Below are positions 1 to 63,494 of a stretch of 63,494 nt of DNA, one piece after another. Position 1 is the stretch's first letter, and each line of letters opens with the position of its first letter. Below the pieces are notes generated by a model, which was not told the origin of the DNA, made no database searches, and was given only the letters and a program-made list of their open reading frames with translations. This DNA is from Nitrospina sp. (GTDB lineage: Bacteria; Nitrospinota; Nitrospinia; Nitrospinales; VA-1), in the NCBI GenBank assembly GCA_018673915.1, contig JABHBK010000005.1, positions 1 through 63,494 on the forward strand, in the 5' to 3' direction. The position numbers and the translations under genes were made by a program.

Positions 1-71
1 ACCTTATCCAAATGCCCTGAAGCTCTTTTTAGACGCTTAATTATATCTGCATGTGAGGAGTGTTTGTTCAT
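1..71 (-). CDS. CsoR/RcnR-family metal-sensing repressor, N-terminal fragment cut by window edge
   Basis: Only the first 23 codons lie inside the window. The gene starts at a CAT read on the minus strand (69-71). The visible protein begins MNKHSSHADIIKRLKRASGH and runs on to LDKV, which matches the N-terminus of the CsoR/RcnR/FrmR (DUF156) family of small all-helical repressors. These sense Ni, Co, Cu, formaldehyde or sulfide. The start sits next to a perfect inverted repeat (81-104) that overlaps a promoter for the divergent gene at 173. This is the usual divergent, autoregulated arrangement of the family. The ligand cannot be told, because the sensing Cys/His residues lie outside the window. 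Confidence 0.75.
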   Translation of the reverse strand, partial: MNKHSSHADIIKRLKRASGHLDK

Positions 72-74
72 AAC

Positions 75-103
75 TTGACATATCCTATCCTAGGGGATAG
101 GAT
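75..103 (+). promoter_or_regulatory. Promoter for the metal-island genes
   Basis: A perfect -35 box TTGACA (75-80) is followed after 17 bp by TAGGAT (98-103), which matches four of six bases of the -10 consensus. It points to the gene at 173. The spacer holds most of the 81-104 inverted repeat, so a bound repressor would block polymerase directly. Confidence 0.6.
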
Positions 104-104
104 A
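81..104. promoter_or_regulatory. Inverted-repeat operator, likely for the adjacent CsoR/RcnR-type regulator
   Basis: Perfect 10-bp arms TATCCTATCC (81-90) and GGATAGGATA (95-104) are separated by TAGG. CsoR/RcnR proteins are known to bind GC-tract palindromes between divergent genes. Position, symmetry and overlap with the promoter support this role. Which protein binds is inferred. Confidence 0.65.
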
Positions 105-172
105 AAGCAATAGTATTCTAATTTTTTAAATTGGTTTAATTTCCAAAATATGAAGCACCCGGTCAATTTAGA

Positions 173-511
173 ATGACTTTATTCCTATTTAAAACGATTT
201 TCGCTGGAATGGTAATCAGTTTTTGCTCCTGGCTCTCTGGAAAACGGCCTGATCTTGCTGGCTTCTTATTGGCCTTGCCTGTAGCAAGCCTCATTGCACT
301 TGCCTTTTCCTATAGTGAGCACAAAGATGTTCAAGCAACAATAGCATTTGCAAAAAGTATCTTTGTCGCTGTTCCCGTATCTTTTTTCTTTTTTGTACCA
401 TTTTTATTGGCCGGGAAACTACATTTGTCCTTTTGGCAATCCTATTCTGCTGGACTAGGAATGCTGGTCATTGGTTTTTTCATTCATAAAACTATTTTGA
501 CGCTAATTTAA
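173..511 (+). CDS. GlpM/DUF3147-like four-helix membrane protein
   Basis: This 112-residue protein is almost entirely hydrophobic, with about four membrane helices (near residues 4-21, 28-46, 61-80 and 86-108). The GKRPDLAGFLLALP stretch before helix 2 and the overall layout resemble the small GlpM/DUF3147 inner-membrane proteins, whose biochemical role is poorly known. It is the first gene downstream of the operator at 81-104, so it is probably controlled by the metal-sensing repressor. A role in metal tolerance is inferred from context alone. The ribosome binding site before the ATG is weak. Confidence 0.55.
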   Translation: MTLFLFKTIFAGMVISFCSWLSGKRPDLAGFLLALPVASLIALAFSYSEHKDVQATIAFAKSIFVAVPVSFFFFVPFLLAGKLHLSFWQSYSAGLGMLVIGFFIHKTILTLI

Positions 512-524
512 TTCCCTGATTGAT

Positions 525-546
525 CTATTTCTTTGTTTAGAAATAG
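525..546. terminator. Stem-loop after the GlpM-like gene
   Basis: Arms CTATTTCT (525-532) and AGAAATAG (539-546) form a perfect 8-bp, AT-rich stem just downstream of the stop at 511. No T-run follows, so it is at best a weak terminator. It directly abuts the -35 box of the next promoter. Confidence 0.35.
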
Positions 547-576
547 TTGACTAAACTCATGACTTGTCCTTATAAT
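547..576 (+). promoter_or_regulatory. Promoter for the His-rich protein gene
   Basis: TTGACT (547-552) and a perfect TATAAT (571-576) are separated by 18 bp, about 50 bp upstream of the ATG at 626. The long spacer is compatible with an activator of the MerR kind, but no MerR gene is visible. Confidence 0.5.
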
Positions 577-625
577 TTTTGAGCAGAATGAATGAACTCA
601 ACAAGGATGGTATAGAGCTTTTTTT

Positions 626-1111
626 ATGATTAAAGTTTTCAGAAAAAACTATGGATTGGTGTTTGCATTGGTTTTCCTTTGGGGATTCCAATTTGTCTTT
701 TTTTCGTCCCATCATTACCATCTAGAGAGTGATCACGCACATTCTGATGAACTATCCCCTCACCAACATCAAAGCCAATCTCATTCTCATGAACTTGAAG
801 CTCTTACTTATGCAGTAAACAATCATGCCCCAGAACCTTGGCAGAATGAAGATCATCATCACTCTGACCCTTTTGATAGTAACCATTCCGATTCATACGA
901 AATTAGTCTCCACAAGGCGAGCCTGAAACCAGAATCACCTTTTCAGAGGGTCATGCATGGAGATTTCAAAAACTGGATTATTATCTCTGAACCAATTTTT
1001 GTCTCTAATATTTCTCCAGAAAACCTCACTATAGAAAATCTCGGTCTGCCTGACAGGCCTAGGGAACGTTCCCCCCCCCTTCTTTCTTCATTTAATTTTT
1101 CATCTCACTAA
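626..1111 (+). CDS. Histidine-rich exported or membrane-anchored protein
   Basis: The 161-residue product has a hydrophobic N-terminal segment (about residues 11-27) that can act as a signal or anchor. A stretch very rich in His, Asp and Ser follows (about 28-95), with SSHHYHLESDHAHSDE and many further HxH and HH pairs. Such regions bind Ni, Zn, Cu or Co. The C-terminal part (FQRVMHGDFKNW, then a proline-rich tail) has no domain I recognise. It lies in a metal-themed cluster with a CsoR/RcnR-type regulator and a HupE-like transporter. A periplasmic metal buffer or delivery protein is the simplest reading, but this is inference. Similar His-rich proteins are found beside cation efflux genes. 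Confidence 0.5.
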   Translation: MIKVFRKNYGLVFALVFLWGFQFVFFSSHHYHLESDHAHSDELSPHQHQSQSHSHELEALTYAVNNHAPEPWQNEDHHHSDPFDSNHSDSYEISLHKASLKPESPFQRVMHGDFKNWIIISEPIFVSNISPENLTIENLGLPDRPRERSPPLLSSFNFSSH

Positions 1112-1292
1112 TCGCTAACGCATTTTAAGTGCCTCAACAGGTGTAATCTGTTTGTTTTTTACAAATCAGGGAACTTGGTTTTGGATTGCTAGTGCTATTC
1201 CGAGTTTCTGGAGGCATGTTCATGATGAGAAGAAAAGTGTCCCTGAATCTAATCTTAATATTTTTCTTAACCTATAAGTAAAAGGAAAACTT

Positions 1293-1643
1293 ATGCGTAT
1301 ATTTATAAATATCACTATGTTTTGTTTTTTAGGATTGGCAATGCTTGTCCCAAATATTGCCTTCAGTCATGGAGATCATGGTGAACCAATCAATGATGGG
1401 CAGGCAATAATTGCAGCTTCAAAATACTTAGAAATAATGGTCGAGAAGTCAAAGGCCAATAATGATGGGAAATTAAATGCCAGTTGGACGAAAGTGATGG
1501 ACAAGAAAATATTCAAAAAGGGTCTTCAGTATTTCATTGTATCTTTCAACAATGTTAAGGAGCAGAAAACTCTTTATTTCCTGCTTAACGTTTATGGAGA
1601 GTATATCGCAGCAAATTTTCAAGGAACCTTTAAAGGCTTGTAA
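1293..1643 (+). CDS. DUF6488-type small exported protein
   Basis: The 116-residue protein begins with a clear signal peptide (hydrophobic to about residue 25, ending NIAFSHGDHG). The mature part has conserved-looking blocks DGQAIIAASKYLE, KLNASWTKV and YFIVSFNN, ending NFQGTFKGL. This matches my recollection of the DUF6488 family of short periplasmic proteins that sit beside metal transport genes. A good ribosome site (AAAAGGAAAA) precedes the ATG. The SHGDHG motif at the mature N-terminus is a possible metal ligand and recurs in weaker form (AHGVDD) in the next protein. The molecular function of the family is unknown. Confidence 0.6.
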   Translation: MRIFINITMFCFLGLAMLVPNIAFSHGDHGEPINDGQAIIAASKYLEIMVEKSKANNDGKLNASWTKVMDKKIFKKGLQYFIVSFNNVKEQKTLYFLLNVYGEYIAANFQGTFKGL

Positions 1644-1696
1644 TATGGTCTGTCCAACTTCCAGTTTTCTTGGATAACATAGGAGTAATGTTCAAC

Positions 1697-2401
1697 ATGT
1701 CATTCAAATCAACGTCAATCATAATCATTTTTTTATTAGCCTGTCTTGTAGGCTTGCCATCACTAGTTTTGGCTCATGGTGTTGATGACAATACAAAGCA
1801 ATTTTTAATCGACAATCAAGGCGTGTCCATAATTCCTTTTTTATATATTGGTGCAAAGCATATGGTGACGGGTTATGACCACCTACTGTTTCTCATAGGT
1901 GTCATCTTTTTTCTTTATCGAACAAAAGATGTCTTAGTGTATGTCACTTTATTTACCATAGGACATAGCCTCACTTTGATGTCTGGTGTCTTGAATAATA
2001 TTGCTGTTAACCCCTATTTAATCGATGCCATTATTGGATTTTCTGTGGTCTATAAGGGTTTTGACAATTTAGGAGGTTTTCAACGTTTATTCCACTACCA
2101 GCCTAATACTAAACTTGCTGTTCTTATTTTTGGGTTATTTCACGGTTTTGGCTTAGCTACCAAATTACAAGAATTTCAAATCCCCAATGACGGTTTACTT
2201 GAAAATCTCATTGCCTTCAATGTTGGCGTAGAGTTCGGTCAATTCTTTGCGTTGACGCTAGTTCTCATTGCAATTAGTTTTTGGCGTAGACATAAGAGCT
2301 TTTTACAATTCTCAACTGTAGCCAATTCGCTTTTGATGAGTGGTGGCATGATGTTAGTCGCTTACCAGCTCACTGGTTACTTTTGGCATACCATAGGATA
2401 A
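1697..2401 (+). CDS. HupE/UreJ-type metal transporter, membrane protein
   Basis: The protein is about 234 residues long, with a signal-like N-terminus ending VLAHGVDD and about six further hydrophobic helices. It carries HupE/UreJ-type motifs: KHMVTGYDHLLFLIGV, then a GHSLT motif and FGLFHGFGLA. HupE/UreJ proteins are nickel or cobalt permeases, and the polar His/Asp residues inside helices are thought to carry the metal. A TTG at 1670 and an ATG at 1688 are also in frame. I prefer ATG 1697 because AGGAG at 1681-1685 lies 11 bases upstream, whereas it lies only 2 bases from the ATG at 1688. Neighbours are the DUF6488-type gene and a membrane-anchored protein 4 bases downstream, so an operon is likely. 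Confidence 0.7.
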   Translation: MSFKSTSIIIIFLLACLVGLPSLVLAHGVDDNTKQFLIDNQGVSIIPFLYIGAKHMVTGYDHLLFLIGVIFFLYRTKDVLVYVTLFTIGHSLTLMSGVLNNIAVNPYLIDAIIGFSVVYKGFDNLGGFQRLFHYQPNTKLAVLIFGLFHGFGLATKLQEFQIPNDGLLENLIAFNVGVEFGQFFALTLVLIAISFWRRHKSFLQFSTVANSLLMSGGMMLVAYQLTGYFWHTIG

Positions 2402-2405
2402 TGAT

Positions 2406-2987
2406 ATGACTGAATTAGAACATACAGGAAAAGCACAGCATGAATTGGAACATACTGTCCAATCTAAAAAAACGCTATTTAAGGCAACGGCCTCTGCGGC
2501 GATATTAGCAGTGTTTATTTTTTTTGTAGCGATATTACCAGCTGAGTTTGGGACTGATCCAACAGGTTTAGGAAAATTGATGGGGTTAATTCAGTTGTCA
2601 GGTCAAGTACCGGCGGCCCAAGCTGCAATTCCTAAAGCTGATACTGCTAAACAGAGACAACCGGATCAAAAAAATAGCGTGGATATTAGCATTCCGGCAG
2701 GAAAGGGGTTGGAGTATAAATTTTATTTATCAAAAGGTGATGCCATGCGATATGGTTGGTCAACAAAGGATGGCGAATTGCTCTTTTTTGATTTTCATGG
2801 AGAACCTCAAGGCGATACAACAGGGTATTTTGAAAGTTATACTATTAGTACTGCTAAGACCGTGCGTGGCTCTTTTACCGCTACCTTTGATGGCTCCCAT
2901 GGGTGGTACTGGAAAAATAAGGGGCTCTATGACGTTGTAGTGACACTACAAACTGAGGGAAGCTACAAGATCATTGGTATTAAGTAA
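2406..2987 (+). CDS. Membrane-anchored extracytoplasmic protein next to HupE-like gene
   Basis: The 193-residue protein has a charged N-terminal cytoplasmic stretch with two copies of an ELEHT motif (residues 4-8 and 14-18). One membrane helix follows (about 30-48), then an extracytoplasmic domain. That domain (about 90-193) looks beta-rich: GKGLEYKFYLSKGDAMRYGW, then FDFHGEP and SHGWYWKNKG. This is the protein commonly labelled only as a transmembrane anchor protein in genomes where it accompanies HupE/UreJ-type genes. It starts 4 bases after the HupE-like stop. A partner role for the transporter is inferred from this linkage. Confidence 0.55.
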   Translation: MTELEHTGKAQHELEHTVQSKKTLFKATASAAILAVFIFFVAILPAEFGTDPTGLGKLMGLIQLSGQVPAAQAAIPKADTAKQRQPDQKNSVDISIPAGKGLEYKFYLSKGDAMRYGWSTKDGELLFFDFHGEPQGDTTGYFESYTISTAKTVRGSFTATFDGSHGWYWKNKGLYDVVVTLQTEGSYKIIGIK

Positions 2988-3083
2988 TTCAGGAAACTTA
3001 AAGAATTTAATGCATGTCGTCAATTGAATCAGGATCAAGGTAGGGAATTGGCTAGAGATGTATTAGCACAGTAAACCTATTTT

Positions 3084-3800
3084 TCACTCTTTATGGGAAT
3101 GTCCGCTATGGGTCGTAAGCAGACCAAAATCCGGTATATTGGATATTAAAATATTGTGTCCGCCTGAGGCGGCGATCTCCAAGGCGCGTTTAACGTGGTG
3201 TTGACCTTTGACGTCGGTAAAATCCAACTCATATTCTTTGGCGTGTGGACTCTCGGATTGGATTTCAGGAGTCACTGCCTGAAGCGCCAGATTCCCGCAC
3301 AAAAATTCCAGGGCTTGGGGCAGGGTTTCTATCGGATAAATGGGAATGCCTTCGATCACAGAAACTTCGGCGGCATTTTGCGCAGGTAGAAGAACGCCTT
3401 CCATGCCATTTTCATTCGCCATAGCGGTAATTGACAGTCCGCCGCGAATGGGTTTGACTCGGCCATCGAGAGAAAGCTCCCCTAGAATAACCAGTTTTTT
3501 TAGTCGGTCGTTATCGATCATTCCTGCTGCCGAAAGGATACCGAGAGCGATCGGGAGGTCAAAAGCTGAACCTTCTTTGCGGATGTCGGCAGGAGCCAGG
3601 TTGATAGTGATTTTTCTTACTGGCAAAGCCAACTGGGTATTGCGAATAGCGGCGGAGACGCGATCACTGCTTTCCTTGACGGCCGCATCGGGCAAGCCGA
3701 CGATGGACATTCCAGGTAGGCCCTGTGAGAGATTGACTTCGACTTCAACGGGGTAACCGTCAATTCCCAGAACTGCTCCACTGTGAACGAGTGCGACCAA
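3084..3800 (-). pseudogene. comM: Broken comM/yifB (Mg-chelatase-like AAA ATPase), N-terminal part only
   Basis: Residues 1 to about 217 are a good match to the start of the YifB/ComM family: GAVLGIDGYPVEVEVNL, SIVGLPDAAVKESSDRV, INLAPADIRKEGSAFDLPIA and DVKGQHHVKRALEIAASGG. Intact members are about 500 residues and continue GGHN into the Walker A loop. Here the match stops after GGHNILI, near base 3145. The reading frame then runs 18 unrelated codons to a stop. The whole ATPase core is therefore missing. ComM is a DNA branch-migration helicase used in natural transformation. The break coincides with the edge of the AT-rich metal island at 1-3.1 kb, so an insertion or deletion event is the likely cause. 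The rest of the gene may lie left of the window. Confidence 0.8.
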
Positions 3801-4074
3801 AAGTTCTCCAATCTCTTATAGTTTGATGTTGGTGCGTAGTTTCTGCCCAATATCGGTCTATTTTTATTTTGGTATGCCGATTTAGAACCCAACCTACACG
3901 AGCGGGCTATTTCGGTCAAGCCTGCGGGTCATCTGTTTATAGGAGTCGGGTGAATTTGGGAGTGGAAAGAATTGAAAAATCTACTTCTTTTTAAAGGCGT
4001 TTATTTTTTTCTATGAGCTTTCATCCAAAAAGTCACTGGCATAAACGTGTCCCGGCACAAAGAGGTGCATCAAT

Positions 4075-5925
4075 TCACTTTTGTGAAGGTTTTTCAATTT
4101 GGTTTAACAGGTCTTTTAGGACCTGGGTTTGTTGAGGTGTTGGGTTGAGTGCGAGCGCTGACTTGAGGTGAGTTGCCGCCTTCTTTGAATCATTCTCGAA
4201 TTCCAATAATAGTTTCGCCAGGTTGAATCGCGCAGACAAGAGTTTTGGGTCTAGCTGGACTGATTTCTTAAACTGGATAAGGGCTTCCTCGAACTTTTGC
4301 GATTGCCCCAGTTGGATTCCGGCCTGGTTATGGGCGCGGGCTTTGTCAGAATAAAATGGGGCAGGGTGATACTTGCCCGTGGTTTTGTATAGCGTATCAG
4401 CTTGTTCGTATTCTTCAGTTGCCTGAATAAATTTCCCCAGGTTTCCATACAAGCTGGCGAGGTTGAAATGTGAAGCAGGGTCCATAGGTTGAATACGAAT
4501 GGATTCTTTAAAATGTTTTTCGGCTTCTGAAAAGTTTCCAAGACTTTTATAAGCAATACCGAGGTTTTGATGGACGTCAAAGAGCCTCGGGTTAATCTTC
4601 AATAAGGCTTTTAGCGGTTTTACTGCGTTGGCATAATCCTCTTCCATCAGGTAATGAATGCTTAGGGCTTTACCGACACTCAATTTGTTAGGGGATTTCT
4701 TAAAGGTGTCGGCCCAGAGACTGGATGGAGAAGCATAAGCCTGGTTTCTTTTGACGATCAGAGCTGAAAAAGTAGTGCAGATAAATAGTATCAGAACCGT
4801 TCCCCATATTGCTTTAGGTGTTCTGTTTTTGAATCCGATCAGGAACAGGATGACTGCAAGGAACAGGCAGAGCCCGAATGAAGGAATATACATATTTCGT
4901 TCACTGAACAAGTGGGTGCGTAACATGAAAGAGTTTGTGGGAGCGATGGTCAGTGGAAACCATAAGACGCAGAACGTAAGAACCGAGCTCTTAATGTAGA
5001 ACTTTTTAAAAGCCATAAAAACACATAAGAGAATGATTGCAATGGAAGCCAATAGGGAGGGCCAGGATACCTGGGTCAGAAAATCGTACTCAAAGTTCAG
5101 GTTGATCGGGAACAGGAATAATTTCAGTGGATATTTGAGAAGATCCAGTTGTACCAATCCAATAGGAAAATTGATTTTATGAAAAAAGCCTTCAATGGTA
5201 TTGAACGCATGCGGAGAAAAGAAAAACGCGGCTCCAGCAAGAGCGGGATAGCTCAAATAAAACACCAGCCGTGAACGAAATGATGACCAATCTGGGCCTT
5301 TTATAAAGCATAAGTCATAGATGATAATAATTACTGGCAGGGTGATGGCACTTTCTTTGCTCAAGACTGCCAGGAAAAAACCTGCCAAGGATAAAAGATA
5401 GAGGATGGATCTGGGAGCTCTGCAATCTTTCAAGCTTCCGAGAATGAACAGTAACAAGGAAAAAAAGTAGAAAAATCCTGCCAGGCCACCGGGTCGACCC
5501 GAGATATAGGTAACGGTTTCTGTTTGAATAGGGTGGAGCCCAAATAGCAAGGTGGTAATCAGAGCTATTTTTAGAGCGGCGTCTTCACCCCAAGGCGTTC
5601 CTTTTGCGATGGTCAGTCGAGTGATGATGAAAACCAGAAAAGTGGCGCAAATATGGATCAGGATATTTAATAGATGGTAGCCAAATGGATTCTCCTGACC
5701 CCATTGGTAACTAAGCGCAAAACTCAAGCCGTTGATATGGCGATAACCAATGTTTGACAGGTTGGTGTAATGATCGACACTTGCTATTTGCGGTGTTCCG
5801 TAAATATGTCTCTCGTCATCGCTCTGAAAGGGTGTGTTCAATCCATTGGCATAAATGAGAAATATAATCCCAGCGATGACAACAAAAATATTGAAGGTGC
5901 TCAGCCGGGTCAGGGAATGTTTCAC
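4075..5925 (-). CDS. Polytopic membrane protein with C-terminal TPR repeats (TMTC/GT39-like)
   Basis: The 616-residue protein has two halves. Residues 1 to about 395 hold roughly ten membrane helices and an early luminal loop with FQSDDERHIYG, and then GYHLLNILIHICA. This pattern is typical of TMTC-like and PMT/GT39-related proteins that use lipid-linked sugars. Residues from about 400 to 610 are TPR repeats, for example a repeat ending LGNFSEAEKHFKESIRIQP. TPR tails of this kind bind other proteins. A role in glycosylating cell-surface proteins or lipids is inferred from the fold class. A second polytopic glycosyltransferase-like gene lies divergently at 6242. Confidence 0.65.
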   Translation of the reverse strand: MKHSLTRLSTFNIFVVIAGIIFLIYANGLNTPFQSDDERHIYGTPQIASVDHYTNLSNIGYRHINGLSFALSYQWGQENPFGYHLLNILIHICATFLVFIITRLTIAKGTPWGEDAALKIALITTLLFGLHPIQTETVTYISGRPGGLAGFFYFFSLLLFILGSLKDCRAPRSILYLLSLAGFFLAVLSKESAITLPVIIIIYDLCFIKGPDWSSFRSRLVFYLSYPALAGAAFFFSPHAFNTIEGFFHKINFPIGLVQLDLLKYPLKLFLFPINLNFEYDFLTQVSWPSLLASIAIILLCVFMAFKKFYIKSSVLTFCVLWFPLTIAPTNSFMLRTHLFSERNMYIPSFGLCLFLAVILFLIGFKNRTPKAIWGTVLILFICTTFSALIVKRNQAYASPSSLWADTFKKSPNKLSVGKALSIHYLMEEDYANAVKPLKALLKINPRLFDVHQNLGIAYKSLGNFSEAEKHFKESIRIQPMDPASHFNLASLYGNLGKFIQATEEYEQADTLYKTTGKYHPAPFYSDKARAHNQAGIQLGQSQKFEEALIQFKKSVQLDPKLLSARFNLAKLLLEFENDSKKAATHLKSALALNPTPQQTQVLKDLLNQIEKPSQK

Positions 5926-6241
5926 AGGCTATTACTGTTATAGATGGGCATTGTCGACAAGTCTAAGAAAGTGAAAACTTGTTGTTATTTGTGTCGCAGA
6001 CTTGATTTGTAAGTCAAATCGGGTCAAAATCATAGGGTATGCTTCCGGGTCAGGCCCGGGGGAGACAGGGCAAGAACTCATTAAGCCGAGATCGCTCGTA
6101 GCTCGCTAAATTAAGTCATTGCTCATTGAGTCCAGCGTTACGCTAGTCAGTTTATCAGAATTATCTGAATTTTGCGCCTGCCAGATTACAGGTGTTGACT
6201 CGGACTAAAATCATAACTTACCGCTAAATGCACCCGACTGT
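5926..6241. other. Divergent intergenic region between two membrane glycosyltransferase-like genes
   Basis: No gene is seen in this 316-base stretch. It holds two small dyads, GATTTG/CAAATC (6004-6020) and CCGGG/CCCGG (6045-6059). Both are too short to call as regulatory sites. Promoters for both neighbouring genes should lie here, but I could not pick convincing boxes. Confidence 0.4.
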
Positions 6242-7756
6242 TTGAACCTTCCTTCTAAAATTTTGAATCGTTCAGTGTTATCCGCTCTAATTTTTTGGAG
6301 CGCGCTTTCTGCAATTCTCCATGCCTTATATATCAATACACCCTTTGTGAATTTGGAGTATGTATTTGCCACTGCAACTCAGAGTGTTCTGGATTCTGAA
6401 GCCAAGCAGGGTTTGTCTACTTATTTTTCCATGCAGGCTAATCCACTGGGGTACGTGTGGTTCTCTACGGTTTTTCATTTTCTCACGGGAGAACCAGAAG
6501 GTTTCTGGAGTTATCGACTGGCATCGCTTTCAGGTTTAGTGGCGATTTTGGGTGCGGGAGCAATATTTACGTCTTCTTTGAAGTCGAACTCTATTCGAGA
6601 ATTTCATTTATGGTGCGCCCTGGTTACCTTTTCTCCAATGATTTGGTTGTTCTCAGGCCGAGCCACGGCCGATGTATTGCCGGTAGGTTTGTTGTTGTTG
6701 AGCTTTGCCATGGTTTTTACAAGTGAGACAAGGCCCATTTGTAGATGGCTGGCACCGACAATATTTTTGCTGGCAATAGTCGTCAAATACCATGCCTTGT
6801 TGATGGCACCAGGTTTTATGTATATTTTTTGGTGTCAGAACCAGTGTCAGTTCAATGGGGAATGGGCAAAAAAATGCGGGAAATTTTTTCTCTTTCCGTT
6901 GCTTGGGATTTTTACGTATCTGGTGGCCATGTACAACCTGCACGGTTTTTTTCTGATTCCGAATTCAGTTTCCCAACCCTTCGTACCTGGACTTGGAAAT
7001 TCGCTGAAAAACTTTTCCCTGTATGCCAGTTATCTTGGCATATTACTGGGGCCGTTTGCCCTCGTCAGCATTTTCAGTGTGAGAAAAAACTGGCCGCAGA
7101 AATGGTGGCTCTTTTTACTGGTGGGTTTGGGGCTTGGAGTGTGGATGGAAACAAATCTCTTGGGCTATCAGGTCGGGGAGATGAACTACGGACCGTTGGA
7201 TGGCATTATGAATGGCTCACTGGTTCTGTTGATGAAGGGATTGGGAGGAATATGTTTTGTTTTTCTCATTTTTGATTGTTTTGTTGACGGGAACAAAAAT
7301 AAAAATGCGGTTGCAGGATTTCTTTTGACGGTATGTCTTCCCTATTTATTGATCTGTTCAACCACTCGCCCAGCCCAGAGATATCTGATTTTCTTGATTC
7401 CAATAATTTTCTTTTACCTGGTTTTTTATAAAACAGAAAATCATAAACATTACCGCACTGTGCTCGGTTGGGGAACGGTGGCAGTTTTTGTTTTGACCAA
7501 TATTTTTGCGGTGAACTATCAGGTTGCGCAAGCTAGAGCCTCCGATAATATGGCTCAATGGCTGATCAAAAATAACTTGATTGAGCAAACCCATTCGGGA
7601 AGTCTTTATTCCAACAGTGGTCAGTACTTTATTCCTTATTTGGGGAGCCCTAAAACTCAGCGTGTTTTGGAACGTTCGGGGGATGTGGAAACATCGTTAC
7701 ATTCCGAAAAAGTGGTGGTTTTTGGCAAGACTTTGAAAACTTATTACCTGGAATAG
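6242..7756 (+). CDS. Polytopic glycosyltransferase-like membrane protein (ArnT/PMT superfamily)
   Basis: The 504-residue product has about 11-12 membrane helices. A short first loop carries a charged patch before FATATQSVLDSEAKQG, followed by the aromatic-rich NPLGYVWFSTVFHFLTG. The segment FWSYRLASLSGLVAILGAG resembles the first helices of ArnT and other GT-C (GT39/GT83) enzymes, which transfer sugars from polyprenyl phosphate on the outer face of the inner membrane. The only start before the first helices is TTG at 6242, because the next in-frame ATG lies about 60 codons in. The family call is tentative because GT-C enzymes diverge widely. Confidence 0.5.
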   Translation: MNLPSKILNRSVLSALIFWSALSAILHALYINTPFVNLEYVFATATQSVLDSEAKQGLSTYFSMQANPLGYVWFSTVFHFLTGEPEGFWSYRLASLSGLVAILGAGAIFTSSLKSNSIREFHLWCALVTFSPMIWLFSGRATADVLPVGLLLLSFAMVFTSETRPICRWLAPTIFLLAIVVKYHALLMAPGFMYIFWCQNQCQFNGEWAKKCGKFFLFPLLGIFTYLVAMYNLHGFFLIPNSVSQPFVPGLGNSLKNFSLYASYLGILLGPFALVSIFSVRKNWPQKWWLFLLVGLGLGVWMETNLLGYQVGEMNYGPLDGIMNGSLVLLMKGLGGICFVFLIFDCFVDGNKNKNAVAGFLLTVCLPYLLICSTTRPAQRYLIFLIPIIFFYLVFYKTENHKHYRTVLGWGTVAVFVLTNIFAVNYQVAQARASDNMAQWLIKNNLIEQTHSGSLYSNSGQYFIPYLGSPKTQRVLERSGDVETSLHSEKVVVFGKTLKTYYLE

Positions 7757-7911
7757 ACCTAAGTTGCAGGTTTTTTCAAAAAACTTGTGGATTATGCAAG
7801 AATTCGGTCCATATTGGGGTTGGATTGTTAAAGGTCATGATTTGAGATGTCGTTAAGACTATGTCAGATCGTGTGTTTAATTATATTTCCAACTGGAAAA
7901 AAGGATGGGGA

Positions 7912-10164
7912 ATGCCTATTAAACGTCCCAAGCATTTGCTGATAATTGGGGGTGGAGTTTTTCAAGTACCTGCCATCAAGACTGCCAAGTCTATGGGGTT
8001 GAAAGTGGCGGTGACGGACTATAACCCAGAAGCAGAAGGCATGCTTTTGGCAGATTATCCGATTGAAGTCAGCACTCGCAATATCAACCTTACCGTAAAC
8101 ACTGCTAAGCAATTCCATAGTACTTGTGCGCTAGATGGAGTGATGACAGTGGGAACCGATGCATCTCAGACGGTGGCGGCAGTAGCCGATGCCTTGGGCA
8201 TACCGGGAATTCCATTTGAGGTAGCAGAGCGCGCTACTGACAAAATCAAAATGCGCCAGGTGTTGAAGGAAAAGGGTGTGCCGGTTCCGAAATTTCGACC
8301 TATCTGGACTCTGGACGAATGTCAGGAGGCCGTTAAGCACATGCCCTTGCCGCTGGTCATTAAGCCTTGCGATAACATGGGCGCACGCGGAGTTCGAAAA
8401 ATAGAAGGTCATGATGACCTCATCCCAGCTTTTCGTGAGGCTAAAGAAGCCTCAATAAGTGGAAAACTGATTCTTGAAGAATTCATGGCCGGTCCAGAGT
8501 TGAGCCTGGATGCTTTGGTATTTGAGGGTGACATCCATATTACTGGGGTTGCGGATAGAATCATTGAACGAGCGCCTTATTTTGTTGAAGTTGGGCATAC
8601 GCTTCCTTCTGCATTACCAGCGGAACAACAGGCAAAAGCCATTGAAGTTTTTAAACAAGCCATTTCTGCATTGGGGATTGACCTTGGAGCTGCTAAAGGT
8701 GACATCAAAATAACTCCTGATGGCCCGAAGATCGTTGAGATTGCCGCCCGCTTGAGCGGAGGATGGATGTCGGCCTACACCTATCCATTGTCTACGGGAG
8801 TCAATCTTTATAAAGCGGCGATCCAGATTGCCTTGGGAGAAAAACCTACCGACCTGACACCGAAAACCTCACTGGTATCTGCTGAACGGTCTCTGCTTCC
8901 CCCACCGGGGAAAATTCTATCCATTCGTGGGGTGGAAGAAGCCCGAAAAATTAAAGGGGTCAAAGAAATTATTTTAATGAAAGAAGCTGGGGACATGGCG
9001 GAAGAACCCCGAAGCAATATGGGCAAGGTGGGTTATGTGATCACAGTTGGAAATACCCGTGAAGAAGCCATTCGCATCAACGATCTGGCTCGAGATATTC
9101 TGAAAATAGAAGTGGGTGCCGCGAATGATCTGACCTGGGACATCATTCGCAACAACGCCCGCAAGAAATTTTATATTGCCTGCAAAGCTTGTACAGTTTG
9201 CGATGGATTAGAATGTGCCGGAAAAGTACCGGGAATCGGTGGAATTGGGACCGGCACCTCTTTTACCGAAAACCTGACTGCACTCGCTCGCTATCAGATT
9301 AATCTGAGAACCATTCATGAAGTAAAAGCTCCCGAAACTTCGGTGGAGCTGTTTGGGCATAAACTGGCTCTTCCCGTTCTGGCAGCCCCCATCACTGGTA
9401 TGGAAACCAATTTGGCAGGAGGCATGGATGAGAGAGAATATGCCGATGCCATTCTTGATGGTTGTCTCGAATGCGGCACGCTGGGAATGGTGGGCGATGG
9501 GGCGAGTCCTAAAAAGTATTTGATCGGATTGGAAGCCATTAAAAAGCGGGGCGGACTGGGAATCCCCATTTTTAAGCCTCGGGAGTACAATCTCGATATC
9601 ATTAAACGCTTCAAAGCTGCCGAAGATGCAGGAGCCATCGCCGTTGGAATTGATATCGATGCTGCATCGTTTAAAACCATGACCCTGAAGGGCCAGGCAG
9701 TGGGACCCAAAACCATCTCTGAATTGCAGGAACTGAAATCGCATGTAAAAGTCCCATTTATATTAAAAGGCATCATGAATGTGGAATCAGCGTTGGCGGC
9801 AATAGAAGCCGGGGCCGATGCTATTGTTGTTTCCAATCATGGTGGAAGAGTGATGGACCATATGCCGGGAACGGCGGAAGTACTGCCCGAAATTGCCAAT
9901 GCAGTAGGAGGCCGAGTTAAAGTGCTGGTCGATGGAGGCATTCGTGAAGGCACCGATATCCTGAAAATGCTGGCATTGGGAGCCGATGCAGTTATGATCG
10001 GTCGACCGGTTTGTATTGCCGCATTCGGAGCGGGTCAAGAAGGCGTTTCCTTTTATTTAAGGGAAAAGATGAATGAATTGAAAAAAGCCATGATTCTGAC
10101 AGGTTGTGGTTCCATTGGTCGTATTGATCCTTCTGTCATATTCCGCTGTAAAGGAGACCGGTAA
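7912..10164 (+). CDS. ATP-grasp ligase domain fused to FMN-dependent alpha-hydroxy-acid oxidase domain
   Basis: This protein of about 750 residues joins two enzymes. The N-terminal 400 residues are a carbamoyl-phosphate-synthase-like ATP-grasp ligase: HLLIIGGGVFQVPAIKTA (dinucleotide-type loop), LVIKPCDNMGARGVRKI (ATP lid), LILEEFMAGPELSLDAL, then KIVEIAARLSGG (metal ligands). A four-cysteine motif CKACTVCDGLEC (bases 9181-9216) leads into a lactate/glycolate-oxidase-like TIM barrel. The barrel keeps the active-site Lys (9766-9768), the catalytic VSNHGGR (His codon 9838-9840) and the FMN phosphate site DGGIREGTDILKMLALGA. An ATG at 7861 is in frame, but 7912 has AAGGA six bases upstream and fits the family start better. 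Its stop is followed at once by the ATG of a CitE-like gene, so the two are surely cotranscribed. The substrate is unknown. Confidence 0.8.
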   Translation: MPIKRPKHLLIIGGGVFQVPAIKTAKSMGLKVAVTDYNPEAEGMLLADYPIEVSTRNINLTVNTAKQFHSTCALDGVMTVGTDASQTVAAVADALGIPGIPFEVAERATDKIKMRQVLKEKGVPVPKFRPIWTLDECQEAVKHMPLPLVIKPCDNMGARGVRKIEGHDDLIPAFREAKEASISGKLILEEFMAGPELSLDALVFEGDIHITGVADRIIERAPYFVEVGHTLPSALPAEQQAKAIEVFKQAISALGIDLGAAKGDIKITPDGPKIVEIAARLSGGWMSAYTYPLSTGVNLYKAAIQIALGEKPTDLTPKTSLVSAERSLLPPPGKILSIRGVEEARKIKGVKEIILMKEAGDMAEEPRSNMGKVGYVITVGNTREEAIRINDLARDILKIEVGAANDLTWDIIRNNARKKFYIACKACTVCDGLECAGKVPGIGGIGTGTSFTENLTALARYQINLRTIHEVKAPETSVELFGHKLALPVLAAPITGMETNLAGGMDEREYADAILDGCLECGTLGMVGDGASPKKYLIGLEAIKKRGGLGIPIFKPREYNLDIIKRFKAAEDAGAIAVGIDIDAASFKTMTLKGQAVGPKTISELQELKSHVKVPFILKGIMNVESALAAIEAGADAIVVSNHGGRVMDHMPGTAEVLPEIANAVGGRVKVLVDGGIREGTDILKMLALGADAVMIGRPVCIAAFGAGQEGVSFYLREKMNELKKAMILTGCGSIGRIDPSVIFRCKGDR

Positions 10165-10956
10165 ATGAAACCCAAAAAATCGGTTTTGAAGGTGGTTCCG
10201 GTCAAGCCGGATAAAGGGTTGCGGTCCACCTTCCTGGAATTAAAAAATGAGTTTGGGGCTTGTGGGCTTAAATTATCCACTGAAGATGCTGCCATGAGTA
10301 TGGAGCAAGTTGGCTATTGGGTAGAGGCCGCAGGAAATATTTTGCCTGCGGTGGTTAAGATAGGCGGCCCCAATGCCCGGAACGATATCAAACAATTCCT
10401 CCCTATGAACATTGATGGCTTGATCGCTCCTATGGTGGAATCTCCTTATGGTCTGGAAAACTTTATTTCAGCGGTGCGCGATTTCACCACCCCCATGCAA
10501 TTTGAGCGGGTGAAAAAACAGATTAATATTGAAACTGAAACTGCTGTCAGGCAACTGGATGAAATTCTTTCTGCACCAGAAGCGAATTATATTGACGAGA
10601 TTACCATCGGCTGTAGTGACCTGTCGGAATCCATGAAGGCACCCCGGTGGTCAGAAAACCTCATGTTTCAGGTGGTAAAGGCGGTTAAGAAAATCCAAAG
10701 AAAAAAAATTCCCGTTTCGGTAGGCGGAGGAATCACCCCTGAGACCATTGGTGGATTCCTGGAACAAGTCAAGCCGGATAAGTTTAATACCCGGGTTGTT
10801 ACCTTCAAAGTCGAACCGGGGCGAGACTACTTCGAAGCGGTTCGATCTGCATTACGTTTTGAAATTCTCATGCTTGAATACGATTCCTCCCGAAATTTTA
10901 TCTCCCGCGATGAAGAAAAATTCCGCATCAAAGAGCTGAAAAAGCGATTTAAATAA
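10165..10956 (+). CDS. HpcH/HpaI / CitE-like aldolase or lyase
   Basis: The 263-residue TIM-barrel protein carries HpcH/HpaI/CitE family signatures: VVKIGGPNARNDI, DGLIAPMVESPYGLENF (metal-ligand Glu), then NIETETAVRQLDEIL and ITIGCSDLSESM (the conserved G-x-x-DLS). Such enzymes cleave or form C-C bonds in 2-oxo-acid or acyl-CoA substrates with a divalent metal. The gene begins on the base after the stop of the ATP-grasp/FMN-oxidase fusion. The two probably act on one pathway in which a hydroxy acid, its oxo form and a C-C bond step meet. It is not a citrate lyase complex subunit, since no CitD or CitF is nearby. Confidence 0.75.
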   Translation: MKPKKSVLKVVPVKPDKGLRSTFLELKNEFGACGLKLSTEDAAMSMEQVGYWVEAAGNILPAVVKIGGPNARNDIKQFLPMNIDGLIAPMVESPYGLENFISAVRDFTTPMQFERVKKQINIETETAVRQLDEILSAPEANYIDEITIGCSDLSESMKAPRWSENLMFQVVKAVKKIQRKKIPVSVGGGITPETIGGFLEQVKPDKFNTRVVTFKVEPGRDYFEAVRSALRFEILMLEYDSSRNFISRDEEKFRIKELKKRFK

Positions 10957-10973
10957 ACCGGCGAGCCGCCGGT
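10957..10973. terminator. GC-rich stem-loop after the aldolase gene
   Basis: ACCGGCG (10957-10963) and CGCCGGT (10967-10973) form a perfect 7-bp stem with a 3-base loop, starting on the base after the stop codon. A T-rich run follows about 15 bases later. It is likely the transcript end or an mRNA-stabilising hairpin. Confidence 0.5.
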
Positions 10974-11003
10974 GGCCTTGATATTCTTTTTCTCTAACAG
11001 GGT

Positions 11004-11076
11004 CGTCATCGCGAGCCGCAAAGCGGCGTGGCGATCCAGAGTTTCGCTGGATTGCTTCACTTTGTTCGCAATGATG
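11004..11076. repeat. Dispersed palindromic repeat (long imperfect hairpin)
   Basis: The left arm (from CGTCATCGCGAGCC to GGCGATCCAG) pairs imperfectly with the right arm (CTGGATTGCTTCACTTTG to CGCAATGATG) around a short AGTTTCG loop. This resembles the CGTCATTGCGAG...CTGGATTGCTTCG family of short interspersed hairpins known from many environmental genomes. Its presence elsewhere in this genome cannot be tested here, and only one copy lies in the window. Confidence 0.6.
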
Positions 11077-11617
11077 ATTTATGCAAAGCTTTCCTTCTAA
11101 ATGGAAGCAATTCCTTTCCATTTTTGCCTGCAATATTTCGTTCAGGATATTATTGACAAAATATCAAAGCAATAACTTGATGAGGAACTGTTCCTCAGTA
11201 GTAAAAATTCCTAAAGTACTTGATAGTCTGGCCTTTATGGGTTGGGCTTTCCCTTTTGTCATAATACTAACTCGAAGGAAAAATTACCTTATTAGGTAGC
11301 TTTGATATTGGGACAGGTACGCGGATGGGACATGAAAACCCTAAAAATAGTTCGATAGAATGTTTTTAAGTTGAGCAAAGAAGAGCAGCAGCTATAGGTA
11401 GAGAAGGAGATGTTAGGGATGAGGGTTAAAGGGTAAAGAGATTCCATCAATAAGGCTGGGGGAAGTAGTCAGAGGGGACCAGTTTCTGTTTTGTACCGGT
11501 CACAAGGCAACTCATCTGACTTGTGAAAATAAAGTTTGCAGGTGAAACCTTTTGAAAAAATAGGCTTTAAAGGTTTTTAAAAAAAGAATTTCAATTTCTG
11601 TTGGGGGTGTTGTGCTA

Positions 11618-11631
11618 CAACTACTTAGTTG
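11618..11631. promoter_or_regulatory. Operator-like dyad upstream of the 59-residue gene
   Basis: CAACTA and TAGTTG flank a 2-base centre, giving an exact palindrome 34 bases upstream of the small gene's ATG. A GATAAT box follows at about 11639-11644. Both fit a regulated promoter, but the -35 region is not clear. Confidence 0.35.
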
Positions 11632-11664
11632 CAAAATGGATAATAACCAACATGGAGAACGCCT

Positions 11665-11844
11665 ATGCATTTACCTGTACCAAAGCAACAAGTATTAAAA
11701 GAATCTGCGGATAACCTCAAAAGGATCGCTGTGAGGTTGACAGAGTTGGCGGAGAGCAACTGCCACCCACCATCCGAGGTTGAGTCAGAGATTAGACAGA
11801 TTAGTGACACTGCTTATCTGCTTAATAAGCTGATGCAGAACTAA
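11665..11844 (+). CDS. Small hypothetical protein, 59 residues
   Basis: An ATG preceded by GGAG (9 bases upstream) opens a 59-codon frame. The product begins MHLPVPKQQVLKESADNLKR, is mostly amphipathic helix and has one Cys, with no signal peptide. Two stem-loops follow the stop, the second of which looks like a Rho-independent terminator. A palindrome precedes it. This complete transcription-unit layout makes a real gene likely. I do not recognise the family. It could be a small regulator or the remnant of a mobile element. Confidence 0.5.
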   Translation: MHLPVPKQQVLKESADNLKRIAVRLTELAESNCHPPSEVESEIRQISDTAYLLNKLMQN

Positions 11845-11851
11845 AAAGAAA

Positions 11852-11939
11852 GGCCCATCAGTGCACCAACACTGACAGGCCATCTACTAACAGACAGGTC
11901 GGGTCTCTGCCTTATATAGCGAGGCCCGATCTGAATTTT
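11852..11939 (+). terminator. Double stem-loop and terminator of the small gene
   Basis: The first hairpin pairs GGCC with GGCC and TCAGTG with CACTGA (11852-11881). The second pairs TCGGGTCTC with GAGGCCCGA around a TATA-rich loop (11899-11929), followed by a T-run. The second is a plausible Rho-independent terminator. Confidence 0.6.
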
Positions 11940-12162
11940 TCAAAAAGAAGTATATCACAAGTATATATCAAGTATATCTATGATAGTCACTTGGATCACA
12001 CCCAAGAAATAACGTCCCAAATGCGGTCTAAGGATATTTTTGATATTTACTCAGAATCCTTAGTACATAGTTTCAAGCGCATAAAAATGGGACGCGCGGG
12101 ACTGTCCCAAGTACCGATTACCTGCCTAAAGATGTATTTTAAGGCTTCAGTTAGATGTTTTA

Positions 12163-12190
12163 TTGACAAAATACTGAAATGTCTTACAAT
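12163..12190 (+). promoter_or_regulatory. Promoter for the ATP-citrate lyase operon
   Basis: A perfect TTGACA (12163-12168) and TACAAT (12185-12190) stand 16 bp apart, leaving an untranslated leader of about 130 bases before aclB. No operator-like dyad overlaps it. The strength of the boxes suits a constitutive carbon-fixation gene. Confidence 0.6.
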
Positions 12191-12329
12191 ACAACCCTCG
12201 AATTACCCTGAAACTAAGTAAATATATGAATTTAGCCGGAATTTAGTCCGATAGAATTCCATTAAATTATTGATTCTTTAGACTCTCACACTTAAAACCC
12301 TTTTTTATTTTGGAAGGCAGGAGAAAACG

Positions 12330-13598
12330 ATGCAGATAACTGGCATGCTTTGGGGGCGTAAACTGTTGGACCTCGTAGAATACCCTCACTCAGAAGTTCG
12401 AGGTCCTGAACTCAGTGTCGATGAAATCAAAGATATGATCAAGCGGCACGGTCAGGTTTTTATCAAGCCTTTATTTAAAGGAGGGGTTGGTAAAAAGGGG
12501 AAGGCCGGTTTATTGGGTCGGGTTGACAACATCTCCGACGCCTTGAAGGAAAAGGAACGCCTTTATTTTGCTGAGCATGTCGATGGGTTCAGTAAAGTAA
12601 AATCTGACGGTGTGACTTATGAAGGTGCGGTAACTGCTGATTTTGAAGTTTATTTTTCTATTTCTGAAAGCACCGAGCATCGGTGTCCTGTGATGACCAT
12701 CACTCATCATGGTGGAATTGATATTGAAGAACTTGGGGACGATAAAATGAAAGTGGTGCCGTTTGATGCCTTGACGGGACTGAAAGCATTTCATGTTTCC
12801 AATGCTTTGATGGAACTTGGCGCACCTCCTGCGGTGATCAGTCCGCTGGTGCAGAACCTGCCCAAACTCTGGGATCTTTATAACAACTACGGCATGATGA
12901 TGCTGGAGCTTAATCCCATCCGCATGCAACCCGGCAAAGGCGGACGTCTGGCCCCGATTGCTTGCGACTTTAAATGCGCGTTTGATCAGGATGACCCGGC
13001 TTGGAAGCGTTTGCACCTTCCCTCGCATTTATTCGCCTCCGACTACTCTGAGTTTGAACAGGAGATCAATCAACTGCGAACCTATCAGGGGCAAAGTGAC
13101 GTATTTGTCATGAATGATAAGGGCACCATTACTGCGCCAACTTTTGGTGGCGGTGCTAACGCCATGGTCACAGAACTCCTGGGTGAAGACGCGACTATCT
13201 CTTCCGATTTTGGCGGTAATCCCCCGTATGAAAAAATGCACGATATTTCCAGAATCAGCTTCAAATACTGGTTGCCACAATCCAATGTGCTTTTCATCAT
13301 CGGCGGTAAAGCCAATAACACAGATATCTATGAAACGTTCCGAGCTATGGGTGATGGACTGCGAGATTTCTTCCAGACTCATGGGCCGACTCCCTTGTTT
13401 GTTGTGGTGGGCCGGGGCGGACCGAATGTTATTCGCGGTATGAATTACCTGCGAGATATTCTTGATTCTTTAGGAATTCCTTACCGTTTCTTCGGGCATG
13501 ACAGTGCTATGTCCGAGGTGATCAATTACACTCTGGCAGTTAACGAGTGGATGAAAAATGGCGGCAAGGATGAAATTAAAGCGAAACTTAAAATCTAA
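12330..13598 (+). CDS. aclB: ATP-citrate lyase, small (beta) subunit
   Basis: The 422-residue protein is the ATP-grasp/succinyl-CoA-synthetase-beta-like subunit of ATP-citrate lyase. N-terminal ATP-grasp elements (HGQVFIKPLFKGGVGKKGKA) are followed by MMMLELNPIRM. A flavodoxin-like C-terminal half contains FGGGANAMVTELLG and FVVVGRGGPNVIRGM. With AclA it splits citrate to acetyl-CoA and oxaloacetate using ATP and CoA, the key step of the reductive TCA cycle. GGAG precedes the ATG. aclA follows after 92 bases in the same direction. The length is near that of Chlorobium AclB (about 400). Confidence 0.9.
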   Translation: MQITGMLWGRKLLDLVEYPHSEVRGPELSVDEIKDMIKRHGQVFIKPLFKGGVGKKGKAGLLGRVDNISDALKEKERLYFAEHVDGFSKVKSDGVTYEGAVTADFEVYFSISESTEHRCPVMTITHHGGIDIEELGDDKMKVVPFDALTGLKAFHVSNALMELGAPPAVISPLVQNLPKLWDLYNNYGMMMLELNPIRMQPGKGGRLAPIACDFKCAFDQDDPAWKRLHLPSHLFASDYSEFEQEINQLRTYQGQSDVFVMNDKGTITAPTFGGGANAMVTELLGEDATISSDFGGNPPYEKMHDISRISFKYWLPQSNVLFIIGGKANNTDIYETFRAMGDGLRDFFQTHGPTPLFVVVGRGGPNVIRGMNYLRDILDSLGIPYRFFGHDSAMSEVINYTLAVNEWMKNGGKDEIKAKLKI

Positions 13599-13690
13599 GT
13601 CTCGAGTTTCCGGAAGGTAAAACCAGCCGGGCCCAGGACTTAATGAACTTTAAATATCTATTAAAATTGTTTTTCGTTTTGGAGGTTTGA

Positions 13691-16405
13691 ATGCATAAGC
13701 AAGGCGTGGGAGATTTCCCCTTTTACTGTGGCATTAACTCCTTGTCTGAACTGGCGGTCAAAGAAGACAGGGTTGTTGTCTTAAACATTTTGGGCAAAGA
13801 AAGCTCAGGAGTAACCCCTATCAGCAACGATTATTCCGGCGGCAATATTGTATTTGGAACAGGACCAGGAAAATCCGGCAAATCTCTTGCTACCAAGACC
13901 GGGAAGATTCCTGTTTACAACTCTATTAAAGAGGGTATGGAAGCCGGTCATAAATTTAATACCGTTGTGATCTATTTGCCACCCTCCGGTGTGAAGGATG
14001 GGATCGCCGAAGCGGTGCGTGAAAATCCGGATCTAAAAAAAGCAATTATTCTGACTGAGAAGGTGTCGGTAAAAGATTCCCGCGTTATGCGTGCAATTTG
14101 TCAGGCCAATGGTGTTGACCTGTTTGGCGGCAACTGTCTGGGCCTTGCGGATGCCTGGAACCATGTTCGCCTTGGCGGTGCGCTGGGTGGCAACGCTCCG
14201 GAAGAGTCTCTGGTCAAGGGAACCGTAGCCTTGTTCTCCAATTCAGGAAATTTCACCACTACCATCGCAGTTTATCTGACCACTGCAGGGTGGGGCACCA
14301 CTACTTCGGTTTCCAGCGGCAAGGATGTTTATATCCAATATGGGGCGAAAGAGTTTTTGCATGCCTTTGACAATGATGATCGCTCGAAAGTGGCAGTTAT
14401 GTACAGTGAGCCGGGTGGTTATTATGAACACGGTCTGAAATCAGATAAGCCCATCGTTGCCTGTGTGGTAGGGCGTTGGAAAGCCAGGCTGAGCAAAGCG
14501 TGCGGACATGCCGGGTCACTGGCGGGTTCCGGAGACGATGCCCTGGCGAAAGAGCAATGGTTCATGGACTATTTTGGTGTGGATGGTATTTACACCCCGC
14601 AAAAGCCGATTTTCTCGAAAAAAGGCGCATTGGTGACAAATATCGCCCACATACCGGAAGCCGTTAGCAAGGTCATGGAGCTTAACGGACAAAAGCCGGA
14701 TTTTGCACCTAAAGGAAGCTTGGACTTGAAAAGCTGGTTTGGTAATAATCAAGGCCTGTCGTTACCCTCTGAACTGGATGTCCCGATTGTTGAGGCATCC
14801 GAGCCTTACAACCAACAGATTGAAGCTCTGGATAAAATGGTTGGTGCACAGCATCGTCGAGAGACGCTCAAGGATGCCAGCGGTGCTTCCATGATGGATC
14901 CGAAAACCCAGGTTTCTAAAATTCATAGCACTTCGATTCTTGATGCTTCTGTTAAAAGCTTTGAAGCGAATCTGGTCTATGCATTGACCCGGGTTTATAC
15001 CTGTGATTATGGCGAAAAGATTGCCAACATTGTGTTGAACATGTATGTCAATCAGCATGGTCAGGCCACTCTGGCGGCAGCAGAAGCCTCAAGGGAAAAT
15101 GGGAATTCGCCAAATACTGTGGTGTCCTCGGCGGTTGCCATCTGCGGGAAAAAAATTGTGCAAAAAGCCATGGACGCTTCCGCAGCACTGACGGAAATGT
15201 TTCAGTTTACCAAGATGAACGATGTGCGCGAGAAGTTTGATTATGCCGCCCAGTTGAAAGAAGCTGATAAGCATAAAGATGCTCTCCTTGCTGATGGAGA
15301 GGATGCTTGTGCCAAAAAGCTGGCAGAATGTCTCAATAAAGCGGGCTACTCTGTCTTTGTCCAGTTTGTGCAGGACTTTGCAGCAGCCAATGGTGGCAAG
15401 CTCTCTACCGATGCGCTCTTTGGAGCCGTGTGGGCCACTCTCGGTTGGGAAGCCTTAAGAACTAAAAAGATTTCAAAAGTTACCCTGGCGCGTTTGCCCT
15501 GGTACTCACGTATCTATAGCACTATTGTTGGTGCATCAGCTCCTGCCTCCCGACATGGGGAAGACAGCATTGCTGGAGTTAAGCTGGAAGAGTTGATTCC
15601 CAATTACAGTTTTACCAAGACGGCGTTTGTCACGCTTCTGGGTCGTCAGCCATCTGAATCCGAGCTCTATGAATTTCAGGTATTGCTCGGACTCATCATC
15701 ACTAACGGACCCGGTACCATCTCGGCTCAGGGTTCCAAAGGAGCGGTGAGTGCCGATGGACCCGAACAGCCTCAACGGGTTCAGGTGAACAAGGCTTTCA
15801 TCGGTTTTCTCACTCATACCGGGTTCGCCCATGGTGGAAACGGTTATGAAGCCGCCGCTTTCCTGCTGGAAAACTTTAAGGGAAAAGGTCTTAAGGATGC
15901 CGCGGATACCGGGCATGGACTGGATCTCGATGCGATGGCAATGGAAGTGGCAAACAAATACTCTGATTATAAAAAGCAGCAGAAAGCGATTGGCAATCTT
16001 GATTACGCCAAACTTCCCTGCGTCAATCACCCGGTGTTCAAAGGGAAAGATGTTAACTACGATCCTCGGGAAGTTTTTGTGAGAGACCTTTTTAAAGAAA
16101 AGGGTATCAATAACGTTTTTCTGGATTTTTACCATAGCCTGGTTGAGTCTTTGTTCAAGACCAAGGTTAGTAAAAATGTTTACTGCGTAAATATCGATGC
16201 GGTTATCGCTGTTATTTTGCTTAAGGTGGTCTGGTCTGACTTCCAGGACGGCAAGATGAAAGAAGAAGATATTGAGTCCGCCAGTTTTGCGACCTTCCTG
16301 TTCGGCAGGATGATTGGTTGTGCCGCAGAAATTGATGACCATACTTCACGCGGTAAAAATATGGATACTCGTACGCCCGCCAGCAAAGTCCGCTACGTGG
16401 GTTAA
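13691..16405 (+). CDS. aclA: ATP-citrate lyase, large (alpha) subunit, extended form
   Basis: The 904-residue protein holds a CoA-binding/ligase half and a citrate-synthase-like half. The ligase half shows NGVDLFGGNCLGLAD, LFSNSGNFTTT and the phosphohistidine loop KACGHAGSLAGSGDD. The C-terminal lyase half has GFAHGGNGYEAAAFLLENF and ends with a conserved-looking DDHTSRGKNMDTRTP. It provides citryl-CoA cleavage in the reductive TCA cycle. The Chlorobium AclA is about 610 residues, so some 300 residues are extra, mostly in the middle and lyase parts (about 400-700). The ribosome site GGAGG is strong. A perfect-stem hairpin closes the operon at 16544. Confidence 0.88.
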   Translation: MHKQGVGDFPFYCGINSLSELAVKEDRVVVLNILGKESSGVTPISNDYSGGNIVFGTGPGKSGKSLATKTGKIPVYNSIKEGMEAGHKFNTVVIYLPPSGVKDGIAEAVRENPDLKKAIILTEKVSVKDSRVMRAICQANGVDLFGGNCLGLADAWNHVRLGGALGGNAPEESLVKGTVALFSNSGNFTTTIAVYLTTAGWGTTTSVSSGKDVYIQYGAKEFLHAFDNDDRSKVAVMYSEPGGYYEHGLKSDKPIVACVVGRWKARLSKACGHAGSLAGSGDDALAKEQWFMDYFGVDGIYTPQKPIFSKKGALVTNIAHIPEAVSKVMELNGQKPDFAPKGSLDLKSWFGNNQGLSLPSELDVPIVEASEPYNQQIEALDKMVGAQHRRETLKDASGASMMDPKTQVSKIHSTSILDASVKSFEANLVYALTRVYTCDYGEKIANIVLNMYVNQHGQATLAAAEASRENGNSPNTVVSSAVAICGKKIVQKAMDASAALTEMFQFTKMNDVREKFDYAAQLKEADKHKDALLADGEDACAKKLAECLNKAGYSVFVQFVQDFAAANGGKLSTDALFGAVWATLGWEALRTKKISKVTLARLPWYSRIYSTIVGASAPASRHGEDSIAGVKLEELIPNYSFTKTAFVTLLGRQPSESELYEFQVLLGLIITNGPGTISAQGSKGAVSADGPEQPQRVQVNKAFIGFLTHTGFAHGGNGYEAAAFLLENFKGKGLKDAADTGHGLDLDAMAMEVANKYSDYKKQQKAIGNLDYAKLPCVNHPVFKGKDVNYDPREVFVRDLFKEKGINNVFLDFYHSLVESLFKTKVSKNVYCVNIDAVIAVILLKVVWSDFQDGKMKEEDIESASFATFLFGRMIGCAAEIDDHTSRGKNMDTRTPASKVRYVG

Positions 16406-16543
16406 TCACCAGGGCGGTATTCGTACTTCAGGTTTCCAAGGGGTGCGGCTTGCCATGGCATTTGCTCAAGAACAAAGAGTTTTCTCTGCTTAATGAGTTT
16501 TACCCACTTGACTCAGCGAGGGGGAAATAGAGTTCGGATAATC

Positions 16544-16577
16544 AAAACCTTTACCCATAATGGGTAAAGGTTTTTTG
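16544..16577 (+). terminator. Rho-independent terminator of aclBA
   Basis: AAAACCTTTACCC (16544-16556) and GGGTAAAGGTTTT (16562-16574) pair perfectly over 13 bp with a 5-base loop, and a T-run follows. Confidence 0.85.
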
Positions 16578-16661
16578 ATTTTTTAGAGAAGGCGTGGTAA
16601 AAATCGCTGTGAATTGTTCCTATTGCCTTGATTCAATGCGGATCAAAATGGGGAGAGCGAT

Positions 16662-17048
16662 ATGGGAGAGGATAAGAGAGGTTTTCCACGTTCGTTAGTA
16701 GAGCTGGTCGTTAAAATTCAGACCGGAGGCAGTTGGTCGGACTGCAAGGTTCTTGATCTTTCAGTGGAAGGAATTTCCCTGGAAGTTCAGCAACGGCTTC
16801 AAGTGGCTGAGTTAGTCACTATTGAGCTGGAACATGGCGAGTGGATGAAGAAAAATCAGGTGCAGGCCGAAGTACTCCGTTGCGACAGCAACCCTAACGA
16901 AACCAACCCTGAAATTTATCATATGGTAGCAAGGTTGATTGAGCCAAACGATGAATACCTGATGGGTGCTCTCAACATGGTTCATGGGGATGGCCCAAAG
17001 CAAGACCGGCGACCACTGAATTTCGGAAAGAGAGAAGATGGAAGATAA
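16662..17048 (+). CDS. PilZ-domain protein (c-di-GMP receptor)
   Basis: The 128-residue single-domain protein has the two c-di-GMP binding signatures of PilZ: RxxxR in KRGFPRS (Arg6, Arg10) and DxSxxG in DLSVEG (32-37). It is cytosolic, with no membrane segment. It probably couples c-di-GMP level to motility or surface behaviour, and a flagellar cluster lies 21 kb away. Its last 11 bases overlap the next gene, a truncated haemoglobin, so translation of the two is likely coupled. A second PilZ protein lies 0.6 kb downstream. Confidence 0.8.
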   Translation: MGEDKRGFPRSLVELVVKIQTGGSWSDCKVLDLSVEGISLEVQQRLQVAELVTIELEHGEWMKKNQVQAEVLRCDSNPNETNPEIYHMVARLIEPNDEYLMGALNMVHGDGPKQDRRPLNFGKREDGR

Positions 17049-17460
17049 TAATCTGCTGCAGGATGTGGGTGGAAGGGCGGTCTTGGAAAAAGTACATAAA
17101 CTTTTTTATGACAAGCTTTACGAACATCCCTGGCTGAAGAAATTTTTTCTGCATATTGAGCAAAAGCTTATCGAAAACCAGCAAACCGATTTCATGGTTT
17201 CCAATATGGGGGGTGGAAAAATTTATTCCGGCGGCTTGCCGAAGAGGGTCCACCGGCATATGTATATCACCGAAGAGCTATTTGATTTGCGTACCAAAAT
17301 TTTAAAAGAGTCCATTCTCGCGTGCGGAGTAAAGGAAGCTTTGGTCGAGCGATGGATTCGAATAGACAGCGCGTTCAAGCATTCCCTCGTTAAATCCAGC
17401 GTCGACAAATGTGAAAAGCGATATTTCACCGACGAAATCCTCAGCTTTCCCAAACCCTAA
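17038..17460 (+). CDS. Truncated haemoglobin-like globin
   Basis: The 140-residue protein resembles truncated globins. The helix A/B region DVGGRAVLEKVHKLFYDKL leads to PWLKKFF, a Gly-rich turn SNMGGGKIYSG, and a candidate proximal His in VHRHMYITEELFDLR, then GVKEALVERWIRID. Truncated haemoglobins bind O2 or NO and often protect against nitrosative stress, which would suit a nitrite or nitric oxide environment. The ATG lies inside the end of the PilZ gene, 11 bases before its stop codon ends. Coupling a haem sensor or scavenger to a c-di-GMP receptor is suggestive. Confidence 0.7.
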   Translation: MEDNNLLQDVGGRAVLEKVHKLFYDKLYEHPWLKKFFLHIEQKLIENQQTDFMVSNMGGGKIYSGGLPKRVHRHMYITEELFDLRTKILKESILACGVKEALVERWIRIDSAFKHSLVKSSVDKCEKRYFTDEILSFPKP

Positions 17461-17613
17461 TAGCCCACAGTTTCCAAAACTTTCGTTCTTAGCAAAGGCT
17501 TTTTGCTATTTCGAGCAGGTTTTGATAAAACGCCACTAGGCATGGACCCCTGATAATGAAGTTTAACAGGAGCCAAAGAGAGGCAAGGACTTTTAACCTT
17601 ATTATGATTTGGA

Positions 17614-17970
17614 ATGGCCGGAGAATCTGAATTTATGAATAGTGAAAGTAATAAGAGAATATCACCGCGTTCAATGGTGGAAATTGCTGTATTCGTGTAT
17701 GTCATGGAAGAATGGGTCGCGTGCAAAACCATTGACCTCTCACTGGAAGCAATATCGGTGGAACTGGCATATCCTCTGATTCCAGGAAGTCTGGTAGCCC
17801 TGGATATCCATCAGAGTCAGGGAATGAAGAAGCATGAAATGCTGACAGAAATTTTACGTTGTGATGCTCTGGAAACCGAACCTGTTACCCATCGTGTCGT
17901 AATGAAATTTGTCGACCCCAGCCAAGATTTTATGGTAGATACAAAATCTTTAATTCAAAATAAATCCTAA
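17614..17970 (+). CDS. Second PilZ-domain protein with a G-to-A change in the binding motif
   Basis: The 118-residue protein is a paralogue of the one at 16662, with KRISPRS supplying RxxxR. Here the DxSxxG motif reads DLSLEA, so the final Gly is Ala, which may weaken c-di-GMP binding. The C-terminal half ITEILRCDAL-like region (EILRCDALETEP) matches EVLRCDSN in the first copy. A GGAG lies 5' of an in-frame ATG at 17635, which may be the true start. The two PilZ genes flank the globin gene and probably arose by local duplication. Confidence 0.7.
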   Translation: MAGESEFMNSESNKRISPRSMVEIAVFVYVMEEWVACKTIDLSLEAISVELAYPLIPGSLVALDIHQSQGMKKHEMLTEILRCDALETEPVTHRVVMKFVDPSQDFMVDTKSLIQNKS

Positions 17971-18034
17971 CTCTCTTTATAGACGAACAAGAATTTCAGT
18001 TCTCTGGAGGTGTTTTATTCAACCGCAGGAAGGG

Positions 18035-18772
18035 GTGTTGAGTCCCCCAAAAAAACATTCATTGATTCAGGTTTATAATTTTGAAGACCTGCCGTTGGTC
18101 ACCATGAACGTGGCGAGAATCGGCGCACAAACTCCCGGCATGGCCTCAGAAATTGCTGGCAAGGAGAAACACTTTGCAGTGGTCGGCTTCGGCCCGATGT
18201 CCTGGATCTGGCTCACGCCCGACAAACCAGTTCCCGGTGGGTTTAGAGCTTTTGATGAAACCGAAATAGAAGAGGAAGACGTTCCTGAAACCGAAGGCGA
18301 TATTCTGCTCTATTTTTCTTCTGACCATGCGGACTTGAACCGGGAAATAGCCAATCAAGTGCGCGAAATGTTTGGAAAAGATGGGGAACTGATTGAAGAA
18401 GTTGTGGCGGAGAGTTTTACTCCAACGAATGTTGAACCGACCACAGAAAATATTTTGATCGATCGCGCTACTAATCTCGATACCGAGCAAAGCAGTTTTG
18501 TTTTCACCCAACGGTTTCAGGGGGAAGATGATATCCATGCAACGCAATATCAAACCAGTTTTCCTTGCAAGACCGAATCGGGGTTAGGCCGGTATACTTT
18601 GACCTACAGCAATAATCCCGCAGAGTTAGAAGAGCATGGAGACTCTGTCTCCCGTCCTCCGGTTTCGCGCGGGGTGTTTTTCCTTCCTTCCCTTGATCTT
18701 TTGACCAGCCTTAGAATGGGTGGTATCCGCATGGGCTCTCTCGCCATCAACGCCAAGTGGAAAGGCCATTAG
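18035..18772 (+). CDS. Hypothetical protein with faint Dyp-type peroxidase resemblance
   Basis: The frame starts at GTG after AGGAAGGG. The 245-residue product has no signal peptide. Some stretches recall Dyp-type peroxidases: VVGFGPMSWIWLTP, TEGDILLYFSSDHADLN, a DRATNL segment where Dyp proteins have a DGTxNP motif, and SSFVFTQRFQ. Dyp enzymes are usually about 300 residues with a proximal His near the C-terminus, which I cannot identify here. The protein is therefore either a divergent, shortened relative or only superficially similar. Confidence 0.4.
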   Translation: MLSPPKKHSLIQVYNFEDLPLVTMNVARIGAQTPGMASEIAGKEKHFAVVGFGPMSWIWLTPDKPVPGGFRAFDETEIEEEDVPETEGDILLYFSSDHADLNREIANQVREMFGKDGELIEEVVAESFTPTNVEPTTENILIDRATNLDTEQSSFVFTQRFQGEDDIHATQYQTSFPCKTESGLGRYTLTYSNNPAELEEHGDSVSRPPVSRGVFFLPSLDLLTSLRMGGIRMGSLAINAKWKGH

Positions 18773-18828
18773 CATGGCAGGCAAATGGTAACTACTCTTC
18801 CTGAGCTTTTACCCGTGGCGGTACGCCA

Positions 18829-19272
18829 CTAATAATTCCGGGTGACTTGGTCGTTCATGGATTCCAGTCGGGTCACTAGAATTTCAATCAATTTATTTTT
18901 TAATTTGGTGGGAATCTCTGGCTTGAGGGAGTCTATATCTTTAGTGTTGAACTTTAGAGCAATGACATCCCCATCTGCGATGACGCTGGTGGTTCGTTCG
19001 CGTTTTGCAACGTAGCCAATTTCTCCAAACACGGCTCCGGTCTTGAGTTTTGTGATGGTCTTTTCTGTAGGGTTGCTTTTAACTATAGCCACCACCCCTT
19101 TTAGCAGTATGAAAAAAGAATAATCCTTTTCCCCTTCTTTGATAATGGTATCGGAAGGCAGATATTTGTAGATTTGGCTTCCCAGAGTACTGAGAAAATG
19201 TTTTTCTTTATCAGAAAAATCATCAAAAAAAGACAGCTTTTCAATCAGCTCCAACGCTTGCTCTCGGTCCAT
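18829..19272 (-). CDS. Single-domain cyclic-nucleotide-binding protein, copy 1
   Basis: The 147-residue protein is a lone Crp-type cNMP-binding beta-roll. LSFFDDFSDKEKHFLSTL leads to DTIIKEGEKDYSFFILLKG, then the phosphate-binding cassette region GAVFGEIGYVAKRERTTS. No helix-turn-helix or kinase domain is attached, so it cannot act as a Crp-type DNA binder. It probably binds a nucleotide or a protein partner. A near-identical-length paralogue lies at 19477-19920 on the same strand. Confidence 0.75.
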   Translation of the reverse strand: MDREQALELIEKLSFFDDFSDKEKHFLSTLGSQIYKYLPSDTIIKEGEKDYSFFILLKGVVAIVKSNPTEKTITKLKTGAVFGEIGYVAKRERTTSVIADGDVIALKFNTKDIDSLKPEIPTKLKNKLIEILVTRLESMNDQVTRNY

Positions 19273-19476
19273 ACAGGTAAGCCTATGGGTGAAAGGTTAA
19301 AATTTATTGTAACGGAAATCGGGAGTATTAGCAAAGTGGACAGCCGAAGAAGGTTCATAAAGTTTTATCAGCATCTCTTGATGAAGTGTAGACGTGAGGG
19401 CATTTTTGCTCTTTGGCGGCGTTATGTCTATAGGGGGCGCGCAGCCTGACTTTAATAAGGGCAGGGTTTTTACCGA

Positions 19477-19920
19477 TTAAATACTTTGGGCAGCCTTCTC
19501 GTTCATGGCTTCGAGCCGCGTCACCAGTATCTGTATCATTTTATCTTTCAGTTTGATTATAATGGCTGGCTTCAGGGCATCCATATTTCTAGTGTCGATC
19601 TTTAGAGCAACGACATCACCATCAGCGATAACACTGGTGGTTCGGGTACGGTGGGCAACGAATGCGATTTCCCCAAACACGGCTCCGGCCTTGAGCTTGG
19701 TGATGGGCATTTCCTTCGGGTAGCTTTTGACAATGCGTACTACCCCTTTGAGGAGTATGAAAAAAGAATAATCCAGCTCTCCCTCCGTAATGAGGGTATC
19801 GGAAGGCAGGTATTTAAGGATCTGACTTTTCAATGTGGTTAGATACTTTTTTTCTTCTTTGGAAAACCCATCAAAAAAGGAAAGCTTGTCGATCAGCTCA
19901 AACGTCTGTTCTGTTTCCAT
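19477..19920 (-). CDS. Single-domain cyclic-nucleotide-binding protein, copy 2
   Basis: This is the tandem paralogue of the gene at 18829 and also has 147 residues when started at the ATG at 19918-19920. That start aligns METEQTFELIDKLSFFDGF with the start of copy 1. The in-frame ATG 30 bases further upstream would add ten charged residues. The cassette reads GAVFGEIAFVAHRTRTTS. The two copies look mostly identical in sequence, pointing to a local duplication. Both lack an output domain. Confidence 0.75.
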   Translation of the reverse strand: METEQTFELIDKLSFFDGFSKEEKKYLTTLKSQILKYLPSDTLITEGELDYSFFILLKGVVRIVKSYPKEMPITKLKAGAVFGEIAFVAHRTRTTSVIADGDVVALKIDTRNMDALKPAIIIKLKDKMIQILVTRLEAMNEKAAQSI

Positions 19921-20060
19921 TTCGGTTTTTTTCTTTGGGTGAATAACCATGCTTTATTGTATCGGAATCCTGATATTTTAGCAAAGTGCCCATTAGACCA
20001 AGGAGGATTACTGCGGTCACAGTTACATGTGAGGCTTTCTGGTTTTATTTGAGTCCCGCG

Positions 20061-21557
20061 TCACGCTGGCTGCCAGCGCAGTTTGGGATTGCGTGCCGCC
20101 TGAGCTTCATCGGGACGCGACACTTTTGATAGTCTTGGGGAGGCGTGAAAACTATCGGCGTCTTCTTTGCCTTTTTTAGCGATGGATTGCATGGCTTCGA
20201 TGAAGTTGTCGAGTGTCTCTTTCGATTCTGTTTCGGTGGGTTCGATCATCAACGCGCCTTTAACAATTAGTGGGAAATAAACCGTCGGAGGATGAAACCC
20301 GTGGTCGATGAGCGCTTTGGCGAAATCCATCGTGGTGATGCCTTGGCCTTTATCATTGAAAACACACTCGTGCAGACTGGCCCCGCTAAAGGGAAGATGG
20401 AATGTGTCTTTTAACTTCGCGCGAATATAATTAGCGTTGAGCACCGCAGATTGTGCTGCCTCCCGGATGCCTTCGGGTCCAAGTGTGCGGATGTAGGCAT
20501 AGGCACGCAAGAGCATGCCAAAATTGCCGTTGAACGATTTTAGTCTGCCCACACTTTGAGGCCGGTCTGCATTCAAGCGATACTTTGATCCGGCTTTTTC
20601 CACTATTGGAGCGGGGAGATAAGGTTCAAGAATATCTTTAATGCATACGGGGCCTGCGCCAGGTCCGCCCCCGCCATGTGGAGTGGAAAAGGTTTTATGC
20701 AGATTGATATGAAGCACATCAATCCCCATGTCTCCCATTTTTGTGATACCCATTACAGCATTGAGGTTTGCGCCGTCGCAGTAAACCAGCCCTCCTTTTT
20801 TATGAACAATCTCGGTGATTTTTAAAATATCTTTCTCGAACATTCCGAGTGTATTTGGATTGGTCAGCATGATGGCCGCTGTTTCTTCATCCATCGCCGC
20901 TTCAAGTTTTGCGACATCGATGGTTCCTTCTGCATTCGATGGGAGTTGAACGGATTTGTATCCACATAGTGTGGCGCTGGCCGGATTGGTGCCGTGGGCA
21001 GAGTCGGGCAGTAATACTTTTTTTCTGGGATTACCTTGTGCTTCCTGATAGGCCTTGATCATCAGCATGCCGGCAAACTCGCCCTGGGCTCCGGCGGCTG
21101 GGTGCAGACTGGCGTGATCCATCCCACTGATGGTTTTCAGGCACTCCTGCAACTCATACATCAACTGCAAGCTACCCTGAGAATCTGCATCCGTTGTCAT
21201 TGGATGATGCTGGGCGAAGCCGGGCAACCTTGCCATCGTCTCATTGATTTTCGGATTGTATTTCATTGTGCAGGAACCCAATGGATAGAAATTGGTGTCG
21301 ATGCTAAAATTCCATTGTGAAAGCCGGGTGAAATGGCGCACGACATCGAGTTCTGATAGCTCTGGAAGATCATCAATGGCTTCGCGGATTTCTCCGGGTG
21401 GGAGCAATGTCTCAATTTCTACTTCCGGCACATCGCAGGAAGGCAGAGAATAAGCCTTTCGACCCGGCGAACCCAATTCAAAAACAATGGGCTCCTCGAA
21501 GATCAATCCGGGTTTTCCTGGAGTTTTCAGCTCTTTTGCTTCTTGTGCTTCGTTCAT
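20061..21557 (-). CDS. gcvPB: Glycine dehydrogenase (decarboxylating), subunit 2
   Basis: The 498-residue protein is the C-terminal-type subunit of the split glycine cleavage P-protein. It carries the PLP-lysine motif NLHKTFSTPHGGGGPGAG and the typical start FELGSPGRKAYSLPSCDVPE. With GcvPA it decarboxylates glycine and loads the aminomethyl group onto GcvH. No gcvPA, gcvT or gcvH lies in the window, so the partner genes are elsewhere. The gene follows a family 9 glycosyltransferase gene by 24 bases, so they may be cotranscribed by chance of layout. Confidence 0.9.
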   Translation of the reverse strand: MNEAQEAKELKTPGKPGLIFEEPIVFELGSPGRKAYSLPSCDVPEVEIETLLPPGEIREAIDDLPELSELDVVRHFTRLSQWNFSIDTNFYPLGSCTMKYNPKINETMARLPGFAQHHPMTTDADSQGSLQLMYELQECLKTISGMDHASLHPAAGAQGEFAGMLMIKAYQEAQGNPRKKVLLPDSAHGTNPASATLCGYKSVQLPSNAEGTIDVAKLEAAMDEETAAIMLTNPNTLGMFEKDILKITEIVHKKGGLVYCDGANLNAVMGITKMGDMGIDVLHINLHKTFSTPHGGGGPGAGPVCIKDILEPYLPAPIVEKAGSKYRLNADRPQSVGRLKSFNGNFGMLLRAYAYIRTLGPEGIREAAQSAVLNANYIRAKLKDTFHLPFSGASLHECVFNDKGQGITTMDFAKALIDHGFHPPTVYFPLIVKGALMIEPTETESKETLDNFIEAMQSIAKKGKEDADSFHASPRLSKVSRPDEAQAARNPKLRWQPA

Positions 21558-21581
21558 GATTCTTCCTTCTTTAAGGAATAG

Positions 21582-22745
21582 TTATTGGGTGCTCAGCATT
21601 TCCTGCAGGGTGTTGAGGACTGTGTCGGGGGACAGAGAGTCATCGTACCTTTCTTCCAGTACTATACTATTGGCATTCAAGGGGCCCCAGCGTTTAATTT
21701 CCCCATGTTTAAAAATCACGCAAACCGGTTTATCGACTGCCGAGGCAAGGTGCATGATGCCAGTGTGATTGCAAAGTAAAACATCGCATTCCTGTATCAA
21801 AAGCGCAAGCTCTTTTGCGGTGAGTAGAGGAAGAATTTTAGGTTTATTTGGCATGTTGGCTATGGCTGTTCTGAGTTCGGCTTCCTCTCCGGGTCCGTTG
21901 ACCAACCAGACCTGTGCCTGGTTCGATTCCAGTAAGTGTTCGATCACGGCCTGAAACTTCTCCCACCGCCAACCCCATTGTGCGATACGAGTGCCGGACT
22001 TGACCAACACCACGGGCTGGTTCAACGAGGTGCGAAATTCTTTTAGAAGTTCTACAACTTTTTGAGTTTCTTCCGGATTGAAATAAAGCTTGGGCTGGGT
22101 TTGTATTTCCTGAATGCCCAGGGCTCGCAGAAGTTCCAGGTTATTGTCGCTTTCATGTTGAGGTGGGCCTTCCACAGGGACTCGGACGTTATGGGCCCAT
22201 GCATTTTCTGGATGATCATATCCGACCCTGATTTTTGCACCGGAACAAAGAGCAAAAAAGGTAGCGGTGGCACTGAATTTTTTATTGAGAGTTAACGTCA
22301 GGTCAAAATGTTCATCCCTCAGTTGGCGAAAGATAGCTAAAGGTTGTTTGGGATCGAAAGATAATACCCTGCTAATTTTTGGATTGTCTGTCAGGAGTCC
22401 TACATGGGCACTTTCTACCAGGACATTGATATTTAAATGCGGGAATGATTTTTTAAGGGTTTCGTAAACCGGGGTGGATAGTACTACATCACCCAGTCGG
22501 TCAGGGCGTATGACTAATACCTTGTTGATGTTGGTAAAGTCCAGAGGCAGATTGGGTGGATTGGGGGCTTTTCCCGTGCATGCGCCCACCAGGCTCCATA
22601 ACATTTGTTTGGCTTTTTTTTCCAGCGTGCGCAGGGATGGGTTTGCCATAGATTGATAGGCTATAAGGGGTTTGTTCCGTTCATCCGCGATGCAGAATGG
22701 GAACTTATCGGGTTGGCTATGGGACTGTAAAAGGAAGCGCTTCAT
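21582..22745 (-). CDS. Glycosyltransferase family 9 (heptosyltransferase-like)
   Basis: The 387-residue protein has the family 9 pattern: KVLVIRPDRLGDVVLSTPVY at the start of the first Rossmann fold, VLVKSGTRIAQWGWRWEKF in the second, and the ADP-sugar-binding CDVLLCNHTGIMHLASAVDK. Family 9 enzymes add heptose or related sugars to lipopolysaccharide core at the inner face of the inner membrane. The first 60 residues are an N-terminal extension unlike typical WaaC/WaaF. The first codons overlap the end of the Trm112-like gene by 29 bases. A second family 9 gene lies just upstream. Confidence 0.8.
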   Translation of the reverse strand: MKRFLLQSHSQPDKFPFCIADERNKPLIAYQSMANPSLRTLEKKAKQMLWSLVGACTGKAPNPPNLPLDFTNINKVLVIRPDRLGDVVLSTPVYETLKKSFPHLNINVLVESAHVGLLTDNPKISRVLSFDPKQPLAIFRQLRDEHFDLTLTLNKKFSATATFFALCSGAKIRVGYDHPENAWAHNVRVPVEGPPQHESDNNLELLRALGIQEIQTQPKLYFNPEETQKVVELLKEFRTSLNQPVVLVKSGTRIAQWGWRWEKFQAVIEHLLESNQAQVWLVNGPGEEAELRTAIANMPNKPKILPLLTAKELALLIQECDVLLCNHTGIMHLASAVDKPVCVIFKHGEIKRWGPLNANSIVLEERYDDSLSPDTVLNTLQEMLSTQ

Positions 22746-22893
22746 CTAAAAGCATGATGGGAATATCATCTTTAATCGGGTATTTCAGGGCGCAGGGTTT
22801 ACAAACTAACCCGTCTTCATTTTGGCTTATTTCAAGATCTCCCTTACACTTGGGGCAAACCAGGATATCCAGAAGTTCTTTATCAATTCCCAT
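22717..22893 (-). CDS. Trm112-family small zinc-binding protein
   Basis: A 58-codon gene reads MGIDKELLDILVCPKCKGDL at its start and carries a second Cys pair, KPCALKYP-like (C-x-x-C), then the DDIPIMLLDEA block of the Trm112/YcaR family. Members are small zinc-fold proteins that partner methyltransferases in eukaryotes, and in bacteria they often lie beside lpxK and heptosyltransferase genes. AAGGAG precedes the ATG. It sits between two family 9 glycosyltransferase genes and overlaps the downstream one by 29 bases. Confidence 0.85.
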   Translation of the reverse strand: MGIDKELLDILVCPKCKGDLEISQNEDGLVCKPCALKYPIKDDIPIMLLDEALPFTVP

Positions 22894-22926
22894 AATTATT
22901 CTCCTTGATTGGTGATGCTGAAAAAT

Positions 22927-23985
22927 TCAGGATAATTGGTTTGTAATTTTCTGATGACTTTTCACGGCCTCAAACACTTCATCGCTGGTAACTCTATTCA
23001 TGCATTCTTTGGTTCCCAGTGGGCAAGTTTTTTTCCAGCAAAAACTGCATGAAAGCACTTTATAAACGGTTGCGTGATTCACGCCATAGGCTCCATTACG
23101 TGCAGGGTCGGTGGGACCAAAAATTGAAACCGTAGGGATGCCCAACGCCGCTGCCAAGTGAAGTGGACCTGAGTCACAGCTTACCAGCAGTGTCATCCGT
23201 TTGTACAGGCCAATAGATTCTAAAATTGAAGTTGGTGGAGCGATCCAGCATTTTTGTTTCATATGGGTGGAGATTTGCTGGGCCTTGGTTTTTTCTCCCG
23301 GCCCCCAGGTCAGCAATACAGAGTATCCCAGTTCGGCGGAAATGCGGTCAGCCAATTCTGCGAAGCGTGCCAGTTCCCATTGCTTGGTTTCGAATCCCGC
23401 ACCCGGATTGATTCCGATAATAGGACGGTGGGTCAGGTCCTCGTCAAAATAACGGGCTATTTTTTTATCTGCTTCATCAGGAATCTGGAGAGGAAAAAGT
23501 TTTGTTTTTTCAACGCTGCCCAATGCAGTTTGTAAAATCTCAAGGTACATATCCACAACATGGATTCCTCCTGCTGTGTAGGGGCTTTTTTGGTTGGTGA
23601 ACAGGGCGTTGATTTTTTCTTTGCAATTATTTCTGTGGAATCCGGCTCGGGCTGGGGCACCACTCAACCTGGCAATGATGCCACTTTTTATCAACCCGTG
23701 CAGATCGAGCACTAGATCAAACTTATGCTGACGCAGGGTTTTGATGGTTTTCAGAATTTCACTAAGCGATTGACGGTTCCAGTTTTTGCGCCATACTTTG
23801 GTGCGGATGGGAATGACCTGATCGATATCCGGGTTGCCCTTCAAAATATCCTGAAAACGTTCTTCTACCATCCAGACAATGGTGGCATTGGGCAGAGACT
23901 TTCTAATGGTTGCGGCTACGGGAAGGGTGTGAACCACATCCCCCAAAGCGCTAAACTTCAGAATTAATATTTTGTGCGCGTTCAT
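22927..23985 (-). CDS. Lipopolysaccharide heptosyltransferase-like glycosyltransferase (family 9)
   Basis: Starting at the ATG that gives MNAHKILILKFSALGDVVHT, the protein has 352 residues and close similarity to WaaC/WaaF-type enzymes: IGINPGAGFETKQWELARFA and LVSCDSGPLHLAAALGIPTV. It ends with a Cys-rich loop SCSFCWKKTCPLGTKECM that is common in this family. An upstream ATG at 24052-24054 is in frame but would overlap the PAP2 gene. It likely adds a core heptose to lipid A. Confidence 0.85.
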   Translation of the reverse strand: MNAHKILILKFSALGDVVHTLPVAATIRKSLPNATIVWMVEERFQDILKGNPDIDQVIPIRTKVWRKNWNRQSLSEILKTIKTLRQHKFDLVLDLHGLIKSGIIARLSGAPARAGFHRNNCKEKINALFTNQKSPYTAGGIHVVDMYLEILQTALGSVEKTKLFPLQIPDEADKKIARYFDEDLTHRPIIGINPGAGFETKQWELARFAELADRISAELGYSVLLTWGPGEKTKAQQISTHMKQKCWIAPPTSILESIGLYKRMTLLVSCDSGPLHLAAALGIPTVSIFGPTDPARNGAYGVNHATVYKVLSCSFCWKKTCPLGTKECMNRVTSDEVFEAVKSHQKITNQLS

Positions 23986-24005
23986 GAGGCCAGAGGATAT
24001 AGCAA

Positions 24006-24548
24006 TCAGGGTTTGATGAATTTTAAAATCCGGGTATAGATGTAGCGGTAACACAGGTAGCCTACCAAACTTCCGTAGAGCGCTCCCCCTAAAACATCAA
24101 AAGGGTAATGTACTTTCAAGTACACTCTTGAATATGAAACTATCAGTGCCAGGGCAAAAGCCAGTAAAGTTGTGTTACGAAAACACAGGCTTAGCAGAGT
24201 CGCGGCGGCAAAAGTATTGCTGGCATGGTTTGAAGGAAAAGAAAAACTGTTTGAGCACCTGAATGCCATCTCCAGATCGGGCAAAACATGACAGGGCCTG
24301 AGTCGGCCGATCCCTTCCTTAAGAATATAATGGCTACTTGCATCGTTGAGGGCGATGGTTGCACCTACGGTCACTAGAAAGACCAGTCCTTTAATCCTGT
24401 AAACAAAAAGGATGGCTATTACGCAGGCGATGCCTAAATGGTAAAAGTTGTTTTTCATGGTCATAAACACCATGAACTCGTGCATTATTGGGGATTGAAA
24501 ATGCTGGTTGATCCAGTAGAATAGCGAAACGTCGAGATCGTATAAGAT
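24006..24548 (-). CDS. PAP2-family phosphatase, apparently started at a non-standard ATC codon
   Basis: The first ATG (24483-24485) gives 159 residues with the PAP2 signatures KEGIGRLRPC, PSNHASNTFAA and SRVYLKVHYPFDVLGG. The frame stays open upstream and encodes LYDLDVSLFYWINQHFQSP, which is the typical N-terminal helix of PAP2 phosphatases. No ATG, GTG or TTG occurs in that extension. AAGGA lies 7 bases upstream of ATC (24546-24548), which would give about 180 residues. The protein probably dephosphorylates undecaprenyl pyrophosphate or lipid A. A sequencing error is the alternative. Confidence 0.75.
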   Translation of the reverse strand: MLYDLDVSLFYWINQHFQSPIMHEFMVFMTMKNNFYHLGIACVIAILFVYRIKGLVFLVTVGATIALNDASSHYILKEGIGRLRPCHVLPDLEMAFRCSNSFSFPSNHASNTFAAATLLSLCFRNTTLLAFALALIVSYSRVYLKVHYPFDVLGGALYGSLVGYLCYRYIYTRILKFIKP

Positions 24549-24704
24549 GGTGGGTTCCTTTTTGCGGGAATTGAAGTTACTTGAGAATTTTATGGAGTTT
24601 GGTGGTTTGAGTCAAACGATTTATCGCTTCTTATGGGTGTGGATTAGGAGAGCTAGCTTGTTTTCCGGACTGAATGAGTCCTTGTTATCTTTTGGCGAGA
24701 GCTG

Positions 24705-25391
24705 ATGATGACGAAAACTCATGGCAATGCGATGATTCTTTTTGCTCGAGATCCCATTTTAGGTAGGGTGAAGACCCGGTTATCTTCCTTACTGGATGAG
24801 GAAACTATTCTGCAACTCTATACTTGTTTTCTTCATGACAGCCTTGACAAAGTCCGGCAAGTAAGAAATGCAGACTTGTTTGTAGGAGTCTCTCCTTCGA
24901 ACGAATCGGGGTTTTTTACCGGAACGCAGAGTGCCGATATGGGACTTTTTGTTCAGGAGGGAAATAACCTGGGAGACAAAATGCGACGGGCTATTCAAGA
25001 TCGCTTTGAGGAAGGTTATGAGAGGGCAGTTATTATTGGCTCGGATAGCCCATCTCTCCCCGTTTCCTATATTGAGCAGGCTCTTGGCTCGGATAAAGAT
25101 ATAGTTTTAGGGCCTAGCACCGATGGCGGTTACTACCTGATCGGAATGCGTGGGAAATTGACCGAGGTGTTTGATGGCGTGACTTGGGGGACGGACAAGG
25201 TCTTACAGGAAACCTGTGAACGCCTGATGCAGGATGAAGCAGAGCTGGAGCTTTTGCCGGTCTGGTACGATATTGATGGCCCTGATGACTTAAAATTCTT
25301 CAAGACCCATTTACAACTCATCGAACAGGCCGGACTCGGAAAAGCCGGTGAGACAGGAAAGTTGCTGGACAAAATTTTGTCGGACCACTGA
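24705..25391 (+). CDS. TIGR04282-type glycosyltransferase-like protein
   Basis: The 228-residue protein matches the DUF2064/TIGR04282 group (nucleotide-diphospho-sugar transferase fold). It starts with NAMILFARDPILGRVKTRLS, followed by RAVIIGSDSPSLP and VLGPSTDGGYYLIG and ending with YDIDGPDDL. Members accompany radical-SAM genes or sugar transfer genes, and their reaction is not settled. Here it is followed after 50 bases by hisD in the same direction. It could be in a hisD operon or simply adjacent. Confidence 0.8.
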   Translation: MMTKTHGNAMILFARDPILGRVKTRLSSLLDEETILQLYTCFLHDSLDKVRQVRNADLFVGVSPSNESGFFTGTQSADMGLFVQEGNNLGDKMRRAIQDRFEEGYERAVIIGSDSPSLPVSYIEQALGSDKDIVLGPSTDGGYYLIGMRGKLTEVFDGVTWGTDKVLQETCERLMQDEAELELLPVWYDIDGPDDLKFFKTHLQLIEQAGLGKAGETGKLLDKILSDH

Positions 25392-25441
25392 AATTATTTT
25401 GGGCCGTCTGGGTGCCCATACATTTAACAGAACAGGAAACT

Positions 25442-26743
25442 ATGAAGCTTTGCAAATTTACAGATTCAGATTATCAGGCGGTGATTGAGGCGTTGGAAAA
25501 TCGTTCCAATATGGATTTGTTTACTCACGATGAAACGGTCCGCAAAATATTGCAGGATGTAAAGGAAAGAGGGGACTCGGCAGTTCTGGAATATACGCAT
25601 CGATTTGATCGCCACAATCTTTCGCTGGAGCAGATGCGGGTTACACCGGATGAGATTCAACAGGCTTATGAAGGGGTGAGCGCGAAAGAACTTGCGGCAC
25701 TCCAGGAAGCGGAGAAACGCATTCGGCGTTTTCATGAGCGTCAGAAGCAGGAGTCCTGGCGTTATGAGGAGGAGGGGATAACTCTGGGCCAAATGGTAAG
25801 GCCGCTTGCAATTGCGGGAATCTATGTTCCAGGTGGTAAAGCTTCCTATCCATCTTCAGTTCTGATGAATGCCATTCCGGCCAAAGTGGCAGGGGTGGAG
25901 CGCGTTGTCATGTGCTCGCCGTTTCCCGATGGACAAACTCGACCGCATGTTCTCGTTGCGGCAGACATAGCGGGAGTCAGCGAAATTTATAAGGTTGGGG
26001 GTGCTCAGGGGGTTGGCGCCATGGCTTTTGGTACCGAAACCCTGCCTCGTGTAGACAAGATAGTCGGACCGGGTAATATTTATGTGGCTCTGGCGAAACG
26101 CCTTGTATTCGGAATTGTGGATATCGATATGATTGCCGGTCCTAGTGAAATTCTGATTGTGGCTGATAGCAGTGCTAATCCTGCTTATGTAGCGGCTGAC
26201 CTTTTATCTCAGGCTGAACATGATGAAGAAGCGGTCCCGATCCTGGTAACCCCGGAAGAAGGGCTGGCCCGAGAGGTGATGGTCGAATTGGAAAAGCAGA
26301 AAAACACCCTGAGTCGCCAGTCTATAATGGAAGCATCCTTAAACTCACAGTGCCGACTGCTGGTAACGGAATCCCTTGAGGCGGCAGTGGACCTGGCTAA
26401 TCGGTTAGCCCCGGAGCATTTGGAGTTGGCGCTGGAAGACCCTGACCATTGGGTGGACAAGATTCAGAACGCCGGTGCGGTATTTTTAGGGCATTACACG
26501 CCGGAGGCGGTAGGAGACTATTTGGCCGGACCTAATCATGTATTGCCAACCAGCGGTACTGCCCGTTTTTCATCCCCCTTGGGGGTGTATGATTTTATCA
26601 AGCGGACCAGCTTAATTTCCTATTCCCGGCCCGCTTTGGAAAAATGTAACGAAACTGTTAGATTACTGGCTGAAATGGAGGATTTGGGGGCGCATGCAAA
26701 TTCGGTAAAATTGCGCATTCACGGAGCTGACAAAAAAACGTGA
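25442..26743 (+). CDS. hisD: Histidinol dehydrogenase
   Basis: The 433-residue protein has the full hisD signatures: RPLAIAGIYVPGGKASYPSS, YKVGGAQGVGAMAFGTE, IAGPSEILIVAD, LLSQAEHDEEA with the zinc-ligand and catalytic residues, and GDYLAGPNHVLPT. It oxidises L-histidinol to histidine with two NAD. A GTG at 25412 is in frame, but ATG 25442 has AGGAA three bases upstream and matches the family start. No other his genes are adjacent. Confidence 0.93.
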   Translation: MKLCKFTDSDYQAVIEALENRSNMDLFTHDETVRKILQDVKERGDSAVLEYTHRFDRHNLSLEQMRVTPDEIQQAYEGVSAKELAALQEAEKRIRRFHERQKQESWRYEEEGITLGQMVRPLAIAGIYVPGGKASYPSSVLMNAIPAKVAGVERVVMCSPFPDGQTRPHVLVAADIAGVSEIYKVGGAQGVGAMAFGTETLPRVDKIVGPGNIYVALAKRLVFGIVDIDMIAGPSEILIVADSSANPAYVAADLLSQAEHDEEAVPILVTPEEGLAREVMVELEKQKNTLSRQSIMEASLNSQCRLLVTESLEAAVDLANRLAPEHLELALEDPDHWVDKIQNAGAVFLGHYTPEAVGDYLAGPNHVLPTSGTARFSSPLGVYDFIKRTSLISYSRPALEKCNETVRLLAEMEDLGAHANSVKLRIHGADKKT

Positions 26744-26782
26744 AAACATTATATTTTCAGGGCTCCAAGGTTCGATTTTGTC

Positions 26783-26811
26783 TTGACACACAAGGAAGGC
26801 TATGTTTTAAT
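26783..26811 (+). promoter_or_regulatory. Promoter of the bd-like cytochrome operon
   Basis: A perfect TTGACA (26783-26788) and TTTAAT (26806-26811) are separated by 17 bp. It is the only clear promoter between hisD and the operon. Confidence 0.65.
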
Positions 26812-26818
26812 CACCATC

Positions 26819-26844
26819 ATTTTGGGCCTTTATGCGCCCAAAAT
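26819..26844 (+). promoter_or_regulatory. 5'-end stem-loop in the cytochrome operon leader
   Basis: ATTTTGGGC (26819-26827) pairs with GCCCAAAAT (26836-26844) over 9 bp with an 8-base loop. It begins 7 bases after the -10 box, so it would form the very 5' end of the mRNA. Such terminal hairpins shield transcripts from 5'-end-dependent decay. Confidence 0.5.
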
Positions 26845-27100
26845 CTGGTAGTGGCTCAGTGCCTGTAAACCCTGTAAAACCATGAGTTATTGGGGTTTGT
26901 AAAGCTCTCTTGCCTGCAAAATTAGACGGTTTCAGACTCGTGCTGGCGTTGTCGCAGGCGGTGGGATTATTGAGATTTTTAAAATATTTAGGATTAAGTT
27001 CAGTTTAGAAAAGTTAGATTGATAAATATATTAGGTACCTTTTTAAAGTTTTGTATTACTAAGCTACGGATCCTGATCAGATCCAAAAGGAGGTTAAGCC

Positions 27101-29074
27101 ATGTTGGGGAAAAACAAACGTAGCATTACAGCATTTTCATTGGGGCTGATACTGGCGATGGCCATGTATCTCGTTCCGGGCATGACCAGTGATGCCATCG
27201 CCAAGGAGGCGTTTGCAGAGCAGGTATTTGCTGAAGAGGCTTTTGCCAAGGAAGTTTTGGCTGAAGAAGAGGCCGCAGAGGGTGAAGGCGAGTCGGAAGT
27301 CGAATGGAGTCAGGACGTATTCTATAAGGACTGGGAAGGCAATCCGCTGAAAGGTCCAGTGAGTGGTTTTCCTGCGCCGGAGTTGGATGAGTCGGATTAT
27401 AACAACTATGAGTTCGCTCCTAGTCGTATGCTCTTATGGGTTGCCAATCAGCAGCATCTGTATTTTGGTAGCTTCGTACTTGCGGTTCCGATTTTCTGTA
27501 TGCTCATCGAGTTTATTGGAATTCGATCCAAGGAAGAAGATCCGGTTATGTCAGCCAAGTATGATCGTTTGGCGCATGACTTGATGAAGGTCAGCTTGAC
27601 CGCTTATTCCTGGACCGCGATTCTCGGTGGTGTTCTGCTCTTTACGTTCATCACGTTGTTTCCGGGTTTCTTTAAGTATATGGCAGGCATTTTCCGCCCG
27701 GTCATGCATGTGTATGCATTGATGTTCCTGGCTGAATCTGGCGTTCTGTATGTTTATTACTACGGTTGGGACAAGATGAGTAGCGATCCCTTCCTGAAAT
27801 GGGTTCATTGTAGTCTTTCTGTATTGCTCAATCTCATTGGTACGATCCTTATGTATTTGGCCAATTCATGGGCCACTTTCATGCAGGCTCCTGGTGGAAT
27901 TGACTCGGAAGGGCGTTTTCTTGGAAATATTTGGCACGTTATCCATTCCACTCTCTGGAATCCAGTTGGGGTTCACCGGATTCTCGGAAACATTGTATTT
28001 GGTGGTGGAATCGTAGGTGCTTACGCTGCATACCATTACCTCACCGCTAAGACGGAAGAGGAAAGAGCTCATTATGATTGGGTTTGTTATGTGGCGATGT
28101 TTATCGCGATTTTCGGTCTGATTCCTCTGCCTTTCGCGGGTTACTGGCTGATGAAGGAAGTTTATGCTTTCCGTCAGCAGATGGGGATTACCTTGATGGG
28201 CGGCATCATGGCTTGGTTGTTCATCATTCAGGCGGTAATGATCGGTTTATTGTTCTTCGGTGCTAACTCGTATCTGCATAATGGTATGGCGCGGGTCAAG
28301 GGGTCGCACCGTTATATGAAGTATTGTAAGTACATGATACTTCTTCTGATCTGCTGTTTCACCATGTGGATGACTCCTCATACCATTGTTATGACTCCGG
28401 CGGAGTTGAAAGCAATGGGTGGCGCGCAACATCCGGTGGTGGGCCACTTTGGTGTTATGTCGGCCAAGAACACAGCGGTCAACCTGATGATTACCACTAC
28501 CATCCTCTGCTTTCTGCTATACCAGAAGGCAAATAAGAAGATAACGGTGCCTTGGGCCACGGTCGGCAACTGCTGGATCGCGGCTATCTTTGTTGGCGCC
28601 GCTCTTAACATCATTTTCTTGGGTGTTTATGGTTATTTCCTCCCTGCTAACCAGCGGGTTGGGCTTTCTGTTCCACAGGTAACTACTACTCTGACAACCC
28701 TGTTCGCGGGTACAGCCATTAATATCTCGATGTTTAAGGATTCTGAATCCTATGGGGATATCCAATGGGGTACTCAATCCAAGGTTGGAACTTACGCCAT
28801 TTTCCTTTTGGCGATTTCCTTTACTTGGTTAATGGGGCTCATGGGTTACATCCGTTCAGCGGTTCGCTTGTTCTGGCATGTAACGGAAGTAGTTCGTGAT
28901 AATTCTGTTGATGCTTATACGCTCACGATTGGTGAGGCGGGGAAGATGCTTACCTTTAACACCCTGTTTGTTTGGGTTCAGTTTGTAGTGGTGTTCTGGG
29001 TGGGTAGTTTGACCGGTAAAAAGGCCGTAGCAAAAGCTCCGGAAGGTGTTCCGGTACCGGCTCAACAGCAATAA
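27101..29074 (+). CDS. Cytochrome bd-like (CydA-related) membrane subunit
   Basis: The 657-residue protein has an N-terminal signal segment and then about 14 membrane helices. Helix starts such as NQQHLYFGSFVLAVPIFCML and the run of His at helix ends (IWHVIHSTLWNPVGVHRILG) recall CydA-type haem b subunits, but the protein is longer and no CydB follows. CydA oxidises quinol with haem b and d. The four-gene operon adds three c-type cytochromes, so here electrons may flow between c-type haems and a quinone or oxygen site. bd-like oxidases of this kind are known from nitrite oxidisers (Nitrospira). Between signal and domain lie four imperfect five-residue repeats (KEAFA, EQVFA, EEAFA, KEVLA). Confidence 0.75.
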   Translation: MLGKNKRSITAFSLGLILAMAMYLVPGMTSDAIAKEAFAEQVFAEEAFAKEVLAEEEAAEGEGESEVEWSQDVFYKDWEGNPLKGPVSGFPAPELDESDYNNYEFAPSRMLLWVANQQHLYFGSFVLAVPIFCMLIEFIGIRSKEEDPVMSAKYDRLAHDLMKVSLTAYSWTAILGGVLLFTFITLFPGFFKYMAGIFRPVMHVYALMFLAESGVLYVYYYGWDKMSSDPFLKWVHCSLSVLLNLIGTILMYLANSWATFMQAPGGIDSEGRFLGNIWHVIHSTLWNPVGVHRILGNIVFGGGIVGAYAAYHYLTAKTEEERAHYDWVCYVAMFIAIFGLIPLPFAGYWLMKEVYAFRQQMGITLMGGIMAWLFIIQAVMIGLLFFGANSYLHNGMARVKGSHRYMKYCKYMILLLICCFTMWMTPHTIVMTPAELKAMGGAQHPVVGHFGVMSAKNTAVNLMITTTILCFLLYQKANKKITVPWATVGNCWIAAIFVGAALNIIFLGVYGYFLPANQRVGLSVPQVTTTLTTLFAGTAINISMFKDSESYGDIQWGTQSKVGTYAIFLLAISFTWLMGLMGYIRSAVRLFWHVTEVVRDNSVDAYTLTIGEAGKMLTFNTLFVWVQFVVVFWVGSLTGKKAVAKAPEGVPVPAQQQ

Positions 29075-29089
29075 CTGTTAACTATTTGG

Positions 29090-29116
29090 GGGGCTCCCTT
29101 ATTTTTGGGGAGCCCC
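29090..29116 (+). promoter_or_regulatory. Intercistronic stem-loop
   Basis: GGGGCTCCC (29090-29098) pairs with GGGAGCCCC (29108-29116) over 9 bp between the first and second genes of the cytochrome operon. No T-run follows. It is better seen as an mRNA processing or stability element that could set different levels for the bd-like subunit and the cytochromes. Confidence 0.5.
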
Positions 29117-29157
29117 GTACCAATGTAATCTGAGGGATCAGGAGAGAGAGGAGAAAG

Positions 29158-30522
29158 ATGTTACCAGAGCAACATGACATATTATTTTCGTTTATTGCGA
29201 TCCTGTTTGGCGTTTTCGGAATCTTTGTTTTTGGCAATGTGATTCAGGCTTGTAGAGAGAGAGAAGGTTTAAACACAACGCTATGGGGCGGAATATTTGC
29301 TGGTTTTGCGCTCGCGTGTTTTTTGATGACGGTCCATATGTTCGATCTCGTTCAGGCTGATCAGTTGGCATTTTTCTTTGGAACGTATGTTTGGGTTGTT
29401 GTTTTATTGCTGTTGACTTGGGGTATGTTTTTCAAGAGCAATAAAATTGAAAGTCAATCCCCTCCAATTATCAGAGGGATGTTTTTCTGGACGGTAGTTT
29501 CTCTTTCGCTCGCGGGGTATACCAACTGGTTGCCACAACAGCGTAGTGATCCGCCTCCGAAAGAAGCGGCCATTGTGGGTGACGTGACCATGGAAGAATT
29601 TGCTGAAATGGGCCGTGTCATTATCTTCGGTGCCAAGCAGGTGGCAGGTCAGAAATCAATCGGTAAGGGCCAGTGTCCTCTCTGTCATGGTTTTGATCCA
29701 GCGGATCATATGGGCCGATGTCCGAACCTGTTCGGTGTTGAAAAAAGAAGTCACGATCGGGTAAAAGAAGAGCGATATCAAAATTTGCCTATGAAAATCG
29801 GGGAAACAGAACCAGCCGCCGGTATTGTGAAGGGGAAGTATGATGAGATCCCGGAAGAATATCGACGCCAACATGGTCCGGATGAGTTAACTGGTGAAGA
29901 TTATATCAGGGAATCCATGATGTGCCCGACCTGTTACGTGGTTGAAGGTTTCGGTGGTGCGGGTGATACGAAGAGCCCGATGCCGGTTATCGTCAAACCG
30001 CCGATCAGCTTGAGCCGCGTTGAAGTCAATGCGGTCATTGCTTATCTGCAATCCAAAGACACTCCGGGTGAGTTTGCTTCGGTGACGGTTCCTTTGCCTC
30101 AGGATGATGCCGGTAATACCGGTGGTGCTATAGCTGAAGTGGTTGAAGAAGATGATGGGGCTATATTTGTCACGGGTAAAGAAGACATCCCAACTATGAT
30201 TAATAAACTGGGTTGTCCGCTTTGTCACACTATCCCTGGTATTGAGGGTGCGGTCGGAGAATTGGGACCAAAACTGCATGAAAAAACCAATGCTCCGAAT
30301 CGTATTAAAGACCCCAACTACAAGGGTACAGCAACTAACACCAAAGAGTATGTCCGGGAGTCTATTTTGAATCCTGGCGCATACGTAGTATTTAATGAAG
30401 AAGCAGGGGAGGCTTTCCCTGATGGTTTAATGCCTACAACCTTCTCCGAGCAGCTTTCAGTTCAAGCTATGGACAAGCTTGTAGACTTTATTAGTCAGAC
30501 CGAAGCACCGGCTGGCAGTTAA
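29158..30522 (+). CDS. Membrane-anchored dihaem cytochrome c
   Basis: The 454-residue protein has about four N-terminal membrane helices (to about residue 130) and then two cytochrome c domains. The haem motifs are CPLCH (173-177) and CPLCH (353-357), with late Met loops SPMP and GLMP as candidate sixth ligands. The first domain has an extra CPTCY (256-260) where the second has NPGAY, so a CxxC is present without the His. It is the second gene of the bd-like operon and follows an intercistronic hairpin. Confidence 0.85.
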   Translation: MLPEQHDILFSFIAILFGVFGIFVFGNVIQACREREGLNTTLWGGIFAGFALACFLMTVHMFDLVQADQLAFFFGTYVWVVVLLLLTWGMFFKSNKIESQSPPIIRGMFFWTVVSLSLAGYTNWLPQQRSDPPPKEAAIVGDVTMEEFAEMGRVIIFGAKQVAGQKSIGKGQCPLCHGFDPADHMGRCPNLFGVEKRSHDRVKEERYQNLPMKIGETEPAAGIVKGKYDEIPEEYRRQHGPDELTGEDYIRESMMCPTCYVVEGFGGAGDTKSPMPVIVKPPISLSRVEVNAVIAYLQSKDTPGEFASVTVPLPQDDAGNTGGAIAEVVEEDDGAIFVTGKEDIPTMINKLGCPLCHTIPGIEGAVGELGPKLHEKTNAPNRIKDPNYKGTATNTKEYVRESILNPGAYVVFNEEAGEAFPDGLMPTTFSEQLSVQAMDKLVDFISQTEAPAGS

Positions 30523-30535
30523 TTAGGAGACAACA

Positions 30536-31501
30536 ATGAATAAGTCGCTTGTTAGTTTTTTGGTATTTGTTGTCGGCCTGGCGGTGTTTCATAACGCCAT
30601 CTTTCCTATCTTCACACCGAAGGAGGTCGGCTGGGTATTGAATAGGTATGTATACTTTTTACTATTCGTTGCCTATGTAATTATTACTAATCTAATCCTC
30701 AGACTAAAGCCGCCAATTGCAATGAATGCTTTGTTTGTCTGGTCTTTGGGTTTCTATTTTTATAAATTTGTATTGTATCCGCCAATTCCATGGACCCTTT
30801 TCATCACTTATATGGTGATGTGGTCGATTGGTACATTCCTGTACGTCAGTCAGGATCCTGAAACTTTTAGAGAGTTCAGGAAACCTATCGTTAAGACCAT
30901 TGTTGGTGAATACAAGTTTGCGCAGATTATTATGTTGATCGCGATGCCGATTCTGGTTGGTTTTGCGACCTATAACTCCATCTATCCGTCTTATCAGGAG
31001 CCGGTGGAATTGAGGACGGTGCATCCCGCACCGCCTGCTACGACAAAGGTACATGGCAAGACTTATCCATTGGAGTCTACCAATAATCCTTTCCGTGTTG
31101 ATGAACAGGATAACTATAAGGACAGTTTCCCGTTTCTGGATGCGGACAAAACGGAGTACATGAAGTATGTGACTGAGGGAGGGACCATCTTCTTTCAGAA
31201 CTGTCATTATTGTCATGGTGACCAGTTGAATGGACTGGGCATGTTCTCCCATGTGTTCAACCCGACCCCGGCGAACTTCATCGATCCGGGAACCATCGCC
31301 ATGCTACAGGAAGCTTTTATATTCTGGCGGGTAGCGAAAGGCGGCCCTGGTTTGCCTAATGAGTCGACTCCTTGGTCTTCAGCAATGCCTCCGTGGGAGG
31401 AACATTTGAAGACGGATGAAATCTGGAAGGTTATCCTGTTTGAATACTGGTATACGGGATGGCATCCAAGAACATTCGGAACAGAAGGTTCTGAGGGTTG
31501 A
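30536..31501 (+). CDS. Membrane-anchored monohaem cytochrome c
   Basis: The 321-residue protein has about five N-terminal membrane helices (to about residue 146) and one extracytoplasmic cytochrome c domain. The haem motif is CHYCH (223-227) and the Met ligand is probably in SAMPPWEEH. TTAGGAG precedes the ATG. It lies 13 bases after the dihaem gene. The many-helix anchor is unusual for a small cytochrome c and resembles subunits that hold an electron carrier to a membrane oxidase. Confidence 0.85.
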   Translation: MNKSLVSFLVFVVGLAVFHNAIFPIFTPKEVGWVLNRYVYFLLFVAYVIITNLILRLKPPIAMNALFVWSLGFYFYKFVLYPPIPWTLFITYMVMWSIGTFLYVSQDPETFREFRKPIVKTIVGEYKFAQIIMLIAMPILVGFATYNSIYPSYQEPVELRTVHPAPPATTKVHGKTYPLESTNNPFRVDEQDNYKDSFPFLDADKTEYMKYVTEGGTIFFQNCHYCHGDQLNGLGMFSHVFNPTPANFIDPGTIAMLQEAFIFWRVAKGGPGLPNESTPWSSAMPPWEEHLKTDEIWKVILFEYWYTGWHPRTFGTEGSEG

Positions 31502-31557
31502 GAACAATTAATATGAACTTTCGGTTACTAAATAACCTAAAACATATGGGAATGAAC

Positions 31558-33279
31558 ATGAATAAGAATAATAACTATATCAAACGCCTGATCTTTTCTT
31601 TTCTGGCTGTGGCGTTGATCGTAGTACCGGGTACCGCCTTGGCTCAACAGGCGCCGGATGCGATCAAGAAGGACCTGCTGGAAAAAGGTAAAAAGGTCTA
31701 TTTTAAAAGATGCGTCTGGTGCCACGGGGTTGAAGGGGGCGGAGATGGCCCTTCTGCAGACCGCTTGTTTACCCGGCCCAGAAACTTCATTCAGGGAACG
31801 TTTAAGATCCGCACCACGGATTCTGGTGAACTTCCTCTGGAAGCAGATTTAATCAAAACCGTTAAAAATGGACTTCCAGGCTCGGCAATGCCTGCCTGGG
31901 GTGAATTTTTAGGGCAAGACGAGATCGTTGCGGTAGTGAACTTTGTTAAAACCCTGATCCAGGATCGGGATTTTAACGATACCGAAGACGAAGAAGTCAA
32001 TATAATGGATTTTGGTACTAACCCGTGGGGAACAAAGGGTCCGTATCACTTGGGCATTCCTCAGGCTGACGTTGACGCGGGTAAAGAAATATTTATTAAA
32101 AATAAATGTTTCGAGTGTCATGGTGGTGAAGGCCGTGGTGATGGTAACCCAACCATGAAAGACGACTGGGGTTTCCCAATCGTAGCGGCAGACTGGACAC
32201 AGTGCTGGAACTTTCGTGGTTCACGTCGGGATGCTTTCAATCCTTTTAATGTAGTTCGTACGATTTCTACCGGATTGAATGGCACACCCATGCCGAACTT
32301 CAGAGAGCAGATCACAGTTGAAGACCGTTGGAAAATTGCGGCGTTCGTTAACTCACTTTGTCCTCGGAAGAATATTGATCCGCTGACCAATAAGCCTATT
32401 CCAGATTTTCTGATTCAGTCGGTTTATACGGAAGGTCCTGTGTCACCAAAGATTGATGACCCGAGTTGGCAGTCTCCGGATACAGACTCCAGGATCGTTG
32501 CTCCACCTGAAGAGATTGCGGAAAATCCAAAAAGGCATTATATCGCGATGGCGGGTCAGATTACCCGTGGTAAACGAAACTTCGATCCGAAGACGGACGA
32601 CCTCTGGGTCACTTCCCGTTGGAGTGCTGAAGAGAACGCGGTTTACTACCTGGTCGAATACCATTTGCGCTTTATGACCGATGATCCAGAGTATCCGGAT
32701 GCGGTAGCGATTCAATGGCCGGCTAAACTTCAGGATCTGTTCGGTGCGGAAAAACCCTATTTTATTATGGGTGACTCCAAAAAGCCGGTTGATATCTGGA
32801 AGGCAAGTTTCACACCTAAGGACTACAGTGCGACCGCTGCCCCCAATGAAAAGGGCTATCAGTTGGACGTGAGTGTGGAAGAAACTGTAGGTTTTGGTTT
32901 TGACGCTCTGCAAGCCAAAGAATCAGAAGCTAAGGTGCAGGTTGTGGACTCTATCTACCATCAAGGCCGTGTGAAAATCATGTTTAAACGGGATCTTGCT
33001 ACGGAGGGTGAATTTGATGTTCAGATTCCGACCGAGCAGTTCATTCCGGTGGCCTTTATGCAATGGTCGGGTAGAGACAAGGAAAAAGATGAGCATAACG
33101 CCATCTCTACCTGGTACTACACCATTCTGAAACCGGCTCTGCCGGCGTCTCTTTACTATATGCCTCCTATCATAGCGGCTATTTTTGTCGTGTTCCAAGG
33201 GTGGTTGGTATGGATGACGAAACGTACACGTAAAATGTATGATGAAGGGAAAGTTAAGCGTGACGAGCTTCCCAAATAG
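31558..33279 (+). CDS. Dihaem cytochrome c with ethylbenzene-dehydrogenase-type haem b domain
   Basis: From the ATG at 31558 the product has 573 residues. A signal peptide ending GTALAQQ leads to two cytochrome c domains with CVWCH (52-56) and CFECH (184-188). The C-terminal part from about residue 330 resembles the haem b gamma subunit of DMSO-reductase-family enzymes (ethylbenzene dehydrogenase, and the NxrC-like subunit of nitrite oxidisers): AIQWPAKL, IYHQGRVKIMFKRDL, and FIPVAFMQWSGRDKEKDEH. A final membrane helix anchors it. A TTG at 31498 and ATGs at 31546 and 31552 are alternatives. No molybdopterin catalytic subunit lies in the window. Confidence 0.82.
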   Translation: MNKNNNYIKRLIFSFLAVALIVVPGTALAQQAPDAIKKDLLEKGKKVYFKRCVWCHGVEGGGDGPSADRLFTRPRNFIQGTFKIRTTDSGELPLEADLIKTVKNGLPGSAMPAWGEFLGQDEIVAVVNFVKTLIQDRDFNDTEDEEVNIMDFGTNPWGTKGPYHLGIPQADVDAGKEIFIKNKCFECHGGEGRGDGNPTMKDDWGFPIVAADWTQCWNFRGSRRDAFNPFNVVRTISTGLNGTPMPNFREQITVEDRWKIAAFVNSLCPRKNIDPLTNKPIPDFLIQSVYTEGPVSPKIDDPSWQSPDTDSRIVAPPEEIAENPKRHYIAMAGQITRGKRNFDPKTDDLWVTSRWSAEENAVYYLVEYHLRFMTDDPEYPDAVAIQWPAKLQDLFGAEKPYFIMGDSKKPVDIWKASFTPKDYSATAAPNEKGYQLDVSVEETVGFGFDALQAKESEAKVQVVDSIYHQGRVKIMFKRDLATEGEFDVQIPTEQFIPVAFMQWSGRDKEKDEHNAISTWYYTILKPALPASLYYMPPIIAAIFVVFQGWLVWMTKRTRKMYDEGKVKRDELPK

Positions 33280-33300
33280 TCATCATTAGTTCTATAAGAA

Positions 33301-33333
33301 AAGCCCGCCGATTATTCGGCGGGCTTTTTTTTT
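33301..33333 (+). terminator. Terminator of the cytochrome operon
   Basis: AAGCCCGCCGA and TCGGCGGGCTT pair perfectly over 11 bp with a TTAT loop, and a run of Ts follows. Confidence 0.9.
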
Positions 33334-33489
33334 GTCTTGAACATAGATATGCTTGAGAGGCAGTGATGTTTAAAAGTATTACCTCACCCTGCAAGTCTCG
33401 CAGAACCAGTTCTTTAACTTATGAACTGCGAGACAGAATCTGTTTTTACCAGAAATATTTTGTTGGGGTTTAAAAGTAGAAAGGGGGGA

Positions 33490-33732
33490 TTATTCTTCTT
33501 CGGTAACTTGTTCCAGGTCCATATTCCCTTCAATGATTTCTCTAAGTGCCAGCTCAAAAAAAGTTTTAGGAGAATCGTATTCTTCGGGATCAACTTCAAT
33601 AGTGGGCTGAGCGCCATTTTCAAGTTGATGAATCCTTTGTGTTACCAGAATGCATAGCAGAAACCGGCTTTTTACCACATCTTGTGCCTGGCGAACCAAC
33701 TCAAGAGTGTCTTGCATTTCCAATTCAATCAT
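33490..33732 (-). CDS. rpoZ: RNA polymerase omega subunit
   Basis: The 80-residue protein shows the omega fold pattern: SRFLLCILVTQRIHQLENG (the conserved basic helix), EVDPEEYDSPKTFFELALRE and an acidic tail. Omega helps fold beta-prime and binds ppGpp. It is followed downstream by a hairpin-free stretch and preceded by a threonine aldolase gene on the same strand. The length is normal for the family (70-90). Confidence 0.85.
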   Translation of the reverse strand: MIELEMQDTLELVRQAQDVVKSRFLLCILVTQRIHQLENGAQPTIEVDPEEYDSPKTFFELALREIIEGNMDLEQVTEEE

Positions 33733-33805
33733 GTTTTTCCTATTCTTTAAGGTTTTGGTTATTGTAGTGGCAATTCAATTTCCTGTCAACCGCTAGCCCC
33801 CCTAT

Positions 33806-34843
33806 CTAGAGGGTTAAAATGGATCGGACAGTTTTAGCGATAGTTTCAACCTGTTCCCGATTTATTTCCCGATGCAGGACTGCCCGAAATACACCTGGAT
33901 CGGTCATGAGAATTTTAATGGAATTTTCTTCCAGCAGGTTTAAAAAGGATTCTCCATCAATTTTGGAATGCTTTAGTTTGAAAAAAATAATATTGGTTTT
34001 TACTTGAGCAGGGTCCAGTTCAATTCCCTCAACAGATGCCAATTGCTCTGCCAGAAGCTGAGTGTTTTGATGATCTTCTTTTAACCGTTCGACCAGGCTT
34101 TCCAATGCGACCAGCCCTGCGGCGGCCAGATGCCCAGCCTGGCGCATTCCCCCTCCTACCATTTTTCTGAATTTTCTGGCCCGCTGGATAAAATCACGGT
34201 TACTACAGACGAGCGAACCGACTGGAGCGGAGAGTCCCTTGGACAGGCAAAACATGACTGAGTCTGCCTGTCGTGTCAGATCCTTCACATTGATATCCTG
34301 TGCTACAGCGGCATTAAATAACCTTGCTCCATCCAAGTGAATTTTAAGCCCGTATTTTGCGGCTAGAGCCCTTACGCTATCCATATACTCTGGGTTAAGG
34401 GGTGAGCCCTGGCAAAAATTATGGGTGTTCTCAAGGCAAATCAGTCGGGTAGGGGGGTTATGGATATCTGAGGGTCTTATCGAATGTTCTAACAGGGGCA
34501 GGAGTAAGGTGCCATCGGGATTGTTGGGGATAATTCTTGGATGGACTCCCCCCAAGGCGGCTATGCCCCCCACTTCATGCAGGAAAATATGGCTTCGGTC
34601 TCCCAACAATATTTCGTCCCCGCGCTGGCAATGGCTAAGAATGCTGATAAGGTTCCCCATGGTGCCGCTGGGAACAAAAAGAGCCGACTCTTTGCCTGTT
34701 TTTTGGGCTGCCAGTTCTTCCAGTTTTTTAAGGGTTGGGTCTTCTTCGAAAACATCATCCCCTACTTCTGCATTGGCCATCGCTTCACGCATGGCGGGTG
34801 TTGGTTGTGTGAGGGTGTCGCTTCTCAAGTCAATCGGTTTCAT
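33806..34843 (-). CDS. ltaE: Low-specificity L-threonine aldolase
   Basis: The 345-residue PLP enzyme begins MKPIDLRSDTLTQPTPAMRE after AAGGGG. It carries the motifs FVPSGTMGNLISI and GLKIHLDGARLFNAAVAQ, and SVMFCLSKGLSAPVGSLVC with the PLP-binding Lys. It cleaves threonine or allo-threonine to glycine and acetaldehyde. The in-frame ATG further upstream (34897) has no ribosome site. It is upstream of rpoZ on the minus strand. Confidence 0.9.
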   Translation of the reverse strand: MKPIDLRSDTLTQPTPAMREAMANAEVGDDVFEEDPTLKKLEELAAQKTGKESALFVPSGTMGNLISILSHCQRGDEILLGDRSHIFLHEVGGIAALGGVHPRIIPNNPDGTLLLPLLEHSIRPSDIHNPPTRLICLENTHNFCQGSPLNPEYMDSVRALAAKYGLKIHLDGARLFNAAVAQDINVKDLTRQADSVMFCLSKGLSAPVGSLVCSNRDFIQRARKFRKMVGGGMRQAGHLAAAGLVALESLVERLKEDHQNTQLLAEQLASVEGIELDPAQVKTNIIFFKLKHSKIDGESFLNLLEENSIKILMTDPGVFRAVLHREINREQVETIAKTVRSILTL

Positions 34844-34911
34844 GACTTTCCCCTTTCGCGCTGGACCCAAAGTGCAATAGCTTATTTCTGCTGGCAATTG
34901 TGCTCTCGGCT

Positions 34912-35253
34912 CTAGGGTTCATTGCTCGTTTCCACCGGGCGTGGCCCGGGTTTTTCCATACGATTTCGTTTAACCCGGTAATAGGCCAGGGAAATAAAAA
35001 AGACCGGTATGACAAATCCGCTCAATAAAAGAGCTCTAATATTATCGGGGGGATAGTCCAATGCCAGCAAACCCTGGTACATCAGTTGAATCAAATAAGC
35101 TAACAGGCCACAGGCAAGAAATAAGTAACCGATACGTTTGGAACCTTTTGGTCCCGGAAAAATAAAGGAGTAGGCAATGAAGTTCAAGCCCAGAAAAAGG
35201 ATTCCGTTTAAGAACATTAGATAAATGATTTGATTCTGGGCCTGCGTTAGCAT
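34912..35253 (-). CDS. Small membrane protein, unknown
   Basis: The 113-residue protein has three hydrophobic helices (about 7-30, 41-64, 74-92) and a basic Pro-rich tail. I do not recognise a family. It lies upstream of ltaE on the same strand, about 70 bases away, and may share its transcript. Confidence 0.55.
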   Translation of the reverse strand: MLTQAQNQIIYLMFLNGILFLGLNFIAYSFIFPGPKGSKRIGYLFLACGLLAYLIQLMYQGLLALDYPPDNIRALLLSGFVIPVFFISLAYYRVKRNRMEKPGPRPVETSNEP

Positions 35254-35377
35254 GGGTTTAAACTTTAAAAGGAGTCAGAAATTTTTAAGAGGATCTTTTA
35301 ATATCTTATAAGGTATGTCGGGAGATTTAAACTTTAAAATTGCGAGGTGGGTTGCAATATCTTTGGCGCATAAAGAA

Positions 35378-35415
35378 AAAGCCCGGTGCGGACTTTCGTC
35401 CGGCCACCGGGCTTT
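35378..35415 (-). terminator. Terminator of the TorF porin gene
   Basis: Arms AAAGCCCGGTG and CACCGGGCTTT (35378-35388 and 35405-35415) pair over 11 bp, and the inner GGAC/GTCC extends the stem. Read on the minus strand a short T-run follows. Confidence 0.85.
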
Positions 35416-35427
35416 GTATAATGAATA

Positions 35428-36189
35428 CTAGAAACTACGTGAAATTCCAAAGACTGCCTCGCCGTCACAACCTTCGGCGCATTCAGTAGTGGTCAGATCC
35501 GTGTCAATATAAGTAATGCTGAGATCGAAACCGTGAGTGGCATAGGAAGCACCTATGCTCCAATCAACGGTGTCCGGCCTGGTAATCGCGTCTTCCTTCG
35601 CAACCCACTGATGCCCAACATGGCCTGTCAGGGCAAGGCGATTTGCCAGAGGCACCTCTGCATCAAAACTTATGTAGATGGCTTCTCCGCTGGCGCTAGT
35701 AAATTGTGGGCTGTAATAAGCAGAAACACCCGTTGAAATCAAAGAAAAGTCGTGGGACATACCAAACATAAGCTCGACGTAGTCCAGCGCTAAATTTTTT
35801 GTGGCACCGGGGTAGGTGTACCAAATCCCGCCTACATCGAAAGTGATGCCATAGTATTCCCGCGCTACACCTGCGTAGATATCAAACTCGGTATTTCCAT
35901 TACCTTGTGATCCAAAGTCTACATTGGAACCCCAGACACCGAAGTAATATCCTTTTTCATGGGCCCAGTCAAAACTCCCCTGAATGGCCATTTCTTCGTC
36001 AGTTTGGGTGACACCACGAAACCTGTAGTCCGTGACAAATCCCATTGAACCTGAAAAACTACCTGGAAGATTGATGAGTTCTGGGTCTTCTGCATAAGCC
36101 GCTGTATTAAAATCAGCCGTAAAAACCAAACTGGCCATAAGAAGCAGTGCCAAGGCAGCTTTAGAAATGAGAGAGTTTATTTTGCGCAT
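35428..36189 (-). CDS. TorF-family putative outer-membrane porin
   Basis: From the ATG giving MRKINSLISKAAL, the 253-residue protein has a signal peptide ending AAYAED and then repeating amphipathic beta strands, for example GSMGFVTDYRFRGVTQTDE near the start. That element and the final Phe match the TorF (TIGR02001) porin-like family. In many bacteria this gene neighbours a PII and an ammonium transporter gene, and here amtB lies upstream 205 bases away. It probably lets ammonium or amines through the outer membrane, which is inferred from context. Confidence 0.8.
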   Translation of the reverse strand: MRKINSLISKAALALLLMASLVFTADFNTAAYAEDPELINLPGSFSGSMGFVTDYRFRGVTQTDEEMAIQGSFDWAHEKGYYFGVWGSNVDFGSQGNGNTEFDIYAGVAREYYGITFDVGGIWYTYPGATKNLALDYVELMFGMSHDFSLISTGVSAYYSPQFTSASGEAIYISFDAEVPLANRLALTGHVGHQWVAKEDAITRPDTVDWSIGASYATHGFDLSITYIDTDLTTTECAEGCDGEAVFGISRSF

Positions 36190-36393
36190 GGTTAAATCCT
36201 TTCTAATCTTTGAGTGCAATAAATATAAAATTCGAGGCTTTCCAATCTAAGCCAGTCATTTTTGAGCTAATATATTTAAGTATAAGAAAACAATAACTTA
36301 TAAGGGGATAAAAGTCAAACATTATAAGGCTTTATGTAAGTTTGCCCTGGGGTATAACCCCCAGGGGCAATCCTATGAAAAAATTTATACCTT

Positions 36394-37680
36394 TTATACC
36401 AGGTTATATCCAGTTTCTCCATGCTGGGTGGTATCCAGCCCCATTTCTTCGTCTTCATCATTTACCCTGAAGCCGATGGTTTTATCAATAATTACGACCA
36501 GAATATAGGTGACGACGAAAGAGTAGGCTCCTGCAGCTCCAATGCCCACTAATTGGACCCAAACCTGATTAAAATTGCCGGTTAGCATCCCCGTTCCCCC
36601 TATGGTAACGAATAACCCGGTAGCCAAAGCTCCCCAAGCACCCCCCACGGCATGGATTCCAAAAACATCGAGGGAATCATCGTAACCGACTTTTATTTTC
36701 ATGATCACAGCGTAGAAACAGATGATTCCTGCGAGGAAGCCGATTACCATTGCCCAAAGGGGTTCCACAAATCCTGCGGCTGGAGTGATTGCTACCAGGC
36801 CGGCTACAATTCCGGATGCCGCACCGAGGGCACTGGCTTTTCCCACCTTGATATATTCAGCAACAAGCCAGCCGAGGAGTCCGGCTCCTGTGGCAATTTG
36901 GGTATTCGTAAAAGCGAGAACTGCTAATTCATCTGCGGCTAATGCGCTACCCGCATTAAACCCAAACCAACCGAACCATAATAATCCTGCCCCTAGAAGA
37001 GTAAGAGGAAGACTGTGAGGAATCATGAGTTTTCCCGGAAACCCTCTGCGAGATTTAAGAACGAGGGCCGCAGCCAATGCGGCGGTGCCTGAGGCAATAT
37101 GGACAACGGTCCCACCTGCAAAATCCAGAGCTCCCATATCGCCTAACCATCCGCCACCCCAAACCCAATGGCAAATGGGATCATAAACAACGGTGGACCA
37201 TATAAAGATGAAGGCGATATAAGCTTTAAAGCTTACTCGCTCAGCTATTCCTCCACTGATTAGTGCGACGGTGATAATTGCAAACATCAACTGAAACATA
37301 CTGAACAAATATTCCGGAATGGTGCCAGAAAGGGTTTTAAAATCAATTCCCATAAAGAACACTTTGCTCAGGTCTCCGACAAAATGTCCGATATCGTTAC
37401 CAAAGGCTAAAGAATAGCCAAACAGCACCCATTGGACGGTAATGACTCCAAGCGGTATAAAACTATGCATTAATGTGCTTAAAACGTTTTTTCGTCGCAC
37501 CATGCCACCATAAAACAGCGCCAGGCCAGGAAGCATGAGCATCACTAGCGCTGAAGAGATCAGTATCCAGGCGGTGTCTGGGTAGCTGATTTTGCTGGTT
37601 TCCTCAGCTCCCGCGATCGCAGGAAAGCATATGAATAAAAAAGTTAGGGCGATCATAATCGCTTGAATTCTGAATTTCAT
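36394..37680 (-). CDS. amt: Ammonium transporter
   Basis: From the ATG at 37680 (AGGAG ten bases upstream) the 428-residue protein has a cleavable signal and 11 helices. Typical Amt motifs are present: MLMLPGLALFYGGMVRRKN, FGYSLAFGND, DFAGGTVVHIASG and the pore His site DVFGIHAVGGAWG, with the ending HGETGYNLV. The C-terminal tail has the residues that PII (GlnK) proteins bind, but no glnK is in the window. A longer frame begins at 37749 without a ribosome site. Confidence 0.92.
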   Translation of the reverse strand: MKFRIQAIMIALTFLFICFPAIAGAEETSKISYPDTAWILISSALVMLMLPGLALFYGGMVRRKNVLSTLMHSFIPLGVITVQWVLFGYSLAFGNDIGHFVGDLSKVFFMGIDFKTLSGTIPEYLFSMFQLMFAIITVALISGGIAERVSFKAYIAFIFIWSTVVYDPICHWVWGGGWLGDMGALDFAGGTVVHIASGTAALAAALVLKSRRGFPGKLMIPHSLPLTLLGAGLLWFGWFGFNAGSALAADELAVLAFTNTQIATGAGLLGWLVAEYIKVGKASALGAASGIVAGLVAITPAAGFVEPLWAMVIGFLAGIICFYAVIMKIKVGYDDSLDVFGIHAVGGAWGALATGLFVTIGGTGMLTGNFNQVWVQLVGIGAAGAYSFVVTYILVVIIDKTIGFRVNDEDEEMGLDTTQHGETGYNLV

Positions 37681-38210
37681 AAAACCCGATCTCCTAGATA
37701 AAGTAAAATAGGGGTGGTGGTTAATATACTTCCTATACTTGGTTTTCAATTCTTATACCAATATGAGAAAACAAGTTTTATGAGTCGAGGGGGTTCTAGT
37801 TAAGTAATTTAAAAACAATTATTTACGTGTAATTTTTTAGCCGTTGGGTTAAACTATCGGGGTATATTTATTGAGTGGGATTGCTTGGTTTGTTAGCAAA
37901 AGCTTTTTGAAACTGCTACAAAATGCATCAAAACTGGTTTTAAAGCAGACTTCAAACTTTGAAATAGATTTTGGTATCACAATTATTACGTCAATAATAT
38001 GACTGAATGAGGAAAAACATTCCTGATTTTGATGAGGGAAGCCCGAGCAGATAGTCTTATAACCCCTTTTAAACTAATGGCTTTGTTGTTTTTGACTTGG
38101 CGAAGTCCTATTTGGCATATAAATTGCTAAATTTAAGAGAAAACAAATAAGTCTCTGAAATTTAAGGTTTAAATTACTATTTTGGTTGATCAGGGGCAGG
38201 AGAGCGAATA
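37681..38210. other. Divergent intergenic region, amt to fliL
   Basis: This 530-base AT-rich stretch holds no credible gene. It carries the sigma-54-type site at 38112 that faces fliL. I looked for a matching site facing amt and found none. Confidence 0.45.
38112..38128 (+). promoter_or_regulatory. Sigma-54-type promoter for fliLMN
   Basis: TTGGCATATAAATTGCT has the -24 GG and -12 GC with the required 12-base offset, against the consensus TTGGCACGNNNNTTGCW. It lies 80-100 bases upstream of fliL. Confidence 0.65.
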
Positions 38211-38735
38211 ATGGCAGAAGACGAGGACATACTAGAAGAACTTGAAGCCGCGGAAGCGACTGGTGGAAAAAAACCGATAGGCATGATCATTGGTATTATA
38301 GTTGGTCTGCTTGTATTGGGTGGGGGTGGCTATTATGCCTACATCAACTTTTTTCAGGAAAAGCCAGTTGAAGAAGTTCCGGCTGAAGGGGAGAAAGCTG
38401 AAGAGGAAGCAGAGGTTGAGGAAGATCTTAACTTGGGTGTTATGTTTCCGCTGGATCCATTTGTTGTCAATTTGGCCGGTAGCGAAGGCAAACGTTTTCT
38501 TAAAGTTACAATTTCTCTGGAGTTGAGTACTCCGGAAGTACATGTAGAGATAAAAGAAAATATCCATAAAGTTATGGATTCTATTTTGGTCCTGTTGAGC
38601 AGTAAGGCATTTGAAGATGTCTACTCCGTCCAGGGTAAGTTCAAGCTCAAAGATGAGATTACCACCCGTGTGAATCGGTTTCTGGTGGTAGGGCATGTTA
38701 AAGATGCATATTTCACTGAATTTATTATTCAGTGA
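38211..38735 (+). CDS. fliL: Flagellar basal-body protein FliL
   Basis: The 174-residue protein has an acidic N-terminus, one membrane helix (about 23-45), an acidic linker and a periplasmic domain with MFPLDPFVVNLAGSEGKRFL. This matches FliL, which sits around stator units and supports torque. GGCAGGAG precedes the ATG. It heads a fliL-fliM-fliN unit behind a sigma-54-type promoter. Confidence 0.9.
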   Translation: MAEDEDILEELEAAEATGGKKPIGMIIGIIVGLLVLGGGGYYAYINFFQEKPVEEVPAEGEKAEEEAEVEEDLNLGVMFPLDPFVVNLAGSEGKRFLKVTISLELSTPEVHVEIKENIHKVMDSILVLLSSKAFEDVYSVQGKFKLKDEITTRVNRFLVVGHVKDAYFTEFIIQ

Positions 38736-38773
38736 TACAATATTAAAGTTTAATTCATAGGCGTTGATTAGTT

Positions 38774-39757
38774 ATGAGTGAGGTTCTATCACAGGGAGAG
38801 GTTGATGCCTTATTAAGAGGTGTCGGAGATGGCGATATTGAGACAGAAACGGATGAAGCACCGGAAGAGGTTTCCGGGATAGTCCCTTATGATCTCACTA
38901 GCCAGGAAAAAATCATTCGTGGCCGCCTTCCAACCCTGGACATCATTAATCAAATGTTTTCCCGGTTGTTCCGGAATACGTTTTCCACCTTGATGCGTCG
39001 ATCCGTGGATGTCAGCACGGTTTCAACAGATACGATTAAGTTTGGTGATTTTCTACGATCCCTTCCTGTACCATCCAGTTTGCATATTTTCCGTATGGAA
39101 CCTTTGCGTGGTCATGGATTGATCGTTGTAGAAAGTAAATTGGTTTTTGCGGTAGTTGATACTTTTTTTGGTGGCTCTGGTGAAAAGGAAGCCAAGATCA
39201 CAGGTCGGGATTTCAGTGCTATTGAAATCAGAATGACCAAGAGTGTTATCTTGAGTGTTTTGGAAGATCTGGAAAAAGCCTGGCGGCCTGTGCATAGGGT
39301 AACCACAAATTTTGTTCGTTCTGAAGTTAACCCTCAGTTTGCGGCAATTGTCCCTCCAACCGATATCGTATTGGTCATCTTGTTCGAAATCGAAATGGAA
39401 AACATTTCCGGGACTTTGACAATTTGTCTTCCCTATGCGGCCATTGAGCCGGTGATTCCAAAACTTAAAGCGCAGTTCCAGAGTGAGGAGTTAGAGGTGG
39501 ATCAGGTTTGGGTCCGCAGACTCAGAACAGAGCTTTTAACCACTGAAGTGGAAATTATTACTGAGTTGGGCTCAACGGAGATTACTCCACAGGATCTTAT
39601 GGGCTACAAGGTGGGGGATACAATTATTCTGGGAAATGATGTCACCGACCCACTAACTTTGAAAGTAGAGCAAAACCCCAAGTTTAAAGGTTTTCCCGGC
39701 GTTTCACGAGGAAACAAAGCTATACAGATAACTGAAGTAATCGAAAGGGAAGGATAA
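38774..39757 (+). CDS. fliM: Flagellar motor switch protein FliM
   Basis: The 327-residue protein begins [17 protein letters not shown], the conserved CheY-binding peptide. It contains the GGSGE middle-domain motif and a C-terminal FliN-like domain ([14 protein letters not shown]). FliM is the rotor switch component that receives phospho-CheY. It lies between fliL and fliN with short gaps. Confidence 0.95.
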
Positions 39758-39761
39758 GATT

Positions 39762-40142
39762 ATGGAAGATGAATCCGCAAAAGAGGATTTTGAAGCGCTG
39801 GAAGATATCGAAGATATCGATTCAGGAGACGACGATGGAGGTATGGATGAGGTCAGTGAATCCGGGGCTCCAGGTGGCGAAACCAAAAGCCTGGACCTTA
39901 TTCTCGACATCCCTCTAACCGTTACCGTAGAGTTGGGCCGAAGCAAAATGTTGATCAACGATCTCTTACAACTGGGGCAGGGCTCGGTAATAGAACTTAC
40001 TAAGCTGGTGGGTGAGCCTTTGGAAGTTCTCGTTAATCAGAAGTTAGTAGCCCGTGGTGAAGTGGTTGTTGTAAACGAAAAGTTTGGTGTGCGGTTAACG
40101 GATATCGTTTCTCCCATGGAGCGCGTGCAGTCTCTGTCATAA
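39762..40142 (+). CDS. fliN: Flagellar motor switch protein FliN
   Basis: The 126-residue protein has an acidic N-terminal tail and the SpoA-type domain: [17 protein letters not shown], then [20 protein letters not shown] and [14 protein letters not shown]. FliN forms the C-ring base and contacts FliH. It starts 4 bases after fliM, and a terminator overlaps its stop codon. Confidence 0.95.
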
Positions 40143-40179
40143 AATCAGCCGCATTGATAACTTTGCGGCTGATTTTATA
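40141..40179 (+). terminator. Terminator of fliLMN
   Basis: AAAATCAGCCGCA (40141-40153) pairs with TGCGGCTGATTTT (40164-40176) over 13 bp, starting in the fliN stop codon. T-rich bases follow. The next unit has its own promoter. Confidence 0.8.
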
Positions 40180-40290
40180 ATAACCCCTCGAATTACTCCT
40201 GCCCAGAAAAATACTGTTGGCATCAACTCCCTACCTGTTGAACAAAAGAAATTCCTAAAAAAATTGTATTTACCTCAAATATATTTCATT

Positions 40291-40307
40291 TAGGTACAAC
40301 CCTTGCA
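40291..40307 (+). promoter_or_regulatory. Sigma-54-type promoter for fliOPQR-flhB
   Basis: TAGGTACAACCCTTGCA has GG and GC exactly 12 bases apart, and the TTGCA block is perfect. It lies about 70 bases upstream of fliO. Confidence 0.6.
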
Positions 40308-40375
40308 ATTTGTTGTTTTAAGGAAAAACCTGTCGGGTTTTTTGACGGAACTTAAAACAAGTAAGGGTACTTACA

Positions 40376-41683
40376 ATGAAACATGGAATAAAAATTCTGG
40401 TTGGGATACTTCTATTTTCTCTCACCACTATGGCCGGGGCTTCCGTGAAATGGGAATCTCTTAATCCTTTGAAAAATGTGGTTACCAGTAAAGTGGACAA
40501 TGGGTTCATTATCCGGTTTGAATTTGAGAAGCCAGTTGGTGACTATAAGGAGCCGGTATTTTTTGACAAATCGGTTCAAATTGACTTCCCATCGGCTTTT
40601 ATTAAGCCCGCAAAAAAATATTTTCCTGCTGACAGTTTTTCCACCACTAAGATATTTGCCGCTCAATTTGATGAGAAAACCCTGAGGGTTCGATTCCTTA
40701 AAAAGAATAAGTCCATTGATCTTCAGGATCGATTTCATGTCGCTCGGCAAGGGCGATTTCTGATTGTCCGCCTTGATGAGAATGAGCCTGTATCCAACTT
40801 CAGTACTGCTAAAAAGATTGAAAGGGTGGAACCTGCTAACCATGACTTGATGAATGAAGATGAATTGGCTGATTTTTTGGCCCGAGCTTCTGAAAAAATT
40901 CGAGCATTGGATAAAAAGAAAGTTTCAGCTTCCACTGAATTAACAAAAGCAGCAATACCACCTGTTCAAACCTCAAAAACGGAAGAAGTAGAAAAGGTTC
41001 CGTATCCAAAAGTGACTCGAGCAGGAATGGGGGTTGAACCGATCGTGGAGCAAATTAGAAAAGCTGCTCAGCAAAGTTCTAAACCTGATAATGAAACGGG
41101 TGCACAAAAACAAAAAAACAAACATTCTTCGGACAAAAATGGAAAGAGTTTTTCTTTAAAGGATTCTCGACCGACTGGAAAGCCAATTGAATTAATCCCT
41201 TCTGGCTTGAAAATGGTTTCGATGCTTTCCGTTGTTCTTGGAATCATGTTCCTCCTGTTTTTTGGTTTCAAGAAATATGTGCTGAAAAACACAATGTTCG
41301 GAGGTGGAGAGAAACTGATTAATGTTCTTGGGAGTGGTTATTTAGGGCCCAAAAAAAATATTGTTTTGGTTGAAGTCGCGGATGAAGTGCTAGTACTTGG
41401 AATGTCCCAGAATAATATTTCTCTACTTACTAATATTACCGACCCGGAGAAAATAGATGAGATTAAATCCAGAGGCGGTAAGGGTGGGAGTGGACTGAAC
41501 TGGAACATGGGGAGCACCCAATCGGAAGCAGTCCGAACATCTGAAGGTAAAACGGCTGGTCAGTTTTCAAATTTTATGAAAAAGTTTTCCGGTCCTGAGC
41601 CAATGAACAAAAACAAATCTGTAGCCGATGTGACGGAACAGATTAAACAGAAAATGGGAAGGTTTAAAAGCGCCAGAGCATGA
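40376..41683 (+). CDS. fliO: FliO-like flagellar export protein with a long periplasmic region
   Basis: The 435-residue protein has a signal peptide, a beta-rich extracytoplasmic domain (about 25-150), a long charged linker, one membrane helix near residues 282-302 and a C-terminal FliO domain with NVLGSGYLGPKKNIVLVEV. FliO helps assemble the FliPQR pore. Ordinary FliO is about 100-140 residues, so the N-terminal 270 residues are an addition. Its last 4 bases overlap fliP. Confidence 0.8.
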   Translation: MKHGIKILVGILLFSLTTMAGASVKWESLNPLKNVVTSKVDNGFIIRFEFEKPVGDYKEPVFFDKSVQIDFPSAFIKPAKKYFPADSFSTTKIFAAQFDEKTLRVRFLKKNKSIDLQDRFHVARQGRFLIVRLDENEPVSNFSTAKKIERVEPANHDLMNEDELADFLARASEKIRALDKKKVSASTELTKAAIPPVQTSKTEEVEKVPYPKVTRAGMGVEPIVEQIRKAAQQSSKPDNETGAQKQKNKHSSDKNGKSFSLKDSRPTGKPIELIPSGLKMVSMLSVVLGIMFLLFFGFKKYVLKNTMFGGGEKLINVLGSGYLGPKKNIVLVEVADEVLVLGMSQNNISLLTNITDPEKIDEIKSRGGKGGSGLNWNMGSTQSEAVRTSEGKTAGQFSNFMKKFSGPEPMNKNKSVADVTEQIKQKMGRFKSARA

Positions 41684-42438
41684 ATATGAAAAAATTTAAC
41701 CTTTATTTGATTCTTATTGCGCTGGCGTTTTTTGCTGGGGAGATTGTACAAGCTGAGGCGATCCCGCTTCCTTCTTTGCAATTAGGGATGGAGGATATAG
41801 ACGATCCTGGAAAAGTTTCCAGCGCCTTACAAATTCTATTTCTGCTCACCATCTTGACGTTGGCTCCATCGATTCTGATTATGACCACCTCTTTTGCCCG
41901 GATCATAATTGTTTTATCTTTTCTCCGTCAGGCGATGGGAACACAACAAACCCCGCCAACGCAGATTTTAATTGGGTTAGGCCTGTTCCTGACATTGTTT
42001 GTGATGGGGCCGACCTGGAGCGAGATCAATCAGAATGCTTTGCAACCCTATTTGAATGAAGAAATTTCGCAAATGGATGCGCTAAAGCTGGCAGAGGCAC
42101 CTATTAAGAATTTTATGTTAAAGCAAACCCGAGAAAAAGATCTTTCGTTATTTGTGAATATGGCTGAAGGGCAATCCACCAGCGATGCTGAGGTAGAGAT
42201 TCAGTCTTTAATTCCAGCTTTTATTATAAGCGAATTAAAAACGGCCTTTCAGATCGGATTTTTAATCTATATCCCTTTCCTAATTCTGGACATGGTCGTA
42301 GCCAGCATACTTTTATCTATGGGAATGATGATGCTTCCTCCAGTTTTAATTTCTCTTCCATTTAAATTGATGCTGTTCGTGATGGTGGATGGCTGGTATT
42401 TAACCGTTGGTTCATTGGTCAGAAGTTTTGGAGGATAA
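41680..42438 (+). CDS. fliP: Flagellar export gate protein FliP
   Basis: The 252-residue protein carries a signal peptide and the FliP motifs TLAPSILIMTTSFARIIIVL, RQAMGTQQTPPTQILIGLGL and MDMVVASILLSMGMMMLPP-like (LDMVVASILLSMGMMM). It forms the export pore with FliQ and FliR. It overlaps fliO by 4 bases and is followed by fliQ after 6 bases. Confidence 0.95.
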   Translation: MNMKKFNLYLILIALAFFAGEIVQAEAIPLPSLQLGMEDIDDPGKVSSALQILFLLTILTLAPSILIMTTSFARIIIVLSFLRQAMGTQQTPPTQILIGLGLFLTLFVMGPTWSEINQNALQPYLNEEISQMDALKLAEAPIKNFMLKQTREKDLSLFVNMAEGQSTSDAEVEIQSLIPAFIISELKTAFQIGFLIYIPFLILDMVVASILLSMGMMMLPPVLISLPFKLMLFVMVDGWYLTVGSLVRSFGG

Positions 42439-42444
42439 ATAAAC

Positions 42445-42714
42445 ATGACTCAAGCATTTATTATAGATTTTGCAATGGAAAGCATTAAAACTACCCTGCT
42501 TTTATCCGCCCCCATGCTGGGGTTTGGGTTGATAACAGGTCTTGCAGTTTCTATTTTCCAGGCGGTAACTTCAATTCAAGAATTGACTTTGACCTTCATC
42601 CCAAAAATCCTGGCTGTATTTTTATCTGTTCTGTTGTTTTTCCCATGGTTGATGCAGTTAATGATTAATTTTACATCTACCGTTCTCACTAATTTTCCTG
42701 AATATATTCAATAA
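42445..42714 (+). CDS. fliQ: Flagellar export gate protein FliQ
   Basis: The 89-residue protein has two membrane helices and the FliQ motif FQAVTSIQELTLTFIPKILA. Its stop shares one base with the start of fliR. Confidence 0.95.
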   Translation: MTQAFIIDFAMESIKTTLLLSAPMLGFGLITGLAVSIFQAVTSIQELTLTFIPKILAVFLSVLLFFPWLMQLMINFTSTVLTNFPEYIQ

Positions 42715-43490
42715 TGGATATTTTCAATCTCAATTATGCTGAGTTTGAAAGCTTCATGTATGTGTTTTTTCGAGTCGGAGCATTAATCCTTTTTGTTCCG
42801 ATTTTAGGAAGTCGCCAGATTCCTACAAGCATGAAAGTAGGACTTATCCTCTTTATTTCAATTGTAGTTTTTCCATCAGTGAAGGACCGGCCTTTACCCG
42901 ATCCGCGTGGTATTTTAGAGCTTTCGGTTTTTCTTATAGCTGATGTGACCATCGGTTTGGGTATTGCCTATATTGCAAGGCTTATTTTCGCGGCCGTTCA
43001 GGTTGCCGGAACTGTTGTTGATTTTCAAATGGGTTTTGGAGTGGTGAATGTTATTGACCCACAAACAGAAACGCAGGTGTCTGTTACTGCACAGTTCCAT
43101 AACATTCTAGCCGTCCTGATCTTTCTTGCTGTTGATGCGCATCATTTTATTCTTCAGGCTATCGTGGAAAGTTTTTTTATCATAAACCCAGCTGATGTTG
43201 ATTTTAGCAGTATTACTCCGGAGTATATGCTTCACCTTTTCTCGGGAACCTTTACGACTGCTGTGAAAATTGCGGCTCCGATCATGGCAATTCTGTTTTT
43301 TCTAAGTGTTGGGTTGGGTCTGGTGGCTAGAACGGTTCCTCAGATGAATGTTTTCATTGTAGGTTTTCCATTGCAAATCGGAGTGGGGCTGGTAATGGTC
43401 GGCTTGTCGATGTCATTTTTTAGCATTCTCGTTCAACAGCAAATGTATGAGCTACCTATGAAATTTATGGGATTTTTGCGAGCCCTATAA
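42714..43490 (+). CDS. fliR: Flagellar export gate protein FliR
   Basis: The 258-residue protein has about six helices and FliR signatures, including GSRQIPTSMKVGL, VVDFQMGFGVVNVIDPQ and RTVPQMNVFIVGFPLQIGVG. It completes the FliPQR gate and is followed after 15 bases by flhB. Confidence 0.95.
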   Translation: MDIFNLNYAEFESFMYVFFRVGALILFVPILGSRQIPTSMKVGLILFISIVVFPSVKDRPLPDPRGILELSVFLIADVTIGLGIAYIARLIFAAVQVAGTVVDFQMGFGVVNVIDPQTETQVSVTAQFHNILAVLIFLAVDAHHFILQAIVESFFIINPADVDFSSITPEYMLHLFSGTFTTAVKIAAPIMAILFFLSVGLGLVARTVPQMNVFIVGFPLQIGVGLVMVGLSMSFFSILVQQQMYELPMKFMGFLRAL

Positions 43491-43505
43491 ACTTATGAGC
43501 GCATA

Positions 43506-44573
43506 ATGGCCGAAGACAATAAAGACCAAAAAACTGAAGAACCATCCTCCAAACGTATTACCGATAGTGAGAAAAAGGGTAATTTTGCCCATAGTCGTGA
43601 GATTAACTCTTCGTTCGTTCTTCTTGCGGCTCTTATTGGTTTTATGACCCTGGGTGAACAAAGTACCCGCAATGTGATGAGTTCCTGGTACACCATGATC
43701 GCTGAATCGGGCTCCATACAATTAACTCAGGAATCATTATTTGAAGTCATTGCAAGCTCCATGAAAGGGTTTTTGAAAGTTATTGGCCCCTTTTTGCTAC
43801 TCGTTATGATGGGAGGAGTTTTGTCCAACCTGGTTCAGATTGGAGGTTTGCGTTTTTCAACACACCCTCTAATCCCAAAATTTAGCAAGTTGAGTCCGCT
43901 AAAAGGTTTTGGTCGAATTTTTTCTAAAAACACCTTGATGGAGTTGTTCAAATCCCTTTTTAAAGTAGGTATCATTTCGGTTGTTTCCTACTTTGTCATA
44001 AAGTCACATTGGAAAGAGATTCCCCCATTGATGGGCTTTGGGGTGGGGCAGATCCTTTCTTTTATGGGATTTGTTGCATTGGAAATCATTTTTAATGTTT
44101 TGTTAATTATGATTTTTCTTTCTCTTATCGACTTTGCATTTCAACGTTTCACCTACCGTGAAAATCTTCGTATGACCAAGCAGGAAGTTAAAGAAGAAAG
44201 AAAAGAGACGGATGGTAATCCACAAATTAAACAGCGCATTCGAACAGTGCAAATGGAGATGGCTCGCAAACGTATGATGTCGGCCGTTCCCGATGCGGAT
44301 GTGATTGTGACCAACCCCACGCATATTTCTATTGCGATCAAGTATGATCCTGAAAAAACTGCTGCCCCTGTGGTGGTTGCCAAAGGCGTTGGCCCGATAG
44401 CCATGCGCATTAGGGAAATTGCCAAGGAGCATGGGATACCCCTGGTGGAAGACAAACCCTTGGCCCGTACTTTGAACAAGACAGTAGAGGTTGGTCAATT
44501 AATCCCTGCCAGCCTATATAAGGCGGTGGCGGAGATTCTGGCTTATGTATTTAGACTCAAAAACTTCTCTTAG
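43506..44573 (+). CDS. flhB: Flagellar export switch protein FlhB
   Basis: The 355-residue protein has four helices and a cytoplasmic domain with the autocleavage motif NPTH (VIVTNPTHISIAIKYD) and the conserved GIPLVEDKPLARTL. FlhB cleaves itself between Asn and Pro and switches export from rod-hook to filament proteins. The length is normal. Confidence 0.95.
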   Translation: MAEDNKDQKTEEPSSKRITDSEKKGNFAHSREINSSFVLLAALIGFMTLGEQSTRNVMSSWYTMIAESGSIQLTQESLFEVIASSMKGFLKVIGPFLLLVMMGGVLSNLVQIGGLRFSTHPLIPKFSKLSPLKGFGRIFSKNTLMELFKSLFKVGIISVVSYFVIKSHWKEIPPLMGFGVGQILSFMGFVALEIIFNVLLIMIFLSLIDFAFQRFTYRENLRMTKQEVKEERKETDGNPQIKQRIRTVQMEMARKRMMSAVPDADVIVTNPTHISIAIKYDPEKTAAPVVVAKGVGPIAMRIREIAKEHGIPLVEDKPLARTLNKTVEVGQLIPASLYKAVAEILAYVFRLKNFS

Positions 44574-44596
44574 TCCACGCATATAGTTTTTCCCAT

Positions 44597-46084
44597 TTAT
44601 TTTTGAGATAGAAAATAAGAGAGTTTCAGCGCGGGTTCTGACTTGGGAATAGATTTGAAGTTTTTATCTAAAGGGGTAGCCCACATCATTTTAATTCCAT
44701 TTCCCATAGTGTCCACTCCATAAAAAAGATAAGACCCTTTACCCGTAACGGGGTCCTTGGTCTGAGTTTTCAGTAGACGGAATTGGGTAAACAAATCTTT
44801 GAATTTTTTGGCCGACTTCTTCAGCATTGCTGGATCTACTTTAGGCTGATCTGGATGGCCCCATATTACATCGACCCGATTCAGGGTTTGCTCCGGCGAA
44901 GAAAGATAGTAATGAACCAGGGCTTTTCCATTAGCAGGATCCAGCGCCAGAGATGCAAGGGTCAAAATTCGTTGGCTTGATTCAGGGTCTCTCCTCTTTT
45001 CGACCCTTTTTTCTGGAAGACCAGAGTCAGCCTCTATCGCCTGGATTACCTGTTCCTCACTCATGCCAAATTGTGCGAGGCGGAACCCTTTCACAATTCC
45101 TGTCTTAATTATTTTGGGTTCGATGGGCGATGAAGGCTTTGGAGATGTGAATGATTTCTCGTCCACAATCGAAGGAGGTTCTATGATCTCGGGTTCTGGA
45201 GTTTGCTTTTTTTGGGTAAAAACTTCACCCTGAATTTCCTTTTCAATTTTTTCATTAGGATCTGCGGTAGGTAAAGTTCTAGGTTCCGGCGAGTCGATCG
45301 GTTCTTTTGATGCCCCAGGCTCGGTTTCATCATCAAAGTTGGAAAGAGTTTTTTCATCGATAATGTGGATTTTAATGTTACCGAAACTTTGAACATATTT
45401 TGTTGCCAATTTAACTGGATTTTTCCCTTCTGCATCCCAGGCGTATATCCCTTTTCTAATATGGTGGACCGGTTCGTCATTGACGAACACATGATTTGGC
45501 TCCACATGTTCTTTCACCGATGGAATGCTTTTTACCGCATGAAGGAGGGTGGTGCTGATAGAACGGTCATCGGGGCCGATTGCAACCTCGACCATGTTTT
45601 CATCAATGATGGTGATCTCCTCCTTTATGTTTTGCGGAAGGTTCTGATGATATGAGGAAGAAAGCGTAGAGGCGGCTGGCTGCACTTCCTCCATCAATGT
45701 GGCCCCTTCTTTCGGTACGTGGATGCGGATGTTTCCAAACTCTCGAATGTACTTCGTTGTCAATCGCACTCGGTATTTACTCTCCCGGTCCCAGGTATAC
45801 GATTTGTTGTGGAATAAAAATATCCTTTCTTTGTTTACAAATACGGTTGCTGGTTTTCCGCCTGATCCAACGTATGGGATGCTCTGTATCGCGTCCAGAA
45901 TGTTACAGCTGACCGAACGGTTGTCGGAGCCAATTCCGACCTCTACCGTATGGTTATCGATGATCTTTATTTCTTCGCGCTTATTGTCAGGAAGCGAATT
46001 GTAAAACGAGTTACCGAATACTGGGTATGCGGGGAAGAGCAAAATCAGAAGCGTGCCGAATTTATAGAAATGAAACTTTTTCAT
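44597..46084 (-). CDS. Exported protein with a duplicated domain, unknown, inside the flagellar cluster
   Basis: The gene runs against the flagellar genes, between flhB and flhA. From the ATG giving MKKFHFYKF, it has about 495 residues with a signal peptide ending FGNSFYN. Two copies of a roughly 120-residue domain follow, each with NLP or LPDN..EEI.IID, VEV/VEVAIG and a VNKERI or VNDEPV block, ending FGNIRIHV and FGNIKIHI. A Pro-rich acidic linker and a third, different domain with KGFRLAQFGMSEEQVIQAIE follow. I recognise none of these. A periplasmic or secreted role is inferred. A longer start at 46120 has no ribosome site. Confidence 0.6.
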   Translation of the reverse strand: MKKFHFYKFGTLLILLFPAYPVFGNSFYNSLPDNKREEIKIIDNHTVEVGIGSDNRSVSCNILDAIQSIPYVGSGGKPATVFVNKERIFLFHNKSYTWDRESKYRVRLTTKYIREFGNIRIHVPKEGATLMEEVQPAASTLSSSYHQNLPQNIKEEITIIDENMVEVAIGPDDRSISTTLLHAVKSIPSVKEHVEPNHVFVNDEPVHHIRKGIYAWDAEGKNPVKLATKYVQSFGNIKIHIIDEKTLSNFDDETEPGASKEPIDSPEPRTLPTADPNEKIEKEIQGEVFTQKKQTPEPEIIEPPSIVDEKSFTSPKPSSPIEPKIIKTGIVKGFRLAQFGMSEEQVIQAIEADSGLPEKRVEKRRDPESSQRILTLASLALDPANGKALVHYYLSSPEQTLNRVDVIWGHPDQPKVDPAMLKKSAKKFKDLFTQFRLLKTQTKDPVTGKGSYLFYGVDTMGNGIKMMWATPLDKNFKSIPKSEPALKLSYFLSQK

Positions 46085-46416
46085 GACGGGTAGTATTGTA
46101 AATGGTCGAGCATCAGACACTTAAAATGACAGGCAAAATATTTCTTCACCTGCAGGTTTCCTGTGTTTTTTATAAAACCTTTGGATGCACTTTATTTAAA
46201 AGCCATTATCAAACCATTATATCCTGAGAAATTTTTAATATAATTTGAGGGCTTAGGTATGAAGCTTGCATTTCTAGTGTTATTAAAGGATTTGAGAGGT
46301 TTTCTCACTTCCCGAAAACAGGCCTAACTTTACCAGGTCCTTTATTTAAAGTAGTTTAGGGTGCCTAGCTCAGTTTTGGGCGGTGTCAAAATTTTGAAAG
46401 GTTGAATGTAGAGATC
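46085..46416. other. Divergent intergenic region between the duplicated-domain gene and flhA
   Basis: This 332-base AT-rich region holds the sigma-54-type site at 46253. I see no gene and no clear promoter for the minus-strand gene. Confidence 0.4.
46253..46270 (+). promoter_or_regulatory. Sigma-54-type promoter for flhA-flhF-flhG
   Basis: TTAGGTATGAAGCTTGCA has the GG and GC pair at the 12-base offset and shares the AGGTA...TTGCA core with the fliO site. It leaves a leader of about 130 bases before flhA. Confidence 0.6.
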
Positions 46417-48504
46417 ATGGCTAATAAGGGTGGAATAAGTTCTATATTGCAGAGACCGCAGGAATTATTAGTTGCGCTGGGAATTATTACAGTTCTTGGG
46501 GTGATGGTAATGCCTATTCCCACTGTGTTGCTGGATTTACTTCTTTCTTTCAGTCTTACTTTTTCACTGATTGTGCTCATGGTAGCGGTATTTATGATTT
46601 CTCCTCTGGAGTTTTCTGTATTCCCTTCTCTTTTGCTCATTATTACTTTGTTGCGGCTTTCTTTGAACATTGCTTCGACTCGAATCATTCTTTTAAATGG
46701 AGACCAAGGTGCCGCAGCGGCGGGGCAGGTGATTCAATCTTTTGGGTCGTTTGTTGTTGGCGGTAATTATGTGGTCGGTACTGTTATTTTCATAATTTTG
46801 GTAATGATTAACTTTATTGTTATTACCAAAGGTTCTGTACGTACTTCTGAAGTTGCCGCCCGTTTCACATTAGATGCTATCCCCGGTAAGCAGATGAGTA
46901 TTGACGCTGACTTGAATGCCGGTCTGATTAACGAGCAGGAAGCCCGAACACGCAGGAGAAACCTTGAGCGTGAAGCGGATTTTTACGGATCCATGGATGG
47001 TTCGATTCGCTTTGTGCGAGGTGATGCGATCGCAGGTATTCTTATAACTCTGGTTAATATCCTGGGTGGCTTTGCTATTGGCGTGTTTCAGCAGGGAATG
47101 GAAGCAAGTGAAGCGGCTCAAGTCTATACGCTATTGACGATCGGAGATGGTTTAGTTACTCAATTACCCGCATTGGTGGTTTCTACTGCTGCAGGCCTTG
47201 TAGTGACTCGGGCTGTATCGGACAAGAACCTGCCCGGTGAATTGATCAAGCAGTTGCTGGATCAGCCTTATGCGTTCATCATTGCATCAGGTATTTTGTT
47301 TTTCTTTGGTCTGATTCCAGGGCTACCTCATTTTCCATTTATTTTAATGTCTCTGCTGGCTGGATTTATTGCCTATTACAAGATGCAAAACAATTTGAAA
47401 GTTGAACAGTTACAACTTCGTAAAAAAGAAAATGAGGCCAAGGTTCCGTTACCAGAAAAAGTGGAGTCCATTCTTCCTCTTGATATCATGGAATTGGAAG
47501 TGGGTTATGAATTGATCCCTCTTGTTGATGCAGACCGAAATGGAGAACTTTTAGAAAGAATCAAATCTATTCGCAGACAGTTTGCCCTGGAAATGGGTTT
47601 CATTGTTCCGCCTTTGCATATCAGGGATAACCTGCAATTGAAGTCGAATGAATACGCAGTTCTCATTAAAGGGGTGGATGTCGCCCATGGTTCCATCATG
47701 ATGGGAAGGATATTGGCAATGAATCCGGGAACAACGGACCGGGAAATTGAAGGTGTAAAAACGACTGAACCTACTTTTGGACTGCCTGCTGTCTGGATTC
47801 CTAGCAATAAAAAACAGGAGGCTCAAGTGGCCGGTTACACGGTGGTGGATCCTGCAACGGTTATTACCACTCATATAAAAGAGACGATCAAACGACACGC
47901 CTATGAGCTTATGGGTCGGCAGGAGAGCCAGGCACTTTTGGATAAATTCAAGGAAACCAATCCTAAGGTGGTTGAAGAGCTTATTCCTAATGCCTTGAGT
48001 TTGGGTAAAGTTCAACGAGTCTTTCAAAATCTTCTCAGGGAACAACTTTCTATTCGTGACCTTAGAACCATTCTGGAAAAACTCTCCGATTATGCTTCAG
48101 TGACTCAGGACCCTGATGTCTTGACAGAGTATGTTCGTCAAGGATTGGCCAGGCCGATCACCAAGCAATATCAATCCACTGACGGAACACTTTCGGTCAT
48201 GACTCTGGACAGAGGAATTGAGGATATTATCGAAGGCTCTATCCAGAAATCTGATTCGGGGGCATTTTTGGCCCTTGAGCCGAATGTGGCGGAACGCTTC
48301 TTGACCCGCCTTAAAGAGATGATTGAAAAAGTTACTCCGACAATTGATACAGCGCCAGTATTGCTGGCTTCCCCAGGGCTGAGAATGCATATCCGGAAAT
48401 TTACGGAACGTTTTATTCCTGACCTGATTATTATCTCGCACAGTGAGGTCGCGCCCTCCGTGCAAATTAAAACCTTGGGTATTGTGAATTTAAATGCGAA
48501 TTAG
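46417..48504 (+). CDS. flhA: Flagellar export protein FlhA
   Basis: The 695-residue protein (from ATG 46417) has eight helices and then a large cytosolic domain. FlhA signatures are present: FPSLLLIITLLRLSLNIAST and TRRRNLEREADFYGSMDGS (the FHIPEP region). FlhA forms the nonameric export ring. A TTG at 46402 is in frame. The last 11 bases overlap flhF. Confidence 0.95.
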   Translation: MANKGGISSILQRPQELLVALGIITVLGVMVMPIPTVLLDLLLSFSLTFSLIVLMVAVFMISPLEFSVFPSLLLIITLLRLSLNIASTRIILLNGDQGAAAAGQVIQSFGSFVVGGNYVVGTVIFIILVMINFIVITKGSVRTSEVAARFTLDAIPGKQMSIDADLNAGLINEQEARTRRRNLEREADFYGSMDGSIRFVRGDAIAGILITLVNILGGFAIGVFQQGMEASEAAQVYTLLTIGDGLVTQLPALVVSTAAGLVVTRAVSDKNLPGELIKQLLDQPYAFIIASGILFFFGLIPGLPHFPFILMSLLAGFIAYYKMQNNLKVEQLQLRKKENEAKVPLPEKVESILPLDIMELEVGYELIPLVDADRNGELLERIKSIRRQFALEMGFIVPPLHIRDNLQLKSNEYAVLIKGVDVAHGSIMMGRILAMNPGTTDREIEGVKTTEPTFGLPAVWIPSNKKQEAQVAGYTVVDPATVITTHIKETIKRHAYELMGRQESQALLDKFKETNPKVVEELIPNALSLGKVQRVFQNLLREQLSIRDLRTILEKLSDYASVTQDPDVLTEYVRQGLARPITKQYQSTDGTLSVMTLDRGIEDIIEGSIQKSDSGAFLALEPNVAERFLTRLKEMIEKVTPTIDTAPVLLASPGLRMHIRKFTERFIPDLIIISHSEVAPSVQIKTLGIVNLNAN

Positions 48505-49564
48505 AAAGTTTACGGCGAGTAATTACTCTATCGCCTTACAAGAGGTTAAACAGGAACTGGGTGCGGATGCTCTTATATTGAGTACCCGTTCTATCAAGCC
48601 CCCATCACCCATAGCTGGGAAAAAGGAAGCAACTCGAGTGGAAATCACTGCGGCGGTTGAATTTGCTGCCCCGGTCGTTGAACCTGAAATACAGGTTGAA
48701 GATAAGCCGGAAAATAAGGATGCCGACTTGAAATCTCTAATCTTCAGTCTTCTCAGCCAAACCGATCGGGCGCAATCAATGGGTCTCATGCCGCACCAAT
48801 TTGATACTTTTTCCCGTTTGGTTGAAGGTGGACTGGATGAAAAACTGGCATCGAAAATATTGAAAAAAGCCTTGGAACAAAACTCGGAGCAGAGTGCCGA
48901 TTCTCACAATGAATCGTTAAAGGTCATGAATTTGATGAAAAGGGTTCTTCCCTGTAAGGGAGAGATTGATCTAAATATTAATGGGCCTAAAATTGTCGCA
49001 TTTGTTGGACCTACGGGAGTAGGAAAGACCACTACAGTTGCAAAAATTGCAGCGGAATACGCCCTTCGCCGTGGGAAAAAGGTAGCAATAGTCTCCTTGG
49101 ATACTTACCGGCTGGGCGCTGTGGACCAACTGAGGATTTATGGGGAGATCATGGAAGTCCCTGTGGAAGTAGCTGGAGGAAAGGAAGAATTACGCCAAAT
49201 TATCGCCAATCATAAGGATAAAGATCTTATTCTCATTGATACTACCGGCCGGTCACATCAGGATAAAGACTACTCTCGACAGTTGAAGGAAGTCTTTGAT
49301 GCTGTGGGAGGGGTGGAAACTCATTTGGTTCTCAGTGTGACCGCACAGGAAAAATTATTTACCGCTACGTATCACCAATTTTCCTCTATGGGGGTTGATC
49401 GGGTTTTATTTACCAAGTTGGATGAGGGCTTGAACTTTGGTTCCTTATTCAACTTTAGTGTTCGAAATAGGTTACCCATCTCTTACTTCACTTCTGGTCA
49501 ACAGGTGCCCGAAGACTTGGAAGTGGCTAGGCCAGAACGGGTAATAAGTTTGATTTTTAACTGA
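48494..49564 (+). CDS. flhF: Flagellar SRP-type GTPase FlhF
   Basis: The 356-residue protein has the SRP-GTPase G motifs VAFVGPTGVGKTTTVAKIAA (P-loop), VSLDTYRLGAVDQLRIY and LILIDTTGRS, with an N-terminal region RKFTASNYSIALQEVKQELG. It sets the number and position of flagella. It overlaps flhA by 11 bases and is followed after 27 bases by flhG. Confidence 0.93.
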   Translation: MRIRKFTASNYSIALQEVKQELGADALILSTRSIKPPSPIAGKKEATRVEITAAVEFAAPVVEPEIQVEDKPENKDADLKSLIFSLLSQTDRAQSMGLMPHQFDTFSRLVEGGLDEKLASKILKKALEQNSEQSADSHNESLKVMNLMKRVLPCKGEIDLNINGPKIVAFVGPTGVGKTTTVAKIAAEYALRRGKKVAIVSLDTYRLGAVDQLRIYGEIMEVPVEVAGGKEELRQIIANHKDKDLILIDTTGRSHQDKDYSRQLKEVFDAVGGVETHLVLSVTAQEKLFTATYHQFSSMGVDRVLFTKLDEGLNFGSLFNFSVRNRLPISYFTSGQQVPEDLEVARPERVISLIFN

Positions 49565-49591
49565 TTTCAAGATAAATTAAAGGATTAAGGC

Positions 49592-50461
49592 ATGAACTTG
49601 GGTAATCAGGCAACTACTTTAAAAAGAATGGCATACGCAAAAATGAGCGGATCGAACCTTAGGGTCTTGGCAGTCAGTAGCGGAAAGGGAGGAGTTGGTA
49701 AAACCAATTTCGTCGCCAATCTGGCTTATGCCTTGTCCAAAAGGGGTAAGAAGGTGCTCGTTGTGGATGCTGATTTAGGATTGAACAATATTGATATCCT
49801 TTTAGGGCTGACTCCCGAAAAGCATATCGGCCATGTTTTATCAGGGGAATCTAATGTGGAGGATATCATTCTTCGCGGCCCTGCCGACATCCATGTGTTG
49901 CCAGCCGGAGATGGACTGCAAGAATTGACGCAGTTGCCTTCCGAAAAGAAAATGGTTCTCATGGATGAGTTAGACCGTGTTAGTCAGGGATATGATTTCC
50001 TGATTTTTGATACCGGTGCTGGCATTTCCACCAACGTCACTTTTTTCTGCAGTGCCGCCCATGAAACGATTCTCATTGCTACCACGGAACCCACTTCATT
50101 AACCGATGTTTATGCGTTAATTAAAATTCTTCATAATAAACACTCCCAAAAGCATTTCAGAGTGATCATCAATTCGGTGAGCTCTGAACGAGAAGCTCAA
50201 GGGGTTTATAGAAATTTGACAGCAGTTACGGATCGGTTTCTTAAAGATATTTCGCTCGAATACTTGGGCCATATTCTCCAGGATCCGAATGTTCCCAAGG
50301 CAGTGCGGCAACAGAAGGCTTTCTTGGAGCTTTACCCTTACTCAAAGTTTAGTGGGTGTATTAATGAGTTGGCGGAGAAAATTTCCAAGGAGAAATCTAG
50401 TCCCCTGGCCAGTGATGGGGATCAACCTTATTTTTGGCGGAGTGCATTTCAAGTGCAATGA
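49592..50461 (+). CDS. flhG: MinD-like flagellar number regulator FlhG/FleN
   Basis: The 289-residue ParA/MinD ATPase has the deviant Walker A VSSGKGGVGKTNFVANLAYA, VVDADLGLNNIDILLG and LIFDTGAGIS. FlhG/FleN works with FlhF to limit flagellar number and in pseudomonads restrains FleQ. Its stop overlaps the start of the next small gene (ATGA). Confidence 0.9.
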   Translation: MNLGNQATTLKRMAYAKMSGSNLRVLAVSSGKGGVGKTNFVANLAYALSKRGKKVLVVDADLGLNNIDILLGLTPEKHIGHVLSGESNVEDIILRGPADIHVLPAGDGLQELTQLPSEKKMVLMDELDRVSQGYDFLIFDTGAGISTNVTFFCSAAHETILIATTEPTSLTDVYALIKILHNKHSQKHFRVIINSVSSEREAQGVYRNLTAVTDRFLKDISLEYLGHILQDPNVPKAVRQQKAFLELYPYSKFSGCINELAEKISKEKSSPLASDGDQPYFWRSAFQVQ

Positions 50462-50718
50462 ATCCTGTTAATATACAAAAAATGGCCCTCGCTTTTGGTT
50501 TACTGGCATTTGGTATTCTGGCGATTGGCAGTGTATTAGCGGGAAGCCGGGTATTAACCGGGGTGATTCGCGGAGGATTGGGGGCATTGTTTTTTGGAGG
50601 TTTACTTTGGGTGTTTGCGGATTTATTTTTAGCAGAAGATGAAGATGCTTCAATTCAGGACTTGGTAAGTGATGACAATAATCCTGATAAGGGAACACAG
50701 CTGGATCAATCGGCTTAA
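50458..50718 (+). CDS. Small two-helix membrane protein between flhG and fliA
   Basis: The 86-residue product starts MNPVNIQKMALAFGLLAFGI and has two hydrophobic helices, then an acidic, Asn/Asp-rich tail. Its ATG overlaps the flhG stop, and fliA follows after 16 bases. That places it firmly in the flagellar operon, but I recognise no family. An in-frame ATG at 50434 would overlap flhG further. Confidence 0.6.
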   Translation: MNPVNIQKMALAFGLLAFGILAIGSVLAGSRVLTGVIRGGLGALFFGGLLWVFADLFLAEDEDASIQDLVSDDNNPDKGTQLDQSA

Positions 50719-50734
50719 CGAAAGAAACGGTTAA

Positions 50735-51496
50735 ATGGCAGATAAACAGGAAGCACTTCAGCAAATTGAAATTTCCGTAGAAAACCGGGAAGCGGTGATC
50801 AAGGAATATGCGCCGATGGTCAAATATGTTGCCAATCGAATTGCCATGCGCTTGCCTCCTCACATTGAGGTGGATGACTTGATAAGCGTTGGGGTTCTGG
50901 GGTTGATTGACGCCATTGACAAATATGATTCATCGCGTGGAGCCAAATTTAAAACTTATGCAGAATTCAGAGTTCGGGGGGCAATTCTTGATGAGTTGAG
51001 GTCGATGGATTGGGTGCCTCGATCGGTGAGGCAGAAAGCTTCTTCCATGGATTCTGTAGTGCAGAAACTGCAAAACAAGCTCGGTCGCCCACCGGAGGAT
51101 GATGAAATTGCCGAAACAATGGGTATCAGTCTGGATGAATTGTTTACAACTTTAAACGAAACCAAGAGTATGCCCATACTCAGCCTCGAAGACCTTGGTA
51201 TCGCTAAGGAATCGGGCGAACAGCAAAGCCTTCTCGATTGCCTTGCAGGGAAAGGTGACGCGGATCCACAGACCCAGCTTAGACTGAATGAGCTTAAAGA
51301 AATTATTGCCAAAGCAATTGATACGCTTCCTGAAAAAGAACGTCTGATGATTTCACTTTATTATTACGAAGAACTTACCATGAAGGAAATTGGGGAGGTG
51401 TTAGGTATTACCGAATCCCGAGTTTCGCAAATCCATTCTAAAGCTGTATTTAGACTACGCAATAAATTGAAATCCATCATCGCCGAAGAAATGTGA
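50735..51496 (+). CDS. fliA: Flagellar sigma factor FliA (sigma-28)
   Basis: The 253-residue protein shows sigma-28 features: VKYVANRIAMRLPPHIEVDD in region 2, RGAILDELRSMDWVPRSVRQ in region 3, and ELTMKEIGEVLGITESRVSQ in region 4. It transcribes late flagellar genes such as the filament and chemotaxis genes. The gene ends the flagellar transcription unit. Confidence 0.93.
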   Translation: MADKQEALQQIEISVENREAVIKEYAPMVKYVANRIAMRLPPHIEVDDLISVGVLGLIDAIDKYDSSRGAKFKTYAEFRVRGAILDELRSMDWVPRSVRQKASSMDSVVQKLQNKLGRPPEDDEIAETMGISLDELFTTLNETKSMPILSLEDLGIAKESGEQQSLLDCLAGKGDADPQTQLRLNELKEIIAKAIDTLPEKERLMISLYYYEELTMKEIGEVLGITESRVSQIHSKAVFRLRNKLKSIIAEEM

Positions 51497-51523
51497 CCGG
51501 CGTTTCCTGCAAAAAGCCATAAC

Positions 51524-52024
51524 CTATTCCTCCAATTCCTTACCCGGATGCAGAAATTGTAATATTTGGTCCAAGACTTGTGCTTGTTCTGCCATATCGC
51601 CATGGAGCAATCGCATCCCAGCTAATTTTTTATTAATGATGTTGGTAAAATAATTTTCAACTGCTTCCTTTTGTTGATTTTCAGGGAGCGTTTGAATTTT
51701 GGCTAATCCAGCAAGATCTAACCAGAACCCGCTGCACTTGGAGCACTGGTTAATTTCAGTATCCCATTTGCGGTCGAAAAAATGCCGATATAGTAAAGTG
51801 GTTTTGCAGGCAGGGCAGGCGTGTTCAGCTCCTCGATAAACTTTTACACCGTCAGCTCTTTCTATCGTTACTAGTGAATTTCCGATACCGGGTTTCAATG
51901 CCTTGAGCTTGTTGAACTGAAAACGATCGAACCATAATCCTCCACATTCCCCCCGGCACGCTTGGATTTTTATTCCTGCGACCACATTTTCTTGCAATTC
52001 ATTTTTGCATGCAGGACATTTCAT
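51524..52024 (-). CDS. Zf-TFIIB-type double zinc-ribbon protein
   Basis: The 166-residue cytosolic protein has two zinc-ribbons: CPACKNEL followed by CRGECGGLWFDRFQFNKL, and CPACKTTL followed by CSKCSGFWLDLAGLAKI. This matches the bacterial zf-TFIIB (DUF) family, of unknown function. It converges with fliA and lies 15 bases downstream of the lpxL-like gene on the same strand. Confidence 0.8.
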   Translation of the reverse strand: MKCPACKNELQENVVAGIKIQACRGECGGLWFDRFQFNKLKALKPGIGNSLVTIERADGVKVYRGAEHACPACKTTLLYRHFFDRKWDTEINQCSKCSGFWLDLAGLAKIQTLPENQQKEAVENYFTNIINKKLAGMRLLHGDMAEQAQVLDQILQFLHPGKELEE

Positions 52025-52039
52025 GATCAGAGGTTCGAA

Positions 52040-52954
52040 TCAGTAGATTCTAGTTTCTTCAGGAGGGCGGGTTTTCCAACGACGGTGGCCACACATCCAG
52101 GACGCGGGATTTTCTCGGATAATTTTTTCTATAAACAATTGGTAGTTTTGAGTCCATTTAAGAAGGTCGTTTTTCTTGTTACCAGACTTTTCAAGTTGTA
52201 TTTCTGGTCCATACTCAATCCGATAGGTTCCTTTATCTGTGGGGTAGCAAAATAGTGGAAGGACGGGAGTCCCAAAACGGTAACTCAATAATGCCAGCGA
52301 TCGAGGCGTTGCGGCTTTTTTACCAAAAAAGTCAACAAAAACTCCGCCCTTAGCAGTGTTCTGGTCCATCATCACCGCAACACTCCCATTATTTTTAAGC
52401 TCTCTGACGAATTTTAGAGGGGACTCATCACGATAAAATATTTTATTTCCAGATAGGGTGCGAAAATTTTTTGTCGCTTTATCCAGATAAGGATTGTCCA
52501 GTTTGCGCACAATGGAAGCGAGTGGACAAATGCCCAGATAACCATGGAACAAACCCATGATTTCCCAGTTTCCATAATGTGCGGTTAAAAAAAATATTCC
52601 CTTATTTTTCTTTAAGCAATCTTTCAATATCTCCAGGCCAGAAGGTTCTCCTTCAATGAGACTTCGAACCCGGTTCTCAGTGTCATGGGTTGCCCAAAGG
52701 CATTGTAACGCTGAGACAGCCAGGTTTTGGAAGGACTTCTTAATGATCTTGTTTTTTTCTCCGGGGGATTTTGAATCTGCGAAAACTATATCGAGATTGA
52801 TTTTTGCGGAACGCTTGCGGTTTCCAGAAAATAAAAAAACTAAACTACCCAGTCCATTTCCAATCTTCACAACCATTTGTTGAGGGATAGGTTGCACCAG
52901 GAGTAGTAAAAATTTAAAAAAAAGATATTCCAGAAACTGCCGGGTCGATTTCAA
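52040..52954 (-). CDS. LpxL/HtrB-type lipid A acyltransferase
   Basis: The 304-residue protein has an N-terminal helix and the acyltransferase motif TAHYGNWEIMG (H-x4-E). The typical MMDQNTAKGGVFVDFFGKKA and a C-terminal PASWMCGHRRWKTRP also match lauroyl/myristoyl acyltransferases of lipid A. It adds secondary acyl chains. The neighbouring acpS gene supplies acyl carrier protein maturation, which fits. Confidence 0.88.
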   Translation of the reverse strand: MKSTRQFLEYLFFKFLLLLVQPIPQQMVVKIGNGLGSLVFLFSGNRKRSAKINLDIVFADSKSPGEKNKIIKKSFQNLAVSALQCLWATHDTENRVRSLIEGEPSGLEILKDCLKKNKGIFFLTAHYGNWEIMGLFHGYLGICPLASIVRKLDNPYLDKATKNFRTLSGNKIFYRDESPLKFVRELKNNGSVAVMMDQNTAKGGVFVDFFGKKAATPRSLALLSYRFGTPVLPLFCYPTDKGTYRIEYGPEIQLEKSGNKKNDLLKWTQNYQLFIEKIIRENPASWMCGHRRWKTRPPEETRIY

Positions 52955-52975
52955 AGGATTGAATTCATACTAGGT

Positions 52976-53353
52976 TTATTGTTCGGCAATGGCGTGGGCG
53001 ATAGCGTAATGCCGGTCATGCGAAATAGAGATATGGATGAACTTGAGATTTAACCTCTCAAATAGTTCTTTTCCACGTCCATTCATTTTAACTATGGGTT
53101 TTCCTGAGGCCTGGTTCACCACTTCAATATCTTTAAAACCGACATCACTGTTGATTCCGGTGCCCAGGCTTTTGGATACTGCTTCTTTAACGGCAAATCG
53201 GGCCGCAAAATGTTTTCCGGGATCTGCCTGGGATTGACAGTAATTGATTTCTATGTCGGTGAATACTTTATTTTCAAAGCGCGTTGAATATCTTTCAAGA
53301 GAATTTTTAATCCGTTTTATTTCTATGATATCCAAACCGGTTCCATAAATCAT
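52976..53353 (-). CDS. acpS: Holo-[acyl-carrier-protein] synthase
   Basis: The 125-residue protein begins with GTGLDIIEIKRIKNSLERY and has FAARFAVKEAVSKSLGTGI, then HISISHDRHYAIA. It transfers phosphopantetheine from CoA to acyl carrier protein. It overlaps tsaC by 4 bases (ATGA). Confidence 0.93.
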   Translation of the reverse strand: MIYGTGLDIIEIKRIKNSLERYSTRFENKVFTDIEINYCQSQADPGKHFAARFAVKEAVSKSLGTGINSDVGFKDIEVVNQASGKPIVKMNGRGKELFERLNLKFIHISISHDRHYAIAHAIAEQ

Positions 53354-54012
53354 TCCTGTACTCCAGGATAAACAGGCTCATTGTTTTCGTTTATTATTGC
53401 TTTAATTTCGGAGAATGGGATAGCACCCTCCCGAACCAGTTGGATAGGTGTATTTACCGCGTCTACAAGGGTAGAAGGTTCTCCTCCCTGACATGTCCCT
53501 CCATCAATGATCAAATCTAAATGGTTCTCCAAAGATTGAAGTACTTGTTGGGCAGTAATGGGTGGAGCCTCACCGGAAAGGTTTGCACTGGGAGCGGTAA
53601 TGGGATGACCGAGCTCTGCAATTAGTTTTCGTGTCATTGTGTTTCCAGGTTGCCTGATGCCTATTCGGTTTGATCCGGCCAAAACATTCTCGGGAATGAT
53701 ACCACTAGTTTCAAAAAGCAGGGTCATGGGGCCAGGCCAGAATTTTTGCATTAAAATGGAATGGGCTGGAGTAATATTTTTTACAAGTTTCTCCAGCTGT
53801 TCCTTTTCGCTTATTAATAGAATGAGGGGTTTGTTTTTTTCGCGGCCTTTTAGTGCAAAAAGCCGATCAACAGCTGTTTGATTGAAAGGATCTACTCCCA
53901 GCCCATAAAAAGTATCCGTGGGGAACGCAATTACTCCACCCGCAATAAGAACTTTTCGTGCTTTAGCGGTAACATCATCCGTGTTGGATTCAACCTTTAA
54001 AATTTGCGACAT
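53350..54012 (-). CDS. tsaC: L-threonylcarbamoyladenylate synthase
   Basis: The 220-residue YrdC/SUA5-fold protein has IAFPTDTFYGLGVD, LFALKGREKNKPLILLIS and ITAPSANLSGE. It makes threonylcarbamoyl-AMP for the t6A modification of tRNA. The start overlaps purE by 23 bases, and the end overlaps acpS. Confidence 0.92.
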   Translation of the reverse strand: MSQILKVESNTDDVTAKARKVLIAGGVIAFPTDTFYGLGVDPFNQTAVDRLFALKGREKNKPLILLISEKEQLEKLVKNITPAHSILMQKFWPGPMTLLFETSGIIPENVLAGSNRIGIRQPGNTMTRKLIAELGHPITAPSANLSGEAPPITAQQVLQSLENHLDLIIDGGTCQGGEPSTLVDAVNTPIQLVREGAIPFSEIKAIINENNEPVYPGVQE

Positions 54013-54508
54013 GGCTGGTTTTTAGTTTCTTGCTTTTTTGCGCAACGGCCTTTGCCTGATCCTTTTTGTATTTTACAAGTTTCCCTGAGAGTTTATCATC
54101 AGATAGGGCGAGGATCTGCACGGCTAGTAGGCCCGCATTTTTTGCGCCGGGTTTTCCGATACTGACAGTGGCTACTGGAATTCCACCCGGCATTTGAGCG
54201 GTTGATAAGAGTGAATCAAGACCGTTGAGAGGTGTGGATTCAATGGGAACACCTATAACCGGGAGATGGGTTTCTGCTGCCACCACCCCAGCAAGGTGGG
54301 CGGCCCCTCCGGCACCAGCGATCATCACTCTTATGCCCCGGCGTTTGGCTCCTTGAACGTATTTCCGGGTTCTTTCCGGGGAGCGGTGAGCGGAGGTGAC
54401 CAAGACCTCATGAGCTACATCGAATTGTTCCAGCACCTTGCTGGCTTCTTCCATTATTGTAAAGTCTGAATCACTTCCCATTACAATACCGACTAATGGT
54501 TTGCTCAA
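53990..54508 (-). CDS. purE: N5-carboxyaminoimidazole ribonucleotide mutase
   Basis: Using the TTG at 54506-54508 (GGGAGG eight bases upstream), the protein has 172 residues and starts SKPLVGIVMGSDSDFTIMEE. Next come VTSAHRSPERTRKYVQGA and IAGAGGAAHLAGVVAAETHL. It rearranges N5-CAIR to CAIR in purine synthesis. The longer reading from a further upstream TTG is unlikely. No purK is adjacent. Confidence 0.92.
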   Translation of the reverse strand: MSKPLVGIVMGSDSDFTIMEEASKVLEQFDVAHEVLVTSAHRSPERTRKYVQGAKRRGIRVMIAGAGGAAHLAGVVAAETHLPVIGVPIESTPLNGLDSLLSTAQMPGGIPVATVSIGKPGAKNAGLLAVQILALSDDKLSGKLVKYKKDQAKAVAQKSKKLKTSHVANFKG

Positions 54509-54600
54509 AACAAATGCCTCCCAGTTCAGCAACAGGTTTAAAAATATGAAAAACTTTTATAGCAATATTTTAGAACAGGATCAAGCTAAAGGGAAGGGAG

Positions 54601-57600
54601 TTAAGCATCCTCGCAAACCGTTCGAAATCCCAGGAAAGATGTGCAATAGGACTTTATAAAGGAAATTCGGCGCCAAGCCGCTATGTGTTTGAAGTGAGTA
54701 ATGTGACTTCCTCCTCGCGCTATTTTGTATTCCAGTCCATTCGCAGACTTTTTCTCATGGGTGTCCTGCACCCATTCGAAAACGTTGCCAAATAGGTCAC
54801 GGATTCCTCCAGAATATTCATTCTCTGGGAAATGATCGACCGGCAGGGTGTCCAGGAATCCTGTTTCCTCAATATTGCAGAACTCGACAATCCGATCCTC
54901 ATCCCAGAAAAATTGGTCAGGAGAAATTTTGCCGAAGTCGCTGGCCACATACTCCCATTCCATTTCGTTGGGTAACCGGATTTTTTGCCCTGTTAACTCG
55001 CTCTTCCATTTACAGTAGGCTTGGGCATCATTCCATGTGACCTGGGTCACAGGGTGATTATGCTTTCCATATAGCGAGTCCGGCTGACCATCAGGGCAAA
55101 GCCAGAAAGCATTTTTAACCGGTCCCAAGCTGGGATTGGAAAAGGAAGACCGTGCGGAAGAATCTCCGGCACCTTGTAAAGCAAGACTGCCATTATGATA
55201 AACAATGGCATCTACCATAGTTTCTGCTTCAGTTTTGTATTCGGTCTCGTTGATAAAACGGTAAAATTCAATGTTAGTAACCGGATATTTTTTTATCAGA
55301 AAGGGTTTCTCAATCTGAACCTTTTTATGAGGTGCGGAATCATTGGAGCGAGGATGCCCCATAAGAAAGCTTCCTTCGGGAACGCGTACCCATTCGTCCC
55401 ACTTCTCACTGAATTTGTACAGGTACTCCATGATATTTGGGCTATGCTCGCTGGAGGTGACCAACCCTAAACGATGTCGAATAGCCAGAGGCCACTCGGC
55501 TTTGGCAAGGGCGTCATCGTATTCCAAGGGTTTTTTGTCATCTTCTTCTGGGACAATTTCAACCTGGCCTTTATCCTTTTCAGTTTGAAACGCTTCTGAA
55601 AGCTCCTCAAATGCTTTGCCCAGACTGGTTAGCTTGTTTTCGTAATGGGACAGGTTGTCCATCAGTTCAGCTTTTCTAGTTTCATCTTCTGCGTTCATGG
55701 ACTGTTTGACATCAGTAAGTTCCTTTACGAAATGCTGGTATTCCTCCACGCGCTTTCTCAGGTCATCCTCCATGGTATCTACTAATGACTCCTTATGCTT
55801 GAGCCTTTCTTGAAGTTCTTTTTCTGCGGCAATGGTGCCTTCTGTAATGGATTTTTCTTTTTCTTTCAGGTTCGAGGTTAGACGTGTAGCTTCCTCCTCC
55901 ATGGAAGCAATTCGATTTTTGAATGCTTCATAATCGGAACTTTGCGAATCCAGGATGTTGCTATAGGTAGTATTGAAATCGCTGAGAAAATTTTTAACCT
56001 CCTCCTGATGCTGAGCAACATCTCCTTTAATAAGCTGGATGTCCTGAAGCTCCTGCATTATTTCTGTTTCAGCTTCAGATAATTTTTCCCGAGTTTGTTT
56101 CTCATCCGCCATTTGTTGTTGCTGGAGAGCTAGTATTTTTTGCTCTTCCTGATCCAGTTTTTCCTCTTTCTCATCAAGGAGCATGTCTTTTTCAATTTGT
56201 TCCACTTCGAGAGAGTTTTTAAATTCCTCGAACTCATCGTTCATGCGTTGGAGTTCCCCGGTTTCTCTTTCCAATAAAACTTTTTCTTTATTCCGCTGGC
56301 GCTTTTGCTCTTCAACGAGGCCCTGGCTCTGCTCGATAACTTTTTGGTTTTCTTTTTCAAATGCTTCTTGTAGTTCCTGTGTTTTTCCCTGGATTTCGTC
56401 TTCGACCTTGGGGCGGTCCTCTTCCATTTCCTTTAAAAGTTTTTTCTTTCTTTTTAAGAGACTGGCCTGAGTTTTCGCGGCAGTTTTGATTTGGTCTACG
56501 GCAAACTTGCCTCCCTCGATACCGCTCATTTCTTTCAGAAGACTGGCTTTTTCAACGTCGTTTTCCTTTTCATGTTTGTTGAGAAGTTTTTGTTTTCGCG
56601 ATAATTCTTTGTCGAGCTTTTCAATATCTGCCAGGCGCTTTTTCGTCGCTTCATCGGCCTTTTGTTGTGCTTCAAGAGCCAGGCCCTGCTCACGGATTCT
56701 CAGTCTTTCATTTTCGCGGGCCAGGCGTTCTTCATCTTCTTCGAATTCTTCCAGCCGACGAATATGGTATTCCGACCTTCTTTGATATTCTTGTTCCAAC
56801 TCCTCTTTCCTTTTTTCATATTCTTTTTTCAGTCTTAGCTTGAAGGCCTTCTTTTCTGTTTCCAGCGATTTTGATAGCTTAAGGAGTTGCTGGTTCTTTT
56901 TTGCCTGTTGCAGGGAATCTTTTTTGATTTGTTGTTGTTCAGCCTTGGAGGATTTGAAATCTTTCTCTTTACGGTTTTGAATAGTTTTCTCTTCGGCATA
57001 TATCTTTTCCATCAACTCTGTCATCTCATCGAATTTCGCCCTGAAAATTTGATCCCTTCTTGCAAAGTCTGTGTCCAACCTGGAGCGCGTTGATTCATGT
57101 TCTGTTAAAAGGTTACTTCTTTCGTTTCTTAGCTTTTCCACTTCTGTTCGAGTTTCTTCCAGTTCCTGGCGAAATCGCGCAGTTTCTTTTTCGCTTTGCT
57201 CTTTGGATTGTTCATTGTGTTTTTGCTCTTCTTCGCGCAACTTTTGCAGACGTGTTCTGAATTCTGAATTATCCTGCTCAAGACGGACCTTTTCTGCTTC
57301 CAACTGCTTTTCTTTCTCAAGAATCTCCCGCATCTGGATATTGGTTTGTTCTTCTTTTTCTTTTAAACGTTCCAGCTGTTGTTCGAACTCGAGTTTTAGT
57401 TCATCCGGGAGATTAAAGGTGATCTCCGACTCTTTGAATTTTCTTGCCTGTGGCGTTGCTTCTACAGGGGTAGTGGATGTGGGTTGTGGATTTTCTATCA
57501 CTTGAATGAATGTGTAGTCCGGTCCAACGATCAGCTCTGCGGGGTTTCCCTGCTGGGAAATGATCTCGAACAATTCATGGTTGAGTTTTTCTCGTAGGGA

Positions 57601-57831
57601 ATTTAGCCATGTTACATGTTGTTCCGGGTTTTCGGGAATTGATATCGATGATTTTTCCAATTCCTTCAACACCTCCAGAGGATCTATGGCAGCTCTGCTT
57701 TCAGGGTTTTGCCCTGGAGCATAAAATGACTGGATTGCCTGAAATAGGGCCACAGCCTCAGGATTTCCTGACTGGGAATAGTGATCCGCCAGCAATTGGA
57801 TGTCTTTTAGGCTGAAAATTTTCCCGGCCAT
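54601..57831 (-). CDS. Giant coiled-coil protein with C-terminal FGE/SUMF1 sulfatase-modifying domain
   Basis: The 1076-residue protein has a small helical N-terminal domain, a very long charged coiled coil (about 160-790) and a C-terminal formylglycine-generating-type domain (from about 825). That domain shows VRVPEGSFLMGHPRSNDSAP, HPVTQVTWNDAQAYCKWKSE, RLPNEMEWEYVAS, GIRDLFGNVFEWVQD and ARGGSH, then AAWRRISF. FGE enzymes oxidise a Cys to formylglycine, but many bacterial relatives only bind ligands or partners. Here the fusion to a coiled-coil scaffold of about 90 nm (inferred from residue count) is unusual. No sulfatase or kinase is adjacent. Confidence 0.85.
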   Translation of the reverse strand: MAGKIFSLKDIQLLADHYSQSGNPEAVALFQAIQSFYAPGQNPESRAAIDPLEVLKELEKSSISIPENPEQHVTWLNSLREKLNHELFEIISQQGNPAELIVGPDYTFIQVIENPQPTSTTPVEATPQARKFKESEITFNLPDELKLEFEQQLERLKEKEEQTNIQMREILEKEKQLEAEKVRLEQDNSEFRTRLQKLREEEQKHNEQSKEQSEKETARFRQELEETRTEVEKLRNERSNLLTEHESTRSRLDTDFARRDQIFRAKFDEMTELMEKIYAEEKTIQNRKEKDFKSSKAEQQQIKKDSLQQAKKNQQLLKLSKSLETEKKAFKLRLKKEYEKRKEELEQEYQRRSEYHIRRLEEFEEDEERLARENERLRIREQGLALEAQQKADEATKKRLADIEKLDKELSRKQKLLNKHEKENDVEKASLLKEMSGIEGGKFAVDQIKTAAKTQASLLKRKKKLLKEMEEDRPKVEDEIQGKTQELQEAFEKENQKVIEQSQGLVEEQKRQRNKEKVLLERETGELQRMNDEFEEFKNSLEVEQIEKDMLLDEKEEKLDQEEQKILALQQQQMADEKQTREKLSEAETEIMQELQDIQLIKGDVAQHQEEVKNFLSDFNTTYSNILDSQSSDYEAFKNRIASMEEEATRLTSNLKEKEKSITEGTIAAEKELQERLKHKESLVDTMEDDLRKRVEEYQHFVKELTDVKQSMNAEDETRKAELMDNLSHYENKLTSLGKAFEELSEAFQTEKDKGQVEIVPEEDDKKPLEYDDALAKAEWPLAIRHRLGLVTSSEHSPNIMEYLYKFSEKWDEWVRVPEGSFLMGHPRSNDSAPHKKVQIEKPFLIKKYPVTNIEFYRFINETEYKTEAETMVDAIVYHNGSLALQGAGDSSARSSFSNPSLGPVKNAFWLCPDGQPDSLYGKHNHPVTQVTWNDAQAYCKWKSELTGQKIRLPNEMEWEYVASDFGKISPDQFFWDEDRIVEFCNIEETGFLDTLPVDHFPENEYSGGIRDLFGNVFEWVQDTHEKKSANGLEYKIARGGSHITHFKHIAAWRRISFIKSYCTSFLGFRTVCEDA

Positions 57832-57949
57832 GATGGATTGGGGGTTTAAGGGCTTGTTTTTAAGGTTCTTTATAATAAAACGGCGAAATCTAGTTAAAAC
57901 CTTACCCCTATATTATAGCAAAGTAAAATGAGGGGGCAAAGGGTTGCCG

Positions 57950-59182
57950 TCAGGCCGTATTTCGCCTTCCGTGCTTGATTTCGGGGATGAGCATTAGAGT
58001 AGCCAGGATCATCATCACGCAGGAAAGGATGCCGATATTTTGGGCGCCGATCACACCCACAGTCCAATAGCCTATCATTGGACCTAAGGTGCCACGAATT
58101 CCTGTCAAGCTGACATGCACCGACATATAGGCTCCCGTTTTTCCTGGCGGGGCATATTTAGTGACCCACAGGTTCCAGGCAATGCTTCCCCCTGCAAAGG
58201 CTACTCCTATTAATGCTGAGCCGGCTCCGATAATCAAGGGATTGGAACTGATGAAAAAGAGCAGGACACCTGCGGCGAACGACAGGTTCAAAATCATCCT
58301 AAGAACCACGAAGTTCATTTTATCAAAAAGCCCTGCCCAAAACGGGATGAGAAGCATGCGCAGTGTTTCCGGAATAACCGTAATAATCATGGCTACAAAA
58401 ATGGCTGATCCTTCAATACCCCATTGAGGTGAGGTGATGTAATCAACTCGCAAAGGCAGAGTCCACAAATTGGCAAATCCCATAATGAACCATGTCAGTA
58501 AAACATATCCGAAAGAACGATCTTGCCAGGCGTATTTCATGTTTCCGAAAGGATTTTCGTGAGGACTGCGTTCCATAGACTTTGATGGCATTCCATAGAC
58601 AGCTAAAGCCTTGAAAAAGGCGCAGAATCCCAGGAAGGTAAAAATCAGGGGATAATATTCGATATCTTTCTCAAGGATAGATGACCCGACAAACCCGGAT
58701 AGTGCTGCGATCCCCACAGATAAGATTAAGGATTTCGAGAAAAATGCTCCACGATATTTTGCGGGATAGTTGTCTCCATAAATATCTGTAATGAAAGGGA
58801 GCAGAGCGCTGCGGCAAATGTATGCGATAACTACAAAGAACGCGAACATGTGCATGGAAGATGTCCAAGCAGCCACCAGAAGACAGAATCCGGTAATCAT
58901 AGAGGGTAGGGCACCCCATGCTGACTTTTCCCATCGAGTTTTGGAAGCGTAATGCAATAAAACCATGGAAAAGAACATCCCCATAAAGGGGGCGGCGGCG
59001 ATCAAGGACTTAATAACTTCCCCTGCGTTAAAATATCGGATGGCTATAAACAGGCAGAATGTTTGGGCACCGGAAGAAAGCACTCCCTCAAATCCGCCTC
59101 GCCACAAATCACATTTATAGGTTTTCTGCGTGACTTCTTTAGCAGTCAGAGAGGACCGGTCCTGTTTAAATTGAAAACTCAT
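57950..59182 (-). CDS. Major facilitator superfamily transporter
   Basis: The 410-residue protein has about 12 helices in two halves and a central basic loop (SMERSPHENPFGNMKYAWQD). A conserved-looking GTLGPMIGYWTVGVIG follows near the end. The substrate cannot be told. The MFS fold is supported by helix count and the pseudo-repeat layout. Confidence 0.75.
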   Translation of the reverse strand: MSFQFKQDRSSLTAKEVTQKTYKCDLWRGGFEGVLSSGAQTFCLFIAIRYFNAGEVIKSLIAAAPFMGMFFSMVLLHYASKTRWEKSAWGALPSMITGFCLLVAAWTSSMHMFAFFVVIAYICRSALLPFITDIYGDNYPAKYRGAFFSKSLILSVGIAALSGFVGSSILEKDIEYYPLIFTFLGFCAFFKALAVYGMPSKSMERSPHENPFGNMKYAWQDRSFGYVLLTWFIMGFANLWTLPLRVDYITSPQWGIEGSAIFVAMIITVIPETLRMLLIPFWAGLFDKMNFVVLRMILNLSFAAGVLLFFISSNPLIIGAGSALIGVAFAGGSIAWNLWVTKYAPPGKTGAYMSVHVSLTGIRGTLGPMIGYWTVGVIGAQNIGILSCVMMILATLMLIPEIKHGRRNTA

Positions 59183-59567
59183 AGGACAATAAAAGATTCA
59201 ATCCGGAAAGTTGCTGGGCTTGCACTTTCGGAGCGCTAATTATAAATATTCAAAATCAATTGCTTGATGGGATCTTCAGATGAATCGAAAGGAACCTTCT
59301 TCCATTTTGAGGAAATAGGTGAAAAACTTTTTTTACACCTATGCAGGTGCAGGGGATACAAGAAGTTCCATTCAATTGTAATAAGAGTATTGCATTAAAT
59401 GGTTTCTCAAAAAATAAGTAAATGAAAAAACATTTTAGGTAATCTTTTGGGTTTCTATATTGAGCCTGCTTTGGGAGTTTGTGTTGGAAGGGCTTCTTTT
59501 ACGCAATGAGGATATTCGGAGGATATGCGTGAAAAAAGCATGACTATCAGCCACCCTGACTATTACC
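59183..59567. other. Intergenic stretch, no gene seen
   Basis: This 385-base AT-rich stretch has a short hairpin (AGGTG...CACCT near 59320-59343). A 44-codon ATG frame at its end, behind GGAGG, runs antisense into the next gene and is not convincing. Confidence 0.4.
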
Positions 59568-60374
59568 TTACGGCAGGGTTAAGTCCAATTGGGTGGTTCC
59601 GCCCGAGGATATATCAACCTCAATGGCTTTTTCACCGATATAAGGATGCCACACAATAACCCTATAATGACCGGGGGGGATTTGGTCAATTTTGAAAGAA
59701 CCATCTTTCTTGCTAATATCGCTGTAGGGATTCCACACAACCCTGGAGCTCACTGACATCCAAAGATGTTGTTCACATTCTATATAAAAATGTGAATCCC
59801 GTTCTTTTTTTATAAATTTCAGGGACTTGCTAACATCCACTCTTGCTCCCTTATTGAGGAGCCATTTTTTGAAAAAAATCTTACGCGTTTTTTCGCCTAT
59901 TGAAAAACCCATAGGATTATGCAGGACTCCGGAATCATGGTTTTCAATGACCACTAGGCTTCTGGTTTTAGTTTTTGGAGTTTTCCTGATAACAGCGGTC
60001 TTCGGAAAAGCCTGACAATTTTTAAAGTCTATTTTCAGGGCTCTTTTAGCCCAAGGTTTTCCCTCTTCAATATGCTCGATGAAAACCACGGCATCCTTGA
60101 GGCTTTCGTCTTTGATCTCGATATTATTGATAAGCAATTCGCCTTTTTCATTCGTGTCAGCAGCTTCCAGGCAGAACTCTGAATTTTTTTCGTTATTTAA
60201 ATTAACGCTAACTTGAGGAGGCATCTCTCCTTTGAATTTGACAACTCCAGTGATGGAGCCCCCATTAGTAACTTCAACCTCGGTATATTTAGCTCTCTTG
60301 GCAAAAACCGTTGATGTGCTCACTACCAATATAAGAGGTAAAACCCAAAAACCTATTTTAAATTTTTTATGCAT
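59568..60374 (-). CDS. Exported protein with carboxypeptidase-regulatory-like / cupredoxin-type beta domains
   Basis: The 268-residue protein has a signal peptide ending TVFAKRAK, a first beta domain starting GGSITGVVKFKGEMPPQVSV and a C-terminal one with DGSFKIDQIPPGHYRVIVWH. The central part carries HDSGVLHNPMGFSIGE and WLLNKGARVD. Similar proteins accompany exported cytochromes in chemolithotrophs. I cannot see a full copper site. It lies 30 bases downstream of a cytochrome c gene on the same strand and likely shares its transcript. Confidence 0.6.
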   Translation of the reverse strand: MHKKFKIGFWVLPLILVVSTSTVFAKRAKYTEVEVTNGGSITGVVKFKGEMPPQVSVNLNNEKNSEFCLEAADTNEKGELLINNIEIKDESLKDAVVFIEHIEEGKPWAKRALKIDFKNCQAFPKTAVIRKTPKTKTRSLVVIENHDSGVLHNPMGFSIGEKTRKIFFKKWLLNKGARVDVSKSLKFIKKERDSHFYIECEQHLWMSVSSRVVWNPYSDISKKDGSFKIDQIPPGHYRVIVWHPYIGEKAIEVDISSGGTTQLDLTLP

Positions 60375-60404
60375 AAAGGTTTGCCCTCAATCAAGTTTCC
60401 TTAA

Positions 60405-61085
60405 TTAACGAATGCACCGGTGAATTCTCACGGATATAATTGAAACTGTATTATCTTTTTCCACCAATTTGATATGAGTTCGAGTAACTCTTTTTTTCAA
60501 TAAAGCTTTAACCGTGTCCATTTTAACCCTTGTGGCTACTTTGAGTAATTTCCCATCCTTCTCAACACTTATTAATTCCGGGTTGTCTACAAGTATTCTG
60601 AATTCATTCAGGTCAAGCCCTGAATTGCCTGTATCTATCACATGAGATTTTGATAAACAAACATTCAGGGTGAGGTAGGTTTCTGCCAGAAGTGAACGTA
60701 GGTAGAGAGTAAGCTCTTCAATCTGTTCATCATCGAAATCAGGATGGGCGGGCATGGCTGTTCCCTTAATTCCATCGCGAATTGCATTGATTATGGCCAT
60801 ATCGGGGACAGTATTCATTTCCAGGAAACTGGTGAAGTCCCTGGGCTTTGGTTCCAATCCAGCGGCAAGAAATCCTTCGCCGTCTCCCATTTCACCGTGG
60901 CACATTGAGCAATCTGACTCGCGGTAAATGGATTCACCAATTGTGGTAGCCGGAGGTTCAGGTAGTTTGCTGTATCCTTTATAGGATTTAATAGCAAAAG
61001 CCTCACTGACAAAGAAAAAAGAAAGGATTATAAAAAATACTTTCAAAGCTTTTCCTGGAAACAGTAATTTTTTTTTGATGCTCAT
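60405..61085 (-). CDS. Exported monohaem cytochrome c with extra C-terminal domain
   Basis: The 226-residue protein has a signal peptide, one haem motif CSMCH (59-63) in SDCSMCHGEMGDGEG, and the candidate Met ligand in IKGTAMPAHPDF. A basic C-terminal domain (from about 145) with IDTGNSGLDLNEF has no match that I know. The gene is followed by the exported beta-domain protein at 59568. Confidence 0.75.
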   Translation of the reverse strand: MSIKKKLLFPGKALKVFFIILSFFFVSEAFAIKSYKGYSKLPEPPATTIGESIYRESDCSMCHGEMGDGEGFLAAGLEPKPRDFTSFLEMNTVPDMAIINAIRDGIKGTAMPAHPDFDDEQIEELTLYLRSLLAETYLTLNVCLSKSHVIDTGNSGLDLNEFRILVDNPELISVEKDGKLLKVATRVKMDTVKALLKKRVTRTHIKLVEKDNTVSIISVRIHRCIR

Positions 61086-61334
61086 ATAAGGACAACGCTC
61101 ATTAGGTTCTGGCTTCGCCAGTAGTGGTTCTTAATATAATATCAAATATTTTTTAATCCAGTCTAATGTAAAGGTACTGAATCCATATCAAATATTCCAT
61201 AAATTTAAGTTTAACACGGTTTTATTGTTATAAAGTTGCTGGATTCCGATAGAAATTATTTTCTTTACTCGTACTTGAATCTCATGAAAGGTAGAATGCT
61301 TGAGTATGAATTTTGTCTTTAACTTGGGTGTATT

Positions 61335-62603
61335 ATGATCTTTGGCGGCTCCAAAGCACCTTGCGCTGAATTAGTGGTGATTGGGGATGAAGTAATTAGT
61401 GGTTTAATTCTAGATCGAAACTCCCAATTTTTAGGGGAGCGAATTCATGAGTTGGGAATAGAAGTTTCCCGAATTACCACTGTAGGAGACTCGTCTTCTG
61501 TCATCGAGGATTGTATAAAGCTTGCCCTGCAGCGCTCAGACTGGGTTGTCCTGACTGGGGGCTTAGGAGCTACCCATGACGACATCACCAAAGCTGCTCT
61601 GCTAAAAGTTTTTGAGTGTGGTTTGAAAAATGATTCTAAAGTGGCTGAAATGCTGGAAGAAATGTTTCGGGTTCGTGGTCGAGAGGTACCTGCAAGTGTG
61701 AAAACCCAGTGTGAGGTACCTGAGAAGGCAGAAATTCTCTATAACGAGAAAGGAACTGCTCCCGGATTTAAGATGCATAGGGGGAAATGTATTTTATTTT
61801 CTCTTCCCGGTGTTCCTCGGGAAATGCAATATTTGTTCGAAAAATATGTTGCCCCAGAAATGGCCAGCAACAACAATAAGGTTTTTCTGCACCGTTTGAT
61901 AAAAACTACTGGACTTAGCGAAGCGAGCTTGTGGGAAAAAGTAGGGCCCATAGAAGCTTTGCAAGAGAAAGCTACGATAGCTTCTTTGCCCTCGCACTTG
62001 GGTGTTCGGATTCGTATTTCTGTGCTGGCAGAATCTAAACAGGAAGGTGAATCTCGTCTGGATGATGCGCAAAGTTTCCTGACGAAACGTTTGTCCCATT
62101 ATATTTTTGGGACGGACGAAGAGGTACTGGAAGAGAAGATTGGTGATTTGTTGAGAGAAAAGTCATTAACTTTGGCTACGGCAGAGTCTTGCACTGGAGG
62201 GTTGATCGGTCACCGCCTGACGCAGGTTTCCGGTAGTTCCGATTATTATAAAGAAGGGTTTGTAGTTTATAGTAACGAAGCCAAAACGAATCGTCTGGGA
62301 GTGAAACCTGCGTTGATTGAAGAGTTTGGCGCGGTCAGTGAACAGGTGGCTCAGGCCATGGCTCAAGGAGTTTGTCAGATGACAGGTGCCGATATAGGAG
62401 TTTCTGTGACAGGAATTGCGGGGCCTTCCGGAGGGAGTGATCTCAAGCCTGTTGGTTTGACCTATATTGCAGTGCATGACCGGTTTGGTACGTATTGCAG
62501 GGAATTTGTTTTTACGCATGACCGAGTTGGAAACAAAGAAAGATCGGCGCAAGCCGCTTTGAATCTGGTGCGATTAAGGCTCCAGGGTGAATTGAAAGCT
62601 TAG
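61335..62603 (+). CDS. cinA: CinA: competence/damage-inducible protein, NMN amidohydrolase fusion
   Basis: The 422-residue protein has an N-terminal MoaB/MogA-like domain (CAELVVIGDEVISGLILDRN, VVLTGGLGATHDDITKAAL) and a C-terminal PncC domain (LATAESCTGGLIGHRLTQVS, VSVTGIAGPSGG). The PncC part deamidates nicotinamide mononucleotide. This is the full two-domain form. Two bases past the stop lie near the ATG of a small zinc-ribbon gene. Confidence 0.93.
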   Translation: MIFGGSKAPCAELVVIGDEVISGLILDRNSQFLGERIHELGIEVSRITTVGDSSSVIEDCIKLALQRSDWVVLTGGLGATHDDITKAALLKVFECGLKNDSKVAEMLEEMFRVRGREVPASVKTQCEVPEKAEILYNEKGTAPGFKMHRGKCILFSLPGVPREMQYLFEKYVAPEMASNNNKVFLHRLIKTTGLSEASLWEKVGPIEALQEKATIASLPSHLGVRIRISVLAESKQEGESRLDDAQSFLTKRLSHYIFGTDEEVLEEKIGDLLREKSLTLATAESCTGGLIGHRLTQVSGSSDYYKEGFVVYSNEAKTNRLGVKPALIEEFGAVSEQVAQAMAQGVCQMTGADIGVSVTGIAGPSGGSDLKPVGLTYIAVHDRFGTYCREFVFTHDRVGNKERSAQAALNLVRLRLQGELKA

Positions 62604-62610
62604 GAAGAAA

Positions 62611-62787
62611 ATGGAGACTTGTCCTCATTGCAAAGAAGAGATTGCCACGCCAGTTCCCTATTGCCCACACTGCAAGAAGTCGCTTCAACCTAATTATCCC
62701 AGCATGAGTCCAAAATGGTTTCTGGGTATATGGGTTTTTTTTCTGGTGCTGGTGGTGGCGTTATTGGTTTCGATGTTTTCGCGTTAG
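62611..62787 (+). CDS. Small zinc-ribbon membrane protein, 58 residues
   Basis: This short gene starts METCPHCKEEIATPVPYCPH and has two CPHC knuckles (Cys4, Cys7, Cys18, Cys21). A Pro-rich link then leads to one membrane helix (about 37-54). GGAAG lies 5 bases upstream of the ATG. Many bacteria have similar short zinc-ribbon anchors of unknown role. It follows cinA by 7 bases and so is probably cotranscribed. Confidence 0.7.
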   Translation: METCPHCKEEIATPVPYCPHCKKSLQPNYPSMSPKWFLGIWVFFLVLVVALLVSMFSR

Positions 62788-62790
62788 AAA

Positions 62791-63426
62791 TTAGCGAATG
62801 TGTTTGAACGGAAGAATAAGAAGAACCCCGGCAACGAATCCCCCGATGTGAGCGAACCATGCTGTTCCCCCCGCGCCTGTTAATGCGCTGTTCCAAATTT
62901 GCAGACCAATCCAAATGAGCAGTAAAATGATGGCCGGAATTCGGGTTATGGTCCAGAAAATCCCCAAGAAGATAAAAGTTTTAATTCGGGCAAAAGGAAA
63001 CAGAATCAGGTAAGCCCCGAGTATTCCTGATATGGCGCCGCTGGCTCCGACCATGGGAATTTGTGAGTCCATATCGGTGGCGATATGGCCCAGAGCCGCG
63101 ATGGTTCCGCAGACAAAGTAGAAGAGGATAAAGCGAAACCTGCCCAGAACATCTTCAATATTGTTTCCGAATATCCAGAGGTAAAGCATGTTCCCTCCCA
63201 GATGCCCGATTCCTGCATGCATGAACATGGAAGTATAAATGGTTGAATAGGCATTGATAGGGTTGTGGACAAGCTCGTAGGGAATGAGAGCGTAGTTTTC
63301 ATAAAGTACGCTGGGGTGGACAGGAAGATTAACCCCATAAATAAACACGCCGATGTTCAGGGCCAAAAAAATAAGTGTTAAGACCGGGAAGTTTTTTGTG
63401 GGATTTTCGTCTTTTAACGGGATCAT
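62791..63426 (-). CDS. Rhomboid-family intramembrane serine protease
   Basis: The 211-residue protein has six helices and the rhomboid signatures: HAGIGHLGGNMLYLWIFGN, the catalytic-Ser motif GASGAISGILGAY, and the catalytic His in WFAHIGGFVAG. It cleaves membrane proteins within the bilayer. It starts near the end of the window and converges with the zinc-ribbon gene, ending 3 bases from its stop. Confidence 0.9.
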   Translation of the reverse strand: MIPLKDENPTKNFPVLTLIFLALNIGVFIYGVNLPVHPSVLYENYALIPYELVHNPINAYSTIYTSMFMHAGIGHLGGNMLYLWIFGNNIEDVLGRFRFILFYFVCGTIAALGHIATDMDSQIPMVGASGAISGILGAYLILFPFARIKTFIFLGIFWTITRIPAIILLLIWIGLQIWNSALTGAGGTAWFAHIGGFVAGVLLILPFKHIR

Positions 63427-63494
63427 CGGTGGGGGCTTTAGCGGGCAATATGATAGTATTGAACCAAGACAATAGATAATAACAGGTTTATCAT

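Follow-up and report, generated by a model that had tools for sequence, protein, structure and literature searches.

A fused ATP-grasp ligase and FMN-dependent oxidoreductase of Nitrospinota and its companion aldolase: probable enzymes of a flagellar glycan pathway

In a 63,494-nucleotide stretch of the Nitrospina sp. contig JABHBK010000005.1 (the window), an ATP-grasp ligase and an FMN-dependent hydroxy-acid dehydrogenase are encoded as one chain, directly followed by an aldolase. These three catalytic units (the trio) are probably enzymes of a flagellar glycan pathway, since they co-occur with Maf-type glycosyltransferases and flagellin and not with ATP-citrate lyase (ACL), and since fusion genes of Hydrogenedentota stand in rows with PseG-like, Maf and FliS genes. 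If true, this would provide a testable function for a bifunctional protein that occurs in roughly half of the Spirochaetota sampled and in 18 out of 31 good Nitrospinota genomes (≥90 % complete, ≤5 % contaminated), and would point to candidate genes behind the acyl groups of flagellar sugars. Carbon fixation, the reading that one would arrive at from gene order alone, is corrected by co-occurrence. A literature search, conducted mostly outside subscription journals, retrieved no paper describing the fusion.

Gene structure and domain architecture

The open reading frame of the fusion (7861–10164, + strand) encodes 767 amino acids, and Pfam places both halves in this single frame, as claimed by the first-pass annotation. 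ATP-grasp_3/4 and LAL_C2 together cover residues 125–418, and FMN_dh (PF01070) matches with an E-value of 5.7e-69 (233.2 bits; cut-off 24.9). Judged from the sequence, translation probably begins at 7912, the frame merely reaching back to 7861, because 24 of 32 full-length relatives start within one residue of Met18 and an AAAGGA box, read by eye, lies 6 nt upstream (Table 1). The stop codon of the fusion and the start codon of the aldolase abut (TAA|ATG), the aldolase thus beginning on the very next base. The proposed coupling of the two genes holds beyond the window, the aldolase being next in 20 of 21 Nitrospinota loci with gaps of 0–245 bp.

Table 1 Features of the fusion locus and its surroundings
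Feature	Position	Strand	Basis or remark
616-aa membrane protein, C-terminal TPRs, 8 hydrophobic segments	4075..5925	-	in block missing from G012/G005 loci
504-aa membrane protein, 10 hydrophobic segments	6242..7756	+	in block missing from G012/G005 loci
Fusion gene, probable true extent, 750 aa	7912..10164	+	24/32 relatives' starts; AAAGGA at 7900–7905
ATP-grasp domain, residues 125–304 of 767-aa frame	8233..8772	+	Pfam ATP-grasp_3/4; fold match 3vot
L-amino-acid ligase C-terminal domain 2, residues 345–418	8893..9114	+	Pfam LAL_C2, E 5.2e-19
CxxCxxCxxxxC motif	9181..9216	+	same in all 14 aligned proteins (12 fusions, 2 stand-alone FMN relatives)
FMN-dependent hydroxy-acid dehydrogenase barrel	9181..10140	+	Pfam FMN_dh; alignments; fold match 6a3t
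Lys636 codon; SNHGGR	9766–9768; 9832–9849	+	within FMN barrel of fusion
AAAGGAG ribosome-binding-like sequence for aldolase	10150..10156	+	inside fusion gene end; read by eye, inferred
HpcH/HpaI-CitE-like class II aldolase, 263 aa	10165..10956	+	Pfam HpcH_HpaI; fold match; follows fusion in 20/21 Nitrospinota loci

The ATP-grasp half is best matched by the L-amino-acid ligase BL00235 (3vot), with which it shares fold and LAL_C2 layout at 24–25 % identity; by its name, BL00235 is a free enzyme joining amino acids, and it has no FMN half. The close solved structures are all L-amino-acid ligases (3vot, 4wd3, BacD), and profiles of CPSase match more weakly. The earlier description as "CarB-like ATP-grasp" was therefore right as to ATP-grasp but loose as to CarB. 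The fusion possesses the ATP-grasp and LAL_C2 domains and the fold of ATP-grasp amidoligases, and family and fold predict that its ligase half forms an amide bond.

Predicted active sites

The first-pass annotation regarded the catalytic residues of all three domains as intact, which applies in part. In the FMN domain, K214, H238 and R241 are invariant in all 14 aligned proteins (12 fusions and 2 stand-alone); these residues, which in the fusion are Lys636 and, within SNHGGR, the His and the Arg, are presumably the catalytic residues of the family. Barrel and catalytic Lys, His and Arg are shared with lactate oxidase (7f20) and hydroxymandelate oxidase (6a3t), from which the fusion differs by its N-terminal four-Cys motif and by the lack of a matching Tyr. 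Oxidases of the lactate-oxidase type have a Tyr for the substrate carboxylate; where lactate oxidase has FQIY, however, the alignment shows GIPI/IF, a stretch not conserved among the 14 aligned FMN domains. A lactate- or glycolate-type substrate is therefore not to be assumed. The four-Cys motif, located where it had been reported, is also invariant in both stand-alone clostridial FMN proteins aligned, in agreement with the earlier guess that it is no new addition. Confidence of the structure model is low at this motif, and a metal site there is putative.

In the aldolase, the metal residues Glu123 and Asp152, aligned to those of HpaI, are invariant (29/29), and these and the fold are common to the class II pyruvate aldolases HpaI, YfaU and DDG (7et9, 2vws, 1dxe). 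It differs from them by a signature of its own (KLSTEDA...KIGGPNARND). The positions of the HpaI Arg and His, which we take to be active-site residues, seem to be occupied by Lys65 and Asp41 here, as read by eye in a stretch that aligns weakly to HpaI.

Phylogenetic distribution

The fusion is present at full length in 33 of 77 Nitrospinota genomes, with fragments in 6 more, and both halves are spanned in at least 148 of 296 Spirochaetota genomes. It is therefore no assembly artefact. On plasmids, the two halves occurred only apart in the five regions examined, and none of 1145 records covers 80 % of the query; a pattern search of viral contigs matched 20 stretches, but no relative is encoded there.

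Outside Nitrospinota, the aldolase adjoins the fusion in 1 of 28 fusion loci. Among the 234 Spirochaetota genomes with a match to the fusion protein, 163 are without the aldolase, while 4 of the 75 genomes with the aldolase are without such a match.

Relation to ATP-citrate lyase

The ACL genes follow the aldolase on the same strand at 12330 and 13691, so that the trio does lie just before them, and a link to carbon assimilation had been suggested from this position. As a branch feeding or salvaging carbon at the ACL step, the trio would be in keeping with aclB located downstream on the same strand within 5 kb in 17 of 21 Nitrospinota loci, and with an aldolase fold family that includes a citrate synthase (SbnG, 4tv5). 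ACL is, however, present in all 31 good Nitrospinota genomes versus 18 for the fusion. In a sister genome (G012) and in G005, a comM-like gene adjoins aclB and the block between them is missing from the locus, yet ACL is kept; in two further genomes (G050, G051), fusion and ACL are on different contigs. Outside the phylum, no ACL homologue was found within the 28 fusion loci searched. The distance from aldolase to aclB amounts to 1373 bp in the window and, among the 21 loci, to 196–4851 bp in the 16 that allowed a measurement, compared to 0–245 bp between fusion and aldolase; hence, the trio and the ACL genes may well be transcribed separately. Co-occurrence with ACL does not support a link to carbon assimilation and largely refutes it, and we consider this role highly improbable. 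The more general idea of hydroxy-acid redox chemistry, ATP-dependent ligation and C-C bond chemistry still fits the three families.

Co-occurrence with Maf and flagellin

Strong Maf matches (PF01973, E ≤ 1e-30, a cut-off of our own choice) were detected in all 18 good Nitrospinota genomes with the fusion, and 11 of the 13 without it lack them. In one of the two exceptions (G018), the contig ends at the aldolase and would truncate the fusion there. At E ≤ 0.001, 5 of the 13 fusion-less genomes match (18/0/5/8, Fisher p 1.6e-4), and among all 77 Nitrospinota genomes, Maf occurs without the fusion in 13 and the fusion without Maf in 2. Mapped onto an ACL alpha protein tree from which G018 was omitted, the fusion requires 6 changes; of 5 independent pairs, an average of 4.6 show Maf changing in the same direction as the fusion, and none in the opposite direction (tree-aware sign test, p 0.0625, a test that with 5 pairs cannot pass 0.05). 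Two or more flagellin matches predict the fusion more weakly than Maf (18/0/7/6), and G024 and four g14 genomes have 3–4 flagellin-type matches without the fusion. Good g14 genomes of 2.9–3.2 Mb possess neither strong Maf nor the fusion, so that the fusion tracks Maf and not merely genome size. NeuB was tried as a marker and does not discriminate, being present in 31/31 good genomes.

In Spirochaetota, the fusion protein is matched at E ≤ 1e-60 in 234 of 281 genomes with flagellin versus 0 of 15 without (Fisher p 1.5e-11, kinship and completeness being ignored), while 31 small spirochaete genomes have two flagellin-type matches and no fusion protein. The co-occurrence expected for flagellin nonulosonate modification is thus found, and it weakens at looser cut-offs.

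Genomic neighbourhoods

In both Hydrogenedentota loci read, the order is fusion - Maf - FliS, FliS being the flagellin chaperone. The row of G083 comprises genes for a PseG-like protein (6175–7179), the aldolase (7169–7987), the fusion (to 10223), Maf (10240–11514) and FliS (11566–12027), and that of G078 the fusion (2257–4494), Maf (4491–5810) and FliS (5814–6245). Solved FliS chains are matched by the two FliS proteins, with E-values of 4e-15 and 3.6e-15. On another contig, G078 harbours a row cytidylyltransferase - PseG - aldolase; its PseG-like protein, at 153.3 bits versus a PseG cut-off of 153.55, is 37 % identical to that of G083.

Such clustering with flagellar or sugar genes, found in 2/2 Hydrogenedentota loci, does not extend to the window: neither here nor in 20 further probed loci of Nitrospinota does a gene of this kind adjoin the trio. 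None was detected in 18 of 20 spirochaete fusion loci either; in the other two (L240, L245), a sugar gene of a type probed for lies no more than about 9 kb away. Among the fusion loci of Leptospiraceae and Spirochaetaceae, some are without flagellar or sugar genes nearby. An aldolase was found in none of the 20 spirochaete fusion loci. Spirochaete fusion and aldolase neighbourhoods (20 loci each) are mostly variable; a related methyltransferase occurs in 4 of the 20 aldolase loci, and the Leptospiraceae aldolase flanks (symporter, SDR, PurK) display no clear theme. Elsewhere in the genome of the window, a cytidylyltransferase of the kind found in the cytidylyltransferase/PseG-type neighbourhoods is encoded directly upstream of the flagellin genes.

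Proposed pathway and alternatives

For the flagellar glycan pathway, we infer substrates, order and direction of steps, acceptor and final target as follows. The aldolase would join a pyruvate-type enolate and an aldehyde to a 2-oxo-4-hydroxy acid, the C2 redox state of which (2-oxo or 2-hydroxy) would be set by the FMN half. The ATP-grasp half would convert the carboxylate to an acyl phosphate and then attach it through an amide bond to an amino sugar, in all likelihood a nonulosonic acid, and a Maf-type glycosyltransferase would place the acylated sugar on flagellin. In this full form, i.e., a previously undescribed route with an aldol-derived 2-oxo-4-hydroxy acid, redox chemistry at C2 by a four-Cys FMN domain, amide linkage to a nonulosonic acid by an ATP-grasp ligase, and one ligase-redox chain of possibly single origin common to Nitrospinota, Spirochaetota and Hydrogenedentota, the proposal is tentative and rather doubtful in its details.

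The trio might instead decorate a different surface glycan (LPS, capsule or S-layer) and be connected to flagellin indirectly, via a shared supply of nonulosonic acid or a motile lifestyle. ATP-grasp relatives at 36–43 % identity reside in capsule or pse clusters on plasmids, and the full-length NeuB of the window genome is encoded beside a methyltransferase and a protein that appears flippase-like by eye. Nevertheless, this reading is unlikely in view of Maf and FliS directly after the fusion in both Hydrogenedentota loci, the absence of the fusion protein from all 15 aflagellate spirochaetes, and the view, expressed in PMC3765264, that Maf proteins transfer glycans onto flagellin. Still less probable is a small-molecule or dipeptide ligase of the L-amino-acid ligase type with a flavin tailoring domain, whose metabolite or signal product merely follows motile genomes. 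It would agree with the close solved structures and the LAL_C2 domain, but explains neither the gene rows with PseG-like, Maf and FliS proteins nor a co-occurrence that, as seen in the g14 genomes, follows Maf and not merely genome size.

Relation to known flagellin modification systems

In the tree, the fusions form one starred clade with solo ATP-grasp proteins of the Treponema type. These nearest solo relatives share the ATP-grasp residues of the fusion, but carry a C-terminal stretch of about 130 aa in place of the FMN half. Directly upstream, one protein cluster is encoded in 17 of 42 loci, the annotated member of which (L139) is a cytidylyltransferase-PseG-like-methyltransferase protein. 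In T. denticola, the FlaB proteins bear a glycan of 450.2 Da that is required for motility (PMC9481697). The ATP-grasp protein CDR20291_0245 of C. difficile is needed for a peptidylamido-sugar on flagellin (PMC5207246), and SfmE (SO_3265), an ATP-grasp carboxylate-amine ligase of the sfmABCDE operon of Shewanella oneidensis, is needed for full modification of flagellin, the glycan of which contains a nonulosonic acid and a 236–264 Da group (PMC3765264). This function in flagellin nonulosonate modification resembles the role proposed for the trio. The two systems differ as far as described: the passages of that paper covered here mention neither an FMN domain joined to SfmE nor an aldolase gene in sfmABCDE. 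In three gammaproteobacterial loci, homologues of the ATP-grasp half are found with one and the same protein cluster upstream in 3/3 (annotated as a TPP enzyme in one) and a cytidylyltransferase-PseG-type protein downstream in 2/3.

Structure of the fusion gene and its product

The fusion ORF and the aldolase ORF are directly contiguous, the TAA stop codon of the former being followed without gap by the ATG of the latter, and a domain search placed ATP-grasp_3/4, LAL_C2 and FMN_dh in a single chain. The fused chain, the abutting aldolase and the position of the four-Cys motif are thus as described by the first-pass annotation. The true start of the fusion is probably at 7912, since the N-terminus lies no more than one residue from Met18 in 24 of 32 full-length relatives from Nitrospinota.

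Features of the fusion locus and its surroundings
Feature	Position	Strand	Remark
Block without counterpart at the G012 and G005 loci	~3802-11117		TPR membrane protein, 504-aa membrane protein, fusion, aldolase
Fusion ORF	7861-10164	+	767 aa
Four-Cys motif	9181-9216	+	in fusion
Aldolase ORF	10165-10956	+	263 aa, HpcH_HpaI domain
Aldolase-aclB gap	10957-12329		1373 bp
Palindromic, repeat-like sequence	near 10960-11060		seen by eye
ATP-citrate lyase genes	12330-16405		divergent in sequence
Genes following ATP-citrate lyase	16662-18772		two PilZ-domain proteins, bacterial globin, weak Dyp-peroxidase match

An alignment of 14 FMN halves, including two stand-alone proteins (Acetoanaerobium, Vescimonas), shows no variation at any of the four Cys; judged from these sequences, the motif is therefore a property of this branch of the FMN family, as had been surmised from its occurrence in oxidase relatives. 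AlphaFold models reached a mean pLDDT of 78.4 (pTM 0.57) for the fusion, with the Cys region among the low-confidence parts, and of 91.2 for the aldolase. In Foldseek comparisons, the first half of the fusion resembles L-amino-acid ligase 3vot, the second half resembles mandelate oxidase 6a3t, and the aldolase falls among pyruvate aldolases of the HpaI type.

Distribution of the fusion and its aldolase partner

The full-length fusion was detected in 33 of 77 Nitrospinota genomes and fragments of it (68–96 % identity) in 6 further ones, the solo ATP-grasp of G043 being excluded from both counts. Given this recurrence, and two carriers (G017, G025) assembled as single contigs, the fusion is not the assembly artefact considered earlier. 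Beyond Nitrospinota, eight fusion loci first emerged when genome contigs were scanned with a pattern; they belong to MAGs of Spirochaetota and Hydrogenedentota. In a whole-genome search, 234 of 296 Spirochaetota had a protein match at E ≤ 1e-60, and among the 150 matches listed a single stretch reaches into both fusion halves in at least 148 genomes. Fusions and Treponema-type solo proteins share one starred clade in a rapidly built tree with 59 ATP-grasp halves, and the fusion may have a single origin. The Treponema solo proteins (locus L139, 7989-9626, and others) are ~540 aa long, with an additional C-terminal stretch of ~130 aa.

In all but one of the 21 Nitrospinota loci, the aldolase gene lies 0–245 bp downstream of the fusion. 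Among the 31 good Nitrospinota genomes (≥90 % complete, ≤5 % contaminated), the aldolase accompanies the fusion in 18/18 and occurs once on its own, at a contig end in G018. It is rarer in Spirochaetota (75/296 genomes, 71 of these 75 also with an ATP-grasp match) and adjoins none of the 20 fusions examined there.

Relation to ATP-citrate lyase

The first-pass annotation had considered a link to carbon assimilation worth a test, given the proximity of the ATP-citrate lyase (ACL) genes. In 17 of the 21 Nitrospinota loci, the gene aclB does follow within 5 kb on the same strand; wherever its distance to the aldolase was measured, it came to 196 bp or more. ACL alpha, however, is present in 31/31 good genomes as against 18/31 for the fusion; the nearest sister genome, G012, matches the window on both flanks (83–86 % DNA identity) but has no counterpart of the intervening block at this locus, G005 having the identical layout; and none of 28 fusion loci outside Nitrospinota contains an ACL homologue. 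ACL is therefore a neighbour of fusion and aldolase, not a partner, and the distribution of the genes does not support a role in carbon assimilation.

A comM-like gene adjoins aclB in G012 and G005. The two membrane proteins of the block may share the function of fusion and aldolase. The aldolase-aclB gap spans only 233–538 bp in four close relatives, as compared to the window, and the 904-aa ACL alpha subunit matches citryl-CoA lyase models weakly (2.1e-12).

Co-occurrence with Maf and flagellin

A Maf-type glycosyltransferase (PF01973, E ≤ 1e-30) is present in all 18 good genomes with fusion and missing in 11 of 13 without. At the looser E ≤ 0.001, the table of Maf against fusion for the 31 genomes reads 18/0/5/8; for flagellin-type matches, it reads 18/0/2/11 with at least four and 18/0/7/6 with at least two, both cut-offs being our own choice. 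Neither a large genome nor the presence of flagellin is enough to account for this pattern, since the four good genomes of genus g14 (2.9–3.2 Mb, 3–4 flagellin-type matches) possess neither strong Maf nor fusion. Five independent pairs on the ACL alpha tree, from which G018 was left out, agreed with Maf in 4.6 cases on average and never opposed it (p 0.0625, the minimum reachable with five pairs). In Spirochaetota, the protein occurs in 0/15 genomes without versus 234/281 with flagellin (raw counts, uncorrected for kinship and completeness).

Pathway decay is indicated in G021 and G052, in neither of which a flagellin match was found; the fusion fragment of G052 comprises 90 residues with a stop. 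G021 retains remnants of NeuB and MptE-like genes that are interrupted by stops.

Gene neighbourhoods in other lineages

Both loci of Hydrogenedentota, a phylum other than Nitrospinota whose gene rows contain fusion and aldolase, carry a Maf/MptE-like gene after the fusion, followed by the flagellin secretion chaperone FliS (4e-15 and 3.6e-15 against FliS chains of known structure). In G083, PseG-like, aldolase, fusion, Maf and FliS genes follow one another in this order, overlapping or nearly so, preceded by an acyltransferase-like frame recognized by eye; in G078, the aldolase resides on a separate contig, where cytidylyltransferase and PseG genes precede it in that order. One protein cluster precedes the Treponema solo ATP-grasp in 17 of 42 loci, its annotated member being a cytidylyltransferase-PseG-like-methyltransferase chain; the gene cluster of L139 has a weak FlaA2-like match. 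On contig C48 of the window's own genome, a cytidylyltransferase gene is located immediately upstream of flagellin genes, its product matching the Hydrogenedentota (31 %) and Treponema (29 %) counterparts. Sugar- or flagellar-type neighbours were found in 0/21 Nitrospinota and 2/20 spirochaete fusion loci, and methyltransferases in 4/20 spirochaete aldolase loci; the gene-row evidence is therefore confined to some lineages.

Proposed function

Class II aldolases of this fold form 2-oxo-4-hydroxy acids, members of the FMN_dh family convert 2-hydroxy into 2-oxo acids or the reverse, and LAL-type ATP-grasp enzymes form amides via acyl phosphates. Combined with the gene rows, this family chemistry suggests as likeliest product an N-acyl group on an amino-nonulosonate destined for flagellin, and the best reading is a probable role of fusion and aldolase in a flagellar glycan. 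Since the FMN half lacks the substrate Tyr, a simple hydroxy acid should not be taken for granted as its substrate.

According to the accessible parts of the respective reports, SO_3265 of the Shewanella oneidensis sfmABCDE genes carries an ATP-grasp_4 domain, the change in flagellin mass after its deletion is slightly smaller than for the other sfm genes, and the glycan consists of nonulosonic acid plus a 236–264 Da group (PMC3765264); the type B flagellin peptidylamido-sugar of Clostridioides difficile requires an ATP-grasp protein (PMC5207246). Among spirochaetes, Treponema denticola FlaB proteins bear a glycan of 450.2 Da on which filament assembly and motility depend (PMC9481697), Leptospira FlaB1 is apparently glycosylated (PMC13144727), and Leptospira has nonulosonic acids (PMC3438082), the accessible part of the latter study mentioning neither ATP-grasp nor aldolase; that of PMC11009272 holds no information on the fusion protein. 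ATP-grasp amidoligases of flagellar glycans are known; the protein would be one of them, with an unexplored FMN fusion.

A remote aldolase relative (28 %) is encoded on an Ilyobacter plasmid (locus L172, 5971-6744) among genes for aconitase, an isocitrate-type dehydrogenase and a 2-hydroxycarboxylate transporter; the aldolase family therefore has metabolic members, too.
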